Part shown: positions 1-64,000 of the stretch, in pieces
How positions within the stretch are numbered: the first letter of the stretch is position 1
How the letters are laid out: each line of letters opens with the position of its first letter
NCBI RefSeq assembly: GCF_008329525.1
Contig: NZ_NPKQ01000011.1
Location: 62,001 to 126,000 of the forward strand
Length of the DNA stretch: 64,000 nucleotides
Source: Tardiphaga sp. P9-11
GTDB taxonomy: Bacteria; Pseudomonadota; Alphaproteobacteria; Rhizobiales; Xanthobacteraceae
Direction: 5' to 3'
The notes under the pieces: model-generated
Database searches by the model: none
What the model was told of the DNA's origin: nothing
Seen by the model: only the letters and a program-made list of their open reading frames with translations
Made by a program: the position numbers and the translations under genes

Positions 1-159
1 GCGATTGACCAGACGGACATCAAGACGCTCCTCAATGCCGCGCAAGGCGTGGCTCAGCGCGGAGGCAGACACGCCAAGCTCAACGGCGGCATTGCGAAAG
101 CTGCGATGGCGGGCAATCGCGAGAAAGGTGGCGAGGTCGGCCGGGCCGATCAGGCTCAT
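1..159 (-). CDS. LysR-family transcriptional regulator, N-terminal part only (gene runs off the window)
   Basis: The first 53 residues of a LysR-type regulator are present; the rest lies beyond the left edge. The start is the ATG at 157-159 on the minus strand (MSLIGPADLATF). What is visible is the winged helix-turn-helix: the stretch FRNAAVELGVSASALSHAL followed by IEERLDVRLVNR is the family's DNA-recognition helix and turn. It points away from the short-chain dehydrogenase at 280, the usual arrangement of a LysR regulator and its target. The effector domain is not in view, so nothing can be said about the ligand. Confidence 0.85.
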   Translation of the reverse strand, partial: MSLIGPADLATFLAIARHRSFRNAAVELGVSASALSHALRGIEERLDVRLVNR

Positions 160-208
160 TGTTGAATCCAGCTCATGAACACATGGAATAAATAGAGGAT
201 TATTTCAG

Positions 209-227
209 TTCTAGCGAGCCGCTAGTT
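209..227. promoter_or_regulatory. Inverted repeat in the divergent LysR/dehydrogenase intergenic region, possible operator
   Basis: CTAGCG-agc-CGCTAG is a perfect 6-3-6 dyad at 211-225, lying between the divergent LysR gene (starts 159) and the dehydrogenase (starts 280). LysR regulators usually bind short dyads in such gaps, so this is a candidate operator. The assignment is inference; no promoter elements were recognised with confidence around it. Confidence 0.35.
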
Positions 228-279
228 TCCTCCCATCAGCCCGGCACTGACGCGGGGCCATTACCAAAGGGAGACCACC

Positions 280-1119
280 ATGCGTGTCTGGTTCATTACA
301 GGAGCATCCCGCGGTTTCGGCGCCCTCATTGCGGCGGAGGCCTTGGCCCAGGGCGATGCCGTCGCTGCAACGGCCCGCGACCCCAAAGCCGTCACCGCAC
401 GTCTCGGCACCCATGAGCGCCTGCTGGCGACGCGGCTCGATGTCACCAGCGAGACCGAGGCCCATGAGGCCGCAGGTCAGGCCGTGAAGAAATTCGGCCG
501 CATCGATGTGCTGATCAACAATGCCGGCTATGGCCTGCTCGGCGCGATCGAGGAAGCCAGTGCCAAGGAAGTCGAACGCCTCTATGCCACCAACGTATTC
601 GGCCTGCTCGGCGTTACCCGCGCGGTACTGCCGCATATGCGCCGGCAGGGCTCGGGTCACGTCATGAACATTTCATCCGTCGGCGGATATGCGGGCTTTC
701 CGGGCTGGGGCGTCTATGGCTCGACCAAGTTCGCGGTCGAAGGCATCAGTGAAGCGCTGGCCGCCGAAGTCGCGCCGCTCGGCATCCATGTGACGGTGGT
801 CGAGCCCGGCTTCTTCCGCACCGACTTTCTGGACGACAATTCTCTGGTACGCACGACACTGGAGATCGGCGACTATCACGCCACCGTCGGCGAGACTCGC
901 GGCCATGCCGCCGACGCCAATCATGCGCAGCCCGGCGATCCCAGCAAGCTGGCAAAGGCCTTCATGCAGCTCGCGGCTGCCAAGACCCCTCCGACCCGTC
1001 TGCCGCTCGGCAGCGACACGGTTGCGCGGATTGAGAGCAAGCACGCTTTTGTCGAAAAGGAACTGGCTGCATGGCGCGACGTGGCCAGATCGACAGACTT
1101 CGTGACACCGAGCGCCTGA
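280..1119 (+). CDS. Short-chain dehydrogenase/reductase (classical SDR)
   Basis: A 279-residue NAD(P)-dependent oxidoreductase of the classical SDR family. It shows the cofactor motif TGASRGFG (7-14), NNAG (80-83), the catalytic Ser in NISS (about 132) and the YxxxK pair Tyr146/Lys150. The start has a good ribosome binding site (GGGAGA at 269-274). The C-terminal part resembles the SDR subgroup annotated as oxidoreductases acting on diverse carbonyl or alcohol substrates, and the substrate cannot be read from sequence. The divergent LysR gene is its probable regulator. Confidence 0.88.
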   Translation: MRVWFITGASRGFGALIAAEALAQGDAVAATARDPKAVTARLGTHERLLATRLDVTSETEAHEAAGQAVKKFGRIDVLINNAGYGLLGAIEEASAKEVERLYATNVFGLLGVTRAVLPHMRRQGSGHVMNISSVGGYAGFPGWGVYGSTKFAVEGISEALAAEVAPLGIHVTVVEPGFFRTDFLDDNSLVRTTLEIGDYHATVGETRGHAADANHAQPGDPSKLAKAFMQLAAAKTPPTRLPLGSDTVARIESKHAFVEKELAAWRDVARSTDFVTPSA

Positions 1120-1229
1120 ACGCCTGACTTCAAGACACGACGTTGCGACGAAGCAATCCAGAGCTAGAGAGGGAATTGGATCGCTTCGTCGCGTCGCTCC
1201 TTGCCAGAACGTGGCGACTATTGCCGTGC

Positions 1230-1850
1230 TCAGGCAAGTATCGGCTGCAGAGGCTGCGCTGCGAGGCGCCAGACCGCACAGGGATTTCCCGCTGGCACCG
1301 CATCGATCTGCTTTTCAAATCGCACTTGCTTCCAGTCGCCCGGCGTCGGCGCGAATATGAAGCCGGCCTTGCGGGCCAGTGCGAGCATTGCCTCGTTGGA
1401 GCGCAATGTATCACCGTAGAGATGTTCGGCGCCCAGCGCCGCAGCACGACATTCCAGGTTGGACAGGAGCGCCGCGCCGATGCCCTGCCCTTGCATGGAA
1501 TCGGCAACGGACAGGCCCAGTTCGAAACGGGATGTCACTTCATCGAGCGCGTAGCGTGCTTCGCCGACAATGGCCTCCGAGCCATTGCTCCAAATTGTCG
1601 CGATGACCGAGAAGCTGTCGGCCTCGCCGATATGGATGAACTTGTCGAGCTGCCCCGCCGGCAATTCGCTGGCGGCGCCCATCAGGCGGTTGTAGCGCGA
1701 CCGCACCGACAGGCCACGAAAATAGGCCTGCAGCGCGTCCGCATCGTGAAGTTCTACAAACCGAACCGTCACCGCAGCACCGCTGCGTGACAACACCACA
1801 TCGGAATACTGACCGAGGTCATCGAGGTTGAGATGTTGCATGACAGTCAC
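1230..1850 (-). CDS. GNAT-family N-acetyltransferase
   Basis: A 206-residue protein with the GNAT fold in its second half. The acetyl-CoA-binding P-loop reads QGQGIGAALL, followed by a helix with RAAALGAEHLYG and the conserved LALARKAGF region near the C-terminus. The N-terminal part (DADALQAYFRGLSVRSRYNRLMG) resembles the GNAT domains found at the C-terminus of protein acetyltransferases that act on acyl-CoA synthetases. A protein substrate is therefore possible but not shown. It is followed 22 bases upstream by the DUF1127 gene on the same strand, so the two may be co-transcribed. Confidence 0.82.
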   Translation of the reverse strand: MTVMQHLNLDDLGQYSDVVLSRSGAAVTVRFVELHDADALQAYFRGLSVRSRYNRLMGAASELPAGQLDKFIHIGEADSFSVIATIWSNGSEAIVGEARYALDEVTSRFELGLSVADSMQGQGIGAALLSNLECRAAALGAEHLYGDTLRSNEAMLALARKAGFIFAPTPGDWKQVRFEKQIDAVPAGNPCAVWRLAAQPLQPILA

Positions 1851-1871
1851 TCCTTGACGATCGGATCGCCC

Positions 1872-2075
1872 TTACGCGCGCCAGAAAGGCTTGCTGGCCT
1901 CGGCCATCACGTCGCCCACTGACAGGCCGGCGTCATGGATGTCGCGCTCGCTCCAATGCGCGAGTTCGCCGCGCTGATGAGCTCGTTCCCGCCACGTATG
2001 AACGGTTTCCACGACCGTCGCGACGACGCCAGAGGCATGATGATTTGTCATCGATTCATGGGTGCAAGTAGACAT
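1872..2075 (-). CDS. DUF1127 small protein
   Basis: A 67-residue protein with the C-terminal DUF1127 pattern: W (about 28), RGELAHWSERDIHDAGLS and a basic/aromatic end. DUF1127 proteins are short, alphaproteobacterial-rich, Arg-bearing proteins. Some bind RNA or affect sRNA turnover and phosphate or carbon metabolism, but the role of this one is unknown. A strong Shine-Dalgarno (AGGAGAG) precedes the ATG by about 6 bases. It diverges from the LysR gene at 2210, and the shared gap contains a perfect dyad. Confidence 0.75.
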   Translation of the reverse strand: MSTCTHESMTNHHASGVVATVVETVHTWRERAHQRGELAHWSERDIHDAGLSVGDVMAEASKPFWRA

Positions 2076-2129
2076 TTTGCTCTCCTGAAGCTAAATTTAT
2101 ACAGCCAATATTTGCTTCATTCTCCAATC

Positions 2130-2147
2130 GCACAAACGACATTGTGC
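2130..2147. promoter_or_regulatory. Perfect 6-6-6 dyad in the DUF1127/LysR intergenic region, possible operator
   Basis: GCACAA-N6-TTGTGC is an exact inverted repeat 55 bases upstream of the DUF1127 gene and 63 bases upstream of the LysR-type gene. Position and symmetry fit autoregulation by the LysR protein. This is inference from position only. Confidence 0.4.
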
Positions 2148-2209
2148 ACCGCATCACATGAGAGAAATTCATGTATAACTGAGAGCTGGATAACCAAGGG
2201 AGAGCATCA

Positions 2210-3109
2210 ATGAGCGCCCGATTGCCGTCACTCAACGGGCTCCGCGCTTTCGAGGCTGCGGCGCGGCTTCTGAGCTTCACCAATGCGGCGAACGAGCTGA
2301 GCGTCACGCAGACGGCGATCAGCCATCAGATCAAGCGGCTGGAAGAAGAACTCGGCCTCAAACTGTTCATTCGGCAGAACCGCGCTTTGGCGCTGACGCC
2401 GCAGGGCCGCGACTATCTGCCGGGCGTGCGGGCAGCGTTCAACGACCTGCGTCTCGCGACCGACCGGCTAAAGCGCCGGGACAACGATCATGTGCTGACG
2501 GTGAGCACGCTGGCCTCAATGGCCTCGAAATGGCTCCTGCCACGCATCTCAGCATTCCAGAAAGCCCATCCCGATATCGATGTCCGCATCACCACATCGA
2601 CGAGCATGGTCGATTTCAAGAGCGGCGATGTCGATGCCGCGATCCGCTACGGCCGCGGCCAATGGCCGGGCCTGCGCGCCGATTGGCTGACGGCAGACGA
2701 TCTGTTTCCGGTCTGCAGCCCGGCGCTGCTCACCGGCAAGAAGGCCCTGCTGAAGCCGCAGGATCTCGCAAGCTATACGCTACTACATTCGAGCGGTGGC
2801 TATGACGATGACTGGCGGCTCTGGCTCACCGCGGCAGGATTGCCGACCGATATTTCAAAGCAACCGGGCCTGACCTTCGACATGATTTTCATGACGTTGC
2901 AGGCGGCGATCGACGGCCTCGGCGTCGCCATCGGCCGCACCACCTATGTGGAGGGCGATCTTGCCAAGGGCCGGCTGGTGGTGCCCTTCGACATGCGCAT
3001 GCCCGCCGATGCCGGCTTCTACCTGGTGTCCCCCGAAGCCTCGTCGGATTCGCGGAAACTGAAGGCTTTTCGCGACTGGCTGCTCTCCCAGGCTCCCCCA
3101 AGAGGTTGA
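2210..3109 (+). CDS. LysR-family transcriptional regulator, GcvA-like
   Basis: A 299-residue full-length LysR regulator. Residues 6-65 form the winged helix-turn-helix (NGLRAFEAAARLLSFTNAA, then QTAISHQIKRLEEELGLKLF). Residues about 90-295 form the periplasmic-binding-like effector domain. The opening LPSLNGLRAFEAAAR and the sequence of the recognition helix are typical of the GcvA subgroup. It lies directly upstream of the MFS symporter gene on the same strand and could control it, the divergent DUF1127 gene, or both. Confidence 0.88.
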   Translation: MSARLPSLNGLRAFEAAARLLSFTNAANELSVTQTAISHQIKRLEEELGLKLFIRQNRALALTPQGRDYLPGVRAAFNDLRLATDRLKRRDNDHVLTVSTLASMASKWLLPRISAFQKAHPDIDVRITTSTSMVDFKSGDVDAAIRYGRGQWPGLRADWLTADDLFPVCSPALLTGKKALLKPQDLASYTLLHSSGGYDDDWRLWLTAAGLPTDISKQPGLTFDMIFMTLQAAIDGLGVAIGRTTYVEGDLAKGRLVVPFDMRMPADAGFYLVSPEASSDSRKLKAFRDWLLSQAPPRG

Positions 3110-3224
3110 TCCGCCTACGCGTTTTGGGTTGGACGGTCGCGCTTGATGTGGCAGATTGTCGCATAACGGCAGCCCAACTGCCCGGCCGCGCGCTTCGCCG
3201 GTCGTCCGTGACCGGGAGAGAACG

Positions 3225-4544
3225 ATGACGGCATCCAACACGACACTTGCCCAGCCTGCCGAGCTCAAGTCGCGTCTCGGCGCCATCCTGCGCTCGACGT
3301 CGGGCAATTTCCTCGAACAGTTCGATTTCTTCCTGTTCGGCTTCTACGCCACCGCGATCTCCAAGGCATTCTTCCCGCCCGGTAACGACACCAACGCGCT
3401 GCTGCTGACCTTCACCACCTTCTGGCTCGGCGCCTTGATGCGCCCGCTCGGCGCGATCTTCCTCGGCGCCTATATCGATCGCATCGGCCGTCGCAAGGGC
3501 CTGATCGTGACGCTGGCGATCATGGCGCTCGGCACCGTCTTCATCGCGGTGTGCCCAACCTATGCCTCGATCGGCATCGCCGCGCCGATCATCGTGCTGA
3601 TCGGCCGGTTGCTGCAGGGCTTCTCTGCCGGTGTCGAGCTCGGCGGCGTCTCGGTCTATCTGTTTGAAATTTCGACGCCCGGCAATCGCGGCTTCTACAC
3701 GTCGTTCCAGTCGGCGAGCCAGCAGGTCGCTATCTTCGTCGCTGCGCTGCTCGGCTTCTTCCTGAGCGAGGTCATGCCCGCCGATCAGGTCGCGGCTTGG
3801 GGCTGGCGCATTCCGTTCTTTGTCGGCTGCCTGATCGTGCCGTTCATCTTTGTGCTGCGCCGCTCACTGGAAGAGACCCCGGCATTCCTGGCCATGAAGA
3901 AGCATCCGACGGCGTCGGAGATCTTCGCGTCGGCTGCGGTGAACTGGAAGATCATCGTGCTCGGCATGTTCCTCGCCGCGATGACCACCGTGACCTTCTA
4001 CTTCGTCACCGTGTACACGCCGACCTTCGGCAAGAACGTGCTGAAGCTCTCGACGCAGGACAGCCTGCTGGTGACGCTCGCGGTGGCCGTCACCAACTTC
4101 ATCTGGAATCCGGTCGGCGGAGCACTGTCCGATCGCATCGGGCGCAGGCCCGTATTGTTGGCGATCTCGGGCCTCGCGCTTGTGACGGCCTATCCCGCTT
4201 TGCTCTGGCTCACCGCGAATCCGACATTCGGCAAGATGCTCGCCGTGGAAATGTTGTTCTCGTTTTACTTCGGCATGTACAGCGGAACGATGCTGGGCGC
4301 TCTGGTCGAGATCGTTCCGGCGCATGTGCGCACGACCTGCTTCTCGCTGGCCTTCGCCCTCGCCGCGGCTTTGTTCGGCACCTTCACGCCGCTCGCCTCG
4401 ACATGGCTGATCGAACACACCGCGGACCGCGCCTCCCCCGGCTTCTGGCTGATGTTCGCGGCAGCGAGCGGCTTCCTGGCAACGCTGGCGATCTATCGTG
4501 GCGGCGGCCAGACCGTGGAAGCGCCCAAGCCTGTTCCCGCCTAG
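3225..4544 (+). CDS. MFS metabolite:H+ symporter, citrate/tricarballylate type
   Basis: A 12-transmembrane major facilitator protein. The open frame extends upstream to 3156, but the ATG at 3225 has a GGGAGAG ribosome binding site and gives the usual N-terminus (439 residues). Residues 20-200 resemble citrate and tricarballylate H+ symporters ([29 protein letters not shown] loop 2-3 motif; [13 protein letters not shown] in helix 4). The second-half motif [10 protein letters not shown] is also present. The probable substrate is a di- or tricarboxylate, taken up across the inner membrane with protons. The LysR gene just upstream is a plausible regulator. Confidence 0.82.
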
Positions 4545-4637
4545 GCTGCAGCATCGACATCAAGGCATCACGTGTTCGCGAGCAGATTGCCATCCGAAAC
4601 ATGCTAGAAGTCTGGCCTGTTTCGGATGGAGCTTGCG

Positions 4638-5594
4638 ATGAATCGGACGACACTGGCCGCGGTTATCACTCTTCTCACGCTGACGCCTGCGCTCGCGCAG
4701 CAGGCATCTCCGCCGTCGGCACCGCCGCCGCCCGACTTCTCCAAGGTCGAGATCAAGACCACAGACCTCGGCGACGGCGTCTACATGCTCGAAGGCCAGG
4801 GCGGCAACATGACGCTGGCGACGGCCAAGTCGGGCGCCATTCTCGTTGACAGTCAGTTTGCGCCGCTGCACGACAAGATCAAGGCGGCCATCACTGCGGT
4901 GACGCCGCAGCCGGTGAAGTATCTGGTCAACACGCATTTCCACGGCGACCACACCGGCGGCAATGAAGCCTTCGCCAACGAGGGCACGACGATCGTCGCT
5001 CACATCAAGGTCCGGACAAAGCTGAAAAAAGGCTCCGCCAATTTCCTGACCGGCGCGCAGAACCCGCCGGCACCGAAAGCCGCCAGGCCGGTGACGACCT
5101 ATACCAATCAGCTCAAGCTCAGTCTGCGCGGTCGCATCGCCGAACTGCGCCACCCCGATAACGCCCATACCGACGGCGACACCTATGTCTACTTCAAGAG
5201 CGCCAATGTCATTGCAACCGGCGACACATTCACCAATGGACGCTATCCTAATATCGACACCCTCAACGGCGGCAACATCAAGGGCATGATCGCCGCGACC
5301 GATGCCTATCTGAAGCTGGCCAACGACAGTACCAAGATCGTTCCAGGTCATGGCCCTCTGGCGAACAAGGCTGCGCTGGTCGGGTACCGCGCCATGCTGG
5401 TGACAGCCCGCGATCGCATGACCACGCTGATCAAGGAGGGCAAGACCGAGGACGACGTCCTGGCGGCCAAGCCCTTCGCCGATCTCGATGCGAAGTGGGC
5501 GCCGAACGAGACGGCCAGCAAGAACTTCATTCGCGCGGTTTATACGTCGCTGGCGAAAAAGCCTTGGATCAAACCGTGGGGCAAGAAATCATGA
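4638..5594 (+). CDS. Secreted metallo-beta-lactamase-fold hydrolase
   Basis: A 318-residue protein with an N-terminal signal peptide (about 1-20, cut after ALA). The metal-binding motif THFHGDHTGG places ligands at His100, His102, Asp104 and His105. Further ligands are likely in HPDNAHTDGD (His) and the PGHG near the end. Start at 4638 is preferred over an ATG four codons upstream because it begins the signal peptide (MNRTTLAAV). It acts in the periplasm. The family includes class B3-like lactamases and many hydrolases of unknown substrate, and the sequence does not settle which. It overlaps the next gene by ATGA, so the two are translationally coupled. Confidence 0.82.
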   Translation: MNRTTLAAVITLLTLTPALAQQASPPSAPPPPDFSKVEIKTTDLGDGVYMLEGQGGNMTLATAKSGAILVDSQFAPLHDKIKAAITAVTPQPVKYLVNTHFHGDHTGGNEAFANEGTTIVAHIKVRTKLKKGSANFLTGAQNPPAPKAARPVTTYTNQLKLSLRGRIAELRHPDNAHTDGDTYVYFKSANVIATGDTFTNGRYPNIDTLNGGNIKGMIAATDAYLKLANDSTKIVPGHGPLANKAALVGYRAMLVTARDRMTTLIKEGKTEDDVLAAKPFADLDAKWAPNETASKNFIRAVYTSLAKKPWIKPWGKKS

Positions 5595-6079
5595 GAGATC
5601 TCGTCCTCCTCGCCGAGAAGATCGCCATCGAGCTGATCGCGCGCAAGCAGACCATCGGCGTCGCAGAATCCTCCACCGGCGGATTGATCTCCGCCGCACT
5701 GCTGGCCGTGCCTGGCGCCTCCGCCTATTTCATCGGCGGTGGTGTGATCTATACGCGCGATGCGCGGCGCGTGTTGATGGATATTTCCGATGACGCGTTT
5801 CGGATACCGGGCATGCGCTCGTCTTCAGAGCCCTACGCACAACTGCTAGCAACGCAGATCCGCACCCGCCTCGGCTGCGACTGGGGACTGTCGGAGACCG
5901 GAGCCACCGGCCCCTCCGGCAATCGCTATGGCGACGCCGCCGGCCATAGCTGCATGGCCGTCGCCGGCCCTCGGAACGAGGTCATGACGCTGGAGACCGG
6001 CAGTAATGACCGGTCTGGCAACATGCACAGTTTCGCGCAGACGGCATTGACGTTTCTGCTGAAGAATTTGGCGGGGTAG
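5591..6079 (+). CDS. CinA-like C-terminal domain protein (nicotinamide-nucleotide amidohydrolase, PncC type)
   Basis: A 162-residue stand-alone CinA C-terminal domain. Such proteins deamidate nicotinamide mononucleotide to nicotinic acid mononucleotide in pyridine nucleotide recycling. Recognisable segments are GVAESSTGGLISAALLAVPGA near the N-terminus, where the more common Cys of AESCTGG is Ser. SETGATGPSGNRYGD in the middle is the conserved GxxGP region. The ATGA overlap with the upstream hydrolase gene implies coupled translation. The next gene converges on it with only a 7-base gap, so no terminator lies between them. Confidence 0.8.
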   Translation: MRDLVLLAEKIAIELIARKQTIGVAESSTGGLISAALLAVPGASAYFIGGGVIYTRDARRVLMDISDDAFRIPGMRSSSEPYAQLLATQIRTRLGCDWGLSETGATGPSGNRYGDAAGHSCMAVAGPRNEVMTLETGSNDRSGNMHSFAQTALTFLLKNLAG

Positions 6080-6086
6080 GAAGGCG

Positions 6087-7070
6087 TCAGGCCGGCACTG
6101 CCGCTGCCGCCTGCTCCGCCAGAATACACCGCACTACGCGATTGTCCGCGAGTTCGACATTCGGCGGCGGCGCTTCGACACAGCGCGGCTGGGCGAATTT
6201 ACAGCGTGGCGCGAAGGAGCAGTTCACCGGCGGCTTGTCCAGCGACGGTGGCGTGCCCGGAATGGTCTCCAGCCGCGCGCCGCGCTTGGCGCCATGCACC
6301 GTGGAGGCCAGCAGCCCCTGCGGATAGGGATGCACGGCCGAGCGCACGATCTGGCTCAGCGTGCCCTGTTCGACGATCTGGCCGGCATACATCACCGCGA
6401 CACGGTCGCAGATCTCGATGGCCACGCCGATATCATGCGTCACGAAGATGATCGACATGCCGAATTCGCGCTGCAGCTCGCGCAGCAACAGCAGTATCTG
6501 GATCTGCACGGTGGCATCGAGCGCGGTGGTCGGCTCGTCCGCGAGCAGGATCTTCGGCTTGCAGGCCAGCGCCAGCGCGATCATCGCACGCTGCCGCATG
6601 CCGCCGGACATTTCATGCGGATAGGCATCGAGGCGACGCTTCGCAGAGGGAATGCGCACGACCTCGAGCATTTCGAGCGCGCGCTTCACACCCTCGGCCT
6701 GGGTCTTGCCCTCGTGGCGCATCACGCTTTCCGCGATCTGCTGACCGATCGTATAAACGGGATCCAGCGCCAGCGCCGGTTCCTGGAAGATCATCGACAC
6801 CGTCTGGCCGCGAAAGGCCGAGAGCTCGTCGTCGTCGAGCGCCAGCACGTCCTTGCCGAGCACATTCACCGTGCCGGTGATCTGCGTGCGCTTCTTCGGC
6901 AACAGCCGCATCAGCGCGCGCAAGGTGACGCTCTTGCCCGAACCGGACTCGCCGAGCAGGCCGAGCACCTCGCCCTCACCGAGCGTCAGGTTGAGATCAT
7001 TCACCGCATAGACGGTGCGCTCGCCGCCGAACCGGACGTTGAGATTGCGAACGTCGACAAGATTGCTCAT
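6087..7070 (-). CDS. Peptide/nickel-type ABC transporter ATPase, DppD-like
   Basis: A 327-residue nucleotide-binding subunit. It has Walker A GESGSGKS (about 43-50), Q-loop FQEPALALDP, signature SGGMRQR, Walker B ILLADEPTTALD and the switch His in THDIG. The C-terminal oligopeptide/dipeptide extension carries four cysteines (CSFAPRCKFAQPRC plus a later Cys). These resemble the ligands of the iron-sulfur cluster reported for some Opp/Dpp ATPases. The start chosen (7070) overlaps the amidase stop by ATGA; an upstream in-frame start at 7085 is less likely. It is the last gene of the operon, separated from its partner ATPase by the amidase pair. Confidence 0.9.
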   Translation of the reverse strand: MSNLVDVRNLNVRFGGERTVYAVNDLNLTLGEGEVLGLLGESGSGKSVTLRALMRLLPKKRTQITGTVNVLGKDVLALDDDELSAFRGQTVSMIFQEPALALDPVYTIGQQIAESVMRHEGKTQAEGVKRALEMLEVVRIPSAKRRLDAYPHEMSGGMRQRAMIALALACKPKILLADEPTTALDATVQIQILLLLRELQREFGMSIIFVTHDIGVAIEICDRVAVMYAGQIVEQGTLSQIVRSAVHPYPQGLLASTVHGAKRGARLETIPGTPPSLDKPPVNCSFAPRCKFAQPRCVEAPPPNVELADNRVVRCILAEQAAAAVPA

Positions 7071-8482
7071 GCCAACTCCGGGCACTGTTTGTGGAAGTCG
7101 GTCGCGCGCTGGAAGGCCGCGCCAATGGTCAGCAACGTCGTTTCATCGAACGGCCGACCGATCAGCTGCATGCCCACCGGCAGCTTGGACTTGGTGAAGC
7201 CGGCCGGAATCGAGAGACCGGGCAGACCGAGATAGTTGATCGGGCGCGTGAAGCGCGTCAACCGCTGGATCATTGCTTCGGCACCCGAGCTATTGCCGAC
7301 ATCGGTCTCCGCAATGGTCGGCGCCGCGCCGGGCGAAACCGGTGCGAGGACGGCATCAGTGCCGGTCACGGCGGCCAGATAGGCCGCAAGCGCCGGGCCG
7401 CGCCAGCGCAGCGCCTCGATATAGGACACGCCGGTGATCGCGAGGCCGTTTTGCAAACGCATCAGCACCTGCGCGCCGTAATCCTGTGGACGCTCGATCA
7501 TCCAGCGCTTGTGCATTGCTGCGGCTTCCGTCGCGAGCACGAACTGACAGGCCGCCGTGAGCTGGCCCTGATTGGGCAAATCGACCTCAACGATCTTGAC
7601 GCCATCGTCTTTCAGCGTCGCGATGGTGTTCTGCAGAATGGCAGCAGTATCGATGTCCAGATCATCGACATAGAACGCTTTGGGAATGCCGACGGTCATG
7701 CCTTTGGCGGACGCGCGTGTCGCCACCATGTAGTCCGGCACAGGGAGCGTGCTACAGGTCGGATCGAGCGGATCGGCACCGGCCATCAGACCCGTCAGCA
7801 GCGCGCAATCCTCGACGGTACGCGCCAGCGGGCCGACCGTATCCAGCGATTGCGACAGCGGCATCGCCCCGGCGCGACTCACCAGACCGACGGTCGTCTT
7901 CAAACCGGAGACGCCGCAGAAATGCGCCGGCAGGCGGATCGATCCGCCGGTGTCGGAACCCAACGCCGCGAACGTGAGACGCGCCGCAACGGCAGAGCCA
8001 GAACCCGACGACGAACCGCCGGTGACGTGATCGACGTGCCAGGGATTATGCACGGCGCCGTAATGCACGTTGTGGCCGAGCGGGCCGTAGGCGAACTCCA
8101 CCATCTGCAACGAACCGAGCCGCACCGTGCCGGCATCCTTCAGGCGTTGCAGTGACGTTGCCGTCGTGGTGGCAACCCAGTCGCGGCGAATATGCGAGCC
8201 GCATGTCACGACGTGTCCCTCGTCGTAATACATGTCCTTGTGCGCCAGCGGCACGCCATGCAGTGCGCCGCGGCTCTGCCCCCTGGCAAGCGCGGCGTCG
8301 GCCGCGGCCGCCGCCGCTAGCGCTGCATCGGCCTCGATCGACATATAGGCGTTGAGGCTCGGCTGAGACTTCGCAGCGCGATCGAGGCACGACTGCGTGA
8401 CTTCGCGTGACGAAATCTTCTTCGTGGCGATCGCGTCAACGACTTCCGTCAGCGACAGCAATGCGGGTTCGGTAACACTCAT
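7067..8482 (-). CDS. Amidase-signature hydrolase, AtzE/GatA-like
   Basis: A 471-residue amidase-signature enzyme with the complete Ser-cisSer-Lys triad: Lys82 (AHKD), cis-Ser157 (TGGSSSGSGS) and nucleophile Ser181 (GSDTGGSIRLP). Family members hydrolyse amide or urea-type C-N bonds in the cytoplasm. Both ends overlap neighbours by ATGA (the AtzG-like gene upstream, the DppD-like ATPase gene downstream), so translation of the three is coupled. Because it travels with an AtzG-like small subunit, the closest functional analogy is 1-carboxybiuret hydrolase AtzE. Its placement in an ABC importer operon suggests it acts on the imported compound. The actual substrate is unknown. Confidence 0.87.
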   Translation of the reverse strand: MSVTEPALLSLTEVVDAIATKKISSREVTQSCLDRAAKSQPSLNAYMSIEADAALAAAAAADAALARGQSRGALHGVPLAHKDMYYDEGHVVTCGSHIRRDWVATTTATSLQRLKDAGTVRLGSLQMVEFAYGPLGHNVHYGAVHNPWHVDHVTGGSSSGSGSAVAARLTFAALGSDTGGSIRLPAHFCGVSGLKTTVGLVSRAGAMPLSQSLDTVGPLARTVEDCALLTGLMAGADPLDPTCSTLPVPDYMVATRASAKGMTVGIPKAFYVDDLDIDTAAILQNTIATLKDDGVKIVEVDLPNQGQLTAACQFVLATEAAAMHKRWMIERPQDYGAQVLMRLQNGLAITGVSYIEALRWRGPALAAYLAAVTGTDAVLAPVSPGAAPTIAETDVGNSSGAEAMIQRLTRFTRPINYLGLPGLSIPAGFTKSKLPVGMQLIGRPFDETTLLTIGAAFQRATDFHKQCPELA

Positions 8483-8676
8483 TTGGCAGCCTTCGTATTC
8501 TGAACAGCGAGGAAGGTCGCAGGCTCGAGATCGAACGGCAGGGTGCCGGCCACGGCCGCGAATCCTTCGAAGGCCGGACCGATCGAATTGGCGATGCGCT
8601 CCGCAACCTCATCAGAGGCGGGAAGACCGCTGACCTCGGTCAGCGCCTTGATCTGCTTGGCAGTCGGTTTGGTCAT
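8479..8676 (-). CDS. AtzG-like (DUF4089) small amidase partner subunit
   Basis: A 65-residue protein with the features of the AtzG-like family: an N-terminal helix, a second helix IANSIGPAFEGFAAVAG, and the C-terminal LPFDLEPATFLAV. The pattern Glu-Pro-Ala-x-Phe just before the end is characteristic. In the cyanuric acid pathway AtzG is a GatC-like subunit that wraps around the amidase AtzE and is needed for its stability. Here it is directly upstream of the amidase with a 4-base ATGA overlap, which supports a two-subunit enzyme. The family call rests on remembered pattern and context, not on a profile search. Confidence 0.68.
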   Translation of the reverse strand: MTKPTAKQIKALTEVSGLPASDEVAERIANSIGPAFEGFAAVAGTLPFDLEPATFLAVQNTKAAK

Positions 8677-8677
8677 C

Positions 8678-9739
8678 TCAATGCGCTCCTGCAGCAGGTG
8701 CTTTGCTGTGTCCCGAACCCGGGATCGCCATGTAACAGGCAGCCTGATGGCCGGTCACAGTGATTTCAGTCAATTTCGGCGTCGCCTCCCCGCACATCGC
8801 TTCGGCAAAGGGGCAGCGTGTGTGGAAACGGCAGCCGGACGGTGGATCGATCGGGTTCGGCGGATCGCCGGTGATCGGCGGCGTTTCCGTCCGCTTGTCG
8901 GGGTCGGACGACGGCATCGCGGCCAGCAACGCGCGCGTGTACGGATGCGCCGGCCCGTCCCAGACCTCGTCCACCGGACCGAGCTCGACAACCTCGCCGA
9001 GATACATCACCAGCACGCGGTCGGAGATATAGCGCACTACGTTGAGGTCGTGGCTGATGAACAGATAGGTCAGGCCAAATTCGCGCTTGAGATCGACCAG
9101 CAGGTTGAGCACCTGTGCCTCGACCGACTTGTCGAGCGCCGAGACAGCTTCGTCGAGAATGACGAGCCGCGGCGACAGCGCTAGCGCACGCGCGATGTTG
9201 ACGCGCTGACGCTGGCCGCCGGAGACTTCATGCGGATAGCGATTGGCGAAAGTCTCAGGTCGCAGGCCGACCTTGCCGAGCAACTCACGCGCCAGCAGCC
9301 GCGCGGCCTTGTCGGCCATGCCGTGGACCTTTGGTCCGAACGCGATCGATTCCTCGATGGTGAGGCGCGGATTGAGCGACGCATAGCTGTCCTGAAACAC
9401 CATCTGCATGCCGCGGCGCAGCTCGCGCAGCGAGAGCTCGCGTCCGACGGTACGGCCGTCATAGATGATGTCGCCGGAATTGCGCGGCATCAGATGCATC
9501 AGCAACCGCGCGGTCGTCGACTTGCCGCAACCGGACTCGCCGACGATGCCGACGGTCTCGCCCTTGGAAATCGTGAACGACACATCATCCACGGCGCGCA
9601 CGGTCTTGCTTGGCGCGAACAGTCCGCCGCGCACCGGAAAATGCTTGGTCAGGCTGACCACCTGCAACAGCGGCTGTGCAATACCGCCAATGTCTTCCAG
9701 CGGCTCCAGCTTGTCGATTTCTTCTACGGTATCACTCAT
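8678..9739 (-). CDS. Peptide/nickel-type ABC transporter ATPase, DppF-like
   Basis: A 353-residue nucleotide-binding subunit. It has Walker A GESGCGKS, Q-loop FQDSYASLNP, signature VSGGQRQR, Walker B LVILDEAVSALD and switch SHDLN. In Walker B the usual Glu-Pro pair reads Glu-Ala, common in DppF proteins. The C-terminal extension has the Cys cluster CRFHTRCPFAEAMC with a later Cys, as in the DppD-like partner. I use the ATG at 9739, 4 bases after the permease stop, in preference to the upstream GTG at 9766. It is followed after one base by the AtzG-like gene. Confidence 0.9.
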   Translation of the reverse strand: MSDTVEEIDKLEPLEDIGGIAQPLLQVVSLTKHFPVRGGLFAPSKTVRAVDDVSFTISKGETVGIVGESGCGKSTTARLLMHLMPRNSGDIIYDGRTVGRELSLRELRRGMQMVFQDSYASLNPRLTIEESIAFGPKVHGMADKAARLLARELLGKVGLRPETFANRYPHEVSGGQRQRVNIARALALSPRLVILDEAVSALDKSVEAQVLNLLVDLKREFGLTYLFISHDLNVVRYISDRVLVMYLGEVVELGPVDEVWDGPAHPYTRALLAAMPSSDPDKRTETPPITGDPPNPIDPPSGCRFHTRCPFAEAMCGEATPKLTEITVTGHQAACYMAIPGSGHSKAPAAGAH

Positions 9740-9743
9740 GCCA

Positions 9744-10631
9744 TCAGTTCCGGATATCCATGGCACTACGCATGCCGTCGCTCAAAAGATTGAAACAGAT
9801 CGACACTGCGAAGATCATTGCACCGGGGAGTGCTGCCACCCATGGATTGACGTAGATCGCCGTGCGCAGCGTGTTCAGCATCAGGCCCCATTCCGGCTCC
9901 GGTGGCTTGGTGCCGAGACCGAGAAACGACAGGCCTGCGGCAAGGATCATCGATACCGAGATCAGGCCCGTCGCATAGACGAAGATCGAGCCCAGCACAT
10001 TGCCGAGCATGTGCACGCGCATGATCGTGAAGGCGCTCGCGCCCGACGCACGCGCGGCTTCCACATAATCCATGTTGCGCACGCCCGTGGTGACGCTCTC
10101 GGCGACGCGCGTGATCTGCGGCACGAAGACGATCGTCAGCGACACAATCGAGTTCAGAATGCCCGCGCCCAGCGCGCCGGAAATTGCAATGGCCAGCAGG
10201 ACCGAGGGGAACGCATAGAACACGTCGACGGTGCGCATGATCGCGGTATTGAGCTTGCCGCCGACATAGCCCGCGACGAGTCCGAGCGACGTACCGATGA
10301 CGAAAGCGAGGATCACTGGCAGAATGCCGATCAGCAGCGACAGCCGCCCACCATAGATCAGGCGCGCGAGCATGTCGCGACCGAGTTCGTCTGTGCCGAG
10401 CGGATAATTGGGCGTGCCGATGGCGCGCAGGCGACGGATCATCGAGCCCTGATAGGGATCCGCAAGATGCAGATAGGGCGCGAAGATCGCGGCGAGGAAG
10501 ATCAGCAACAGGATGAACGCGCAGACCATCGCGACCTTGTCGCGCGCGATGCGGCGGCCCACCGTGGCCCAATAGCCGCGGGCCTTGCTGGCAGGAGCCA
10601 CCTGCAATGCAGTGTCGGTCATCACGGTCAT
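9744..10631 (-). CDS. Peptide/nickel-type ABC transporter permease, DppC-like
   Basis: A 295-residue inner-membrane permease. An N-terminal cytoplasmic segment and first transmembrane helix (about 38-58) are followed by the DppC-type loop HLADPYQGSMIRR and LGTDELGRDMLARL. The five-helix transport domain carries the EAA-like coupling motif EAARASGASAFTIMRVHMLGN. It pairs with the DppB-like permease encoded 19 bases upstream to form the channel. It is in the same minus-strand operon as the binding protein and both ATPases. Confidence 0.9.
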   Translation of the reverse strand: MTVMTDTALQVAPASKARGYWATVGRRIARDKVAMVCAFILLLIFLAAIFAPYLHLADPYQGSMIRRLRAIGTPNYPLGTDELGRDMLARLIYGGRLSLLIGILPVILAFVIGTSLGLVAGYVGGKLNTAIMRTVDVFYAFPSVLLAIAISGALGAGILNSIVSLTIVFVPQITRVAESVTTGVRNMDYVEAARASGASAFTIMRVHMLGNVLGSIFVYATGLISVSMILAAGLSFLGLGTKPPEPEWGLMLNTLRTAIYVNPWVAALPGAMIFAVSICFNLLSDGMRSAMDIRN

Positions 10632-10650
10632 GAGAGGATATCCAGCATGG

Positions 10651-11604
10651 TCAGCTCCGCTTGATGCGCGGATCGATCGACGCCTGCGCGATATCGACCA
10701 GAAGATTGAGGAACACGAAGAACAGCGCCAGCACGAGGATCGTGCCCTGCAGTAGCGGCAGGTCGCGCTGGAAGATCGCGGAGTTCAACAACAGCCCCGA
10801 ACCGGGCCATGAGAACACGGTCTCGATCAGGATCGAGCCGCCGAGCATGTAGCCGAGCTGCAGGCCCATCACGGCCAATGCGGTTGGCGCAGCGTTCTTG
10901 ATAACGTGACGGAACACCTTGGTTTCCTGCAGGCCCTTGGCACGCAGCGCCTCGACGAAATCCTGCGACAGGATGTCGCCAGTGAGTGCGCGCACCGTGC
11001 GCGTCACGATACCCATCGGAATGACCGATGTCGTGATCGCCGGCAGCACCAGATATTTGATGTGCTCCCAGTCCCAGGCCCATGAGCCCGAACCGCCCGG
11101 TCCGGCGCCGACCGCAGGGAGCCAGTTGAGCTGTACCGAGAAGATGATGACCAGCACCATGCCGAGCCAGTAATGCGGCACCGAGACGCCGGCGATGGCG
11201 ATCGAGGTCGCAACCTTGTCGACCCAGGTGTCGCGAAAGTAGCCGGCGATCAGGCCGAAAAACAAACCGAGCGTGAAGCCGATAGCGGCCGCTGCGACGG
11301 CCAGCGTGACGGTGTTGCCAACGGCTTTCAGGACTTCGGCCAACACCGGACGGCCCGTGGCGATGGAGCTGCCGAGATCACCATGTAGCGCGCGCCACAG
11401 CCACAAGCCGAACTGAACTGGCAGCGGACGATCGAAGCCGTAAGCGACGCGGAGCTGCTGCGCCAGTTCCTGCGACGCGTCAGCGGGAAGAATGGCAACG
11501 AGAGGATCGCCGGGTGTGATGTGTACCAGCAGGAAACACACCAGCGCCACGCTGAGGACGATGGGAATGACGTAGACAACACGTCGCGCGATGTAGACGA
11601 ACAC
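10651..11604 (-). CDS. Peptide/nickel-type ABC transporter permease, DppB-like
   Basis: A 317-residue inner-membrane permease of the DppB type. The N-terminal helix (about 9-30) is followed by VHITPGDPLVAILP. A middle stretch GDLGSSIATGRPV precedes the transport domain, whose coupling motif is EALRAKGLQETKVFRHVIKN. The C-terminal PRIKRS tail is the usual basic end of this family. It is the first permease gene after the binding-protein gene and is separated from it by 102 bases that hold a strong hairpin. Confidence 0.9.
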   Translation of the reverse strand: MFVYIARRVVYVIPIVLSVALVCFLLVHITPGDPLVAILPADASQELAQQLRVAYGFDRPLPVQFGLWLWRALHGDLGSSIATGRPVLAEVLKAVGNTVTLAVAAAAIGFTLGLFFGLIAGYFRDTWVDKVATSIAIAGVSVPHYWLGMVLVIIFSVQLNWLPAVGAGPGGSGSWAWDWEHIKYLVLPAITTSVIPMGIVTRTVRALTGDILSQDFVEALRAKGLQETKVFRHVIKNAAPTALAVMGLQLGYMLGGSILIETVFSWPGSGLLLNSAIFQRDLPLLQGTILVLALFFVFLNLLVDIAQASIDPRIKRS

Positions 11605-11645
11605 TGGTCACCTTCAGTTCTAGTTCAGAGAGCCGCCTCTGGCGA

Positions 11646-11679
11646 CTTCGCCCCTCTCCTGTGCAGGAGAGGGGCGAAG
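11646..11679 (-). terminator. Perfect 16-bp hairpin between binding-protein and permease genes
   Basis: CTTCGCCCCTCTCCTG and its exact complement are separated by two bases. No T-run follows on the minus strand, so this is not a standard intrinsic terminator. It sits just after the binding-protein stop codon (11707), inside the operon. There, hairpins commonly protect the upstream message from 3' exonucleases and let the binding protein outnumber the permease. Partial termination is the alternative. It may also be a copy of a dispersed palindromic repeat. Confidence 0.6.
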
Positions 11680-11706
11680 CATCGGCTTGACGTAATGACC
11701 GAGTTC

Positions 11707-13374
11707 TTACGGCGCGATTGACACCGGCGAGAAGTCGACAAACCAGCTCTTCGGCTGCACGAAGCCCTTGACCTTCGGGCTCAATGCACGCGGGCCGACG
11801 TCATGGGCCACGTAGAGGAAGGCTGCGTCATCGACCGAAGCGGCGTGCAATTCGGCCAGGGCTGCATCGCGTGCCGTCGCATCGAAGGTAGTGCGAGCCT
11901 TGGTCACCAGTTCATCGAACTTCGGATTGTTGATGAAACCCCAGTTGTTGGAGACCGGCGGCGCCATCGACGACTGCAGGAAGCGGACCAGCGCGAAGAA
12001 CGGATCCATCGCCGCGTAGGTGACGTTGGTGGCATCCGAACCGTTTGCGCTCGGATCCTTCACGCCACGGCGCCAGTTGGTGAACAGCGTGTTCCACTCG
12101 ATGACATCGAGCTTGACGTCGAAGTAGCACTCCGCCAGCGCCTGCTGCAGATATTCGTTCATCGGCAGCGGCAGCATCTGGCCGGAGCCCGATGCCGAGG
12201 TCTGCGTCTTCACGGTCAGCTTCTTGCTCGGGCCGTAACCGGCTTCCTTCATCAGCGCTTGTGCGGCCTTCAGATCATACTTGATCTCGAAGGTGGGCTT
12301 GCCGCGCCAGGGGTGGCCGGGCTCGAAGGTGCCGGTCGCCGGCACCATCAGGCCGGCGAGCAAACCGTCCTTCAAACCGTCGCGATCGATGCAGAGATTG
12401 GCGGCCTTGCGGACGCGGATGTCATTCCACGGCGAGCCTTCGACGCGCGAGAACTGCCACGGCCAGACATGCGGCTGCTCGTTCTTCTCGATCTTGAAGC
12501 CGCGCGCGGTGATTTCCTTGACGGCGTCGGGCGCAGGCGCCTCGACCCAGTCGACCTGCCCCGACAGCAGCGCTGCAGTACGGGCGTTGGCTTCCGGCAT
12601 CGGCAGCAACACCATCCTGTCGGTCTTCGGAACGCGGTCCTTGTTCCAGTAGGCGTCGTTCTTCACCAGTTCGAGACGCTCGCGCGGCGTGAACTTCAAC
12701 ATCTTCCACGGGCCGGTGCCGGAGGCTTCGCGGGCGAAGGCCGCCCATGCCGCCTGCGACTTGGCCTTGGCATCAGCGCCTTCGGCCTTGTCGAACAGCG
12801 CCTGCCACTTCGTCGGGCTCGCCATAAAGAGGTTGGTGAGATTGATCGGCAGGAAGGAGTCCGGCTCCTTCGTGGTCAGTTCGACGGTCATGTCGTCGAT
12901 CTTCTTCGCGGACACCAAAGTCGGCATGCGCGAGGCGGTCACACCGACCTGGCTGGCATCGAACTGGACTGCATCTTGTTTGAGCACCTTGTCCACATTC
13001 CAGACCACGGCATCCGCGTTGAAGGCCGAGCCATCGTGGAAAGTAACGCCTGGACGCAGCTTGAAGGTCCACTTCTTCTTGTCCGCGTCGTCCACCTTCC
13101 ATTCGGTCGAGAGTGCTGGGATGACAACACTCGCCTTGGTGGCGGACGAGAGATCCCAGCCGGTCAGGCCGTCATACATTGTGTTCCCGGTGAAACGATT
13201 ACCTTCAAACCCCTGATCGGGCTGGCCGAGCGTGCGTGGAATATCTGCAGCGGTCATGCCGATGCGCAGCACCGTTTCGGCGCGCGCCACCTGAGGCAGG
13301 GTCAGGGCCGTAGCGAGCGTCAGCAAGGTGATTGCTGCCGCGAGACGGCTCTTTGTCGGCTTTTCGATACGCAT
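11707..13374 (-). CDS. ABC transporter substrate-binding protein, family 5 (peptide/opine/nickel type)
   Basis: A 555-residue periplasmic binding protein with a signal peptide (cut after VARA, about residue 32). Family-5 hallmarks are the TEWKVDDADKKKWTFKLRPG segment, VTFHDGSAFNADAVVWNVDK, TGPWKMLKFTPRERLELVKN and a C-terminal domain ending in a tryptophan-containing region. It is the first gene of the importer operon, with GAGGGA upstream of its ATG. The protein encoded divergently at 13609 is a clear paralog. The substrate class (peptide, opine, glutathione, nickel chelate or amide) cannot be decided from sequence. The co-transcribed amidase makes an amide-bearing ligand attractive, but that is inference. 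Confidence 0.9.
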   Translation of the reverse strand: MRIEKPTKSRLAAAITLLTLATALTLPQVARAETVLRIGMTAADIPRTLGQPDQGFEGNRFTGNTMYDGLTGWDLSSATKASVVIPALSTEWKVDDADKKKWTFKLRPGVTFHDGSAFNADAVVWNVDKVLKQDAVQFDASQVGVTASRMPTLVSAKKIDDMTVELTTKEPDSFLPINLTNLFMASPTKWQALFDKAEGADAKAKSQAAWAAFAREASGTGPWKMLKFTPRERLELVKNDAYWNKDRVPKTDRMVLLPMPEANARTAALLSGQVDWVEAPAPDAVKEITARGFKIEKNEQPHVWPWQFSRVEGSPWNDIRVRKAANLCIDRDGLKDGLLAGLMVPATGTFEPGHPWRGKPTFEIKYDLKAAQALMKEAGYGPSKKLTVKTQTSASGSGQMLPLPMNEYLQQALAECYFDVKLDVIEWNTLFTNWRRGVKDPSANGSDATNVTYAAMDPFFALVRFLQSSMAPPVSNNWGFINNPKFDELVTKARTTFDATARDAALAELHAASVDDAAFLYVAHDVGPRALSPKVKGFVQPKSWFVDFSPVSIAP

Positions 13375-13608
13375 CGTAATCAGTCCCTCTTGGCTTTGGA
13401 TGACACGTTGGCTTCCGCCAGTGTTGGTTTGTTCTAAACTGGCTAATTCTTATGCAACGCTTGTGCCAAGGCCTGCAACCTTGCAGCGCAATGACTCAAA
13501 CTGCGGCACTGCAGCACACCAGCACACACCAACCGTTCGAAATGCCCAATCTGGCATCAGGATTGCAGGTATCTGGCGGACAATATCCCACCATACGGAG
13601 TCTGGTTT

Positions 13609-15207
13609 ATGCGCGTTCGAAGCTCGTTATTTGTTGCGGCCATCGCCGCCGCCATAGGTGCAGCCACGCCGGCGCAAGCCGAAACGGTGGTGCGCTATGG
13701 CATATCGATGGCGGACGTGCCGCTGACCACCGGTCAGCCCGATCGCGGCGCCGGCGGCTACCAGTTCACCGGCTACACGATCTACGACCCGCTCGTCGCC
13801 TGGGAGATGGATGTCGCCGATCGTCCGGGCAAACTCGTTCCCGGTCTCGCCACGGAATGGAAGGTCGACGACACCGACAAGACCAAGTGGCGCTTCACGT
13901 TGCGCAAGGGCGTCAAGTTTCATGACGGTAGCGACTTCAACGCCGACGCGGTGATCTGGAATCTCGACAAGGTGCTGAATGAGAAGGCGCCGCAGTTCGA
14001 CAAGCGCCAGAGCGCGCAGGTCAAGACCCGCCTGCCCTCGGTCGCCAGCTACGCCAAGATCGACGATGGCACTGTCGAGATCACCACCAAGACCGTCGAC
14101 TCCTTCTTCCCCTATCAGATGCTGTGGTTCCTGGTCTCCAGCCCGGCGCAGTATGAGAAGGTCGGCAAGGACTGGGACAAGTTCGCATCGCAGCCGTCGG
14201 GCACCGGCCCGTTCAAGCTAACCAAGCTCGTTCCGCGCGAACTCGCCGAACTCAGCAAGAATCCCGACTACTGGGACAAGAAGCGCATTCCGAAAGCCGA
14301 CAAGCTCGTGCTCGTCCCGATGCCGGAAGCACTGACCCGCACCAATGCGCTGCTCGCCGGTCAAGTCGATCTGATCGAAACCCCCGCTCCTGACGCTGTG
14401 CCGCAGCTCAAGGGCGCCGGCATGAAGATCGTCGACAACGTCACGCCGCATGTCTGGAATTATCATCTCAGCGTACTGCCGGGTTCGCCCTGGACCGACG
14501 TGCGGTTGCGCAAGGCCCTCAACCTCGCCATCGATCGCGATGCCGTCGTCGCGCTGATGAACGGCCTCGCCAAGCCCGCTATCGGCCAGGTCGACCCATC
14601 GAGCCCGTGGTTCGGCAAGCCGACCTTCAAGATCAAGTATGATCTCGCCGAAGCCAAGAGACTGGTGAAGGAAGCCGGCTACGGCCCGGACAAGCCGCTG
14701 AAGGCGACCTTCATCATCGCCAATGGCGGCACCGGCCAGATGCTGTCGCTGCCGATCAACGAATTCCTGCAGCAGAGCTTCAAGGAAATCGGCGTCGAGG
14801 TCGAGTTCAAGGTCGTCGAGCTCGAGGTTCTTTACACCGCATGGCGCAAGGGTGCGGCTGACGAGAGCATGAAGGGCATCACATCCAACAACATCGCTTA
14901 CGTCACCTCGGATCCCCTGTATGCCATCGTGCGCTTCTTCCACTCCGGCCAGATCGCACCGGTCGGCGTGAACTGGGGCGGCTACAAGAACCCGAAAGTC
15001 GATGCGCTGATCGACGAAGCCAAGAACACCTTCGATCCGAAGAAGCAGGACGAGTTGCTGGCCGAGGCTCACGCGCAGATCGTCGATGACGCAGTGCTAG
15101 TTTGGGTCGTCCACGACACCAACCCGCACGCGTTATCGCCGAAGGTGAAGAAGTTCGTGCAGGCCCAGCACTGGTTCCAGGACCTGACCACGATCGGTAT
15201 GGATTAA
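13609..15207 (+). CDS. ABC transporter substrate-binding protein, family 5, divergent paralog
   Basis: A 532-residue periplasmic binding protein with a signal peptide (cut after AQA, about residue 24). It shares long segments with the operon-encoded protein: TEWKVDD, GVKFHDGSDFNADAVIWNLDK, and PEALTRTNALLAGQVDLIETPAPDAV. No permease or ATPase follows it, so it most likely feeds the same DppBCDF-type channel, widening or tuning its ligand range. A GGAG ribosome binding site lies at 13596-13599. The 234-base gap to the divergent gene holds a CTGCAA-cc-TTGCAG dyad (13473-13486) and no clear promoter that I could assign. An intrinsic terminator follows. Confidence 0.9.
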   Translation: MRVRSSLFVAAIAAAIGAATPAQAETVVRYGISMADVPLTTGQPDRGAGGYQFTGYTIYDPLVAWEMDVADRPGKLVPGLATEWKVDDTDKTKWRFTLRKGVKFHDGSDFNADAVIWNLDKVLNEKAPQFDKRQSAQVKTRLPSVASYAKIDDGTVEITTKTVDSFFPYQMLWFLVSSPAQYEKVGKDWDKFASQPSGTGPFKLTKLVPRELAELSKNPDYWDKKRIPKADKLVLVPMPEALTRTNALLAGQVDLIETPAPDAVPQLKGAGMKIVDNVTPHVWNYHLSVLPGSPWTDVRLRKALNLAIDRDAVVALMNGLAKPAIGQVDPSSPWFGKPTFKIKYDLAEAKRLVKEAGYGPDKPLKATFIIANGGTGQMLSLPINEFLQQSFKEIGVEVEFKVVELEVLYTAWRKGAADESMKGITSNNIAYVTSDPLYAIVRFFHSGQIAPVGVNWGGYKNPKVDALIDEAKNTFDPKKQDELLAEAHAQIVDDAVLVWVVHDTNPHALSPKVKKFVQAQHWFQDLTTIGMD

Positions 15208-15235
15208 GCGCTTCGTCTGCGTGACGACGATTGAG

Positions 15236-15266
15236 AAAGCGCCGCCGGGCAACCGGCGGCGCTTTT
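15236..15266 (+). terminator. Rho-independent terminator after the second binding-protein gene
   Basis: A 13-bp stem (AAAGCGCCGCCGG / CCGGCGGCGCTTT) with a GCAA tetraloop is followed by a short T-run. It begins 29 bases after the stop codon at 15207. The opposite strand has only a weak T-run, so it mainly serves the plus-strand gene. Confidence 0.85.
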
Positions 15267-15300
15267 GCTTGTTATGCATGCGGCCGCCGAGCGCGGATAT

Positions 15301-16887
15301 CTACCGCAGCCTGACGATCACACCTTCATTGCCTGATAATTCCAGCGCGCCCGAAACATTCTCTCCATGGCGATCCAAGCCCGTCGCCAGCAATATCTCG
15401 CCGCCGCCCACATGCAATGACACCGGCTCTCCGCTGAGATTGAGGGCGATCAGGACCATTTGTCCGTCATAGACGCGCCGATAGGCGAGCACGTCGCCCG
15501 CAGCGTCCACGGGCTCATAGCTGCCGAACACCAGTTCAGGTATGCGCTTGCGCAGATCGATCAGCTTTACATAGAGGCTGAGGATCGAACGCGGATCGGT
15601 AGCGAGTGCCGCCGCATTCTGCCGCGGATAATCCGCGTCCAGCGGCAACCAGGGCTCGCCCGTGGTGAAGCCGGAATGTTCGGTGGCACCCCATTGCATC
15701 GGTGTGCGACAGCCATCGCGACCGACACCGATCCCGGGCACGTTCTTTTCGAACGGATCCTGAACCTGCTCCGGTGCAATAGGTACCTGCTTCATGCCGA
15801 TCTCGTCACCATAATACAGCGTCGGCGTCCCGCGCAGTGTCAGCAACAACATCGCCGCGACGCGCGCTTGAGCCATGCCAACCCGGCTGGCGACGCGCGG
15901 CCGATCGTGATTGCCGAGTACCCAATTGGGCCAAGCGCCGAGCGGCAGTGCTGCTTCATAGCGCGCGATCAACTCGCCGATGGCAAAGGCATTCCACGGC
16001 GCGGAGAGCAGTGCGAAATTGAACGGCAGATGAGCGCCCGACAGGTCCTTGCCGTAATAGGCAACCAGCCGGTCGACCGGGAGATAGACCTCGCCGATCA
16101 GCACGCGGTCATCGAACTCATCGACGACACGGCGCATCTCGGCGACTACGTCCAGCGTCTCCGGGCGATCGGTCGAATAGAGCGGCAGGAACGCCTCGTG
16201 TGGCGGGCGCCCGGCTGTGAAATTCGGATTTGTCGGGTTATCGCGAAATTCGGAATCCTTGATCAGATGCCAGATCACATCGACGCGAAAACCATCAACG
16301 CCCTTTCGCATCCAGAACCGCATCACTTCATGGATTGCTTCGCGGACGGCAGGATTGCGCCAGTTCAGGTCAGGCTGCCTGTCGAGAAAGGCATGGTAAT
16401 AATATTGCTGCGTGGTCTCATCATATTCCCACGAACTCCCGCCGAACTCGGACATCCAGTTCGTTGGTGCGCTGCCGTCGGGCTTCGGATCATGCCAGAT
16501 ATACCAATCGCGTTTGGGATCATCACGCGAGGAGCGACTCTCGACAAACCACGGATGCTGATCCGAGGTATGGTTCGGCACCAGATCGAGAATGATCTTC
16601 AGGCCGTGGCCATGGGCTGTAGCCACAAGCGCTTCGAAATCGGCCGATGTACCGAATATCGGATCAACACCGATATAGTCCGAGATGTCATAGCCGAAGT
16701 CGGCCATTGGTGACGGGAAGATCGGCGACAGCCAGATGGCGTCGACGCCGAGCTGCCGAAGGTAGGGGAGCCGGCCGACAATGCCCGCAAGGTCGCCGAC
16801 GCCGTCCCCGTCTGAATCCTGAAACGAGCGCGGGTAGATCTGATAAATGGTGCCGGCCTGCCACCAAACCGTCGCTGCAGTAGTCAT
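15301..16887 (-). CDS. GH13 alpha-glucosidase (oligo-1,6-glucosidase type)
   Basis: A 528-residue GH13 enzyme that hydrolyses or transfers alpha-glucosyl units. It has the (beta/alpha)8 barrel with region I DLVPNHTSDQH. Region II GFRVDVIWH holds the nucleophile Asp, region III LIGEVYL the acid/base Glu, and region IV VLGNHDRPR the third carboxylate. The sequence QIYPRSFQDSDGDGVGDLAGI at the N-terminus is typical of the oligo-1,6-glucosidase/sucrose-isomerase clade. The start at 16887 (MTTAATVWW) is preferred over the longer frame from 16926, which would overlap a terminator. No signal peptide is seen, so it acts in the cytoplasm. Maltose, isomaltose or trehalose-type substrates are possible. 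Confidence 0.88.
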   Translation of the reverse strand: MTTAATVWWQAGTIYQIYPRSFQDSDGDGVGDLAGIVGRLPYLRQLGVDAIWLSPIFPSPMADFGYDISDYIGVDPIFGTSADFEALVATAHGHGLKIILDLVPNHTSDQHPWFVESRSSRDDPKRDWYIWHDPKPDGSAPTNWMSEFGGSSWEYDETTQQYYYHAFLDRQPDLNWRNPAVREAIHEVMRFWMRKGVDGFRVDVIWHLIKDSEFRDNPTNPNFTAGRPPHEAFLPLYSTDRPETLDVVAEMRRVVDEFDDRVLIGEVYLPVDRLVAYYGKDLSGAHLPFNFALLSAPWNAFAIGELIARYEAALPLGAWPNWVLGNHDRPRVASRVGMAQARVAAMLLLTLRGTPTLYYGDEIGMKQVPIAPEQVQDPFEKNVPGIGVGRDGCRTPMQWGATEHSGFTTGEPWLPLDADYPRQNAAALATDPRSILSLYVKLIDLRKRIPELVFGSYEPVDAAGDVLAYRRVYDGQMVLIALNLSGEPVSLHVGGGEILLATGLDRHGENVSGALELSGNEGVIVRLR

Positions 16888-16927
16888 GGTCCTATCACTC
16901 AATGTTCTCTGGCTTCCATCACGCACG

Positions 16928-16955
16928 AAAAAACGGCCCTTCCGAGGAAGGGCCG
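16928..16955 (-). terminator. Rho-independent terminator of the small secreted-protein gene
   Basis: Read on the minus strand: a 10-bp GC-rich stem (CGGCCCTTCC / GGAAGGGCCG) followed by six T residues, starting 20 bases after the stop of the gene at 16975-17247. This is a textbook intrinsic terminator and separates that gene from the downstream glucosidase gene. Confidence 0.9.
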
Positions 16956-16974
16956 CCTCTCGTTCAGCGCAATA

Positions 16975-17247
16975 TTAGTAGCGTTCGATGACAGTACGAC
17001 GTTCGACGCCGCCATCATAATAGCCACGATCACGGTCGCGGCTGCGCTTGATGATCACGGTCTCGTTGCGGTCGCGGCGATCGCGGTAATAACCGCGGTC
17101 GTAATCATCGCGATAGCGGTCACGGCCGACAGCGCCGACCGTCACACCACCTGGGCCGACGCCCACGCCGATGTCCTGGGCCTTGGCTGGAATTGCGCTG
17201 CTGATGCCCGCCGCAGCAACGGCGATGATGGCAAGATGCTTGATCAT
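16975..17247 (-). CDS. Small secreted Arg/Asp/Tyr-rich protein of unknown function
   Basis: A 90-residue protein with a signal peptide (MIKHLAIIAVAAAGISSAIPAKA). The mature part is low-complexity and charged: GVGVGPGGVTVG followed by repeats of Arg-Asp-Arg and Tyr-Tyr (DRGYYRDRRDRN, RDRDRGYYDGG). The start at 17247 has GGAGAA eight bases upstream, while the longer frame from 17283 lacks a site. Similar short exported proteins are common in Bradyrhizobium-like bacteria without assigned function. It has its own terminator and is probably monocistronic. Confidence 0.7.
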   Translation of the reverse strand: MIKHLAIIAVAAAGISSAIPAKAQDIGVGVGPGGVTVGAVGRDRYRDDYDRGYYRDRRDRNETVIIKRSRDRDRGYYDGGVERRTVIERY

Positions 17248-17379
17248 GACGTGCTTCTCCGTCTGTGAACGATGGAGTAGCAATCCCGCGTCACAGGGTT
17301 AGTTCCGAGAAGATAACAAAACGATCATGTGTAACGCGCGCAAAAGCCCGGAACCAATCGAGGTTTCGCCGACCGTGAG

Positions 17380-18348
17380 CTAGCCGGGCGGTATAATCGC
17401 GTTACTCGGCGTCGGCCGATCGGTGATCTGCTGCCCGAACAGACTGCCGACCAGCTCGACCATCACCCGTGCGGTTCGCCCGCGCTCGTCCAGAAACGGA
17501 TTGAGTTCGACGACATCCAGCGAGCACATCAACCCCGAATCGTGCAGCAGTTCCATGATCAGATGCGCCTCGCGATAGGTCGCACCGCCGGGCACCATGG
17601 TGCCAACGCCGGGCGCTGCCGCAGGATCGAGGAAGTCCACATCGAAGGACACATGCAACACGCCGTTGCGCGCCTTGACCCGCTCGATGACACGGCGGAT
17701 CAGAACGCCGACACCGAACTCGTCGATCTGCCGCATGTCTGCGATGGCGACCTTGCGGGCGTGCACCAGCTCTTTCTCGAGCTTGTCGATGGAGCGGATG
17801 CCGAACAGATCGAGATTGTCAGGCTTGATCGAGGCCCGAGGCTCCGCACCGAGCAGTCCATCGAGACCGGACTCGCCGCACAGAAAGGCCGCGGACATCC
17901 CATGCATGTTGCCGGTGATGGTCGTGTGCGGCGTATTGTAATCGGCATGCGCATCGAGCCACAGGACGAACAGTTCGCGCCCCTGCTCGTGCCAGTGCCG
18001 CGCCACGCCATTGATCGATCCCATGGACAGGCTGTGATCACCGCCCACGAAGATCGGCAACGCGCCCGATTTGGCAAGCGTGTAGGCGCGCGCACTCAGC
18101 GCCTGGATCCAGCTCTGGATCACGCGGTAATGCTTGGCATTCTCCGGCGGTGTATCAGTCGACAGAGGCACAGACGGCGGCATGAGGTCACCGTGGTCTT
18201 CCACCTCGAAGCCAAGCTCTTCCAGCAGCGGCCCCAGGCCTGCCGTCCGCATGGCAGCCGGCCCCATCAACGTCCCGCGCTGAGAGGCTCCGACTTCGAC
18301 TGGCGCGCCCAGCAATGCGATGCGCTTGTGATGCGAGACGTCGGTCAA
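17380..18348 (-). CDS. rocF: Arginase
   Basis: A 322-residue manganese enzyme of the ureohydrolase family that splits arginine into ornithine and urea. Ligands and motifs are GGDHSLSMG (His105), DAHADYN (Asp132, His134, Asp136) and SFDVDFLDP (Asp236, Asp238). The frame extends to an ATG at 18450. A TTG at 18348, preceded by GGAG, gives the family's normal length and the expected N-terminus (TDVSHHKRIALLGAPVEVG), so I choose it. It diverges from glgX. The urea produced would feed the urease encoded at 34-40 kb of this window. Confidence 0.88.
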   Translation of the reverse strand: MTDVSHHKRIALLGAPVEVGASQRGTLMGPAAMRTAGLGPLLEELGFEVEDHGDLMPPSVPLSTDTPPENAKHYRVIQSWIQALSARAYTLAKSGALPIFVGGDHSLSMGSINGVARHWHEQGRELFVLWLDAHADYNTPHTTITGNMHGMSAAFLCGESGLDGLLGAEPRASIKPDNLDLFGIRSIDKLEKELVHARKVAIADMRQIDEFGVGVLIRRVIERVKARNGVLHVSFDVDFLDPAAAPGVGTMVPGGATYREAHLIMELLHDSGLMCSLDVVELNPFLDERGRTARVMVELVGSLFGQQITDRPTPSNAIIPPG

Positions 18349-18475
18349 AAGGCAAAACTCCGGGCTGGTGGCCCTTGCAGGCCAAGATATATTCCAAAAC
18401 GACCTGATTGCATTGCAACGGAAATGCGGCGACGCAGTTATACCGCGCATTTCATCACCAGACAGTGGGGCAATC

Positions 18476-20581
18476 GTGACGAACAGAGTGGTCGAAGAAG
18501 GTCTTCCCTATCCCTTTGGCGCGCATTGGGACGGAAAGGGCACCAACTTCGCACTGTTCTCGGCCAATGCCACCAAGGTCGAGGTCTGCCTGTTCGACGG
18601 CGACAAGGAAACGCGCATCGAGTTGCCGGAATATACCGACGAGGTCTTTCACGGCTATATCCCGGATGTCGGTCCCGGCACGTTCTACGGCTACCGCGTC
18701 CATGGTCCCTATGAGCCGGACAAGGGACATCGCTTCAATCCGAACAAGCTGCTGCTCGATCCCTATGCCCGCGCCCATGCCGGTCAGCTCGAATGGAATC
18801 CGGCTGTGTTCGGGTACAAGATGGAGAGCGGCGACGACACCACTTTCGACGAGCGCGACTCGGCGCCCTTCATGCCGAAATGCGTGATCGTCGATCGCGA
18901 CTTCGACTGGGCCGGTGAAGCCGGCCGGCAACCCGTGCCGTGGGACCAGACCATCATCTACGAAACCCACGTCAAGGGCTTCACCAAGTTGCATCCCGAC
19001 GTACCGGAAGAATTGCGCGGCACTTATGTCGGCTTCGGCAGCAAGCCGGTGGTGGACTATCTCTGCGGCCTCGGCATCACCTCGGTCGAGCTGCTTCCGA
19101 TCCATACTTTCATCAATGACGACTATCTGCTGAACAAGAAGCTGGTGAACTACTGGGGCTATAATTCCATCGGCTTCTTTGCGCCCGACCCGCGCTACGC
19201 CTCAGACGTGCCGAACTCACTGCGCGAATTCAAGGAGATGGTGTCGGCGCTGCATGCCGGTGGGCTCGAGGTCATTCTCGACGTCGTCTATAATCATACT
19301 GCCGAAGGCAACGAGCTTGGCCCGACCCTGTCCTTCAAGGGCATCGACAATGCGAGCTATTATCGGCTGATGCCGGACAAGCCGCGCTATTACATCAACG
19401 ACACCGGCACCGGCAACACAGTGAACCTGTCCAATGCCCGCGTCATCCAGATGGTGGCCGACAGCCTGCGCTACTGGGTGCGGGAGATGCATATCGACGG
19501 ATTCCGCTTCGATCTCGGCACCATCCTGGCGCGCGAAGTCTATGGCTTCACCGAACAGAGCGGCTTCCTCAAAGCCGTCGATCAGGATCCCTTGCTGACG
19601 ACAGTGAAGCTGATCGCTGAACCCTGGGACATCGGCCCCGGCGGTTATCAGGTCGGCGGTTTTCCGCCCGGCTGGGCAGAATGGAACGACAAGTTCCGCG
19701 ATACCGCGCGTGACTTCTGGCGCGGCGAAGCGCCGGTCTCGGCACTGGCACCGCGTCTCGTCGCGTCCGGCGACATGTTCAACCATCAGGGTCGCCGCGC
19801 CTGGGCCAGCGTCAATTTTGTCACCGCTCATGACGGCTTCACGCTGAACGACTGGGCGAGCTACAACGAGAAACACAACGAGGCCAATGGCGAGAACAAC
19901 AAGGACGGCAGCTCCAGCAACCGCTCGTGGAATTGCGGCGTGGAAGGGCCGACCGACGACAAGGCGATCATCGCTGTGCGCGAGCGCCAGAAGCGCAACA
20001 TGCTGGCGACACTGCTATTCTCTCAGGGCACGCCGATGCTGCTCGGTGGCGACGAATTCGGCCGCACGCAGAACGGCAACAACAATGCCTATTGCCAGGA
20101 CAGCGAGATTTCGTGGTTCAATTGGAGCCTCACGGCCGAGGACAAGGACCTTCTCGCTTTCACCAAGCGGCTGATCAAGCTGCTTGGCGGCTGCTCGGTT
20201 CTGCGCCGGAGCCGCTTCCTGACCGGCGAGCACGACCCCGATCTGGATGTCCGCGACGTGACGTGGATCAACGCCAATGGCGGCCCGATGCAGGACGCGC
20301 ATTGGAAGGACGGCAACATGAAATGCTTCGGCATGCTGCTGGACGGACGCGCGCAGAAGACCGGCATTCACAGGCCTGCCGAGGATCAGACGATGTTGCT
20401 GATCCTGAACGGCTTCGAAGGGTTGGTCGATTTCACGATGCCCGAGGCTTTTGGGGGAACAGCTTGGGAACTGTTGGTGGACACCAATATTCCGGATACC
20501 AAAGGCGGCGAGGACTTCCCGTTCGACCACGAATATCAGGTGACTGGCCGCTCACTGCTGTTGCTGTCGCTGAAGAAGTAG
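18476..20581 (+). CDS. glgX: Glycogen debranching enzyme GlgX
   Basis: A 701-residue isoamylase-type GH13 enzyme that removes alpha-1,6 branches from phosphorylase-trimmed glycogen. An N-terminal CBM48-like domain (PYPFGAHWDGKGTNFALFSA) is followed by the barrel. Catalytic motifs are DVVYNHTAEGNE, GFRFDLG (nucleophile Asp), LIAEPWDIG (acid/base Glu) and TAHDGFTLNDW. The frame is open from 18368, but the GTG at 18476 with GGGG six bases upstream starts at the normal family N-terminus. It leaves a 127-base divergent promoter region with arginase. A transglutaminase-like gene follows on the same strand. Confidence 0.92.
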   Translation: MTNRVVEEGLPYPFGAHWDGKGTNFALFSANATKVEVCLFDGDKETRIELPEYTDEVFHGYIPDVGPGTFYGYRVHGPYEPDKGHRFNPNKLLLDPYARAHAGQLEWNPAVFGYKMESGDDTTFDERDSAPFMPKCVIVDRDFDWAGEAGRQPVPWDQTIIYETHVKGFTKLHPDVPEELRGTYVGFGSKPVVDYLCGLGITSVELLPIHTFINDDYLLNKKLVNYWGYNSIGFFAPDPRYASDVPNSLREFKEMVSALHAGGLEVILDVVYNHTAEGNELGPTLSFKGIDNASYYRLMPDKPRYYINDTGTGNTVNLSNARVIQMVADSLRYWVREMHIDGFRFDLGTILAREVYGFTEQSGFLKAVDQDPLLTTVKLIAEPWDIGPGGYQVGGFPPGWAEWNDKFRDTARDFWRGEAPVSALAPRLVASGDMFNHQGRRAWASVNFVTAHDGFTLNDWASYNEKHNEANGENNKDGSSSNRSWNCGVEGPTDDKAIIAVRERQKRNMLATLLFSQGTPMLLGGDEFGRTQNGNNNAYCQDSEISWFNWSLTAEDKDLLAFTKRLIKLLGGCSVLRRSRFLTGEHDPDLDVRDVTWINANGGPMQDAHWKDGNMKCFGMLLDGRAQKTGIHRPAEDQTMLLILNGFEGLVDFTMPEAFGGTAWELLVDTNIPDTKGGEDFPFDHEYQVTGRSLLLLSLKK

Positions 20582-20721
20582 CCTCTGGCGTAGCGGGCCG
20601 GCAGGGCCTGCTGCCCACATTTTCTGCGCATTTCTGTCACTGAACCTCGGAACGATGTTCGCTGACTACACTTGTCTGGCAAGATAAATTCTTGACTTGC
20701 CGAGCTAGTGGAGACGTAAAG

Positions 20722-21570
20722 GTGCAGATTCGCGCGGGCTACGACATCGCTTTCCAGTGTGCCCAGGAAACGCCCATGATACTGATGCTCAGCATCCATC
20801 CTTCGCGCGTGAAGGATTTGCAGAGCCCGCACAGCATCCAGTTCTCTCACGACGTGCAGGCGCATGACTATCTCGACATGTTCGGCAATACCTGCACGCG
20901 CATCGTCGCGCCGCCAGGACTGATCGAGATCAAGAACGATTTTCTGATTTTCGACAGTGGACTGCCGGACGCGGCACCGCCACCGGGGCCGTTGCAACCG
21001 GTCGGAGAACTGCCCGATGACGTGATGGTCTTCCTGCTCGGCAGCCGCTATTGCGACACGCAGAAACTCTCAGATCTCGCCTGGTCGCTGTTCGGCCATA
21101 TCGAGGACGGAGCGGCGCGCGTTCAGGCCATTGTCGATTACGCGCATCAGCGCATCGAGTTCGGCTATCACCATGCCCGCAACGATCGCACCGCGTTCGA
21201 AGGTCATGAAGAGCGCATCGGCGTCTGCCGTGACTTCGCGCATCTGGCCGTTACGCTGTGTCGCTGCATGAACATTCCGGCACGCTATTGCACCGGCTAT
21301 CTCGGTGATATCGGCGTGCCCATCGATCCTGCGCCGATGGATTTCAGCGCATGGTTCGAAGTCTATCTCGTAAACAAGTGGTACACATTCGATGCGCGTC
21401 ACAATCATCCGCGCATCGGGCGCATCGTGATGGCCCGCGGCCGCGATGCCGCTGACGTGGCGATCTCCACCAATTTCGGCCCGACACCGCTGGTTCGCTT
21501 TACGGTAGTTACGGAAGAGGTTTTTAGCGAAGCCAGCCCTGCCGTCGCACCGATGTGGATGGTGGCCTGA
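20722..21570 (+). CDS. Transglutaminase-like cysteine protease/peptidase family protein
   Basis: A 282-residue protein. An N-terminal beta-rich domain typical of this family (about 1-95) precedes a transglutaminase core. The catalytic Cys is in RIGVCRDFAHLAVTLC (Cys169) and the core continues IPARYCTGYLGD. Where many transglutaminase-like proteins have His-Ala-Trp, this one reads SAWFEVYL (Ser209). The next segment is WYTFDARHNHPR, which supplies the Asp and a possible alternative His. The start is the GTG at 20722 with GGAG upstream. Bacterial members act as peptidases, amidases or unknown hydrolases. It follows glgX by 140 bases. Confidence 0.78.
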   Translation: MQIRAGYDIAFQCAQETPMILMLSIHPSRVKDLQSPHSIQFSHDVQAHDYLDMFGNTCTRIVAPPGLIEIKNDFLIFDSGLPDAAPPPGPLQPVGELPDDVMVFLLGSRYCDTQKLSDLAWSLFGHIEDGAARVQAIVDYAHQRIEFGYHHARNDRTAFEGHEERIGVCRDFAHLAVTLCRCMNIPARYCTGYLGDIGVPIDPAPMDFSAWFEVYLVNKWYTFDARHNHPRIGRIVMARGRDAADVAISTNFGPTPLVRFTVVTEEVFSEASPAVAPMWMVA

Positions 21571-21632
21571 TCATCGTTTAAAGGCATTTGGCAATTGCAA
21601 AGCCACTCGTGTCAGCGGGCGGCTTTGTTGTC

Positions 21633-23156
21633 TCAGGTCCTGACAGGACTGATCTTCCATGTCAGCGCCATGAGGCCCGCCGTGATGGCGCCCGCGATCA
21701 CAGAGGCAATCGGCAGCACCAGTGCCAGTGCAGCAGTCGCGGCCCAGCCGATCGACGAGAAAGCTTCGGCAAAGGTCGCGATACGCGATGACGTCTGACG
21801 TCGCCTGAATTGGCTGCGCCGCGCCTGCACCCTGAACCAGAGCTGGATAGCCGTCGCCGAGGCTGCCGCCACGACAGTTGCCAATGCCGTCACCGCAGCC
21901 AGCCGCAGTGAGACGAGCGCGAGACCTGCGACCATTGGCGTGAACACGACGGCAATGATCACGAGCACGACTTCGACCTTGGCCGTGATGATCGTATTTC
22001 CGGGGAGCGGTGCGGTCGTGACCAGATCCGCAGCATCTTCACCGGAGATCGTCAGCCAGGCCAAGCCCCCGGCAAGCTGACCGGCAGCCATCACGATCAC
22101 CGGCGCAAGCACGATGAACGCGCCTGCGCCCTCGCCGAAGCTGCGCCACAGCATCAAGGCCGGCGGGAGCAAATACAGCAATTGCATCAGGGTTTGCGAG
22201 ACCAGCCACGGATCCCGCCACAACAGGACAAACTCCTTACGCCGCAAGGCCTTACGTCGAGATCCCGTCCGGAACGGTCTTGCGACTTTCTTGCGACGAG
22301 CTTGCGCCGAAGGTGCGGCACTGGCCACATAATTGCTGAAACGCGGCGAAAAGATCGCCATCGCGATCCCGAGCAGGATCAATCCGGCTGCCAGCAGTGG
22401 CACCAGTGCTGCGATATCGCCGAGCATTGCGCGCGCGGGCCACCACACCACGCTGTCAGCGTCGGGCGCAAAGGCGGCTGCGGCATCGGAGGTCAGCACA
22501 GCGAAACGCGACAGCGTGCCGTAAGAGAGAATCGCCGCGACCTGCAATGCGATGACGAAGCCTGCGCCGGTCACCGCCGAAATGATCTGCGCGACCAGCC
22601 GTGTCTTCGCAGGGCCGCAGAGCTGAAACAGCCCGACGGTGATGGCGATCGCGCATGCAGACGCGGAAAGGCCCATGGCGATGACGACGGCATAGGCGGA
22701 GAACCAGCGCGCGCCTCCGCCGATCACCAGTACGTTGACGAAGGGCGTCGCCAGCAACATCGCCATCAGGGTCACGGTCAATGCGATCGCGGCGATGCGG
22801 ACGGAGAACAGGTTGGTAAGCGGCGCCGGTGACGACATGATGAGATCGAGATCGGCGCGCGCGTAAAATACACGGGTAACGGACTCGATGGCCTGCGACA
22901 GGACGAGCGCCCAAGCGAGGAAGATACTTGCAGTGATGACGATGGCCGTCGATTGATCGAGCGGCGTCTGCACGTCTGCAAAACGGCCAACCACTGCATA
23001 GGCCGGTAGATGCAGGAAGATCACGAAAACAATCAGCAAGAGCGAAACGCTACGCGGACGCCAGCGACGACCCGCCGTCAGCATGCCCAGCATCTCGCGC
23101 CATGCCAACCGGACCTCGTGGCCGGCAAACCACGTCACGCTGGCGGATGACGTCAT
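21633..23156 (-). CDS. ABC-type exporter, membrane subunit
   Basis: A 507-residue integral membrane protein with about ten to twelve hydrophobic segments spread from residue 35 to the end. A central basic cytoplasmic stretch (ARRKKVARPFRTGSRRKALRRKE) is present. It resembles ABC-2-type permeases rather than importers. The ATPase gene directly upstream overlaps its start by ATGA (23153-23156), so the two form an exporter. The cargo is not indicated by sequence or neighbours. A weak hairpin (CAAAGCC/GGCTTTG, 21598-21627) lies between it and the convergent transglutaminase-like gene. Confidence 0.78.
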   Translation of the reverse strand: MTSSASVTWFAGHEVRLAWREMLGMLTAGRRWRPRSVSLLLIVFVIFLHLPAYAVVGRFADVQTPLDQSTAIVITASIFLAWALVLSQAIESVTRVFYARADLDLIMSSPAPLTNLFSVRIAAIALTVTLMAMLLATPFVNVLVIGGGARWFSAYAVVIAMGLSASACAIAITVGLFQLCGPAKTRLVAQIISAVTGAGFVIALQVAAILSYGTLSRFAVLTSDAAAAFAPDADSVVWWPARAMLGDIAALVPLLAAGLILLGIAMAIFSPRFSNYVASAAPSAQARRKKVARPFRTGSRRKALRRKEFVLLWRDPWLVSQTLMQLLYLLPPALMLWRSFGEGAGAFIVLAPVIVMAAGQLAGGLAWLTISGEDAADLVTTAPLPGNTIITAKVEVVLVIIAVVFTPMVAGLALVSLRLAAVTALATVVAAASATAIQLWFRVQARRSQFRRRQTSSRIATFAEAFSSIGWAATAALALVLPIASVIAGAITAGLMALTWKISPVRT

Positions 23157-23905
23157 GCGGCAACCGGCGCGCTGTCCACCAGCGCCACGAACATGTCCTC
23201 GAGGCTGGTATCGGCCTGTCCGTTCTGCTGGCGCAATTCGGCAAGCGTACCTTCGGCGATCAGCCTGCCTGCGGCGATCACGCCGATCCGGTCGGCCATG
23301 CGCTCGGCGACTTCAAGAATATGCGTGGTCATGATGACAGTGCAGCCGGAGCGCACGCGATTCTGGAGCAGACCTTTCACATGGCGCGCCGACACGGCAT
23401 CGAGCCCGGTCAAAGGTTCGTCGAGAATGATCAGTTGGGGCTCATGTACCAGCGCGCCGGCCAGTGCCACCTTCTGACGCATACCCTTGGAGAAGCCTTC
23501 GCATCGCTCGTGCAGATGTGGACCGAGACCGAGCGATGCAAGCAATTCGTGCGACCTGCGCTCTGCCACATCAGTATCGCAGCCCCATAGACCGGCAACG
23601 AACTCGAGATATTCGAGCGGCGTCAGCTTGTCATAGATCATCGGCTCGTCGGAGACCCAGGCCATGATCTGCTTCGCAGCCACCGGATCGCCGAGCGCGT
23701 CGATACCAAGTATGGAAACCGATCCAGCATCGGGACGCAGCAATCCCGCGACCATGCGCAATGTTGTCGTCTTGCCAGCGCCGTTGGCACCCAGCAGCGC
23801 GTAGAACTCACCGGCGCGCACCGTGAGATCGAGCCCATCGACGGCAGGCCTATCGAAACGTTTCGTTAACCCTCGCAATTCGAGAGCAGCGTGTGTGGTG
23901 ATCAT
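23153..23905 (-). CDS. ABC transporter ATPase (exporter type)
   Basis: A 250-residue ATPase with Walker A GANGAGKTTT (about 39-48), Q-loop VSDEPMIYDKLTPLEYLEFV, signature FSKGMRQK, Walker B LIILDEPLTGLDAVSA and switch TTHILEVAERM. The Phe-Ser-Lys-Gly signature and the DRIGVIAAGRLIAEGT end are typical of ABC-2 exporter ATPases of the CcmA/NatA kind. It pairs with the membrane subunit that follows with overlapping start and stop codons. Confidence 0.88.
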   Translation of the reverse strand: MITTHAALELRGLTKRFDRPAVDGLDLTVRAGEFYALLGANGAGKTTTLRMVAGLLRPDAGSVSILGIDALGDPVAAKQIMAWVSDEPMIYDKLTPLEYLEFVAGLWGCDTDVAERRSHELLASLGLGPHLHERCEGFSKGMRQKVALAGALVHEPQLIILDEPLTGLDAVSARHVKGLLQNRVRSGCTVIMTTHILEVAERMADRIGVIAAGRLIAEGTLAELRQQNGQADTSLEDMFVALVDSAPVAA

Positions 23906-24000
23906 GATCAGACGATCTGTATGTTGACCTGCATAGCAAAATGGATGGAAGTTATTTCAGGGCGGTGAATCCGACGACGTAACTACGACCTCCCCGGCAT

Positions 24001-24210
24001 TTTCTGACCTGTTCCGGCATCGGAAAGGTTACGACCGACTACAAGAAGAACCAGAACATCTTCTGTCGGGGTGAGACGGCAGCTTCTGTTTGCTACATCC
24101 TGAACGGACGTATCAAGCTGACAGTCCTGTCCGAACAAGGACGCCGTCGTCGGTTTGCTCGACCCCGGACAGTTCCTCGGTGAGGGTTGCCCGAATAGTC
24201 AACCAGAACG
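24001..24210 (+). pseudogene. Decayed fragment of a Crp/Fnr-family regulator (cyclic-nucleotide-binding domain)
   Basis: Translation from 24001 gives GKVTTDYKKNQNIFCRGE and then ASVCYILNGRIKLTVLSEQG, a clear Crp/Fnr ligand-binding beta-roll. After Gly at 24041 the frame must shift to continue as AVVGLLDPGQFLGEGC (24043-24090 onward in the new frame). The family then expects about 120 more residues, including the DNA-binding helix-turn-helix, which are missing. No start codon or ribosome binding site is present. It is a truncated, frameshifted remnant; expression is not expected. Confidence 0.75.
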
Positions 24211-24239
24211 TCGCGTGTGCCGGATCAGCCTCGCTCCAC

Positions 24240-24416
24240 ACGCGCCAAGCTCGGCCCGATTTGAGAGTGCTACTGACGTCGGGATATGCTTTGGAGACAT
24301 TGACGGCGCACGGTCGGCTTCGCGATGGATCGGTAATCCTCGCGAAGCCATACCGTAAGGCAGAACTTGCAGGTCGTTTACGGGAGGTGCTGAAAGTGGC
24401 GCTCTGCAATGGATAG
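24240..24416 (+). pseudogene. Decayed fragment of a response-regulator receiver domain (hybrid kinase C-terminus)
   Basis: The plus-strand frame reads RPDLRVLLTSGYALE, then SVILAKPYRKAELAGRLREVL, the last third of a receiver domain, with the conserved Thr/Ser and Lys-Pro positions. This exact style of ending is usual at the C-terminus of hybrid histidine kinases. The phospho-acceptor Asp half is absent, and the piece begins directly after the Crp/Fnr remnant. Two unrelated gene ends are thus fused by deletion. The following 250 bases (24417-24666) hold nothing I can recognise before the chemoreceptor gene. Confidence 0.72.
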
Positions 24417-24666
24417 CGCAGATCCGTTTCTGACGCTGTGGGCGCCCTGGCACCAACACGTAAGTTCCAGTGGTCACGCACAATCAAGCGCGGCCGGCGT
24501 TGGCATTGCCCGATGTCTTTGTGTGCTGCGGTATAATGGGATCATGATACCACAACGCCTGCAACCCAAAGGTAATTAAGGGCTCCTTCACTCGGCTTCC
24601 CTATTTCTAGGTCGGGAATATGAGTGCCGCAGCAGAATTGCTTGCCGCGGCCCAAGGGGCATATCG

Positions 24667-26628
24667 ATGCAAGCGCTTAATTCTATTTCAGCACGTATGA
24701 TTGTTGCCATCACGCTGGTCGCTGCCGGATCGTGCGGCGCGCTTGCGGCCTTCAGCATGTGGCAGCAACAGGCGATCATCGATACCGCCCTCAATCGCGA
24801 GGCGCATGACGACTACGCCAATCTGACAGCAGCGCTGAATGCCGAAACGCGAACGCTGCTCGCGGTTGCCGAGTCGATCGCTTCGTCGCAGCCGATCAAG
24901 GACGCCATCAAGGCGAACGATCGTGTCGCTGCGCTCGCGAATTTGAAGGAGACCCATCAGCGCATCAAGCCGCGCGGCCTCGAACTGATCACGATCCAAA
25001 CACCGCCTGCCATCAGCTTCGCCCGCATCCACAATCCCGGCACCTTCGGAGACAATGTCTCCGAGCGCCGCAAGATGGTGGTGCAGGCGATGACCAGCAA
25101 AAAGGCGGTCGGCGGCATCGAACCTGGCCGTGATGCACTCAACGTCTTCGGCGTAGCTCCAGCGATGGATGGTGACACCATTCTCGGCACGGTGGATGTC
25201 GGCGCACCGTTCGGCAAGACCTTCGTCGAAACCATGAAGTCGCGCTTCGGTGTCGAAGTCGGCATCCACCAGATCGATGGCCAGGCCAGCAAGACGCTGG
25301 CTTCCACGTTGAAAGCCACTGCGCCAAGCGTCGAGACGCTGCGTCGCGCGCTAGCCGGCGAGATCGTGACCCAGTATAGCGAGCTCGACAACAAGCCTGT
25401 CGCCACCACGTTCGGCGCGATCAAGAGCTTTTCCGGCGATAACATCGCCGTCTTTGAAATCACCCGCGATACCAGCGGATACCACAGCCTGATGCGCTCG
25501 TCGCTCAACTGGCTCGGTATCATTTCAGCCTGCGTGCTACTGCTCGCCGGCGCCATCGCAACCTGGATGGGTCGTTCGATGGCAAAGCCGATCCGCGCGC
25601 TCGAAGCTGCCATGCGCACGATCGCTGGCGGCAACCACACGATTGCCGTGCCGGGCGCCGGCCGCAAGGACGAGATCGGCTCGATGGCCGGTGCGGTCGA
25701 AATCTTCAAGACCGGCCTGATCGAGACGGAGCAGTTGCGCGCGGCGCAGGAAGAACAGCGCGAGCGTGCCCAGCACGATCGCCGCGACACCATGAACGCG
25801 CTCGCTTCGCGCTTCGAGAGCGGCGTCGGCACCGTGGTCAACGCCGTCGGCTCGGCCGCTGGAGAATTGCGCAACACCGCACAGACGCTGGCGGCCACAG
25901 CCGAGGAATCGACCCGACAGACTGCGGCCGTCGCGGCAGCGTCCGAAGAAGCCACGCAGAGCGCACAGGCTGTCGCCGCTGCCATCGAGGAGCTCAACGC
26001 CTCGATCAGCGAGATCGCACAGCAGGTCAATGAGTCCGCCCGTGTCGCTGGCGATGCGGTATCGCAGGCCAATGTTACCAATGGCGAAGTCCAGAGCCTT
26101 GCCGAAGCAGCGCAGAAGATCGGGGATGTCGTCAAGCTGATTAGCGAGATCGCGGCGCAGACCAACCTGCTCGCACTGAACGCCACTATCGAAGCGGCCC
26201 GTGCCGGTGAAGCCGGGCGCGGCTTCGCGGTGGTCGCCTCCGAAGTGAAGGCGCTGGCCACCCAGACGTCGAAGGCAACAGACGAAATCTCGGCCCAGGT
26301 CAGCGCCATCCAGGGCGCCACCAAGCTCTCGGTGGATTCGATCCAGAACATCACCTCGACCATCGGCCGCGTCAGCGAAATCGCCAGCACCATCGCCGCC
26401 GCCGTCGAGGAACAGGGCGCGGCGACGCTCGAGATCGCGCGCAACGTCGCCGAGGCCGCCCGCGGCACCGGCGAGGTTTCGCAAAACATTGCCGGCGTCA
26501 ACGACGCCGCCCGCGAGACCGGCCTTGCCGCATCGCGCGTGGTGGAATCGGCCGGGGACCTCTCGCGCAATGGCGAAGACCTCCGCACGCAGGTCGATGT
26601 GTTCCTGCGCGAAGTGCGGGCGTCGTAA
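24667..26628 (+). CDS. Methyl-accepting chemotaxis protein with periplasmic Cache-type sensor
   Basis: A 653-residue chemoreceptor. Transmembrane helix 1 is at about 11-31. A large periplasmic domain (32-280) contains [19 protein letters not shown], the pattern of double-Cache sensor domains. Transmembrane helix 2 is at about 281-301, followed by HAMP ([15 protein letters not shown]) and a long coiled-coil signalling domain. Its conserved hairpin tip, [21 protein letters not shown], is at about 493-513. It would sense a small periplasmic ligand and control a CheA kinase at the inner membrane. No che genes are adjacent, so it is an orphan receptor. Confidence 0.92.
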
Positions 26629-26717
26629 TTCTTCCAGCGGCGCGCTTCGGCGCGCGCTCTTCCATTGCGAACAAAGCGGGAATCAGCGAGCGTGATTCGT
26701 CACCTCGGATACGCCCC

Positions 26718-28802
26718 GTGCTCGCCCCAGCTGCCTATCTTGACGCCCTGAATCCGGAACAGCGCCGCGCCGTCGAGCATGGCGTGTTCCCGCTTGGGAA
26801 CGGTACCGCGTCACCTGCGCCACCATTGCTGATCATTGCCGGAGCCGGTTCCGGCAAGACCAACACGCTGGCCCATCGCGTCGCGCATCTGATTGTCAAT
26901 GGCGCCGATCCGCGCCGCATCCTGCTGATGACATTCTCCCGCCGTGCCGCCAGCGAAATGAGCCGCCGCGTCGAACGCATCGCCCGCAAGGTGGTGGGCG
27001 ACAATGCCGGCATCATGACCGGCGCGCTGACATGGGCCGGCACCTTTCACGGCATCGGCGCGCGGCTGCTGCGCGACTATGCCGAACAAATCGGACTTGA
27101 TCCCGCTTTCACCATTCACGACCGCGAGGATTCCGCCGACCTGATGAACCTGGTCCGGCACGAGCTCGGCTTCTCCAGGACCGAGACGCGCTTCCCGACC
27201 AAGGGCACGTGCCTCGCGATCTATTCCCGCTGCGTCAATTCCGAAACCGAACTCGATCAGGTGCTCGGCCCCTCCTATCCGTGGTGCGCGGCATGGTCCG
27301 CCGAACTGCGCGAGCTATTCGCCGGCTATGTCGAGGCCAAGCAAAAGCAGAACGTGCTCGATTACGACGACCTGCTGCTGTACTGGGCGCAGATGGCGAG
27401 CGAGCCGCTGCTCGCAGACGACATCGGCGGCCGGTTCGACCACGTGCTGGTCGACGAATATCAGGACACCAACCGTCTGCAGTCGGCGATCCTGATGGCG
27501 TTGAAGCCCAACGGCGCGGGCCTCACCGTCGTCGGCGATGATGCGCAATCGATCTATTCGTTTCGCGCCGCCACCGTGCGCAACATTCTGGATTTCCCCA
27601 GGCAGTTCAGCCCGCCGGCACAGATCATCACGCTCGACCGCAACTATCGCTCGACACAGCCGATTCTGGCAGCGGCCAATGGCGTGATCGATCTCGCACG
27701 CGAGCGCTTCACCAAGAACCTCTGGACCGACCGCGAGTCATCCGCCAAGCCACAGCTCGTCACGATCAGGGACGAGACCGATCAGGCCCGCGCCATCGTC
27801 GCTTATGTGCTCGACAATCGCGAAGGCGGCATGAAGCTCAAGGAACAGGCCGTGCTGTTTCGGACGTCGTCGCATAGCGGATCCCTGGAAGTCGAACTGA
27901 CGCGGCGAAACATTCCATTCGTCAAATTCGGCGGGTTGAAGTTTCTCGACGCCGCGCATGTGAAGGACATGCTTGCGCTGCTGCGCTTCGTTGAAAACCC
28001 ACGCGACCGCGTTGCCGGCTTCCGGCTGATGCAATTGCTGCCCGGCGTCGGCCCGGCGTCCGCACAGCGCGCGCTGGATCACATGATCGCGGCGCCGGAT
28101 CCGATCGATGCGCTGACGCATGCACCGGCGCCGCCGCGCGCGGCCGCCGACTGGCGCGGCTTTGTCGAACTCATCAGCGAAATAAAGTCACGCCGTTCCG
28201 GCTGGCCCGCCGAACTGGAGCTGGCGCGACGCTGGTACGAGCCGCATCTCGATCGCATTCACGAAGATTCGCTGACGCGACGCGCCGATCTGATCCAGCT
28301 CGAAGCGATCGCCTCAGGCTATCCGTCGCGGGAACGCTTTCTCACCGAACTCACACTCGATCCGCCGGACGCCACCAGCGATCAGTCCGGCGTGCCGCTG
28401 CTCGATGAAGATTATCTGATCCTCTCGACGATTCATTCCGCCAAGGGGCAGGAATGGAAATCGGTCTATGTCCTGAATGTGGTCGATGGCTGCATGCCGT
28501 CGGATCTGGGCACCGGGACGTCCGCCGAGATCGAGGAAGAGCGCCGGCTTTTGTATGTGGCGATGACGCGTGCCAAGGATGATCTGCATCTGATGGTGCC
28601 GCAGCGCTTCTTCACCCATGGGCAACATGCGCAGGGCGATCGCCACGTCTATGCGTCACGCACACGGTTCATCCCGGCAACGCTGCTCGACCTGTTCGAA
28701 CGCACCACCTGGCCGCAAGTGACTGCGGTCGATCCCGCACGCGCAGCGGCACAGGGCGTCCGCATCGACATCAATTCGCGGATGCGCGCGATCTGGCGCT
28801 AG
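26718..28802 (+). CDS. UvrD/Rep-family ATP-dependent DNA helicase
   Basis: A 694-residue superfamily 1A 3'-5' helicase. It has the Q-motif region LNPEQRRAVE (11-20), Walker A AGAGSGKT (41-48), motif II VLVDEYQDTN, motif III VVGDDAQSIYSFR, motif IV NYRSTQPIL, motif V TIHSAKGQEW and motif VI LYVAMTRAKDDL. It is shorter than UvrD proper, and the C-terminal part lacks the long Tudor-like tail. It could act in repair or replication restart. It is separated from the chemoreceptor gene by 89 bases and from a fabF remnant downstream. Confidence 0.9.
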   Translation: MLAPAAYLDALNPEQRRAVEHGVFPLGNGTASPAPPLLIIAGAGSGKTNTLAHRVAHLIVNGADPRRILLMTFSRRAASEMSRRVERIARKVVGDNAGIMTGALTWAGTFHGIGARLLRDYAEQIGLDPAFTIHDREDSADLMNLVRHELGFSRTETRFPTKGTCLAIYSRCVNSETELDQVLGPSYPWCAAWSAELRELFAGYVEAKQKQNVLDYDDLLLYWAQMASEPLLADDIGGRFDHVLVDEYQDTNRLQSAILMALKPNGAGLTVVGDDAQSIYSFRAATVRNILDFPRQFSPPAQIITLDRNYRSTQPILAAANGVIDLARERFTKNLWTDRESSAKPQLVTIRDETDQARAIVAYVLDNREGGMKLKEQAVLFRTSSHSGSLEVELTRRNIPFVKFGGLKFLDAAHVKDMLALLRFVENPRDRVAGFRLMQLLPGVGPASAQRALDHMIAAPDPIDALTHAPAPPRAAADWRGFVELISEIKSRRSGWPAELELARRWYEPHLDRIHEDSLTRRADLIQLEAIASGYPSRERFLTELTLDPPDATSDQSGVPLLDEDYLILSTIHSAKGQEWKSVYVLNVVDGCMPSDLGTGTSAEIEEERRLLYVAMTRAKDDLHLMVPQRFFTHGQHAQGDRHVYASRTRFIPATLLDLFERTTWPQVTAVDPARAAAQGVRIDINSRMRAIWR

Positions 28803-28831
28803 ACTCGCCTGTCATCCCGGCTCGGAGCGCC

Positions 28832-29070
28832 AGTGATGACCTGCGCTGCAGTGAATTCAGGCCATCGGCGATGCCGCGCGGCTTATCGGCTCCAATGGAG
28901 CGGATATCGCCGTTTGCGAAGGCGCGGAGGCATGTATCAATAGCGTCAGTCTCGGCGGTTTTGCTGCGGCACGGTCGCTCTCCACCGGATTCAACGACAC
29001 GCCAACTCAGGCTTCACGGCCGTTCGATTCACACGCGATGGTTCCGTAATGGGCGAATTCACCGTAGGCG
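28832..29070 (+). pseudogene. Decayed internal fragment of fabF (beta-ketoacyl-ACP synthase II)
   Basis: The frame starting at 28861 reads AIGDAARLI, then AEACINSVSLGGFAAARSLS and TGFNDTP, which is the middle of a FabF/KAS-II enzyme. Just upstream, in another frame, TCAAV resembles the active-site Cys region. Near 29030 the reading frame shifts again before RDGSVMGE, corresponding to the family's RDGFVMGEGAG. At least two frameshifts and loss of both ends show that it is a fossil. No functional fabF lies nearby. The rest of the 28803-29257 gap shows nothing else recognisable. Confidence 0.75.
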
Positions 29071-29223
29071 TGAGCATGATCGGCAGACATCGTAGGTGCC
29101 CGATGCACGCCGCTGCATATAATTCAAAGCCATCATTCTGGACCGCCTTTTTGAAGGCTACGATTGTGTAGCAAGGTGGCCTCTCTAAGCTTATGATCGC
29201 TCAGAGTTTTCAGCTCTTCAATG

Positions 29224-29257
29224 GCTTAGATGATGCTTGGGCTTAGATGATGCTTGG
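29224..29257. repeat. Two exact tandem copies of a 17-bp unit abutting tRNA-Glu
   Basis: GCTTAGATGATGCTTGG occurs twice in direct succession (29224-29240 and 29241-29257). The second copy ends at the base next to the 3' end of the tRNA-Glu gene. It could be replication slippage in the tRNA trailer or a scar of an integration event; the sequence does not decide. Confidence 0.85.
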
Positions 29258-29329
29258 CGCTCCGTAAGGGAATCGAACCCTTATTTTAGCCTTGAGAGGG
29301 CCATGTCCTAACCGTTAGACGAACGGAGC
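29258..29329 (-). tRNA. tRNA-Glu, anticodon CTC
   Basis: The minus strand folds into a complete cloverleaf of 72 nucleotides. It has a 7-bp acceptor stem (GCTCCGT/ACGGAGC), D-arm GTCT-AACGGTTA-GGAC, and anticodon stem TGGCC/GGCTA with loop CTCTCAA. The anticodon is CTC at positions 34-36. A 4-base variable loop and T-arm AAGGG-TTCGATT-CCCTT complete it. The 3' CCA is not encoded. This isoacceptor reads GAG codons, abundant in a GC-rich genome; the UUC isoacceptor must lie elsewhere. Confidence 0.93.
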
Positions 29330-29438
29330 GTGCGCGGGAGGGGATAGCCGGGAATGGCGGTGGCTGCAAGATGCCACGACCCCCTCGCCCACTTATATGG
29401 TTATGGCTCGTAGACGAACCTGAGGAGGGCTGGCAAAC

Positions 29439-29780
29439 CTATGGTTCGCTGGCGAATTTCAGTGTTCCCGTGGGTTTCAGGCTTTTGGCATCGAACGTGC
29501 GGATTTCAGTGGAGCCACCGACGTCCAGGGTCAGCACGATACGGTCCCCGGCCACCCCGGTGGAGAGGATTTTCGCCCCTTTCGGCAGGGTGGCGGTCGC
29601 GGCGGACGTCACGGTGCTTCCATCCGTACGGAAAAGGCGGTAGCCGATCACAACGAGCAGCGCGCCGACGCCGAGAGCGGTGGTCAGGCCCGCGATCAGC
29701 ATCATGCGGCGGACGCGCGCGATCATGACGGCCTGTTCAAGGGTCGGTTCGGGCGCGCTATCGGCGGCGGGCTGGGTCAT
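29439..29780 (-). CDS. Hypothetical single-pass membrane protein
   Basis: A 113-residue protein with a short cytoplasmic N-terminus, one transmembrane helix (about 27-49, LIAGLTTALGVGALLVVIGY), and an exported domain of about 60 residues rich in beta-type sequence (GAKILSTGVAGDRIVLTLDVGG). I do not recognise a named family. It is divergent from the pseudouridine synthase gene with a 67-base gap, an arrangement I believe is common in related alphaproteobacteria but cannot check here. It begins with ATG and covers the whole open frame. Confidence 0.65.
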   Translation of the reverse strand: MTQPAADSAPEPTLEQAVMIARVRRMMLIAGLTTALGVGALLVVIGYRLFRTDGSTVTSAATATLPKGAKILSTGVAGDRIVLTLDVGGSTEIRTFDAKSLKPTGTLKFASEP

Positions 29781-29847
29781 GCAAATACTCGTCTCTTAAT
29801 TCACGGCTCTCGAAGCAACACGCTTCTGTCAGGTAAGGCTTTACGGA

Positions 29848-30858
29848 ATGAACGATCAACGGCTGGATGTCACGGTGCAGGGCGACGAAGGCTCGACCCG
29901 GCTCGATCGCGTGCTCGCCGTGCGCAGCCCGGCTTTGTCGCGCTCCCGGCTGAAGGCGCTGATCCTCGCCGGCCAGGTGACGATCACCCGGTCTTCGCAA
30001 GACCCCACCCCCGTGCGCGACCCCGCTTATCATGTCGCTGCCGGCGATACGATCACAATCGACGTTCCGCCCGCCATCGCGCCGGAGCCGGAAGGCGAGG
30101 ATATCGCCCTCGATATCGTGTTCGAGGACGAGGACATCATCGTCATCAACAAGCCCAAAGGCCTCGTCGTGCATCCCGCCGCCGGCCACGAAACCGGAAC
30201 GCTGGTGAATGCGCTGATCACCCATTGCGGCGCCAGCCTGTCGGGGATCGGCGGCGTCAAGCGCCCGGGCATCGTGCACCGGCTGGACAAGGACACCACG
30301 GGTCTGATGGTGGTCGCCAAGAACGACGCCGCGCATCAGTCGCTGACAACGCAATTCGCCGATCACGGCCGCACCAACGAGATGCGGCGCGGCTATATGG
30401 CCTTTGCCTGGGGCATTCCGAACCGCCCGCGCGGCACTGTGGAAGCGCCGATCGACCGGCATCCGCACGCCCGCGAGAAGATGGCGGTCCGCGAAGGCGG
30501 TCGGGACGCTGTCACCCATTGGGAAGTGCTGCAGGAATTCCCCGATCGCCACGGCAAGCCGATCGCCACCCTGCTGGCCTGCCAGCTCGAGACGGGCCGG
30601 ACGCACCAGATTCGCGTGCATCTGGCGCACATCCAGCATCCGCTGATGGGCGATGCGGTCTACGGCTCGCATTTCAAGACCAAGGCGAGCTCGCTGGGCG
30701 TCAAGAGCCGCGCGGCACTGGAAGCGCTCGACCGGCAGGCGCTTCACGCCTATTTGCTGGCACTGGAGCACCCTCGCACAGGCGAGATTCTCGAATGGAC
30801 CAGCGCTCTTCCTCACGATCTGGCGGTTTTACGGACCCATATGGCCGTGCCAGAATGA
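29848..30858 (+). CDS. RluA/RluD-family rRNA pseudouridine synthase
   Basis: A 336-residue enzyme that converts specific uridines in rRNA (RluD-type: large subunit helix 69) to pseudouridine. Residues about 18-80 form an S4 RNA-binding domain (TRLDRVLAVRSPALSRSRLKALI). The catalytic domain has motif I RPGIVHRLDKDTTGLMVVAK with the nucleophilic Asp, and ETGRTHQIRVHLAHI later. It lies upstream of rpoH on the same strand with 213 bases between, long enough for a separate rpoH promoter. Confidence 0.88.
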   Translation: MNDQRLDVTVQGDEGSTRLDRVLAVRSPALSRSRLKALILAGQVTITRSSQDPTPVRDPAYHVAAGDTITIDVPPAIAPEPEGEDIALDIVFEDEDIIVINKPKGLVVHPAAGHETGTLVNALITHCGASLSGIGGVKRPGIVHRLDKDTTGLMVVAKNDAAHQSLTTQFADHGRTNEMRRGYMAFAWGIPNRPRGTVEAPIDRHPHAREKMAVREGGRDAVTHWEVLQEFPDRHGKPIATLLACQLETGRTHQIRVHLAHIQHPLMGDAVYGSHFKTKASSLGVKSRAALEALDRQALHAYLLALEHPRTGEILEWTSALPHDLAVLRTHMAVPE

Positions 30859-31071
30859 CGCAGATGCATACAAAAAAGTTAGTTTTTACAATGGCTTATA
30901 TAGGCGACACAGGAACGTGACAGCGAATTCACTTTCAATACGCTTGTAGTAGGGTGTATGTTGCACCTGCGTCAGATGAGACGCGGAACATCGCAGCCAG
31001 GGCGGCTTTAACAAAGCGCTCGCTGCCTGGCCCGCCGCTATCGGGGGTCTGAACCACTGGAGGGCGCGAAA

Positions 31072-31971
31072 ATGGCCCGTACAGCTACACTTCCGGTTCT
31101 CAATGGAGAATCCGGCCTCTCGCATTATCTTGCCGAGATCCGCAAGTTTCCGATGCTGGAACCTCAGCAGGAATACATGTTCGCCAAGCGTTGGCGCGAG
31201 CACGACGATCGCGACGCAGCGCATCACCTTGTAACCAGCCATCTGCGGCTCGTCGCCAAGATTGCCATGGGCTATCGCGGCTACGGACTGCCGATCTCCG
31301 AAGTTGTCTCGGAAGGCAACGTCGGTCTGATGCAGGCCGTGAAGCGGTTCGAGCCGGAGAAGGGCTTCCGCCTGGCCACCTATGCCATGTGGTGGATCAA
31401 GGCGTCGATTCAAGAGTACATCCTGCGTTCGTGGTCGCTCGTGAAAATGGGCACCACCGCGAACCAGAAGAAGCTGTTCTTCAACCTGCGTAAGGCGAAG
31501 AGCAAGATTTCCGCCCTGGACGAAGGCGATTTGCGTCCCGACCAGGTCAAGATCATCGCCACACGTCTCGGCGTGACGGAACAGGACGTGATCGACATGA
31601 ACCGCCGCCTCGGTGGCGACGCGTCGCTCAACGCACCGATCCGTGACGACGGCGAAGCCGGCGAATGGCAGGACTGGTTGGTCGATAACTCGCCGAACCA
31701 GGAAGCCGTCCTGGCGGAGCACGAGGAGTTCGATCATCGCCGTCAGGCGCTGAGCGGCGCCATCGGTGTACTCAACCCGCGGGAACGGCGTATCTTCGAG
31801 GCGCGTCGCCTCGCCGACGAACCGATGACGCTGGAAGATCTCGCCAGCGAGTTCGGCGTCTCGCGCGAGCGTGTCCGTCAGATCGAAGTCCGCGCCTTTG
31901 AAAAGGTGCAGACCGCGGTCAAGACCACCATCGCCCGCGCGGAAGCGGCCACGCTGGAAGTTGCGCACTAA
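31072..31971 (+). CDS. rpoH: RNA polymerase heat-shock sigma factor RpoH
   Basis: A 299-residue sigma-32. Region 2 includes the RpoD-like core-binding and -10 recognition segment (LRLVAKIAMGYRGYGLPISEVVSEGNVGLMQAVKRFEPEKGFR, about 57-99, then ATYAMWWIKASIQEYI). The RpoH box follows (QKKLFFNLRKAK, about 137-148). Region 4 ends with a helix-turn-helix (MTLEDLASEFGVSRERVRQIE). It directs transcription of chaperone and protease genes. The 213-base upstream gap is AT-richer than its surroundings and probably carries its promoters, but I could not assign boxes. A strong terminator follows the gene. Confidence 0.95.
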   Translation: MARTATLPVLNGESGLSHYLAEIRKFPMLEPQQEYMFAKRWREHDDRDAAHHLVTSHLRLVAKIAMGYRGYGLPISEVVSEGNVGLMQAVKRFEPEKGFRLATYAMWWIKASIQEYILRSWSLVKMGTTANQKKLFFNLRKAKSKISALDEGDLRPDQVKIIATRLGVTEQDVIDMNRRLGGDASLNAPIRDDGEAGEWQDWLVDNSPNQEAVLAEHEEFDHRRQALSGAIGVLNPRERRIFEARRLADEPMTLEDLASEFGVSRERVRQIEVRAFEKVQTAVKTTIARAEAATLEVAH

Positions 31972-32000
31972 CAGGCACAGTGAGACATACGAAGAATACG

Positions 32001-32027
32001 AAAGCCGGCGGAAACGCCGGCTTTTTT
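32001..32027 (+). terminator. Rho-independent terminator after rpoH
   Basis: AAAGCCGGCG-GAAA-CGCCGGCTTT is a perfect 10-bp stem with a GAAA tetraloop, followed by T residues to 32027. It starts 30 bases after the rpoH stop. The opposite strand offers a short T-run as well, so it may also stop transcripts of the convergent kinase gene. Confidence 0.92.
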
Positions 32028-32125
32028 GTTGGGTCAACGGAAGCCAATTGCTCCGCCACTATATGCGTACTCACCTCCCCCGTAAGCCTGGTGAGGGAAA
32101 CCGCCCAATCGGCAAAGGGGATCAA

Positions 32126-33832
32126 TTACCTGATCGGCTTCGCCAGCGCCTCTGTCCGGTCGCGCTCCGTCATGTCGATCACCGTCTCCACCGGCGCCGT
32201 CAGTTCATAGACGTAGGATACGTCGGTGAAGTAACGCTTCGCCGTGCCACCCAGCGCTTCCGGCGCCACGCGGTCCAGCAGCACCAGACCGAAATCGCTG
32301 TCCGGCCGCCGTGTTGCTTCGCTGGTGTTGAACTCTTCCCAGCGGAAATTGAACTGCCCGTCCGGCGGCGGGCCCGTAATCTCCCAATATGCAACGATAT
32401 GCGGATGCTTGCCGACCAGCGACAGGCCCTCGTCTGAATGCGAGGCGAGTTCAAAGAACAACAGCGACAGGCTCTGCGCCGCACGCGCGCTGACCACAAT
32501 ATCAGGGCCGGTGGCAGCTATGCGATCCGCATGCGGAATCGCGCGTGCCTCGAACAGACCCTTGAGCTGCACGCCCTGCCACTGGCTCTCGCTCAGCAGC
32601 GACACGACATTCGACATCGCGTGAATACGGCCGATCAGGAGATCTCGCGCACTGTCCACATCGGAGCCGTGACGCAGCGTGCGCGTCACGATGGACTGGA
32701 TCACTGCCAGGATATTCTTCACGCGATGATTTAGCTCGTCGATGACGGCGGTCAGGCGACGTTCGAAGCCGATGCGGGTCTCCACCTCGCGCCGCAACCG
32801 CAAATTGGCATAGGACACATAGCCGAACAGCCCGCAAACGATGGCCGTTAGCGCGAGGCCGACCCCGCCGACGATGATCGCGATGCGCTGCGCGCGCAGC
32901 TCGGTATTGACCTTCGGATAATAGCCCAGCGACCAGTCACGCCCGCCGAACGAAACCGTGCGCAGGACTGCCAGCGCAGGACCATTCGCCACCAATGGGC
33001 GCGCCGTTACCCTGCCATCGTCGTCAGCGACGATTTCACCATCGGCGACGCGTGGATCTTTCAGCGCCACCGAGAACAATGACATCTCGTCATTGGCCAG
33101 CATCAGCGGCCCAAGTTCATAGGAGAACGACACGAAGCCGGCCGGCGCGGGATCGCCTTCGGGCACAACTGGCGTTACCAGTACCAATCCCAGCGGTCCA
33201 TCGGGCTGCTGCAGCGGCGTGGGGCTGGAGGCTACCGGCATGTCCTCGTTCATGGCGCGAGCCAGCGTTGGCCCTGTGACGGGCGAGAAATTCAGGACAC
33301 GACCGGCAAAGCCTTCGGTGACGGAATTGCGCGGCTCCACATCCATCAGCACGTCCAGCGGCTGCTCCAGCACCTTGGCATCGAGACGATCGTCATTGTA
33401 GTTGCGGATCGTGGGATTGCGGTAGCCGGCACGGGCCAGCTCCGCGCTGGCGGCCGGCAATTCATTCGGCTGCAGACGAGCGATCCATCCGGCGATGGCG
33501 AAATCGGTCTTGAAGGCGTAGATCGAGGCCCGCAACGGCTGCAGCATATTGGCCCTCATGACCGTGGGGGCACGAAATAGCCCGGCTGCAACCCGAGCCA
33601 GCAATTCGCGCTCGGTCAGGCGCTCCTGGACCAGGCTGGCATGGATATCCACGGCCCGGCCAAGCGCGATATTCTCGATCGCCAGTTCCTGGTCATGCAC
33701 GCGATAGGCCGCAAGGCCGGAGAACAGAACTCCGCCCAGTGCCAGTAATGCGATGATAAAGCCAAGCCGGACCACGCGGTTACTCGGAATAGGAGACGTT
33801 GCTGCCGGTTCAGCGGCTCGGGAATATGCCAA
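32126..33832 (-). CDS. CHASE-domain HWE-type sensor histidine kinase, ATP site probably degenerate
   Basis: A 568-residue membrane protein. Transmembrane helix 1 is at about 21-43, a periplasmic CHASE-type sensor at about 60-300, and helix 2 at about 316-340. An HWE/HisKA_2 dimerisation segment ELNHRVKNILAVIQS holds the phospho-acceptor His369. The ATPase-like domain departs from the family. The N-box, usually HELATNAxKYG, reads ELASHSDEG, so the Mg-binding Asn is His465. The first glycine box reads PDSDFG instead of a Gly-rich GFG region, although W498-E499 is kept. The start appears to be TTG at 33832; no ATG fits. It converges with rpoH. Confidence 0.78.
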   Translation of the reverse strand: MAYSRAAEPAATSPIPSNRVVRLGFIIALLALGGVLFSGLAAYRVHDQELAIENIALGRAVDIHASLVQERLTERELLARVAAGLFRAPTVMRANMLQPLRASIYAFKTDFAIAGWIARLQPNELPAASAELARAGYRNPTIRNYNDDRLDAKVLEQPLDVLMDVEPRNSVTEGFAGRVLNFSPVTGPTLARAMNEDMPVASSPTPLQQPDGPLGLVLVTPVVPEGDPAPAGFVSFSYELGPLMLANDEMSLFSVALKDPRVADGEIVADDDGRVTARPLVANGPALAVLRTVSFGGRDWSLGYYPKVNTELRAQRIAIIVGGVGLALTAIVCGLFGYVSYANLRLRREVETRIGFERRLTAVIDELNHRVKNILAVIQSIVTRTLRHGSDVDSARDLLIGRIHAMSNVVSLLSESQWQGVQLKGLFEARAIPHADRIAATGPDIVVSARAAQSLSLLFFELASHSDEGLSLVGKHPHIVAYWEITGPPPDGQFNFRWEEFNTSEATRRPDSDFGLVLLDRVAPEALGGTAKRYFTDVSYVYELTAPVETVIDMTERDRTEALAKPIR

Positions 33833-33999
33833 TCACGCTGGAACGAATTGGTTCCAGCCTTCTGGAAATAACTTTGGACCGGGTAAATCTAGGGAAACAG
33901 GCTTAACGAAATGACTTAAGCGCAATGCCCTGTCGGGTGCCAGCGGGATCACCGTTATAACCAACGAGATATGAAGGGCTCAGGTCCTGAACTCAAGTA

Positions 34000-34629
34000 T
34001 CAAGCCACCGCCTTCGCCTTGAGCCCACCCTTCGTCTCAATGAATGAGATAATCCGATCCAGACCGTCCTGGGTCTTCATATTGGTCATCACGAAAGGCC
34101 TGACACCGCGCATCCGCTTGGCGTCGACTTCCATCTTTTCCAGCGAGGCCCCGACATAGGGTGCGAGATCGATCTTGTTGATCACCAGCAGGTCCGAACG
34201 CGTGATGCCCGGGCCGCCCTTGGAGGGGATCTTGTCGCCGGCCGCGACGTCGATGACATAGATGGTGATATCGGCCAATTCAGGCGAAAAGGTCGCCGCC
34301 AGGTTGTCGCCGCCGGATTCGATCAGCACCATGTCGAGATTGGGAAACTTCACGCGCATGTCGGCGACGGCCGCGAGGTTCATCGACGCGTCCTCTCGGA
34401 TCGCCGTGTGCGGGCAGCCCCCGGTCTCGACGCCCGCTATCCGGTCCGCCGTCAGCGAGCCCGAACGCACCAGATATTCGGCATCCCACTTCGTATAGAT
34501 GTCATTGGTGATCGCCGCGATGTCGTAGCGTTCACGCATGGCCTTGCAGAGCAGGTCCATCAACGCAGTCTTGCCGGAGCCGACAGGGCCGCCGATGCCG
34601 ACGCGGAGCGGGCCGTGAAAACTGGACAT
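34000..34629 (-). CDS. ureG: Urease accessory GTPase UreG
   Basis: A 209-residue SIMIBI GTPase that drives nickel insertion into urease within the UreDFG complex. It has the P-loop GPVGSGKT (14-21), the metal-binding CPH-type motif [13 protein letters not shown], switch/Walker region [16 protein letters not shown]-like ([19 protein letters not shown]), and the guanine-specificity motif NKIDLA. The start at 34629 (MSSFHG) has GAGAG upstream and gives the family's length; the longer frame from 34662 adds residues without a site. It is the last gene of the urea locus. Confidence 0.95.
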
Positions 34630-34662
34630 GTCAAATGCTCTCTGGGTTGAAGTTACGATCAA

Positions 34663-35403
34663 TCATGACCTGAACAGCCGCGTATATTGCGTCTCGTGAC
34701 GCATGCTGGCGATATCGGAGCGGAATGTTGCGCCACCGAGATCGTCGAGTGATGCGACCAACGCGCGATGGCCGGTGGCCACGACGACGGACTCCAGCGC
34801 TGCAAGAACGCGCTGGCTGTCGGTCTGGCCGAGCGGCACCAGCCGCGCGCCAGCGGAAATCCAGTTCGAGATCACCGCGTGGAAAAAACCATGCATGGTT
34901 GCTGACAGCGTCACACCATGCGCGGCGCTCACAAGTCCGACAGCGACGGGATAGACAATCGGACTGTCGCACACCGCGATCAGCCGCTCCATCCCCTCAT
35001 GTGCCCAGGCATTGCGCGCGATCTCGATGAAGGCCTTGCCCTGCGTGGTGGTTTCGAGCTGACGTTCCCTTGATGGCACGAAGGCGCTGGCGAGTTCGGC
35101 AACCTCGCGCAGTGCCTTGTCGTCGCCATCGGATGCTGCGCGATGCACATGTGCGAGAAACACGCCGTCGCAAAAGCCCGCGCCATCGGACAGCATAGCC
35201 GACAGCCAGTCCTGCAACGACGCGGCATCGGTGATGTCGCCGGCCTCGACGGCCCATTCGATGCCGCTGGAATAGGAGAACGCGCCGACCGGAAAGGCTG
35301 GCGACAGCCAGGTCATCAGCCGATACAGCGCAGCGCCTTCGTCGGCGGACAAAGCGGGAGAGTCGTTCAGCGAGCTATTGTCCGCTGGCCTATTTGTGGT
35401 CAT
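34663..35403 (-). CDS. ureF: Urease accessory protein UreF
   Basis: A 246-residue all-helical accessory protein that bridges UreD and UreG in nickel delivery. It has the family pattern [29 protein letters not shown] near the N-terminus and a C-terminal [12 protein letters not shown] region. The frame stays open to 35625, but that extension is only the His-rich ureE tail read in another frame (Met/Ile/Thr-rich). The ATG at 35403 (MTTNRPADN) is the sensible start and overlaps the ureE stop by 14 bases. Confidence 0.92.
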
Positions 35404-36046
35404 GAGCATGAGAATGACCGTGGTGGTCGTGCTTGCTGTCATGATCATGCGCATGATCGCGATCATGGTGATGATCGTGACCGCAATGCTCGTCATGGAC
35501 ATGCTCGGCATGACCATGCGCATGATGGCCATGATCATCTTTGCCGTGATCGTGCCCGTGATGATCGTGACCGTGATGACCATGATCATGATGGTCGTGA
35601 CCAGCCGGCTCATGTGCCGCGGCATAGGCGCCGCCTTCGGGATCGAACGGCGCCTCGATCTCGATCACGCGCGCGCCGAGACCCTTCACCATCTCCTCGA
35701 TGACATGGTCGCTGCGGATGCGCAGCCCCTTGGCCATGATCTGCGTGGGCAGATGACGGTTGCCGAGATGCCAGGCGAGCCGCACCAGATGGCCGGGATC
35801 GGTGCCGCGGATCTCGATGAGCGGCTCCGGTGCGGCGACCACCTCGATGAGGCGGCCATCTTCCAGCACCAGGGCGTCGCCACCGCGCAAGGCGGTGGCG
35901 TTTTCGAGATCGAGCAGGAATTCCAGTCCGCGCGTTCCCGTCATCGCCATGCGGCGACGATGTCGGTCGTCGAAGTCGAGGACGACGGTATCCACCGCCG
36001 CCTCTTTCCAGTTGAATTGGCCTTTGACTTCAGTCGCGCGGATCAT
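35390..36046 (-). CDS. ureE: Urease accessory nickel chaperone UreE with long His-rich tail
   Basis: A 218-residue metallochaperone. The N-terminal peptide-binding domain (about 1-70) and nickel-binding domain ([23 protein letters not shown], with the conserved metal His in RSDHVIEEM) are standard. Residues from about 150 to the end are almost entirely His, Asp and Gly in HD/HG repeats, more than 30 histidines, a nickel-storing tail. The start at 36046 (MIRATEV) is chosen over 36115. The tail's CAT/CAC-rich DNA leaves several other frames open, which explains long spurious frames here. Confidence 0.95.
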
Positions 36047-36062
36047 TCCGTTGTCTTCCTGC

Positions 36063-36362
36063 TCAGAACTTCTCGACCTTGCCGTCACTGATGATCTCGA
36101 TGACGGTCGGTGCAACTTTCAACGGCGCTGAATATTCGCGCCAGACTTTCATATGCGGGGCCTTGCCGTGTGCGTTGAGATCCTCTCGGGTCTCCCAGCG
36201 CTCCACCACCACGAACAGATTGGGATCGTGGATACTGGTATGGTTCTCATAGGAGATGCAGCCCTTCTCCTGGCGCGTGGCAGCGATACACTCCTTGGCG
36301 CCCTTGATGAAATCATCGCGGCATTCCGGTTTCACCTGGCTGGTGGCAACGACATAAATCAT
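36063..36362 (-). CDS. ABM-domain (antibiotic biosynthesis monooxygenase-like) small protein, copy 2
   Basis: A 99-residue single-domain protein with the ferredoxin-like ABM fold pattern. Beta strand [10 protein letters not shown], a helix containing [17 protein letters not shown], and CISYENH lead to [23 protein letters not shown]. It is a paralog of the neighbouring protein at 36378-36677. ABM-domain proteins include cofactor-free monooxygenases, heme-degrading enzymes and many dimers of unknown role. It sits between ureC and ureE in the urease transcription unit (16 bases before ureE), which suggests co-expression with urease; no function there is established. Confidence 0.75.
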
Positions 36363-36377
36363 GTTGTTTCCCTCCCG

Positions 36378-36677
36378 TCAGCGCACGGTGACGTCGGCGG
36401 GCGTGATGACTTCGATCTTCGGCGGCGCGCTCAGGCAATTTGCCGCCACGCGGCCAAATGCCTTGAAGTGATCGGCCTTGCGGTGCGGCTCCAGCGCCTC
36501 GGCATTCTCCCACTGTTCGACGAACACCATCTTGGTCGGATCGGTCACGCTCTCATGCAGGTCATAGGCGATATTGCCGGGTTCCTTCCGGGTCCCTGCG
36601 ATGCAGGCCTGTGCGGCGGCGATGAGTTCGGCACGTGCTTCCGGCTTCACGGTCAGTGTGGCAACGACGTAAATCAA
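36378..36677 (-). CDS. ABM-domain (antibiotic biosynthesis monooxygenase-like) small protein, copy 1
   Basis: A 99-residue ABM-domain protein starting at a TTG (36677) behind a strong GGGAGGA site. Its pattern MIYVVATLTVKPEARAEL, ACIAGTRKEPGNIAYDLHESV and MVFVEQWENAEALEPHRKADHF matches its neighbour closely, so the pair arose by duplication. It is the first gene after the 219-base ureC-downstream gap that contains a palindromic repeat. It could act as a homodimer or as a heterodimer with the second copy. The substrate is unknown. Confidence 0.75.
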   Translation of the reverse strand: MIYVVATLTVKPEARAELIAAAQACIAGTRKEPGNIAYDLHESVTDPTKMVFVEQWENAEALEPHRKADHFKAFGRVAANCLSAPPKIEVITPADVTVR

Positions 36678-36768
36678 GGGAGTCCTCCCGGTTTTCTTGT
36701 TGTGGCTGAGACTGCCGGGACGGACATTAGGAGGTAATGGCCGGGGATTGAAGGGGGCGCTTTCTCAT

Positions 36769-36872
36769 TCCTCCCCCTTGCGGGGAGAGTGGCCGCGCGC
36801 AGCACGGTCGGGTGGGGGTGCCACAAGCTCCGCGCCGGTGGAAGCACCCCACCACCGCGCTGGAGGGAGGGA
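36769..36872. repeat. GC-rich dispersed palindromic element inside the urease operon
   Basis: The segment starts CTCCCCCTTGCGGGGAG and ends near TGGAGGGAGGGATCACGC, with GTCGGGTGGGGGTG and CCCCACCACCGCGC in between, giving nested inverted repeats. I recognise this kind of sequence as a high-copy intergenic element of Bradyrhizobium-like genomes. It lies between ureC and the first ABM gene, and its folding could weaken read-through into the accessory genes. Copy number cannot be checked from this window. Confidence 0.6.
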
Positions 36873-36896
36873 TCACGCAACCTCCGTTCTCTGGCA

Positions 36897-38609
36897 TCAA
36901 TACATGAAATACCTTTGTGCCATCGGCAGCACCTCCGCGGGCTCGCAGGTCAGGAGTTCGCCGTCGGCGCGCACCTCATAGGTCTCCGGATCGACTTCGA
37001 TCTTCGGCGTGGCACCGTTGTGGATCATGCTCTTCTTCGAAATGCCGTCGCGGGTGTTTTCCACCGCATAAAGCGACTTCTGGGTGCCGAGCTTCTTGGC
37101 CAACCCACCGGCGATTGCAGCACCGGATGTGAACACCACCGACGACTGCGTCAGCGCACGGCCGAAGGCGCCGAACATCGGCTGGTAATGCACCGGCTGC
37201 GGCGTCGGGATTGACGCGTTCGGATCTCCCATCGGCGCCGCAACGATCGAGCCGCCCTTGATCACCAGATCCGGCTTGACGCCGAAGAACGCCGGCGACC
37301 ACAGCACGAGATCAGCGAGCTTGCCCTTCTCCACGGAGCCGATCAGTTTCGACACGCCATGCGCAATCGCGGGATTGATCGTGTATTTGGCGATATAGCG
37401 CTTGACGCGGAAATTGTCGTTGTTGCCCTTGTCTTCCTTCAGCGAGCCGCGCTGCTTCTTCATCTTGTCGGCCGTCTGCCACGTCCGGATGATGACCTCG
37501 CCGAGCCGCCCCATGGCCTGCGAATCCGACGATATCATTGAGAGCGCGCCGAGATCGTGTAGGATATCCTCGGCAGCGATGGTTTCCTTGCGAATGCGGC
37601 TTTCGGCAAAGGCCAGATCTTCCGCGATGGAGGGATCGAGATGGTGGCACACCATCAGCATGTCCAGATGCTCATCGATGGTGTTGCGGGTGAACGGCCG
37701 CGTCGGATTGGTCGATGACGGCAACACGTTCTTCAGACCCGCGACCTTGATGATGTCAGGTGCGTGCCCGCCACCGGCGCCTTCGGTGTGGAAGGCGTGG
37801 ATGGTGCGCCCCTTGAAGGCCTTGATCGTATCTTCGACGAAACCGGACTCGTTCAGCGTGTCGGAGTGCAGCATCACCTGGATGTCGTGATCATCGGCAA
37901 CCGACAGGCAATTGTCGATCGCCGCCGGCGTGGTGCCCCAGTCCTCATGCAGCTTCAGCGCACAGGCGCCGGCATTGATCATCTCCACCAGCGGCGCCGG
38001 GCGCGACGCGTTGCCCTTGCCGGAAATGCCGAGATTGACCGGGAACGCATCGAACGACTGGATCATCCGCGCGATGTGCCACGGGCCCGGCGTACAGGTC
38101 GTCGCGAAGGTGCCGTGGGACGGCCCGGTGCCGCCGCCGAGCATCGAGGTGACGCCCGACATCAGCGCATGCTCGATCTGCTGCGGGCAGATGAAATGGA
38201 TATGGCAATCGAAGCCGCCAGCCGTGAGGATCTTGCCCTCACCCGCGATGACGTCCGTGCCCGGACCGACATTGATGGTGACACCCGGCTGGATGTCGGG
38301 ATTGCCGGCCTTGCCGATCGAATGGATATAGCCCTCTTTGATCGCGACGTCGGCCTTCACGATGCCCCAGTGATCGACGATCAGTACATTGGTGATGACA
38401 GTATCGACCGCGCCCTGCTTGTTGGTCGCCTGCGACTGGCCCATACCGTCGCGGATCACCTTGCCTCCGCCGAACTTCACTTCCTCGCCATAGATAGTGA
38501 AATCCTTCTCCACCTCGATGATCAGATCCGTATCGGCGAGCCGTACGCGATCGCCGGTGGTCGGGCCGAACATGTCGGCATAGACGGAGCGTTTGATTTT
38601 CACGGGCAT
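36897..38609 (-). CDS. ureC: Urease alpha subunit UreC (catalytic)
   Basis: A 570-residue nickel hydrolase subunit that splits urea into ammonia and carbamate. Nickel ligands are His136 and His138 (CHIHF), the carbamylated Lys219 ([10 protein letters not shown]) and downstream His residues including [15 protein letters not shown]. The mobile-flap segment [20 protein letters not shown] contains the conserved Cys and catalytic His. Length is normal. One base separates it from the ureB stop, so alpha and beta subunits are produced together in the cytoplasm. Confidence 0.97.
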
Positions 38610-38610
38610 G

Positions 38611-38916
38611 TCAGAGCTTCCCCATCACGTCACCACGGAAACCGTAGACGGTACGCTTGCCGGCGAGTTCTACCAGTTGCACATCGCGGGTCTGGCCGGG
38701 CTCGAACCGCACAGCGGTGCCAGCGGCGATGTCCAGGCGCATGCCGCGTGCTTTCTTGCGGTCGAATTTCAGCGCCGGGTTGGTTTCGAAGAAATGATAG
38801 TGCGAGCCGACCTGGATCGGCCGGTCGCCGGAATTCGCCACCGTGAGCGTCACGGTCTTGCGCCCGGCATTGAGCTCGATCTCGCCGTCCTGGATGAAGA
38901 GTTCGCCGGGGATCAT
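38611..38916 (-). CDS. ureB: Urease beta subunit UreB
   Basis: A 101-residue structural subunit of urease with [19 protein letters not shown] at the start and [22 protein letters not shown], the family's invariant segment. [16 protein letters not shown] is near the end. It is separated from ureA by the DUF4375 gene, an insertion in the usual ureA-ureB adjacency. Ten bases separate it from that gene. Confidence 0.96.
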
Positions 38917-38926
38917 GGCCGTTCCT

Positions 38927-39352
38927 TTACAGATCTTCGTCTTCGCTCAGTTTGAGCTCGTAGGCCACGACGGCTTTTTGGATGGCATCCTCATGATCGC
39001 CGAGCGGGCTGTTCAAATCCCAGAGCCTGTTGCCGAGCGGACTTGATGGATCCAGCATCGCCTTGAGCGCCAGATCGCGCCAGTCGTCCTGATCACCAGG
39101 AAATTCGGCAATCGCCGCCTCGACTATCGGCGCCGCCTCGGGTGCGCCGACGATCCTGAGCGCCTCGGGGATCAACACGATGTCCGCGCGATTCCAGTTC
39201 GCAAACAGTTGCGACAGACCGCCGTTGTACCACTCACCCTGAAACCGCTCGACCAATGCCAGAGCATCCTCGGGCACGCTCAGGTCGAAGTCGGCCAGGT
39301 CCTTCCAGCTGCGCTTCGACGGGGCGTCGGCCATGACGGCAGTCTCCATCAC
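38927..39352 (-). CDS. DUF4375-like protein embedded between ureA and ureB
   Basis: A 141-residue acidic, soluble protein. The pattern [34 protein letters not shown] matches the DUF4375 (DMP19-like) family, in which an NGG-x-x-Q-F/L-F motif precedes a helix. The function of the family is poorly known. Its start overlaps the ureA stop by ATGA and it ends ten bases before ureB, so it is co-translated with the structural subunits. A role in urease assembly or activity is suggested by position only. The family call is from memory of the motif. Confidence 0.65.
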
Positions 39353-39651
39353 CGGATCGGTTCATGCACGGTGACAAGCTTCGTCCCATCCGGGAATGTC
39401 GCTTCCACCTGAATGTCGTGGATCATCTCGGCGATCCCATCCATGCATTGCGCGCGGGTGATGACCTCGGCGCCGGATTTCATCAGCTCGGCAACGGTGC
39501 GGCCGTCCCGCGCGCCCTCGACAATGAAATCGGAGATGATGGCGATGGCCTCGGGATGGTTGAGCTTGACGCCGCGCTCCAGCCGGCGGCGCGCCACGAT
39601 GGCGGCCATCGAGATCAGAAGCTTGTCTTTTTCGCGGGGGGAGAGATTCAT
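39349..39651 (-). CDS. ureA: Urease gamma subunit UreA
   Basis: A 100-residue urease subunit with the standard opening [38 protein letters not shown] (about 1-38). The conserved [18 protein letters not shown] and the C-terminal [18 protein letters not shown] are also present. It forms the (alpha-beta-gamma)3 urease with UreB and UreC. Its stop codon overlaps the start of the DUF4375-like gene, and it follows ureD by 18 bases. Confidence 0.97.
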
Positions 39652-39669
39652 CGGCAGGTCTCTGTAAGT

Positions 39670-40524
39670 TTAGTTCAACCACATACGCGGCAGCATCGCG
39701 CCTGATCGTCCAAGCACCGCCATCATGTCGGCGCGCAATCTGGCCGCATCTTGCGCACAGAAGCGGGCCGTTGCAAATCCGTTCCAGCAGGAGATACCGA
39801 CTTCGCCGCCAGAGCCATCCGTGGCTTCGCGTAGTCGCTCGATCAGTGTCTCGTCGCCGGGCACGATCAGCGCCGTGCCGATGGCCACGGCTCCATTGCC
39901 GATCGCCGGCCTGGCCAGTTTCGCGGCGATATTGCCATCCAGCCGCACGTTTTCCGCAAACACGAGCTTACCGCCGCGGCGCAGGCGCCAGCGGTCCAGG
40001 AAACGTCCTGATGTCATCACCTCGCCCATGGCGGCGCGGCCGAACACGACGATCTCGCAGAGCAAGAGCGTCGCGCTATCAGCCAGATCAATGTCGATGC
40101 GCCTGATGGTGCTGGCCTGATCGAACAGGATGGTTTCCTGCGGCAGCCACGACAGATGCGCGCCGGCCGCGGCCTTCAGCCCAATGTTGATCTCGGCCGC
40201 GGGTCCGTGGGAACGATAGACCTTTTCGGCTGCAGCGGTCGTCACCGTCAGGCTGGTGCCCTCGCCGGCCGCGATATCGATATCGAAACGGTCACCGCCT
40301 GCCGCACCGCCGGCCGTGTTGACGAACATCGCGGAGAGGCCGTCGTCTTCGGGGGACGGGAAGCGCACACGCAGCGAGCCGGATTCATGCAGCTGACGGC
40401 GGCGCGTCTTTCCCTCCACCAGATGAACGTCGAACGCCACCGCGCCACGGGCACGGTTAGCGGCAAAGATCGCCGAGGGCGATGAGATCGCCGATGACGA
40501 CAGCGTGGTGTTGTCAGCCTGCAT
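39670..40524 (-). CDS. ureD: Urease accessory protein UreD
   Basis: A 284-residue scaffold that binds apo-urease and receives nickel from the UreF-UreG complex. Family segments are NTAGGAAGGDRFDIDIAAGEG, the following TTAAAEKVYRSHG, LSWLPQETILFDQASTIRR and FGRAAMGEVM. It is the first urease gene after the urea-transporter genes, 24 bases from the urtE stop, linking uptake and breakdown in one transcription unit. Confidence 0.93.
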   Translation of the reverse strand: MQADNTTLSSSAISSPSAIFAANRARGAVAFDVHLVEGKTRRRQLHESGSLRVRFPSPEDDGLSAMFVNTAGGAAGGDRFDIDIAAGEGTSLTVTTAAAEKVYRSHGPAAEINIGLKAAAGAHLSWLPQETILFDQASTIRRIDIDLADSATLLLCEIVVFGRAAMGEVMTSGRFLDRWRLRRGGKLVFAENVRLDGNIAAKLARPAIGNGAVAIGTALIVPGDETLIERLREATDGSGGEVGISCWNGFATARFCAQDAARLRADMMAVLGRSGAMLPRMWLN

Positions 40525-40548
40525 GTACTCTCCGGCTTTGAGCCCGCG

Positions 40549-41244
40549 TTACAGCGCCATCTGGCGGCTGATCTCGGCGGGATCGAGCGTGCTGCGGTCG
40601 CAGGTGTATTTCACCGCACCGCGATCCATCACGGCGAAGTTGTCGCCGAGTTCGCAGGCAAAGTCGAGATACTGCTCCACGAGGACGATAGCGATATTGC
40701 CGAGCGAGCGCAGATAGGAAATCGCGCGGCCGATATCCTTGATGATCGAGGGCTGGATGCCTTCGGTCGGCTCATCGAGCAGCAGGAGTTTCGGTCGCAT
40801 CACCAGTGCACGGCCGATGGCGAGCTGCTGCTGCTGGCCGCCGGACAGATCGCCGCCGCGTCGGCCCAGCATCGAGTTCAGCACCGGAAACAGCGAGAAC
40901 ACATCGTCGGGAATATTGCGGTCGGCGCGCTTCAGCGGCGCATAGCCGGTCTTGAGGTTTTCCTCCACGGTGAGCAGCGGAAATATCTCCCGCCCCTGCG
41001 GCACGAAGGAAATGCCGCGCCGTGCCCGCTCGAACGGCTTCAGGGTCGAGATGTCCTGGCCATCGAACGTGATCGAGCCTGACGAGATCGCCTGCTGGCC
41101 GACCATAGCGCGCAGCAGCGAGGTCTTGCCGACGCCATTGCGGCCGAGCACGCAGGTCACCTTGCCAGGTTCGGCCGAGACCGTGACGCCGCGCAGCGCC
41201 TGGGCGGCACCGTAATAGAGGCTGATATTGTCTACCTTCAACAT
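40549..41244 (-). CDS. urtE: Urea ABC transporter ATPase UrtE
   Basis: A 231-residue LivF-like ATPase. It has Walker A GRNGVGKT, the Q-loop region VPQGREIFPLLTVEEN, signature LSGGQQQQL, Walker B LLLLDEPTEGIQPS and a switch in which the usual His is Gln (LVEQYLDF). The last is common in this subgroup. The DEPTEGIQPS wording separates UrtE from LivF (DEPSxGLAP). It follows urtD by three bases. Confidence 0.93.
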   Translation of the reverse strand: MLKVDNISLYYGAAQALRGVTVSAEPGKVTCVLGRNGVGKTSLLRAMVGQQAISSGSITFDGQDISTLKPFERARRGISFVPQGREIFPLLTVEENLKTGYAPLKRADRNIPDDVFSLFPVLNSMLGRRGGDLSGGQQQQLAIGRALVMRPKLLLLDEPTEGIQPSIIKDIGRAISYLRSLGNIAIVLVEQYLDFACELGDNFAVMDRGAVKYTCDRSTLDPAEISRQMAL

Positions 41245-41247
41245 GCG

Positions 41248-42099
41248 TCAGCGCCCCAAATACACTTCGACCACGCGGTCATTGGTCGACACCTGATCGA
41301 TGGTGCCTTCGGCCAGCACGGTGCCTTCATGCAGGCACGTCACCTTGACGCCGAGTTCGCGCACGAAGGTCATGTCATGCTCGACCACCATGACGGTCTT
41401 GTTGTCGCGGTTGATCGCTTTGAGCAATTCGGCGGTCTGATGCGTTTCCACATCGGTCATGCCGGCCACCGGCTCGTCCACCAGCAGCAGCTTCGGATCC
41501 TGTGCCAGCAACATGCCGATTTCGAGCCACTGTTTCTGGCCGTGGGAGAGATTACCGGCGAGACGGTCGCGGGCGTCGGTGAGACGGATGGTTTCCAGCA
41601 CCTTGTCGATCCGCTCGGCCTCGCCCCGGCTGCCGCGCCAGAACAAAGTACCGCGCACAGAGTGATCGACGTTCAGCGCCAGCAGCAGATTGTCATAGAT
41701 GGTCTGGCTCTCGAACACCGTCGGCTTCTGGAATTTACGGCCGATGCCGAGCTCGGCGATCTTGGTTTCGTCCAGCAGCGTCAGGTCGTGAATGCCGTCG
41801 AAATAGACGTCACCCTCGTCCGGCTTGGTCTTGCCAGTGATGATGTCCATCATCGTAGTCTTGCCGGCGCCGTTGGGGCCGATAATGGCGCGCATCTCGC
41901 CCGGCGCGAGCACCATCGACAGGTTGTTGATGGCATGGAAGCCATCGAACGACACATGGACGCCGTCGAGATAGAGCTGTGCGGAGGTGATGCGCTTCTG
42001 CCGGGCTTCGGCCTCGCGCGCCGCAACGACGGGATCGATCACGGCAGGCCCATGGGAGGCGGGCGCTGCCGGGGCTGGCGTTTCAGTCACGGTCATCAC
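41248..42099 (-). CDS. urtD: Urea ABC transporter ATPase UrtD
   Basis: A 283-residue LivG-like ATPase with an extra N-terminal tail of about 40 residues rich in Ala and Pro. It has Walker A GPNGAGKTTMMD, Q-loop RKFQKPTVFESQTIYDNLLLA, signature LSHGQKQWLEIGM, Walker B LLLVDEPVAGMTD and switch VVEHDM. LSHGQKQWLEIG is characteristic of UrtD. Its start overlaps the urtC stop (ATGA). Confidence 0.94.
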   Translation of the reverse strand: MMTVTETPAPAAPASHGPAVIDPVVAAREAEARQKRITSAQLYLDGVHVSFDGFHAINNLSMVLAPGEMRAIIGPNGAGKTTMMDIITGKTKPDEGDVYFDGIHDLTLLDETKIAELGIGRKFQKPTVFESQTIYDNLLLALNVDHSVRGTLFWRGSRGEAERIDKVLETIRLTDARDRLAGNLSHGQKQWLEIGMLLAQDPKLLLVDEPVAGMTDVETHQTAELLKAINRDNKTVMVVEHDMTFVRELGVKVTCLHEGTVLAEGTIDQVSTNDRVVEVYLGR

Positions 42100-43268
42100 G
42101 CCTTCTCCGCCAGATGGGGTTTGGTGACGCCATCTTCTGCTGCGGCGCTATCGGCATTCGCGTTATTGCGGGCTTTGCGGCTTTCTGACCAGGCATTGAA
42201 GGTCCCGATGATCCCCTTGGGCAGCAGCAACGTCACGAGAATGAACAGCGCGCCGAGCATGAACAACCAGTAGGGAGCAAGGGCGCCGGATGTGAACACC
42301 GTCTTGGCGTAGTTGACGACCACGGCACCGAGCGCCGCGCCGACCAGCGTGCCGCGGCCACCGACCGCGACCCAGATCACGGCCTCGATGGAGTTGGCGG
42401 GCGCAAATTCGCCGGGATTGATGATGCCCACCTGCGGCACATAGAGCGCGCCCGCGACGCCGGCCATGCAGGCCGACAGCGTGAACACGAACAGCTTGTA
42501 GGATTCGACGCGGTAGCCCAGAAATCTTGTGCGGGACTCCGCATCGCGCACCGCGATCAGCACCTTGCCGAGTTTCGAGGTGACGATGGCACGGCAGACA
42601 AAGAAGCCGATGATCAGCGCCAGACAGCTCAGCGCAAACAAGGCCGCGCGGGTGCCATCGGCCTGGATATTGAAGCCCAGGATGTCCTTGAAATCGGTCA
42701 GGCCGTTATTGCCGCCGAAGCCGAAGTCGTTGCGGAAGAACGCCAGCAGCAGCGCGTAAGTCATCGCCTGGGTGATGATCGACAGATACACGCCTGACAC
42801 GCGCGAGCGGAAGGTGAGCCAGCCGAACACGAAAGCGAGAATGCCGGGCGCGATCAGCACCATCGCCGCCGCGAACCAGAACATGTCGAAGCCGTACCAG
42901 TACCACGGCAGCGCCTTGTAGTTCAGGAACACCATGAAGTCCGGCAGGATCGGATTGCCATAGACGCCGCGCGAGCCGATCTGGCGCATCAGATACATGC
43001 CCATGGCGTAACCGCCGAGCGCGAAGAAGGCGCCGTGACCAAGCGAGAGAATGCCGCAATAGCCCCAGATCAGATCGATCGAGAGCGCGAGGATGGCATA
43101 GCAGACATATTTGCCGAACAGCGCCATCAGATAGGTCGGCACCTGCAGCGGCGAGTCCGCCGGTAGCAGCAGGTTCGACAGCGGAATGAGGATGCCGACG
43201 GCAGCGACGACCAGCAGGAAGATCGTGGCGCTGCGATCGAGGGTCCGGGTGAGGAAATGCGGCGTCAT
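42096..43268 (-). CDS. urtC: Urea ABC transporter permease UrtC
   Basis: A 390-residue LivM-like permease with about ten membrane segments. Typical stretches are LSIDLIWGYCGILSLGHGAFFALGGYAMGMYLM and the later RDAESRTRFLGYRVESYKLFVFTLSA. The ATG at 43268, overlapping the urtB stop by ATGA, is preferred over the frame's extension to 43433, which runs antiparallel-free within urtB coding sequence. It forms the channel with UrtB. Confidence 0.94.
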   Translation of the reverse strand: MTPHFLTRTLDRSATIFLLVVAAVGILIPLSNLLLPADSPLQVPTYLMALFGKYVCYAILALSIDLIWGYCGILSLGHGAFFALGGYAMGMYLMRQIGSRGVYGNPILPDFMVFLNYKALPWYWYGFDMFWFAAAMVLIAPGILAFVFGWLTFRSRVSGVYLSIITQAMTYALLLAFFRNDFGFGGNNGLTDFKDILGFNIQADGTRAALFALSCLALIIGFFVCRAIVTSKLGKVLIAVRDAESRTRFLGYRVESYKLFVFTLSACMAGVAGALYVPQVGIINPGEFAPANSIEAVIWVAVGGRGTLVGAALGAVVVNYAKTVFTSGALAPYWLFMLGALFILVTLLLPKGIIGTFNAWSESRKARNNANADSAAAEDGVTKPHLAEKA

Positions 43269-44875
43269 GCTTCTATCGCCCTGCCCTTGAGCGCGAACAG
43301 TCCACGCGGCCGTTTCTGGATGAACAGGATGATCAGCACCAGGATGGCGATCTTGCCGAGCACGGCGCCGGCCACCGGCTCCAGAAACTTGTTCGCGATG
43401 CCGAGCGACAGCGCGCCGACCAGCGTGCCCCACAGATTGCCGACGCCGCCGAACACCACGACCATGAAGCTGTCGATGATGTAGCTCTGGCCGAGATTGG
43501 GCGAGACATTATCGATCTGCGACAGCGCCACGCCGGCAATGCCTGCGATGCCAGAGCCGAGACCGAAGGTCAGTGCATCGACGCGCGAGGTGGCAATGCC
43601 CATCGACGCCGCCATGCGGCGATTCTGCGTCACGGCACGCATTTCGAGGCCAATGCTGGTGTAGCGCAGCATCGCCAGCAGGATGGCAAACACAGCCATG
43701 GTGAAACACAGGATCCAGAGCCGGTTATAGGTGATGGTGATCTGGCCAAGTTCGAACGCGCCCGACATCCAGGAGGGATTGCCGACCTCACGATTGGTCG
43801 GGCCGAACATGGTGCGCACCGCCTGCTGCAGCACCAGCGACAGACCCCAGGTGGCCAGCAGCGTTTCCAGCGGGCGGCCATAGAGGAAGCGGATGATGGT
43901 GCGCTCGATGACGATGCCGAGGAGACCGGCGACGATGAAGGCCAGTGGCACGGCCATCAACAGCGAGTAATCGAACAGGCCAGGATAGCTGGTACGGATC
44001 ACGTCCTGCACCACGAAGGTGACATAGGCGCCGATCATCACCATCTCGCCATGCGCCATGTTGATGACGCCCATCACGCCGAAGGTGATGGCCAAACCGA
44101 TTGCGGCGAGCAGCAGGACCGAACCGAGCGACAGTCCGTACCAGGCGTTCTGGCCGATCGACCACAGCGTCTGCCGGCTGTTGATCGCGGTGACGGCGCT
44201 GGCCGCGCTGCGCGCGACGCCGACGGTCTGGTCGGCCGGCAGGCTGGTGAGCAGCGCCAGCGCATCCTGATCGCCGCGGCTCTTGATGACCGCGATGGAT
44301 TCGATCTTCTCGGCCTCGGTCGCATCTTCCTTATAGAGCAGGATCGCGGCGCGGGCCTCGGTGAAGGCCTGCTTGGCAGTCTTGTTGGTTTCCTTCTCCA
44401 GCGCGGTCTCGATCACCGGCAGCATCGCGGTCTCGTGGCTCTTGAACACCGATTGTGCGGAAGCGATCCGCTTGGCGGGATCCGGCGACATCAGCGTGAG
44501 CCCGCCGAGTGCGGATTCGATGTTGCGGCGAAGACGATTGTTGAGGCGCACGGCGGCAGCACTGGCCGGCACTTCAGCGACGGCCTCGCCGGTGGCGGCG
44601 TCGGTGACCTTGCCATCTGTGCCGGTGAGATAAACCTTCTTGCTGTCGGGGTCGGCGGAGAGCCGACCTTCCTGCAGCGCGGTGATCACAGCGAAAGCCT
44701 GCGGATTGCCTGAGGTTGCGATGATGCCCACCGCCTCGTCGCTGTCAGAAAAATCATCATTGGCGAATTTGGCGACGGCATCCTCGAAGGGACCCGCGAA
44801 GGCCGGAATGGCGGTCGCGGCGGTCAGCAGAAATGCAAGCGCGATCGCACGGAAACGATGAAGGAGATCAGTCAC
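43265..44875 (-). CDS. urtB: Urea ABC transporter permease UrtB
   Basis: A 536-residue LivH-like permease. Unlike LivH it has a signal peptide and a periplasmic domain of about 200 residues (about 28-230, with helical repeats such as LNNRLRRNIESALGGLTLMS), which is normal for UrtB. The membrane part has GLAITFGVMGVINMAHGEMVMIGAYVTFV and the coupling segment RRMAASMGIATSRVDALTFGLGSG. It follows urtA by 132 bases that include a hairpin. Confidence 0.94.
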   Translation of the reverse strand: MTDLLHRFRAIALAFLLTAATAIPAFAGPFEDAVAKFANDDFSDSDEAVGIIATSGNPQAFAVITALQEGRLSADPDSKKVYLTGTDGKVTDAATGEAVAEVPASAAAVRLNNRLRRNIESALGGLTLMSPDPAKRIASAQSVFKSHETAMLPVIETALEKETNKTAKQAFTEARAAILLYKEDATEAEKIESIAVIKSRGDQDALALLTSLPADQTVGVARSAASAVTAINSRQTLWSIGQNAWYGLSLGSVLLLAAIGLAITFGVMGVINMAHGEMVMIGAYVTFVVQDVIRTSYPGLFDYSLLMAVPLAFIVAGLLGIVIERTIIRFLYGRPLETLLATWGLSLVLQQAVRTMFGPTNREVGNPSWMSGAFELGQITITYNRLWILCFTMAVFAILLAMLRYTSIGLEMRAVTQNRRMAASMGIATSRVDALTFGLGSGIAGIAGVALSQIDNVSPNLGQSYIIDSFMVVVFGGVGNLWGTLVGALSLGIANKFLEPVAGAVLGKIAILVLIILFIQKRPRGLFALKGRAIEA

Positions 44876-44952
44876 TGGAAAACCCCGGCCGAAGAAAAAA
44901 GAGAAGGCGGCGGACGCACCGCCTTCCCCAGTTTTGGGAGTCTCGGGAGGAA

Positions 44953-44982
44953 ATCACTGCGGACGCAAACGCCCGCAGTGAT
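44953..44982 (-). terminator. Hairpin between urtA and urtB
   Basis: ATCACTGCGG and CCGCAGTGAT form a perfect 10-bp stem with a 10-base loop, 25 bases after the urtA stop on the minus strand. A second, weaker stem (GAAGGCGG/CCGCCTTC) is at 44903-44926. Neither is followed by a convincing T-run. The position suggests an mRNA-stabilising or partially attenuating structure that raises UrtA over the membrane subunits. Confidence 0.55.
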
Positions 44983-45007
44983 GGAAACACGAAGCCTCAG
45001 AGCGAGA

Positions 45008-46345
45008 TCAGGAACCCTGACCGCCGCACTTGTTGGTCTTGGTGTTGAAGTTGCCGCACTTCTTGCCGACCCAGTCGCCGATCAGGTCCTTGGAGCCGTC
45101 GAGCTCCTTCGACCATGCATCGCCAGCCACCAGCGCCGGGGTCTTCCAGACCACGTCGAACTGGCCATTGGCTTTGATTTCGCCAATGAACACCGGCTTG
45201 GTGATGTGGTGGTTCGGCAGCATCTTCGAGGTACCACCGGTCAGGTTCTTGGCTTCGATGCCGGGCAGTGCGTCGATCACCTTGTCGGCCTCGATCGACT
45301 TGGCCTTCTCGACTGCCTTCACCCACATGTTGAAGCCGATCACGGTGGCTTCCATCGGGTCGTTGGTCACGCGCTTCGGATTCTTGGTGAAGGTCTGCCA
45401 GGCCTTGATGAACTTCTCGTTCTCGGGGCTCTTGATCGACTGGAAGTAGTTCCAGGCCGCGAGATGGCCGAGCAGCGGCTTGGTGTCGATGCCGGCGAGT
45501 TCTTCTTCACCCACCGAGAACGCAACAACCGGAATGTCGGTCGCCTTGACGCCCTGGTTGCCGAGCTCCTTGTAGAAAGGAACGTTGGCGTCGCCGTTGA
45601 TGGTCGAGACCACGGCGGTCTTCTTGCCGGCCGAGCCGAACTTCTTGATGTCGGCCACGATCGTCTGCCAATCACTATGACCAAACGGCGTGTAGTTGAT
45701 CATGATGTCTTCCTGCTTGACGCCCTTCGACTTCAAGTAGGCTTCCAGGATCTTGTTGGTGGTGCGCGGATAGACATAGTCGGTGCCGGCCAGCACCCAG
45801 CGCTTCACCTTCTCGTCCTTCATCAGATAGTCGACCGCCGGGATCGCCTGCTGGTTCGGAGCAGCACCGGTGTAGAACACGTTACGCTCGGACTCTTCGC
45901 CCTCGTATTGCACGGGGTAGAACAGGATCGAGTTCAGTTCCTTGAACACCGGGAGTACCGACTTGCGCGACACCGAGGTCCAGCAGCCGAACACGACGGC
46001 GACCTTGTCCTTGGTGATCAGCTCGCGTGCCTTTTCGGCGAACAGCGGCCAGTTCGAAGCGGGATCGACCACAACGGCTTCGAGTTTCTTGCCGTTGATG
46101 CCGCCCTTCTTGTTCTGTTCATCGATCATGAACAGCACGGTGTCCTTCAGGGTCGTTTCGGAAATCGCCATGGTGCCCGACAGCGAGTGCAGAACACCGA
46201 CCTTGATGGTGTCGTCTGCAGCTTTGGCCGGCGAAAATGCCGACAGGCCCAGTGCCAGACCGGTTGCCGCGGCCATCAGGCTGCGTCGGGTCAGGCCCTT
46301 ACCCTTTGCGGGCTTGGCTATTGCATGAGTCAAATTGGTAATCAT
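45008..46345 (-). CDS. urtA: Urea ABC transporter substrate-binding protein UrtA
   Basis: A 445-residue periplasmic urea-binding protein. The N-terminus has a twin-arginine-like signal (LTRRSLMAAATGLALG, cut near AKA). The mature part starts DDTIKVGVLHSLSGTMAISE, the standard UrtA opening. FGCWTSVSRKSVLPVFKELNSILFYPVQYEGEE and QQAIPAVDYLM are also diagnostic. The ATG at 46345 has GGGAGAG upstream; the frame's extension to 46441 runs into the promoter. It is the first gene of the urt-ure transcription unit. Confidence 0.95.
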   Translation of the reverse strand: MITNLTHAIAKPAKGKGLTRRSLMAAATGLALGLSAFSPAKAADDTIKVGVLHSLSGTMAISETTLKDTVLFMIDEQNKKGGINGKKLEAVVVDPASNWPLFAEKARELITKDKVAVVFGCWTSVSRKSVLPVFKELNSILFYPVQYEGEESERNVFYTGAAPNQQAIPAVDYLMKDEKVKRWVLAGTDYVYPRTTNKILEAYLKSKGVKQEDIMINYTPFGHSDWQTIVADIKKFGSAGKKTAVVSTINGDANVPFYKELGNQGVKATDIPVVAFSVGEEELAGIDTKPLLGHLAAWNYFQSIKSPENEKFIKAWQTFTKNPKRVTNDPMEATVIGFNMWVKAVEKAKSIEADKVIDALPGIEAKNLTGGTSKMLPNHHITKPVFIGEIKANGQFDVVWKTPALVAGDAWSKELDGSKDLIGDWVGKKCGNFNTKTNKCGGQGS

Positions 46346-46414
46346 ATGCGGTCTCTCCCTGACGCAGACGAAATAGACGCGGAACGGCCCCACGGCCGGC
46401 GCATTAGGGGAATC

Positions 46415-46429
46415 GCAAGAAGTGTGCCA
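46415..46429 (-). promoter_or_regulatory. Sigma-54 (RpoN) -24/-12 promoter of urtA
   Basis: On the minus strand the sequence is TGGCAC-ACTTC-TTGC, an exact match to the sigma-54 consensus TGGCAC-N5-TTGC with the required GG/GC spacing. Transcription would start about 12 bases downstream, near 46403, leaving a leader of about 58 bases before urtA. Together with nitrogen-related genes downstream this indicates control by the NtrB/NtrC system. Start-site mapping is not available, so regulation is inference. Confidence 0.82.
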
Positions 46430-46498
46430 GCGCCTGAACACACGTTAAGTAATTGGGATCGCTCATCTGTTTCCAATTTAGGCAACCGCTCAATTTTG

Positions 46499-46519
46499 CT
46501 GCGCCAAAATATTGTGCAG
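46499..46519. promoter_or_regulatory. Dyad upstream of the urtA sigma-54 promoter, possible enhancer-protein site
   Basis: CTGCGC-N9-GTGCAG, an imperfect inverted repeat about 75-100 bases upstream of the -24 element, is where NtrC dimers usually bind. NtrC sites are normally TGCAC-N7-GTGCA, so half-sites fit but the spacing is two bases too long. Treat as a weak candidate. Confidence 0.3.
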
Positions 46520-46889
46520 AAAAATTGATCATGCACACGGCAAGCGGCACAAATAATAATCAAATATTGCCCTGTGTCTAAATTTCATGCAGCGGTATTT
46601 TGTCGCTGGTTTTAACCCTCCTGGCGATTCACCTTGAATCCGCCGCGTTGCTGTTCCATATCATCCGAACGACCTAGAGAATCATCAGGTCTTTGCGAGC
46701 CGCGTGTTCTGATCCCGTCTTTACTCTGATCGTATTCAGGGCAGTTCGACGGTTTCTGGCTTGCCCCTTCAGCTAACCAGAACTGACGCCCCAAACACGC
46801 GGGTGTCCCGGACACCCTCGCGCGCTCCTGGCCCCATGATCTTTGAATCATGGCCGGGCGTCTGCTTTCACTTTGGAAAGATCAATCTT

Positions 46890-48368
46890 TTGACCACCTT
46901 TCAGGAATTCGGCCTCGCCGATCCCATCACCCGTGCGCTTAAAGAAGAAAACTACACCACGCCGACCCCGATCCAGGCACAGACCATCCCGATTGCCATT
47001 ACCGGCAAGGACGTGATCGGCATCGCCCAGACCGGCACCGGCAAGACGGCCTCTTTCGCGCTCCCCATCCTCCATCGCTTGCTCGAGAATCGCATCAAGC
47101 CGCAGCCCAAGACCTGCCGCGTGCTGGTGTTGAGCCCGACCCGCGAACTCTCCGGCCAGATCCTCGACTCGTTCAACGCCTATGGCCGCCACATGCAGCT
47201 CGCATCGGCGCTAGCGATCGGCGGCGTGCCAATGGGCCGTCAGGTGCGCTCGTTGATGCAGGGCGTGGACGTCCTCGTCGCCACCCCCGGCCGCCTGCTC
47301 GACCTCGTGCAAAGCAACGGGTTGAAGCTCAACATGGTTGAGTTTCTGGTGCTCGACGAAGCCGACCGCATGCTCGACATGGGCTTCATCAACGACATCC
47401 GCAAAGTCGTCGCCAAGCTGCCGATCAAGCGCCAGACCCTGTTCTTCTCGGCCACCATGCCGAAGGACATCGCCGATCTCGCCGAAGCAATGCTCAAGGA
47501 TCCGGCCCGCGTTGCGGTGACCCCGGTCGCCTCCACCGTGGAGCGCATCAGCCAGCGGATCATGCTGGTGGATCACTCCGCCAAGCCGACCATTCTCGCC
47601 CAGATCCTCAAGACCGAGACGGTCGACCGCGCGCTGGTGTTCACCCGCACCAAGCACGGCGCCGACAAGGTCGTGAAGGGCCTCGAGCGCGCCGGCATCG
47701 CCGCCGCCGCGATCCACGGCAACAAGTCGCAGAACCATCGTGAGCGCACGCTCGCCCAGTTCCGCACCGGCGAAATCCGCACGCTGGTGGCCACCGACAT
47801 CGCCGCCCGCGGCATCGACGTCGACGGCATCACCCATGTGGTGAATTTCGACCTGCCGAATATCCCGGAAACCTACGTTCACCGCATCGGCCGTACCGCC
47901 CGTGCCGGACGCGAAGGCATTGCAATCTCCCTTTGCGCCGGCGAGGAAATGGCGTATCTGCGCGATATTGAAAAGCTGATCCGTATTTCGCTTCCGAAGG
48001 AAGACCGCCGTACCCCAGGCCGTAATGACGTGGGGCCGTCGCCTTCCCAGAATCGTGGCGGTCAGCGCAACGGTCGCTCCGCCCCGCATGCCCCCCGCAG
48101 CAATGACGGAGCGCCCGGCAAGAACGCGCGCAATCGTCGTCGTCCCCATGGCGGCGGAGGTGCCGCATCGCAGCCGAACCGCGATCATGGTCGGAGCGAA
48201 AATGCGAGACACGAGAATGCAAGACACGAGAACGCTCGCCATGAGCCGATCTCACGCCCGGCCAATCAGGCCGGATCTACGACCAAAGAAGGGATGCAGG
48301 GCGTTGCCTTCCTGCACCGCGAAAGCCGACCGAATACAACCCCGAACCGCACCCAGCGGCCACGCTAA
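46890..48368 (+). CDS. rhlE: DEAD-box ATP-dependent RNA helicase, RhlE type
   Basis: A 492-residue RNA helicase. It has the Q-motif (PTPIQAQTIP), Walker A AQTGTGKT (46-53), PTREL, DEAD at 156-159, SAT, and the C-domain motifs TDIAARGID and HRIGRTARAG. The tail after about residue 375 is basic and disordered (NRGGQRNGRSAP) and carries three tandem ENARH units. The frame opens at 46761, but the family N-terminus begins TTFQEFGLADPI, which fits a TTG start at 46890 with GGAAAG upstream. The preceding gap from urtA (46430-46889) contains a GGGTGTC-ccg-GACACCC hairpin (46801-46817), possibly in the leader. infA follows 24 bases later. Confidence 0.88.
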   Translation: MTTFQEFGLADPITRALKEENYTTPTPIQAQTIPIAITGKDVIGIAQTGTGKTASFALPILHRLLENRIKPQPKTCRVLVLSPTRELSGQILDSFNAYGRHMQLASALAIGGVPMGRQVRSLMQGVDVLVATPGRLLDLVQSNGLKLNMVEFLVLDEADRMLDMGFINDIRKVVAKLPIKRQTLFFSATMPKDIADLAEAMLKDPARVAVTPVASTVERISQRIMLVDHSAKPTILAQILKTETVDRALVFTRTKHGADKVVKGLERAGIAAAAIHGNKSQNHRERTLAQFRTGEIRTLVATDIAARGIDVDGITHVVNFDLPNIPETYVHRIGRTARAGREGIAISLCAGEEMAYLRDIEKLIRISLPKEDRRTPGRNDVGPSPSQNRGGQRNGRSAPHAPRSNDGAPGKNARNRRRPHGGGGAASQPNRDHGRSENARHENARHENARHEPISRPANQAGSTTKEGMQGVAFLHRESRPNTTPNRTQRPR

Positions 48369-48392
48369 CAGCCGATCGATCTGGAGCTAACA

Positions 48393-48671
48393 ATGGCCAA
48401 AGAAGAGCTGATCCAGTTCGAAGGACTGGTGACTGAAATCCTCCCCGATGCACGCTATCGCGTGCAATTGGATGCAGGACACGAAATCGTCGCCTACACC
48501 GCCGGCAAGATGAAGAAGAACCGCATCAAGACGCTGGCGGGTGATCGCGTGACCATCGAGATGTCGCCTTACGACCTCGAAAAGGGTCGCCTGATTTTCC
48601 GCCACAAGGACGAACGTCCTGGTGGTCCTCCCCGTGGTGCACCGCCGCGCGGTCAGTTCCGTCGCCGTTAA
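48393..48671 (+). CDS. infA: Translation initiation factor IF-1, paralog with Arg/Gly-rich tail
   Basis: A 92-residue protein whose first 72 residues are an S1/OB-fold IF-1 ([54 protein letters not shown]). Residues 73-92 form an extra tail rich in Arg, Gly and Pro ([16 protein letters not shown]) that ordinary IF-1 lacks. It probably binds RNA or the 30S A site. Several residues usually fixed in the main alphaproteobacterial IF-1 differ (for example FEGLV, YRVQLD), so this is likely a second copy. It follows rhlE by 24 bases, presumably co-transcribed. Confidence 0.9.
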
Positions 48672-48977
48672 GCGCAGCACGCTTCTAAACTGTCGACAGT
48701 TGGCACAGTAACGACAACCAGCCCGCGCATCCGGTCACTCCCGATGCGCGGATGGGTAAGCGTTCCTGACCGTTCGTGCGCAATCAAAAAATCGTGCGCG
48801 TCAGGATTGTTTTGGGGGGGCGCTTCCCCTAATATGAGTTAATCGATTTTCGGCCGGACGACATTATCTATCCCCCGGTGCAGCCGGTCTAGACTGACGA
48901 CCCTTCCAAAAATTCGATGTCACCAGCCCACATATGTTTCGTGGGCTACACTATATTCTTGAGAAGGGACTACCCCC
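48672..48977 (+). other. 306-base leader/intergenic region between infA and cspA
   Basis: No gene is seen. The region contains a 14-base perfect palindrome AACTGTCGACAGTT (48688-48701). A 9-bp hairpin CCGCGCATC/GATGCGCGG (48723-48751) could end the infA transcript but has no T-run. There is a run of seven G near 48814, and a 7-bp hairpin AGCCCAC/GTGGGCT (48925-48947) lies just upstream of the cspA ribosome binding site (AGAAGGG, 48962-48968). The length and structure fit a long cold-shock leader; promoter boxes could not be assigned. Confidence 0.5.
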
Positions 48978-49190
48978 ATGAGCATGGGAACAGTGAAGTG
49001 GTTTAACGCGACCAAGGGCTTCGGCTTCATTCAGCCGGACGATGGTGGCAACGACGTGTTCGTTCACATCTCCGCCGTTGAGCGTGCCGGTCTCGGCACC
49101 CTGCGTGAAGGCCAGAAGATCAGCTACGAAATCGTTGCTGACCGTCGTTCCGGCAAATCGTCGGCCGACAATCTCCGCGCCGCAGGCTAA
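48978..49190 (+). CDS. cspA: Cold-shock protein, CspA family
   Basis: A 70-residue single cold-shock domain. It has the RNA-binding motifs [10 protein letters not shown] (RNP1) and DVFVHIS (RNP2), the opening [16 protein letters not shown], and a C-terminal SAADNLRA-like end ([10 protein letters not shown]). It acts as an RNA chaperone and binds single-stranded nucleic acid. It is preceded by a structured leader and followed by a strong terminator. Confidence 0.95.
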
Positions 49191-49237
49191 ACGATCACTC
49201 GCAAGCCAGATGCTTGCGAACTGATCGACTGAATACG

Positions 49238-49268
49238 AAAAGGCCGCGCTCTCGAGCGCGGCCTTTTT
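49238..49268 (+). terminator. Rho-independent terminator after cspA
   Basis: AAAAGGCCGCGCT-CTCG-AGCGCGGCCTTTT is a perfect 13-bp stem with a CTCG tetraloop and a T-run. It starts 47 bases after the cspA stop. A second small stem (CGCAAG/CTTGCG) lies between the stop and the terminator. Confidence 0.93.
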
Positions 49269-49341
49269 GCTGAAGGATGATTCGGAAAGTGGATCGACGA
49301 TCGTTCGCTGCAACTACAAATACGCAGCGCATGATCGCAAA

Positions 49342-49986
49342 TTACGGCGTGCAACTCGTCACCATCACGACGCATGACGTTTGCCGCGGTCGCGTGTACA
49401 TCGCATCGGACAGCGTGAGCCCGCCCTTCGGCACGACCCAGCCAATCGTCGGCACGTATTTATAGTTGGCCTCGCCGAGGATCAGATACTGGTTCGGCAG
49501 ATAGTTCCCGTTGGCGTCCTTGACGATCAGGTCGGTGGGAACCGATACGATGTCTTTCACTTTCCTGACCACGACATTGCCATTCGCATCTTTCCCGGTG
49601 GGATAATCGCCGCGCGTCCACACCACCTTGGCGGTCTTGGTCGCCGGATCGATATACACTTGGCTGACCGACACTTGAAGCTGCGTCTTGTCGTAAGGCG
49701 TCAGCATCGCGTCGCCAATGATGAAGAAGTTCGACACATCGGTTTCCGCTAGCGTCGTGTAGCGCGACGCCAGGTCGGCCATGCCTTGTGAGATCTGGCT
49801 GACCTTGCGATCGACGGCAAAACCGTTGGAAACATCCAGCATGCCGAAGAACATCAGGAACATCAGCGGAATGATCATCGCGAACTCGACCGCGGATACG
49901 CCTCTCGTATCGTCTCGCAACAGCAAGGCCCGTCGCCAGGCTGCCAGTGCTGCCATACGCACGCGCATTGTCCCGATCCCTGCCAT
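49342..49986 (-). CDS. TadG-like pilus assembly protein / minor pseudopilin
   Basis: A 214-residue protein with a type IVb pilin-like N-terminus: a basic leader, then GVSAVEFAMIIPLMFLMFFGMLDVS, giving a prepilin-peptidase site after Gly with Glu at +5. The rest is an extracytoplasmic domain (about 60-214) with no named fold. The start at 49986 overlaps the upstream gene's stop (TGATG). It should be processed by the CpaA peptidase encoded at 53421 and take part in Flp pilus assembly. The longer open frame upstream to 50325 is out-of-frame TadE coding sequence. Confidence 0.82.
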   Translation of the reverse strand: MAGIGTMRVRMAALAAWRRALLLRDDTRGVSAVEFAMIIPLMFLMFFGMLDVSNGFAVDRKVSQISQGMADLASRYTTLAETDVSNFFIIGDAMLTPYDKTQLQVSVSQVYIDPATKTAKVVWTRGDYPTGKDANGNVVVRKVKDIVSVPTDLIVKDANGNYLPNQYLILGEANYKYVPTIGWVVPKGGLTLSDAMYTRPRQTSCVVMVTSCTP

Positions 49987-50540
49987 CACTGCGGTCCGGT
50001 AGCCGCTGTCGCGGCCAGCAGGCGCTTGCTGCTCGTCGTTCCACGACTGATATTGGCGATGTTGTAGCCTAGGCCGGTCACATAGAGCGGCCACTGATAG
50101 AAACCGCGCACGACCACGGTCTTGGTGGTCGGACAGGCCGGCGGCTGGTAGACGAGATTCGTCGACACATAGTTGCCGCTGGCGTCGATCGGATCCGAAA
50201 TCGTGATCGCTGTGCCGGGATCGTACGACCGCACATCGATATCGAGCTTGGTGCAATCCATCAGTGCCGATGCGCGCGCGCAGATCGACGTCTTGAAATC
50301 GACGGCTGTAGCTGCAGCAGAACACGTATAGATCGACCGCGCGGCATCCTGGACGCCGGTTTCAAGGACCTGTCCAGCCAGAAACACCATGCCGGTTTCC
50401 ATGATGGCAAAAATCAGCGCGAAGAAGATCGGCGCGATCATCGCGAATTCGACCGCGGCCGATCCGCTGCTGTTATGGCCGAAGCGGCGCAGGCGCCCGG
50501 CGAGCGTCGCCATCGAGATCAGCGGTAGCAGCATCTGCAA
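49986..50540 (-). CDS. TadE-like pilus assembly protein / minor pseudopilin
   Basis: A 184-residue minor pilin-like protein. The leader RLRRFGHNSSG is followed by SAAVEFAMIAPIFFALIFAIMETGMVFLAG, a TadE signature with Glu at +5 after the cleaved Gly. Four cysteines in the exported part (CSAAA, CARAS, CTK, CPTT) could form disulfides. It is translationally coupled to the TadG-like gene. Both face away from the cpa operon, so they may have a separate promoter. Confidence 0.82.
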   Translation of the reverse strand: MQMLLPLISMATLAGRLRRFGHNSSGSAAVEFAMIAPIFFALIFAIMETGMVFLAGQVLETGVQDAARSIYTCSAAATAVDFKTSICARASALMDCTKLDIDVRSYDPGTAITISDPIDASGNYVSTNLVYQPPACPTTKTVVVRGFYQWPLYVTGLGYNIANISRGTTSSKRLLAATAATGPQ

Positions 50541-50716
50541 GTGCCTCGGTGATAGGAAATAACTACCGCCGAGATGTATCGGAAACAGATTGTTGAAGTG
50601 TTTCGCCGGATCGAGACAAGATGGCTCGATGCGTTAACCCACCATTACCCATGTGGCAGGAGGCTTGCGATGATGTCCGGGCGGGATTGGGCTGACCGAC
50701 GAAAAGTGGTGGCTTA

Positions 50717-50765
50717 GAGCATGATCCCGAAAAGTGGATACCGGTTTTCGGATAGGATCATGCTC
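50717..50765. repeat. Dispersed palindromic repeat typical of Bradyrhizobium-like genomes
   Basis: The segment begins GAGCATGATCCCGAAAAGTGG and ends GATAGGATCATGCTC, forming an imperfect hairpin of about 20 bp with TACCGG at its centre. I know near-identical elements from many intergenic sites in Bradyrhizobium and Rhodopseudomonas relatives. It lies downstream of the stand-alone secretin N-domain gene and next to a second hairpin. Confidence 0.7.
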
Positions 50766-50781
50766 CAATAAAGAAAAACGT

Positions 50782-50816
50782 TAGAGTCTGATTCATCGGA
50801 GATGAATCAGACTCTA
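50782..50816 (-). terminator. 16-bp hairpin overlapping the stop codon of the secretin N-domain gene
   Basis: TAGAGTCTGATTCATC pairs perfectly with GATGAATCAGACTCTA around a GGA loop. Read on the minus strand it is followed by GTTTTTCTTT, so it resembles an intrinsic terminator. The gene's TAG stop (50814-50816) is part of the stem, so the hairpin contains the end of the coding sequence. It may derive from the dispersed repeat beside it. Confidence 0.75.
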
Positions 50817-51311
50817 GTTGTTTCTCGCCCCGATCGTCGCGGCCTGACTGCCGATGGCGCCGGCCTGATCCATCGTCGACTTGAAGAAGGTTTCCCCGTC
50901 ACCCAGCGTCAAACGCCGCTCGCAATTCGCCGCGCAGCTATAGGTCTCCCGGCTCATACCGCGATAGACGGTCACGACCTTGTCGGTCGGGCCTTCCACC
51001 TGAATGACGCGGTCCATCAGCACGGAGCCTGCGCGATCAATGGCAATCACATTGGTGGCGCCATAGCTCTTGCCGGTGACGACGACCATGCCGCCGGCTT
51101 GCAGCGTCACATCGGCGATCAAGGGGTTGCCGACCACGATGGTAGCGATCTTCTCGGGAAATTTGACGAGCCTGGCCTGATCGACGCTGACTGCGATCAG
51201 ATCATTCGCAGGGGCCGCAAGACTGCCCGCCGGCAACAGCATGGTCCCTGCCGCCAGAGCACGGGCCACAAACATCGCGCGCATCCGCGCGCGCTTCGAC
51301 TGAAACGACAT
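50814..51311 (-). CDS. Stand-alone pilus assembly protein N-terminal (secretin N-domain) protein
   Basis: A 165-residue exported protein with a signal peptide (about 1-30, cut after SLA). The mature part is one secretin N-domain of the CpaC kind: DQARLVKFPEKIATIVVGNPLIADVT, then GGMVVVTGKSYGATNVIAIDRAG. A short tail has a Cys pair (CAANC). It matches the N-terminal domain of CpaC in this locus but has no secretin pore. The start at 51311 has GGAG upstream. It may cap or assist the CpaC secretin in the periplasm. Confidence 0.78.
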   Translation of the reverse strand: MSFQSKRARMRAMFVARALAAGTMLLPAGSLAAPANDLIAVSVDQARLVKFPEKIATIVVGNPLIADVTLQAGGMVVVTGKSYGATNVIAIDRAGSVLMDRVIQVEGPTDKVVTVYRGMSRETYSCAANCERRLTLGDGETFFKSTMDQAGAIGSQAATIGARNN

Positions 51312-51840
51312 CCTGTACTCCGGGACGATACAAGCCGACAAAAGCAGATACGCAGCGGTGCCGGCGCCCGACATGGCAAATGTGCCGTTAATTGATGAAG
51401 GAACTGGAAACGGCGGTGGCGGGGTGCATGATAGACGCTGTCCCGGCTTAGGAAAGCTTGGATTGACCGTCATTCCGGAGCAGGACTGAGCCCCGAGTTT
51501 CCACTGTCATTCCGGGGCGTGCGTCGCCGGCGAAGCCGGCACAGCGCGAACCTAGGCACACCAATTAATGTGCCGGGGGTTGATCCCGGTGGCTCCGAAA
51601 GTCCTGATGCACTCCCTTACGGAAGACCGCATCGGCATCAGGCCCAGGGGTGCGTCGGGCACCTGGCGTTCCGCACGCCAACGAGGCAGGAAGGAATGCG
51701 CAAAACTCGGAAGCGAAAGCGCCGCGAGAATGCGGAGGCTTGACTGTTTGAAATTCACATAAGCGATGATCGGACGACGGTCGCGTGATCACTCCCGCTG
51801 CACAGCTTCGCTGCTTCGGGAGGGAAAATAGGAACGCACC
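51312..51840. other. 529-base intergenic region with fragments of dispersed repeats
   Basis: No gene is supported. Two partial copies of a GTCATTCCGG-type intergenic repeat occur (about 51468-51482 and 51505-51518), followed by GCCGGC-gaa-GCCGGC (51526-51540), a mark of dispersed repeats in this bacterial group. Near 51792-51822 CTCCCG/CGGGAG flank an inner stem, just downstream of the sterol-desaturase-like gene, which might end its transcript. Open frames here are short and not protein-like. Confidence 0.5.
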
Positions 51841-52668
51841 CTACTGCTTGAACGGATAGGCCAGCTGGCCGGTGAATTCGGTCGGCAACGCCTCGCCATC
51901 GACACCGTAATTGTCCGGCAACTCCCCCGCCGGCATGCGGAAGGTTCCAAACATCATGTCCCAGATCGGAAACGTGCCAGCGAAGTTGGTGTTACCGCCG
52001 CGTTCCAGCGACGTGTGGTGCCAGCGGTGGAACACCGGCGTTGCCAGCACATATCTGAATGGCCCGAGCGTCCAGTTCAGATTGGCGTGCACGAAAGCCG
52101 AGTGGAAAGTCGTGAACGGTCCGACCCACAGCATGATGTTCGGCGAAATACCGGCCATGAGCAGCAGCACATCGACCGCGACGGTGCCGAGAAACAGATT
52201 GACCGGGTGAAACCGTGCCGCGGAGATCCAGTCCAGCTCTTCCGACGAGTGATGGATCGCGTGGTATTTCCAGAAGCCGCCGCCGTGATACATCCGGTGC
52301 AGCCAGTACAGCATGAAGTCGGACACCACGAGAAAGAAGATCGCCTGTACCCAGAGCGGCATCTGCGCCAGCGGCCCGTGGCCGTTGTCGTAGAAGGCGA
52401 TCAGTTCATCGGCATCGTGAATGTTGAAGACGACCGAAGCGCCGACCACGAGCAGTCCGATACGCACGACGCGGGTGATCAGCGGCACGAAGAACCAGTA
52501 GACCACATCGGTCACGATCTCCGTCTTCCGCCACCAATGCTTACCGGGATTGCAGGCCCAGAAATGCGTCAGCACCGTAAAGACCACCGCAAGAACCAGC
52601 GTGACCGGCACCACCTTCATGATGGTCTCGCCGAACATGTTCAGGATGTCGAAGGGGAGTGTCGTCAT
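51841..52668 (-). CDS. Sterol desaturase/fatty acid hydroxylase family membrane protein
   Basis: A 275-residue integral membrane di-iron enzyme candidate. The His clusters are HRMYHGGGFWKYHAIHHSSEELDW in the middle and HRWHHTSLERGGNTNF near the C-terminus, with several hydrophobic helices around them (about 15-35, 50-85, 100-125). Members hydroxylate or desaturate sterols, carotenoids, fatty acids or hopanoid-type lipids; the substrate here is unknown. The ATG at 52668 is preferred over a TTG at 52695. It lies between pilus genes but nothing ties it functionally to them. Confidence 0.82.
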   Translation of the reverse strand: MTTLPFDILNMFGETIMKVVPVTLVLAVVFTVLTHFWACNPGKHWWRKTEIVTDVVYWFFVPLITRVVRIGLLVVGASVVFNIHDADELIAFYDNGHGPLAQMPLWVQAIFFLVVSDFMLYWLHRMYHGGGFWKYHAIHHSSEELDWISAARFHPVNLFLGTVAVDVLLLMAGISPNIMLWVGPFTTFHSAFVHANLNWTLGPFRYVLATPVFHRWHHTSLERGGNTNFAGTFPIWDMMFGTFRMPAGELPDNYGVDGEALPTEFTGQLAYPFKQ

Positions 52669-52952
52669 CGCGGCCTCGCGGTATTCGGAGGCCAAGAGTT
52701 ACCGCGGTATGCTTAAGGAGGGATGAAGCGCACAAAGCATGCGTGGTGTTATCACACCCAAGTCATTCTAAAATCGTCTTAAGTAGCTATTTACCGTGCA
52801 AAAGAAGAGACAAATGCGACCGACTTTCATCGATCGAATTAACCGCACTGCAATTCCCGACTCCTAGTGTCCCTCATGGTCACGGTGCTGAGAACGCCGG
52901 GGAGACCAGGCATCACGATCGACAGCCACGTGCACATATGGAGTTTTGTATT

Positions 52953-53117
52953 ATGAAGAACCTCGTTTCGCGTTTCATGAAGGATGAGTCCGGCGCCACC
53001 GCTATCGAATACGGCCTGATTGCTGCCGGCATCTCGCTGGCCATCATCGCGGTCGTTAACGGCCTCGGCTCGAACCTGAACACCAAGTTCACCTCGATAA
53101 ACACCTCGCTCAAGTAA
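52953..53117 (+). CDS. Flp/Fap-type pilin, major subunit
   Basis: A 54-residue type IVb prepilin. The leader MKNLVSRFMKDESG is cleaved after Gly, giving ATAIEYGLIAAGISLAII with Glu at +5 and Tyr at +6, the Flp signature. The C-terminus is short (NTKFTSINTSLK). GGAG lies nine bases before the ATG. The 284-base region upstream (from 52669) holds no other gene and should carry its promoter, which I could not define. A strong terminator follows, so pilin mRNA is probably made separately from cpaA onward. Confidence 0.93.
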   Translation: MKNLVSRFMKDESGATAIEYGLIAAGISLAIIAVVNGLGSNLNTKFTSINTSLK

Positions 53118-53137
53118 GCGACTGTTACGAGTGCATC

Positions 53138-53166
53138 AAAGGCTCCGGATTCCGGAGCCTTTTTTG
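53138..53166 (+). terminator. Rho-independent terminator after the Flp pilin gene
   Basis: AAAGGCTCCGGA and TCCGGAGCCTTT form a stem with almost no loop (the innermost pairs must open), followed by a run of T to 53165. It starts 21 bases after the pilin stop. Confidence 0.9.
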
Positions 53167-53210
53167 TTTCCGAATGCTGCCGACCGTCGGCCTTCAGGAT
53201 CGTTCTGCGT

Positions 53211-53345
53211 ATGAGACACCCAGGCACACCCGGTTCCCTCCTGGAAGGACTGCAGCTTTCGCTGCGCGACCCCGCCGGCCTGGTTTGCGCCGCATTGATC
53301 CTCGCGCTGGTCGCGGTCGCAATTCGGATCGTCAGCGTTTGGTGA
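53211..53345 (+). CDS. Possible 44-residue single-pass membrane peptide
   Basis: An ATG frame between the pilin terminator and cpaA encodes 44 residues. The N-terminal half is polar (RHPGTPGSLLEGLQLSLRD), followed by one hydrophobic helix AGLVCAALILALVAVAIRIV and ending in Trp. The hydrophobic helix and compact size are protein-like, but the ribosome binding site is weak (AGGA about 11 bases upstream) and no homolog comes to mind. It is too short to be sure. Confidence 0.35.
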   Translation: MRHPGTPGSLLEGLQLSLRDPAGLVCAALILALVAVAIRIVSVW

Positions 53346-53420
53346 ATTGTTTCTTGTTGTCCGATTGTTCATTTCTGTTGGCTAGGTTTTTCATCGTCGC
53401 CGCAACAGGCCTTTGAAGCC

Positions 53421-53945
53421 ATGATCCTCGATTTGACGCGTCTTCTGCTGTTCCCGGGCCTGATGGCCTATGCGGCGATCAGCGATCTTTTCACGATGAC
53501 CATCTCAAACCGCATCTCGTTGCTGCTGGTGGCTGGTTTCGCCGCACTTGCGGTCTTCGGCGGGATGGGCCTTCACGATGCGCTGTCGCATCTCGGCGCG
53601 GGCGCGACCGTGCTGGTGGTCGCTTTCGCCTGCTTCGCGTTCGGCTGGATCGGTGGCGGCGATGCCAAGCTCGCCGCAACCGCGGGACTGTGGTTCGGCT
53701 TCGACCATCTCCTGAACTACCTCGTTTACGCTTCACTGTTCGGCGGCGCGCTAACGTTGCTACTGCTCCAGTTCCGGCAGTGGCCGCTGCCCTATGCGCT
53801 CGGCGGCCAGGCCTGGCTGATGCGTCTGCATCACAAGGAAACCGGAATCCCCTACGGTGTGGCCCTCGCCCTCGGTGCGCTGCTCGTTTACCCGGACACC
53901 AACTGGATAAAGACGATCGATCTGGCGCGTCTCGCGCTTCACTGA
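53421..53945 (+). CDS. cpaA: Prepilin peptidase CpaA (TadV)
   Basis: A 174-residue membrane aspartyl protease that cleaves the Flp pilin and TadE/TadG-like leaders. About six membrane segments are present. The catalytic aspartates are in AAISDLFTMTISN (first Asp) and the GGGDAKLAA motif (second Asp). It lacks the methylase domain of PilD, as usual for CpaA. It begins the assembly operon that continues with cpaB. Confidence 0.92.
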   Translation: MILDLTRLLLFPGLMAYAAISDLFTMTISNRISLLLVAGFAALAVFGGMGLHDALSHLGAGATVLVVAFACFAFGWIGGGDAKLAATAGLWFGFDHLLNYLVYASLFGGALTLLLLQFRQWPLPYALGGQAWLMRLHHKETGIPYGVALALGALLVYPDTNWIKTIDLARLALH

Positions 53946-54065
53946 GATCTGAACTTTCTATTAACGCGATTTAGATACCGCTCATTAACCATGCTTTGAC
54001 GAATAACTGGTCAACTCCCGTTACAGCGACGGCAGCGTCGCGGCGTAATGTGGAAAGTGAAGCGT

Positions 54066-54851
54066 ATGAATACCGCACGCATTGTGGTCCTCGCCATTGC
54101 ACTCGGCGCTGGCAGTGTGGCGCTATATCTTGCGAGCACTTCGGACACACCGCCGCCCCCTCAGGTCGCCGAAGCCCCGACAACTGACGTTCTGGTCGCC
54201 AAAGCCGATATCGCGCTCGGTCAGGCGCTCGGTCCCGATGATGTCCAGTGGCAGTCCTGGCCCGCATCAGCGGCAAGCACCAACGTCATCAGCCGTAACA
54301 GCCGCCCGGACGCGGCGACGCAAATCGCCGGCTCCATCGCGCGTTCGGCCTTCATTGCCGGCGAACCGATCCGTGAACCGAAACTGGTGCGGGCCAATGG
54401 CGCCGGCTTCATGGCCGCCGTTCTGCCGACCGGCATGCGTGCCGTCTCCACCGAAATTTCGCCAGAAACCGGCGCTGGCGGCTTCATCCTGCCGAACGAT
54501 CGCGTCGACGTGATCCTGTCGAAGCGCGAACGTGGCGGCGATCGCGGCGGTGCTGAAGTCGTGAACTCCGAGATCATTCTGAACAACATCCGCGTTCTAG
54601 CCATCGATCAGGCGCCCAAGGAGAAGGACGGCCAGAATTCAGTCGTCGGCAAGACCGCAACGCTCGAATTGAAGCCCGAACAGGCCGAGTTGCTCGCCCG
54701 CGCGCGGCAGAGCGGCACGATCTCGCTGGCGTTGCGCGCCCTGGTCGACGCCAACGCGCCTGCGCCGGTTGAAGATCCGAATGGCGGCAAGCGCGACAGC
54801 ATTAACATCGTGCGCTACGGCATCCCGTCGACCGCGACCATGACGAAGTGA
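54066..54851 (+). CDS. cpaB: Flp pilus assembly protein CpaB (RcpC)
   Basis: A 261-residue periplasmic protein. An N-terminal membrane anchor/signal (about 4-22) is followed by a SAF domain (VAKADIALGQALGPDDVQWQSWP) and an RcpC/CpaB domain (AVSTEISPETGAGGFILPNDRVDVILSKR). The ATG at 54066 (MNTARIVV) is chosen over 54048 because it starts directly before the hydrophobic anchor. It likely stabilises the secretin CpaC, which follows. Confidence 0.9.
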   Translation: MNTARIVVLAIALGAGSVALYLASTSDTPPPPQVAEAPTTDVLVAKADIALGQALGPDDVQWQSWPASAASTNVISRNSRPDAATQIAGSIARSAFIAGEPIREPKLVRANGAGFMAAVLPTGMRAVSTEISPETGAGGFILPNDRVDVILSKRERGGDRGGAEVVNSEIILNNIRVLAIDQAPKEKDGQNSVVGKTATLELKPEQAELLARARQSGTISLALRALVDANAPAPVEDPNGGKRDSINIVRYGIPSTATMTK

Positions 54852-54868
54852 TCAAGAGGACGCAGGCG

Positions 54869-56323
54869 ATGAAGCACATCATAACAGGCGGATCGATGCG
54901 GGCTCTTGCAGCCCGTGCACTGTCGCTCACCGCCATCACGGCGCTCACGATCAATCCCGTATTGACGCCAATTTTCGCGGCCGACTCCGCATCCATGCAA
55001 GCCGGCAGCGCCGGCGCATTGAACGCGAAATTCCTGCCGCTCGGCATCGGCAAGTCGATCGTCATCGACCTGCCGCGCGACATCAAGGATGTGCTGGTCG
55101 CCGATCCCAAGATCGCCAACGCCGTCGTGCGTTCGGCACAGCGCGCCTACATCATCGGCGCGACCGTAGGCCAGACCAACATCGTCTTCTTCGACGTCAG
55201 CGGCCAACAGATCGCCGCCTACGATATCGCCGTCACACGCGACCTGAATGGTATTCGGGCCGCGCTCAAGCAGACCTTGCCGAATGCCGATATTCGCATC
55301 GAAGGTCTGGGCGATGGCGTGATGCTGTCGGGTACGGCATCGAGCCAGGTCGAAGCGCAGCAGGCCGCGGACCTCGCGGCGCGCCTCGTCGGCGGCCCGG
55401 ACAAGGTCGTGAACAGCATCTCGGTGCGCGGGCGTGATCAGGTCATGCTCAAGGTCACCGTTGCGGAAGTCCAGCGCAACATCGTCAAGCAGCTCGGCGT
55501 CGATCTGTCGGCATCGATGAGCTACGGCACGTCCGTCGTCAACTTCAACAATAGCAACCCGTTCACGGCGCGCGGCAGCAGCCTGGTCTCCGATAATGCT
55601 CTCAAAGCATCCTTCGGATCGACGCCATCCGTCACGGCGACGCTGAAGGCGATGGAAAACGCCGGCGTCATCCGGACACTCGCCGAGCCCACGTTGACCG
55701 CAATCTCCGGCGAAACCGCCAATTTCCTTGCAGGCGGTGAATTCCCGGTCCCCGGCGGCAATACCTGCGATCCCACGACGCGGATCTGTACGACGCAGAT
55801 CACCTTCAAGAAGTTCGGTATCTCGCTGGGCTTCACGCCGGTGGTTCTGAGCGAAGGTCGTATCAGCCTGCGTGTCGGCACCGAAGTCTCTGAGCTCTCG
55901 CAGGAAAATTCCGTCACGATCAGCGGAACGTCGATCCCGGCGATCAAGGTCAACCGTGCGGACACCACGCTCGAGATACCGTCCGGCGGTTCGATGGTGA
56001 TGGCCGGCCTTATCAAGCAGCAGACCAAAGCTGCCATCAGCGGCCTGCCGGGCATGTCGCAATTGCCTGTGCTGGGCACGTTGTTCCGCAGCCGGGATTA
56101 CGTCAACAACAACACCGAGCTGATGGTCCTAGTCACGCCCTATGTGGTCCGCGCCGTCGCGCAGAAGGATCTCTCGCGTCCGGATGACGGCTTCGTGGAT
56201 GCATCCGATCCGCAGGCCGATCTGCTCGGCAACGTCAACCGCATCTATGGCGCACCCAACCGTGCCGAGCCGGCGCCGACAACGCGCAGCTATCGCGGCG
56301 TTTTCGGCTTCATCACGGATTGA
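54869..56323 (+). CDS. cpaC: Flp pilus outer-membrane secretin CpaC (RcpA)
   Basis: A 484-residue secretin. After a signal peptide come an N-domain (KSIVIDLPRDIKDVLVADPKIANAVV), a BON-like segment (PNADIRIEGLGDGVMLSG), and the secretin pore domain (LAEPTLTAISGETANFLAGGEFPVP, and VPSGGSMVMAGLIKQQTKA-like IPSGGSMVMAGL). It forms the outer-membrane channel for the Flp pilus. I use the ATG at 54869; a GTG at 54848 overlapping the cpaB stop is possible. Confidence 0.93.
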   Translation: MKHIITGGSMRALAARALSLTAITALTINPVLTPIFAADSASMQAGSAGALNAKFLPLGIGKSIVIDLPRDIKDVLVADPKIANAVVRSAQRAYIIGATVGQTNIVFFDVSGQQIAAYDIAVTRDLNGIRAALKQTLPNADIRIEGLGDGVMLSGTASSQVEAQQAADLAARLVGGPDKVVNSISVRGRDQVMLKVTVAEVQRNIVKQLGVDLSASMSYGTSVVNFNNSNPFTARGSSLVSDNALKASFGSTPSVTATLKAMENAGVIRTLAEPTLTAISGETANFLAGGEFPVPGGNTCDPTTRICTTQITFKKFGISLGFTPVVLSEGRISLRVGTEVSELSQENSVTISGTSIPAIKVNRADTTLEIPSGGSMVMAGLIKQQTKAAISGLPGMSQLPVLGTLFRSRDYVNNNTELMVLVTPYVVRAVAQKDLSRPDDGFVDASDPQADLLGNVNRIYGAPNRAEPAPTTRSYRGVFGFITD

Positions 56324-56331
56324 GACGGGAC

Positions 56332-57081
56332 ATGTATCCGATGACCATGATCAAGCACACAGCGATATACCCTTCGCGCACGCGGACTGCCACCGGCGCG
56401 CTGCTGTTCCTGGCGCTTGCGCTCGGGGGCTGCAAGACCGTCGCGCAGGACACCACATCCAGTATACCGGACGATTACCGGTTGCGGCATCCCATCGTTG
56501 TCGAAGAACGGGCCAAGACCACCGAGGTTTTCGTCGGCAGCCAGCGCGGCGGCCTGTCTGCCACACAGCGCGCGGATGTCATATCGCTCGGTCAGGACTG
56601 GTTGCGCGAAGGCACCGGCGTCATCACCGCGGAGGTGCCGGTCAATACACCGAATGCACGCGCCGCCAAAGAGTCCTATCGTGAGGTTCATTCGCTCCTG
56701 ATGGCGATCGGCATTCCGCAGAACGGCGTCCAGATGCGCAGCTATCAGCCAAGCGATCCGCGTATGTTGCCGACCATCCGCGTCAGCTACCCGCTGATCG
56801 CGGCTTCGGCCGGTCCGTGCGGCACCTGGCCCGACGACCTTGCATCGTCGATCAAGAACAAGGGCTATCTCGCGAACAAGCCGTACCACAATCTCGGCTG
56901 TGCGCAGCAACGCAATCTCGCCGCCATGGTCGCCAATCCTTCGGATCTGGTACAGCCGCGCGCCGAAGCCCCTCTCTATGCCGGCCGACGTACCGTCGTG
57001 CTGGACAAGTATCGCAAAGGTGAGAGCACCGCGACGACCTATCCCGAAGACAAGACCAAAATCAGCAATGTGGGCCAATGA
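56332..57081 (+). CDS. cpaD: Flp pilus assembly lipoprotein CpaD (RcpB)
   Basis: A 249-residue protein with a lipoprotein signal ending LALGGC (lipobox) at about residue 33. The body includes STQRADVISLGQDWLREGTGVI-type sequence and a C-terminal segment with YHNLGCAQQRNLAAMVANPSDLVQPR, diagnostic of CpaD. It is anchored in the outer membrane with the secretin. The exact start is uncertain (56320 TTG, 56332 ATG or 56341 ATG). Its stop overlaps cpaE by ATGA. Confidence 0.9.
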   Translation: MYPMTMIKHTAIYPSRTRTATGALLFLALALGGCKTVAQDTTSSIPDDYRLRHPIVVEERAKTTEVFVGSQRGGLSATQRADVISLGQDWLREGTGVITAEVPVNTPNARAAKESYREVHSLLMAIGIPQNGVQMRSYQPSDPRMLPTIRVSYPLIAASAGPCGTWPDDLASSIKNKGYLANKPYHNLGCAQQRNLAAMVANPSDLVQPRAEAPLYAGRRTVVLDKYRKGESTATTYPEDKTKISNVGQ

Positions 57082-58346
57082 TTAGCTACGCGCAGAAAAC
57101 CGCAGACGAGCAGCCCTCCGCCGCAACACCAGCGGCAGAGGAGCATATTGCGCCGGCACCGCGGGTGTCGGTGCAGGCGTTCTGCGAGACCGTAGAAACC
57201 GCTGCCGCTGTGCAGGCTGCGGCCGAAGACAGGCGCCTGGGCAAGGCTCACATCAAGATCCAAATGGGTGGCATGCCTGCGGCCATCGAAGCGTACCGGT
57301 CGGCACCGACGCCGAACGTAATCGTTCTCGAAACCGAGCCACGCGGCGATATTCTCGCTGGTCTTGATCAACTGGCCACCGTCTGCGACGCCGGCACGCG
57401 CGTTGTCGTCATCGGCAAGGTCAATGACGTCACGCTGTACCGCGAGCTCGTTCGCCGCGGCGTCAGCGACTACGTGATCGCGCCTGTTGCAACTATCGAC
57501 GTCGTGCGTTCGATCTGCGGACTGTTCTCGGCACCGGAAGCCAAGGCCGTCGGCCGCATCATTGCCGTGGTTGGCGCCAAAGGCGGCGTCGGCGCGTCCA
57601 CGATCGCCCACAATGTCGCCTGGGCGATCGCACGCGATCTAGCACTCGACTCCGTTGTTGCCGATCTCGATCTCGCCTTCGGAACTGCCGGGCTGGACTA
57701 CAACCAGGACCCGCCACAGGGCATCGCCGATGCAGTGTTTTCGCCGGATCGTGTCGACACCGCCTTCATCGACCGACTGCTGTCGAAGTGCACCGATCAT
57801 CTCAGCCTGCTGGCTGCACCTGCCACGCTGGACCGCGTCTACGACTTCGGCAGCGAAGCCTTTGACTCGATCTTCGACACGCTGCGGTCGACGATGCCCT
57901 GCATCGTGCTCGACGTTCCGCATCAATGGTCGGGTTGGACCAAGCGGGCACTGATCGGCGCGGACGACATCCTGATCGTCGCAGCGCCGGATCTCGCCAA
58001 CCTGCGCAATACCAAGAACATGTACGATCTGATCAAGGCCTCGCGGCCCAATGATCGCGCACCGCTGTACTGCCTCAATCAGGTCGGCGTTCCAAAACGG
58101 CCCGAAATCAGCGCCAGTGAATTTGCCAAGGCCATCGAGACGCCGCCGATCGTCACGATCCCGTTCGACCCACAGATGTTCGGCTCGGCCGCCAATAATG
58201 GTCAGATGATCGCCGAAATTGCGGCCGGCCATCGCACAACCGAACTCTTTCTGCAGATTGCGCAACGGCTGACCGGTCGCGGCGAGACCAAGAAGCCACG
58301 AGGATCCTTCCTGGGTCCATTCCTGGAGAAACTGCGGTCGAAGTAA
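57078..58346 (+). CDS. cpaE: Flp pilus polar localisation ATPase-like protein CpaE (TadZ)
   Basis: A 422-residue protein with an N-terminal receiver-like domain (about 45-140) and a MinD/ParA-type domain. Its P-loop reads VVGAKGGVGASTIAHNVAW: the first Lys is present, but the canonical Lys of GKT is Ala-Ser, a departure typical of CpaE/TadZ and consistent with weak ATP use. VADLDLAFGTAGLD is the Walker A' partner. It positions the pilus machine at the pole in Caulobacter. Its start overlaps the cpaD stop. Confidence 0.92.
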   Translation: MISYAQKTADEQPSAATPAAEEHIAPAPRVSVQAFCETVETAAAVQAAAEDRRLGKAHIKIQMGGMPAAIEAYRSAPTPNVIVLETEPRGDILAGLDQLATVCDAGTRVVVIGKVNDVTLYRELVRRGVSDYVIAPVATIDVVRSICGLFSAPEAKAVGRIIAVVGAKGGVGASTIAHNVAWAIARDLALDSVVADLDLAFGTAGLDYNQDPPQGIADAVFSPDRVDTAFIDRLLSKCTDHLSLLAAPATLDRVYDFGSEAFDSIFDTLRSTMPCIVLDVPHQWSGWTKRALIGADDILIVAAPDLANLRNTKNMYDLIKASRPNDRAPLYCLNQVGVPKRPEISASEFAKAIETPPIVTIPFDPQMFGSAANNGQMIAEIAAGHRTTELFLQIAQRLTGRGETKKPRGSFLGPFLEKLRSK

Positions 58347-58367
58347 TTCACCGCATGGAGTACTATC

Positions 58368-59816
58368 GTGTTTGGTAAGCGTAGCGGAACAGATACCGAT
58401 GTCCGGGCCGTCAAGCCCGCCAGCGCGCCGGAGCCTTCTCTCGGCGCGATGGCTGCGTCTACGCCTCCGGCTGTGTCATCGCCGCCGCTGTCACCCGCGC
58501 GAGCAGCGCCGACAATAGCAGAGCGCCGTTCGGAGAATTACTACCAGGTCAAGGCGACGATTTTCGGCGCTCTGATCGAGGCTATAGATCTCGCGCAACT
58601 CGCCAAGCTCGATGCCGAATCCGCGCGCGAAGAAATCCGCGACATCGTCAACGAGATCATTGCGATCAAGAACATCGTGATGTCCATCGCCGAGCAGGAG
58701 GAACTGCTCGACGATATCTGTAACGACGTGCTCGGTTATGGTCCGCTGGAGCCATTGCTGGCGCGCGACGACATTGCCGACATCATGGTCAATGGCGCGG
58801 GCACGGTGTTCATCGAAGTCGGCGGCAAGATCCAGAAGACCGGCATCCGCTTCCGCGATAATCAGCAGTTGCTGAATATCTGCCAGCGCATCGTCAGCCA
58901 GGTCGGCCGCCGCGTCGACGAATCTTCACCGATCTGCGACGCCCGTCTTGCCGACGGATCGCGCGTCAACGCCATCGTGCCGCCGCTGGCCATCGATGGT
59001 CCTGCGCTGACGATTCGTAAGTTCAAGAAGGACAAGCTGACGCTCGAGCAGCTGGTCAAATTCGGCGCGATCTCGCCGGACGGCGCCCAGATCCTCCAGA
59101 TCATCGGCCGTTGCCGCGCCAACGTGCTGATCTCTGGCGGTACCGGTTCGGGCAAGACCACGCTGCTGAACTGCCTCACCAACTATATCGACGACGACGA
59201 GCGCATCATCACCTGTGAGGACGCCGCTGAACTCCAGCTGCAGCAGCCTCACGTGGTGCGACTGGAAACCCGGCCGCCGAACATCGAAGGCGAAGGCCAG
59301 ATCACGATGCGCGAACTGGTGCGCAACTGTCTGCGTATGCGTCCGGAGCGCATTATCGTCGGCGAAGTCCGTGGCCCCGAGGCATTCGACCTGTTGCAGG
59401 CGATGAATACCGGCCATGACGGCTCGATGGGCACCCTGCACGCCAACAATCCGCGCGAAGCATTGTCGCGCTGCGAGTCGATGATCACCATGGGCGGCTT
59501 CTCGCTGCCGTCGCGCACGATTCGCGAAATGATCTGCGCGTCGATCGACGTCATCGTTCAGGCAGCCCGTCTTCGCGACGGTTCGCGCCGCATCACGCAC
59601 ATCACCGAGGTGATGGGCATGGAAGGCGATACCATCATTACGCAGGACCTGTTCGTCTACGACATGGTTGGCGAAGACGCCAACGGCAACATCATCGGAC
59701 GGCATCGCTCGACCGGCATTGGCCGGCCGCGGTTCTGGGATCGTGCCCGCTATTACGGCGAGGAGAAGCGGCTCGCGGCGGCGCTCGATGCTGCCGAAGT
59801 CATAGCGCCGAACTGA
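58368..59816 (+). CDS. cpaF: Flp pilus secretion ATPase CpaF (TadA)
   Basis: A 482-residue hexameric ATPase. An N-terminal Pro/Ala-rich tail (about 1-55) precedes a helical domain and the ATPase core. It has Walker A GGTGSGKTTLL (about 256-266), the Asp box, Walker B RIIVGEVRGPEAFD and the His box GSMGTLHANNPREA. It drives pilin extrusion at the inner membrane. The start is GTG at 58368 (MFGKRSG). Confidence 0.94.
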   Translation: MFGKRSGTDTDVRAVKPASAPEPSLGAMAASTPPAVSSPPLSPARAAPTIAERRSENYYQVKATIFGALIEAIDLAQLAKLDAESAREEIRDIVNEIIAIKNIVMSIAEQEELLDDICNDVLGYGPLEPLLARDDIADIMVNGAGTVFIEVGGKIQKTGIRFRDNQQLLNICQRIVSQVGRRVDESSPICDARLADGSRVNAIVPPLAIDGPALTIRKFKKDKLTLEQLVKFGAISPDGAQILQIIGRCRANVLISGGTGSGKTTLLNCLTNYIDDDERIITCEDAAELQLQQPHVVRLETRPPNIEGEGQITMRELVRNCLRMRPERIIVGEVRGPEAFDLLQAMNTGHDGSMGTLHANNPREALSRCESMITMGGFSLPSRTIREMICASIDVIVQAARLRDGSRRITHITEVMGMEGDTIITQDLFVYDMVGEDANGNIIGRHRSTGIGRPRFWDRARYYGEEKRLAAALDAAEVIAPN

Positions 59817-59826
59817 GGAGCGAGTG

Positions 59827-60801
59827 ATGAACATGCAGGCGCTCGCATTGGCATTCATGGCCAGCATCGCCGTCGGCGGTCTGGCCTGGGTATTTCTCTA
59901 TCCGCTCTTGTCCGGCGAGAAGAAGGCCGAGGTCCGCCGCGCATCGGTCGCACGCTCGGAGCCGGTGGCGCGCCAGGTCGACAGGACCCAACGCTCCCGG
60001 CGTGAGCAAGTCGAAGGATCGCTCAAGGAAGTCGAAGCACGTCTTCAGAAAGAAAAGAAGATCCCACTCGGGACCCGGATAGCGCAGGCCGGGCTCGACT
60101 GGACCGATCAGAAATTCATGGTGATCTCCGGCATTCTGGGGGGCGGAAGCTTCCTGATGACAATGCTGTTTGGCGGCGGTTTACTCGCGGCCGCTGGCCT
60201 CGGATTCGCCGCCGGCTTCGGCCTGCCGCGCTGGATACTCGGCTTTCTCAAGAAGCGGCGCGAAGCCGCCTTCCTCAAGGCGCTACCAGATGCCGTCGAC
60301 GTCATCGTTCGCGGTATCAAGGCCGGCCTGCCGTTGTTCGATTCGATCAAAGTTGTCGCTGCCGACGCATCGGAGCCCCTGCGTAGCGAGTTTCTTGCCA
60401 TCATCGAAACTCAGACGATCGGCATGCCGCTCGGCGAGGCCTGTGCGCGGCTCTATGAGCGCATGCCGCTTCCGGAAGCCAACTTCTTCGGTATCGTCAT
60501 CGCGATTCAGCAGAAATCGGGCGGCAACCTCTCGGAAGCTCTCGGCAATCTCTCCAAGGTGTTGCGCGATCGCAAGAAAATGGCCGAGAAAATCCAGGCC
60601 ATGTCGATGGAAGCCAAAGCTTCCGCCGGCATCATCGGCTCGCTGCCGCCGATCGTGATGTTGCTCGTCTATCTCAGTACGCCTGAATATATTTCACTGC
60701 TGTGGACCCATCCGACGGGCCGGCTGATGCTGGCGGCCTGCGTGGTCTGGATGTCCTGCGGCATCTTCGTCATGAAACGCATGATCAACTTCGACTTCTG
60801 A
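59827..60801 (+). CDS. tadB: Flp pilus inner-membrane platform protein TadB
   Basis: A 324-residue GspF-like membrane protein. An N-terminal helix (about 5-25), a basic cytoplasmic stretch (RRASVARSEPVARQVDRTQRSRR), two central helices and a GspF domain with LPDAVDVIVRGIKAGLPLFDSIKVV and GGNLSEALGNLSKVLRDR are visible. It forms the inner-membrane platform with TadC. The ATG at 59827 is chosen over a GTG three bases upstream. It follows cpaF by ten bases. Confidence 0.92.
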   Translation: MNMQALALAFMASIAVGGLAWVFLYPLLSGEKKAEVRRASVARSEPVARQVDRTQRSRREQVEGSLKEVEARLQKEKKIPLGTRIAQAGLDWTDQKFMVISGILGGGSFLMTMLFGGGLLAAAGLGFAAGFGLPRWILGFLKKRREAAFLKALPDAVDVIVRGIKAGLPLFDSIKVVAADASEPLRSEFLAIIETQTIGMPLGEACARLYERMPLPEANFFGIVIAIQQKSGGNLSEALGNLSKVLRDRKKMAEKIQAMSMEAKASAGIIGSLPPIVMLLVYLSTPEYISLLWTHPTGRLMLAACVVWMSCGIFVMKRMINFDF

Positions 60802-60811
60802 TGGTGCTGAC

Positions 60812-61786
60812 ATGCTCGATCTCCTGATAGCAAAGCTCCACGACATCCGTTTCATGACGATGCTACTTGCCGCGATCGCGGTTGCAGCAACGGCCTACAG
60901 CCTGCTTACGCCACTCTTCGCGGGCGACGGTCTCGCCAAGCGCATGAAGGCTGTCGCAAGCGAGCGGGAGCGGCTGCGGCAACGTGAGCGAGATCGCATG
61001 GCCAAAGGCGAGAGAGTATCGCTGCGCCAAACGCCGAAGCAGCTCGTTTCCAAGGTCGTGACCGACTTCAACCTCGGCAAGTGGCTGGCGCAGGAGGCCG
61101 CACTCGACAAGCTCGTGATGGCCGGCTATCGCGGCCAGGCGCCCTATATTACATTCCTGTTCTTCCGCGCCGTCACGCCGATCGTGTTCCTGGTCTTCGC
61201 GATCCTCTATGTGTTCGTGATCTCGCGCATGGAGCAATCGACGCCCATCAAGATCGGCATGTGCCTCGGCGCCGCCTATCTCGGCCTGCAGGCACCGATG
61301 ATCTTTCTCAAGAATGCGATCTCCAAGCGCCAGCTTTCGATCCGTCGCGCGTTTCCAGACGCACTTGATCTGCTGCTGATCTGTATCGAATCCGGTATGT
61401 CCATCGAAGTCGCGTTTCGCCGCGTATCCATCGAGATCGGCTCGCAGTCGGTGGCGCTGGCCGAAGAATTCACGCTGACCACAGCCGAGTTGTCCTATCT
61501 GCAGGATCGTAAGGTTGCGTATGAGAACCTCGCAAAACGTACCGGACTTGAGGGCGTCAAATCGGTCTGTCTGGCGCTGATGCAGTCGGAGCGTTACGGC
61601 ACCCCGCTCGGGCAGAGCCTGCGCGTCATGGCGCAGGAAAACCGCGACATGCGTATGAACGAGGCCGAGAAGAAGGCTGCCGCGCTGCCGCCCAAGCTGA
61701 CCGTGCCGATGATCCTGTTCTTCCTGCCAGTGCTGTTCGTCGTCATTCTCGGCCCGACGGGCATCAAGGTCGCAGCGATGCAGTAA
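60812..61786 (+). CDS. tadC: Flp pilus inner-membrane platform protein TadC
   Basis: A 324-residue GspF-like membrane protein paralogous to TadB. An N-terminal helix (about 12-34) precedes a basic linker (RERLRQRERDRMAKGERVSLR). Then come two helices and the core with FPDALDLLLICIESGMSIEVAFRRV and RTGLEGVKSVCLALMQSERYGTPLGQSLRV. It ends with a membrane helix (ILFFLPVLFVVILGPTGIKV). It is the last plus-strand gene of the locus; no clear terminator lies before the convergent TadD-like gene. Confidence 0.92.
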   Translation: MLDLLIAKLHDIRFMTMLLAAIAVAATAYSLLTPLFAGDGLAKRMKAVASERERLRQRERDRMAKGERVSLRQTPKQLVSKVVTDFNLGKWLAQEAALDKLVMAGYRGQAPYITFLFFRAVTPIVFLVFAILYVFVISRMEQSTPIKIGMCLGAAYLGLQAPMIFLKNAISKRQLSIRRAFPDALDLLLICIESGMSIEVAFRRVSIEIGSQSVALAEEFTLTTAELSYLQDRKVAYENLAKRTGLEGVKSVCLALMQSERYGTPLGQSLRVMAQENRDMRMNEAEKKAAALPPKLTVPMILFFLPVLFVVILGPTGIKVAAMQ

Positions 61787-61840
61787 GGCCAGTGCCGCCG
61801 GCCCTGCTGAACATCATTGCGGAATTTGATTGACGAGGAA

Positions 61841-62644
61841 CTACGATCGACGCGGCGCGGCGTCGTCCCGCGCGCCCAAGGGCGGCGTGCCCTTGCTGCT
61901 CAGCATCTGCTTGAGATACGCGACATTCGCCGCTGCTTCCTCGGGCGGAAGGTCGGCCTTAACGATGGATTCCGCTTCGCCGAACCGGCCCTGCAGACCG
62001 ACCACCAGGCCGAGATTCTGGCGGACGCGCGGATCGACATTGCCGCGGCCCTGCGCGCGGCGCAGCGTCGCCTCCGCCTGCGGCAGATCTTTCGAGAGCA
62101 TGTAGGACAGGCCGAGATTGGAAAGCACAGAGGGCTCCTCCGGCCGGATCTTCAGCGCGCTGCCGTAGTAGCGGCGCGCCTCGTCGTGCTTGCCCATTTG
62201 GTCCAGGACGGCCCCCTGAGCCGAGAGAATGCGCCAGTCCGGATTGGCCGGGCTATGCGCGGTGGTCAGCACGTCGAAGGCGCGCTGGAAGCTGCCGGTG
62301 TCTGCCAGCGCGCGGCCGTAACCCGCCAATAGCGGCTTGTTGCCGGGATTCGTGAGTGTCGCCTGTTCAAACACGGATACGGCCTGGGCACGCTGGCCGT
62401 TGGCGCGCAGCGCCTGGCCGTAGCGCAGAGCGGCGTCGGCATCCTTCGGGTTGGCCCTGTAGCGCTCGCCATAGACTTCAACGGCGTGGGCGGGATCTGC
62501 ATCGGCCGGCGCCTCCGCGCGGGCGCCAAGTGAACCGGTGATATCGGACATGCCTGCGGTCTTGCAGCCGGCAAGGCCTGTGGCCAGGATTGCCGTCACT
62601 GCCGCGGTCGTCAAAAGCCGGGCAAGACAAGGGGGCTGGCGCAT
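61841..62644 (-). CDS. TPR-repeat lipoprotein, TadD-like
   Basis: A 267-residue protein with a lipoprotein-type signal (LATGLAGCKTAG, lipobox LAGC). Three to four tetratricopeptide repeats follow (EVYGERYRANPKDADAALRYGQALRANG, AVSVFEQATLTNPGNKPLLAGYGRALADTG, and later ones). It is probably the TadD pilot protein for secretin assembly, although it is transcribed towards tadC instead of from the same operon. The start at 62644 is chosen over a TTG six codons upstream. Confidence 0.85.
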   Translation of the reverse strand: MRQPPCLARLLTTAAVTAILATGLAGCKTAGMSDITGSLGARAEAPADADPAHAVEVYGERYRANPKDADAALRYGQALRANGQRAQAVSVFEQATLTNPGNKPLLAGYGRALADTGSFQRAFDVLTTAHSPANPDWRILSAQGAVLDQMGKHDEARRYYGSALKIRPEEPSVLSNLGLSYMLSKDLPQAEATLRRAQGRGNVDPRVRQNLGLVVGLQGRFGEAESIVKADLPPEEAAANVAYLKQMLSSKGTPPLGARDDAAPRRS

Positions 62645-62817
62645 GGCATTTTGACTCAACAATGGAGCGGCCGGGCGGGCCAGATGCCTTCAGCAATAGA
62701 GTGTTAACCCTAATGGCTGGTTAATCGACGCAGACCGCGCCATACCCTCCCATACCGTCGCTTGACGCCCTTTGCGCTTCGGGTGTCATTGCCGCTCCCT
62801 TTCGCGAGATTCTGCAC

Positions 62818-64000
62818 ATGCATTCCGCTTTCGAGAACTCCGCCGCATCCGCCATTCCGATCACCTTCGCGACCAAGACGACCTGGCCGGAGATCAGCGT
62901 TGCTCTGCCGGCGCCGGCGAAAGCCTTCGCCGCGGCCAACGGCTTTACGGCGAAACCCGGCGCCTGGCTGGCGTTGCCGACGGAAGATGGCGCAATCGCC
63001 CAGGTCATCTTCGGGCTGGAGGACGACAGCACGGCCTTCCGCGACCTGTTCCGCCCCGGGCAACTGCCCAGCCTGCTGCCGCCGGGCACCTACCGTTTCG
63101 CCAACGCACCGCACGACACCCGCCTCGCCGTACTCGCTTTCGCCCTCGGCAGCTATCGTTTCAGCCGTTATCGCAAGAATGATACGCCCAAGGTAAAACT
63201 GGTGCCGCCGGATGGCCTCGACATCGCCGATATCAGCCGTATCGCCGAGGCCGCAGCACTCGCGCGCGATCTCATCAATACGCCGTCGAACGATATGGGG
63301 CCGGAAGAGCTCGCCACGACCGCCAGGGATCTCGCCACGCGTTTTGGCGCAGAGTTCAAGTGCATTATCGGTGAAAATCTCGTTCAGCAGAATTTTCCGC
63401 TGATCCACGCCGTGGGCATGGCCTCGACGCGTGCGCCACGGCTTATCGATTTCTCCTGGGGTGATCCGTCGCATCCAAAGGTGACACTGGTCGGCAAGGG
63501 CGTTTGCTTCGACACCGGCGGCCTCGATCTCAAGCCATCGAGCGGCATGCTGATCATGAAGAAGGATATGGGCGGCGCTGCCAACGTCCTGGCGCTGGCG
63601 CTGATGGTGATGGACGCCAAGCTGAAGGTGCGGCTGCGCGTGCTGATCCCCGCCGTGGAAAACGCCGTCGCCGGTAATGCCTTCCGTCCGCTCGATATTT
63701 TCAAGTCGCGCAAGGGGCCGACCGTCGAAATCGGCAACACCGACGCCGAAGGCCGCCTAGTGCTGGCCGATGCGCTGGCCTATGCCGATGAGGAGAAGCC
63801 AGACCTGCTGGTCGATCTGGGTACACTGACCGGCGCTGCGCGCGTGGCGCTTGGTCCGGATCTGCCGCCCTACTACACCAATGATGAGACGCTGGCACTC
63901 GATGTCGCGCGCTGCGCCAAAGAGCAGAACGATCCGCTGTGGCGGCTGCCGCTTTGGGCGCCCTACGATGCCTGGCTCGACTCCAAGGTGGCCAATATCA
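62818..64000 (+). CDS. Leucyl aminopeptidase family M17 protein, 3' end outside the window
   Basis: 394 codons of an M17 metallo-aminopeptidase are present and the gene runs off the right edge. The ATG at 62818 gives MHSAFENSAASAIPITFAT. Two metal-binding segments are clear: GKGVCFDTGGLDLKPSSGM with the catalytic Lys and Asp, and NTDAEGRLVLADAL, the family signature. It cleaves N-terminal residues from peptides in the cytoplasm. A TadD-like gene diverges from it with a 173-base gap that I cannot resolve further. Confidence 0.9.
   Translation, partial: MHSAFENSAASAIPITFATKTTWPEISVALPAPAKAFAAANGFTAKPGAWLALPTEDGAIAQVIFGLEDDSTAFRDLFRPGQLPSLLPPGTYRFANAPHDTRLAVLAFALGSYRFSRYRKNDTPKVKLVPPDGLDIADISRIAEAAALARDLINTPSNDMGPEELATTARDLATRFGAEFKCIIGENLVQQNFPLIHAVGMASTRAPRLIDFSWGDPSHPKVTLVGKGVCFDTGGLDLKPSSGMLIMKKDMGGAANVLALALMVMDAKLKVRLRVLIPAVENAVAGNAFRPLDIFKSRKGPTVEIGNTDAEGRLVLADALAYADEEKPDLLVDLGTLTGAARVALGPDLPPYYTNDETLALDVARCAKEQNDPLWRLPLWAPYDAWLDSKVANI

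Follow-up and report, generated by a model that had tools for sequence, protein, structure and literature searches.

Results

An amidase gene and a short neighbour lie inside an importer operon

The DNA analysed here, hereafter the window, is a stretch of 64,000 nucleotides from Tardiphaga sp. P9-11. As listed in Table 1, its minus strand carries, in this order, genes for a solute-binding protein (SBP1), DppB- and DppC-type permeases, a DppF-type ATPase, a protein of 65 codons, an amidase and a DppD-type ATPase, and Pfam profiles find among them a complete Opp/Dpp-type importer set with one SBP_bac_5 protein, two BPD_transp_1 permeases and two ATPases with oligo_HPY tails. A single base separates the DppF stop codon from the ATG of the small gene, and the small gene/amidase and amidase/DppD junctions both read ATGA, in which stop and start codons overlap. 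The initial annotation had described this gene order and the ATGA joins across the last three genes; open reading frame coordinates together with the Pfam matches bear out the former, and the latter were found in the sequence at both junctions. The seven-gene run is probably co-transcribed as a single operon.

Table 1. Genes of the importer operon and its divergent neighbour in the window
Feature	Coordinates	Strand	Evidence
Family-5 solute-binding protein SBP1 of the importer	11707-13374	-	PF00496 (SBP_bac_5) 1.4e-70
DppB-type permease	10651-11604	-	PF00528 (BPD_transp_1) 1.1e-40
DppC-type permease	9744-10631	-	PF00528 (BPD_transp_1) 1.5e-22, OppC_N 1.1e-9
DppF-type ATPase	8678-9766	-	PF00005 (ABC_tran) 1.5e-33, oligo_HPY 3.8e-21
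65-aa GatC-like small protein, probable small subunit, without a named family	8479-8676	-	Profile-profile kinship to GatC/AtzG; purifying selection
Amidase-signature enzyme, 471 aa	7067-8482	-	PF01425 1.8e-106; triad Lys82/Ser157/Ser181; top structural matches GatA/AtzE
DppD-type ATPase	6087-7070	-	PF00005 1.7e-29, oligo_HPY 1.5e-14
Second family-5 binding protein SBP2, divergently transcribed	13609-15207	+	PF00496 8.2e-79; 50% identity to SBP1

The locus thus has all the components of the Opp/Dpp (peptide/nickel) family of ABC importers, namely a binding protein, two permeases and two ATPases, but departs from it in its B-C-F-pair-D order, in the two foreign genes inside and in the second, divergent binding protein, which perhaps serves the same importer as SBP1.

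The small protein may be distant kin of GatC and AtzG

Among 15 sequences of the small open reading frame, pN/pS was 0.02-0.04 to the three nearest relatives with a median of 0.33 over 105 pairs, and the third codon position varied in 60 of 65 codons, the first in 35 and the second in 30, so that by these comparisons it behaves as a genuine gene under purifying selection. The initial annotation had taken its product for an AtzG-like subunit, a view that, by its own account, a failure to match AtzG-like profiles would refute. Searched alone, the protein matched only DUF7279 in Pfam (E 0.41), nothing in NCBIfam and only unrelated chains in the PDB, and when its family of 39 members was scanned (the alignment leaves out L061 and L066 of the 40 small rows found), none matched the AtzG-like profile PF13318 at E<=1, HMMER filters dropping most matches above about 0.1, and none matched GatC PF02686 in the Pfam scan; the AtzG identity therefore could not be upheld. 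Such matches as the 39 members did give were scattered over unrelated families, with lowest E values of 0.056 in Pfam and 0.03 in NCBIfam, and were taken as chance. The residues E51-P52 are invariant in all 39 members.

Comparison of whole profiles was more informative. With hhalign, the small family scored 27.0 against GatC (probability 59%, residues 2-36 only) and 22.3 against AtzG (probability 35%, with a co-linear alignment), both higher than the maxima of 100 column shuffles each (16.25 and 16.5, respectively). Against 177,635 PDB sequences the best match of the small profile was GatC (2df4_C, E 0.035), closely followed by TAF6L (0.046), while Foldseek placed a TAF protein first for the small-protein model, its GatC matches (E 1.3-6.1) being too weak to decide alone. 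No AtzG chain occurred among the 19 PDB matches of the small profile or among the best 50 of 60 Foldseek matches. Taken together, these comparisons weakly suggest a remote relationship of the small family to GatC as well as to AtzG.

The amidase forms a clade beside AtzE and GatA

The neighbouring enzyme belongs to the amidase signature family (357 bits against PF01425, with a Lys-Ser-Ser triad). The three triad residues named in the initial annotation are all present, and they are invariant in 76 of 76 amidases in an alignment drawn from 80 named loci after exclusion of four sequences (three that were short and one containing a stop) and of the cut L041. AtzE models are its best NCBIfam matches, yet the enzyme stays below their cut-offs (324.4 versus 425.75 bits for TIGR02715, 324 versus 461 bits for NF006631), nor does it reach that of gatA (306.7 versus 481.1 bits). 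Its structural model (pLDDT 95.4) has GatA or AtzE chains as its nine best PDB matches, with peptide amidase at ranks 11-13.

Counted by eye, Arg342 aligns to Arg358 of S. aureus GatA; the site is arginine in all 31 small-partner, 17 AtzE and 11 GatA rows and is replaced in four of seven outer clade members. The site of GatA Asp425 is aspartate in all seven GatA rows, of 11, that reach it, threonine or serine in 28 of 31 small-partner rows and glycine in 17/17 AtzE rows. We take R358 and D425 of GatA to hold the carboxylate and the amine of glutamine, respectively. His324 is common to the small-partner (31/31) and AtzE (17/17) rows, the 11 GatA rows having leucine. The window amidase is like AtzE in H324 and R342 but unlike it in having Arg413 where AtzE has glutamine, and like GatA in its triad and R358 equivalent but unlike it in the replaced Asp425 site.

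Of two sequence trees, the first was built on a subset chosen by hand, for example 17 of 30 AtzE-linked loci, and the second left out 19 of 98 rows as long or remote. In the second, the window amidase and its relatives have a clade to themselves, next to AtzE and GatA. The clade of 38 rows that holds the window amidase has a support of 100/99, as does its grouping with AtzE and GatA versus 16 other amidases; the 17 AtzE rows form a closed clade (100/100) with the window amidase outside, and GatA rows make up another separate clade. Neither of two branching orders of the three lineages was rejected, p-AU being 0.453 for a clade of small-partner and AtzE rows and 0.107 for another order. With the enzyme below the AtzE cut-offs and outside the AtzE clade, the AtzE-type identity first proposed for it is not supported. 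By partner, 28 of the 38 clade rows have a small gene detected by HMM, three a weak one and four only a similar-looking overlapping open reading frame; L076 and L080 are without a recognisable partner gene, and L077 is cut.

These two partnerless loci, the want of a named family and the weak profile and fold scores would fit a small protein without kinship to GatC, some short helper or regulator, beside an amidase that works alone. We nevertheless consider this unlikely, since the small gene ends within about 30 bases or less of the amidase start at 64 loci (upstream side searched), its AtzG (co-linear) and GatC (partial) alignments beat 100 of 100 shuffles, and the amidase groups with the lineages that have GatC-type partners, apart from the 16 other amidases. 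Rather, the 65-residue protein would form a complex with the amidase, as its small, GatC-like subunit without catalytic function.

The pair is kept in the importer operon of close relatives

Of 18 congeneric genomes, 16 retain the DppF-small-amidase-DppD core and the other two are cut by contig ends; all seven genes recur in 22 of the 23 named loci that have at least 57% amidase identity and enough flank. The initial annotation had called for a survey of how often this order recurs and had named, as its other ground for refutation, absence of the pair from the same operon of close relatives; the pair proved to be present there. SBP2 lies beside the operon in most Tardiphaga and Bradyrhizobium loci and is absent in L053, L057-L060 and L062.

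More widely, the small family was found on the upstream side of the amidase, the side searched, at 64 of 111 loci (52 distinct sequences), a set that counts some genomes twice as they were fetched twice. The family is patchy: among 387 genomes of the class, at least 19 gave a match when no more than 16 candidates were scored in each. Of 40 named loci with the small gene, 13 are without this importer beside the pair, as are two of seven family relatives. Clade relatives adjoin other importers (an ABC system with a Peripla_BP_6 binding protein, TRAP, PotD/Opp ABC, AmiS/UreI), and the neighbours of distant pairs are mixed, including AAT/C45 acyltransferase-type proteins, PhzF, arginase, saccharopine dehydrogenase, M24 and M14 peptidases and an FMN oxidoreductase; a common substrate is not evident from them. 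The 13 loci would suit a hitch-hiking pair that landed between the two ATPase genes and shares their transcript without any metabolic tie to the importer. Against this stand the order kept in close loci, the ATGA couplings in the window and the recurrent association with other importers, and we regard hitch-hiking as improbable.

The same genome holds a separate, genuine AtzG-AtzE-AtzH set (AtzE 720 bits, AtzG 65.7 bits) and a third small-protein/amidase pair, each directly after an ABC ATPase gene. The only AtzH (PF11533) match of the genome adjoins the genuine AtzE set, not the window pair, and its one PF02686 (GatC) match is on another contig (C23), outside the window. On balance we read this Tardiphaga genome as having three or more pairs of a GatC-like protein and an amidase. 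Two would belong to the window lineage and one is AtzG-AtzE, and in each case the pair immediately follows the ATPase gene of an ABC importer.

Candidate substrates

PDB matches of SBP1 and SBP2 carry mixed ligands, binders of agrocinopine, haem and nickel included, and indicate no ligand. The active-site residues suggest, as the most likely class of substrate, carboxylate-bearing small amides or ureides that have no free alpha-amine, such as oxalurate, 1-carboxybiuret or N-carbamoyl acids; this is the weakest step of our argument. An imported peptide or peptide amide, attacked by the amidase, would agree with the Opp/Dpp kind of importer and with peptide amidase among the structural matches, but it is a rather improbable substrate, as many family-5 binding proteins take non-peptide ligands and the amidase is closer to GatA and AtzE than to peptide amidase.

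N-carbamoylputrescine, on which the GatA-like enzyme AguY acts (PMC12283126), was prompted as a candidate by the betaproteobacterial loci L070 and L071, which lie near polyamine-type genes; it was set aside, there being no such gene among the scanned neighbours in the window.

Discussion

The pair recalls AtzG-AtzE, the 1-carboxybiuret hydrolase of Pseudomonas sp. ADP, and the AtzG-AtzE-AtzH clusters of Proteobacteria, in that a gene for a small protein, taken as a GatC-like and non-catalytic subunit, directly precedes an amidase-signature gene; unlike those clusters, the window operon is without AtzH, its small protein falls outside PF13318 and the pair sits between two ATPase genes. It also resembles GatC-GatA of GatCAB, which provides the top matches of the amidase in both sequence and fold and, if only weakly, the top PDB sequence match of the small profile, but the small protein has no PF02686 match, and GatB was not found among the scanned neighbours of the pair with Pfam and NCBIfam. 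HpxX and HpxZ, the cluster partners of HpxY, are homologues of AtzG and AtzH. HpxY, an oxalurate amidohydrolase of purine catabolism, is named as close to AtzE (PMC12625717), and we liken it to the window pair by description; no purine genes were recognised among the scanned neighbours of the operon.

It is very unlikely that we are dealing simply with a diverged form of the genuine AtzE-AtzG 1-carboxybiuret hydrolase, or of a relative that hydrolyses oxalurate: the top NCBIfam matches, the shared H324 and the p-AU of a single clade with AtzE would allow it, but the amidase falls about a hundred bits short of a cut-off that the genome's real AtzE far exceeds, PF13318 matches no small protein, the AtzE clade excludes the window and the single AtzH match lies with the other set. 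We think it likely, instead, that small protein and amidase together make up a two-subunit, cytoplasmic enzyme within the GatC/GatA branch of amidases. It would represent a third lineage, next to GatCA(B) and AtzG-AtzE, and would here be tied to an importer of the Opp/Dpp type. Since the pair shares one operon with this importer, the importer would bring in a compound that the pair hydrolyses on arrival, and because the pair is tightly joined to the importer and kept in close relatives, we prefer to read the locus as an import-and-hydrolyse unit. This part of the initial annotation stands; the membership in AtzG/AtzE that went with it does not. With somewhat less confidence, we propose that the lineage is patchily spread in Alpha- and Betaproteobacteria, possibly also Actinomycetota, has unnamed partners of 60-80 residues and serves as a plug-in catabolic enzyme on many kinds of importer.

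Among the papers listed by a search of literature open without subscription, we found none on this pair. In the AtzG-AtzE study, ABC importer genes are often near AtzG-AtzE clusters and AtzE is insoluble without AtzG (PMC6219798). Many amidase-signature genes are annotated just as 'amidase', for example on plasmids, and if such enzymes need an unrecognised small subunit, they may be insoluble or inactive when expressed alone, as the same study describes for AtzE without AtzG (PMC6219798). Recognition of the partner would then aid their expression. If correct, our reading also suggests that the GatC/GatA scaffold entered catabolism on more than one occasion, or in a broader way than through AtzG-AtzE, and it provides an operon in which the ligand of the importer and the substrate of the enzyme should be one molecule.

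Operon layout and conservation

As shown in the table, the seven genes lie on the minus strand in the order proposed by the initial annotation (binding protein, DppB, DppC, DppF, small protein, amidase, DppD), and the ORFs and sequence confirm this order as well as the ATGA overlaps, which form both the small gene/amidase and the amidase/DppD junctions, while DppF and the small gene are a single base apart. Pfam scanning of the window showed the Opp/Dpp-type importer to be complete and the amidase-signature enzyme to be full-length; purifying selection acts on the small gene.

Features of the importer operon and its surroundings
Feature	Coordinates	Strand	Content
SBP1	11707-13374	-	ORF; family-5 binding protein
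DppB	10651-11604	-	ORF
DppC	9744-10631	-	ORF
DppF	8678-9766	-	ORF
Small gene	8479-8676	-	ORF, 65 codons
Amidase	7067-8482	-	ORF
DppD	6087-7070	-	ORF
SBP2	13609-15207	+	Family-5 binding protein
Convergent genes	2210-6079	+	LysR regulator, MFS permease, SoxH-related metallo-beta-lactamase-fold protein, CinA/PncC-type protein
Urease region	34663-44875	-	UreF, alpha subunit, UreD; two BPD_transp_2 permease genes upstream
5' ureB sRNA match	38168-38456	+	Rfam family, 96 bits

We searched 61 genomes for a close amidase (18 of the same genus, 19 from the rest of the family and 24 from the wider order). All 18 genomes of the genus have one at an identity of at least 74%, two of them partial, and the order DppC-DppF-small-amidase-DppD was found in 16 (4.4-kb loci); the remaining two loci end at contig ends, and their visible side agrees. 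In the rest of the family the amidase is present in 7 of 19 genomes at 57% identity or more, with DppF and DppD still adjoining the pair in five, once with a gap of about 770 bases, and with a pair lacking the importer, also across 19-kb stretches, in genomes G022 and G029. In the wider order the top match per genome was much poorer (E 6.3e-91 and 37% identity at best). Among 80 named loci, many from the same genomes, 51 have 5.5 kb of sequence ahead of the amidase and 1 kb beyond it, and 22 of these 51 carry all seven genes, namely 22 of the 23 with at least 57% amidase identity (the exception is L061) and none of the 28 below. The small gene was detected in 40 of the 80, 13 of which have no adjoining DppF. 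Since the pair persists in some loci without DppF or the importer and the seven genes are confined to the loci at 57% or above, the pair is the wider unit; its embedding in an importer belongs to one alphaproteobacterial branch. Across the class the distribution is patchy, as a profile search scoring at most 16 candidates per genome matched in 19 of 387 genomes, representing 15 of the 264 genera. Tardiphaga robiniae is among the nearest named records, its amidase being 96-97% identical.

A separate amidase lineage

The predicted amidase structure (pLDDT 95.4) has GatA or AtzE chains as its nine best structural matches, and its best NCBIfam scores fall short of the cut-offs (AtzE 324 of 426 bits, GatA 307 of 481); the genuine AtzE of the same genome reaches 720 against the AtzE model. 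In a tree of 79 rows, from which 19 of the original 98 had been taken out as long or remote, it falls inside a 38-row clade (support 100/99), with AtzE (17 rows, 100/100) and GatA (8 rows, 100/100) as separate clades; the three are set apart from 16 other amidases (100/99). A small partner is detected by HMM in 28 of the 38 rows; three (Ancylobacter) have a weak one and four (L026, L078, L079, L173) a similar-looking overlapping ORF; L076 and L080 have no recognisable partner, and L077 is a cut locus. The AtzG/AtzE label given initially was one step off, as the pair lacks a PF13318 match, scores below the AtzE cut-off and lies outside the AtzE clade.

Lys82, Ser157 and Ser181 are kept in every row of the three clade groups with letters there. 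Arg342, which by eye aligns with GatA Arg358, is Arg in all 31 small-partner, 17 AtzE and 11 GatA rows and in only three of the seven outer members of the clade, and His324 is kept in 31/31 small-partner, 7/7 outer and 17/17 AtzE rows, with Leu in 11/11 GatA rows. The GatA Asp425 site is Thr or Ser in 28 of 31 small-partner rows, Gly in all 17 AtzE rows and, among the 11 GatA rows, Asp in all 7 that extend to it. At the Arg413 position, Arg occurs in 31/31 small-partner and 7/7 outer rows, Gln in 17/17 AtzE rows and Val in the seven GatA rows with letters there. In structural work on GatA, Arg358 binds the carboxylate of glutamine and Asp425 its amine, from which we infer a substrate bearing a carboxylate and no alpha-amine.

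A probable GatC-like small subunit

The small protein of the window matched no named family in Pfam or NCBIfam, and none of 39 aligned small proteins matched AtzG-like PF13318 or GatC PF02686 at E<=1; their other matches are scattered (best E 0.056 in Pfam, 0.03 in NCBIfam) and look like chance. Profile-profile comparison aligned the family co-linearly with AtzG (score 22.3, probability 35%, 52 columns) and with the N-terminal part of GatC (27.0, 59%, 35 columns), above the maxima of 100 column-shuffled versions (16.5 and 16.25, respectively). Although a GatCA origin has been proposed for AtzEG (PMC6219798), AtzG against GatC scored only 11.7 in the same test. The best PDB sequence match of the small-family profile was Staphylococcus aureus GatC (1-37 on 1-37, E 0.035, non-significant alone), followed by TAF6L (E 0.046). 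The AlphaFold model is helical (pLDDT 84), and Foldseek ranked a TAF protein first, with four GatC chains among the best 50 of 60 matches (query TM 0.50-0.58, E 1.3-6.1). Glu51-Pro52 is invariant (39/39), and by eye EP occurs in the matching region of most AtzG and GatC rows, the GatC profile alignment itself stopping short of it.

Taken together, we consider it fairly likely that a GatC-like small subunit and its amidase make up a third two-subunit lineage, coupled here to an importer, the clade rows that have no recognisable partner weighing slightly against it. The window's pair probably works like AtzG-AtzE. In the mechanism we propose, the genes would be transcribed as an operon, SBP1 and perhaps SBP2 would bring a small nitrogenous compound to DppB-DppC, and import would be powered by DppF and DppD; in the cytoplasm the amidase, complexed with and stabilised by the small subunit, would free ammonia or a carbamoyl fragment. 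The unrecognised small-protein family is of more interest than the single operon.

Related pairs elsewhere

The same genome holds at least two further pairs. Locus L174 carries a genuine AtzG (PF13318, 65.7 bits)-AtzE-AtzH set directly behind a family-5-type importer in which both ATPases read as a single 590-codon ORF. In L173 (C12:978500-997500) a 64-residue protein overlaps an amidase that shares about 45% identity with that of the window; the pair follows the ATPase gene of an ABC importer, which has a Peripla_BP_6 binding protein, at a distance of 1-7 bases and precedes an amidohydrolase. This probably catabolic cluster also includes an isochorismatase, two polysaccharide-deacetylase-like proteins, an FAA hydrolase and a flavin reductase.

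Twelve plasmid records had a match, and in all four inspected an annotated 60-78-residue 'hypothetical protein' overlaps the start of the amidase. The pair adjoins TRAP transporter genes in Azospirillum, hydantoinase/oxoprolinase and ABC importers in Agrobacterium, an Opp-type importer with the 5-oxoprolinase PxpA in Bosea, and AmiS/UreI in Rhodococcus. A neighbouring hydantoinase or oxoprolinase would be in keeping with ureido or lactam-derived acids, although the identity of those two relatives is only 44-46%. A profile of 11 outlying small proteins matched the window's family (probability 96%, score 44.7, shuffle maximum 12.0), a match that may owe most to the better-matching Bosea, Agrobacterium and Ancylobacter rows, because singly the Azospirillum, L026, L028, L078 and L079 proteins give at most 9 bits and the Rhodococcus protein has no match; this profile did not reach AtzG or GatC (10.5 and 10.2). 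Two betaproteobacterial loci with relatives of the pair (L070:4483-9407, L071:996-5904) have saccharopine-dehydrogenase-like genes nearby; L070 adds an arginase-family gene and L071 a PLP-decarboxylase-like gene, a hint of polyamine metabolism in these loci.

Other features of the window

Some 20 kb separate the urease genes from the importer operon. Being antisense within the urease alpha gene, the 5' ureB sRNA match probably mirrors conserved urease coding sequence and speaks weakly for an sRNA. The genes converging on the operon are partly retained beside it in Tardiphaga and Bradyrhizobium. SBP1 and SBP2, divergently transcribed and 50% identical, stand side by side at this position in most loci of these two genera, and perhaps give one importer a second ligand or a second affinity.
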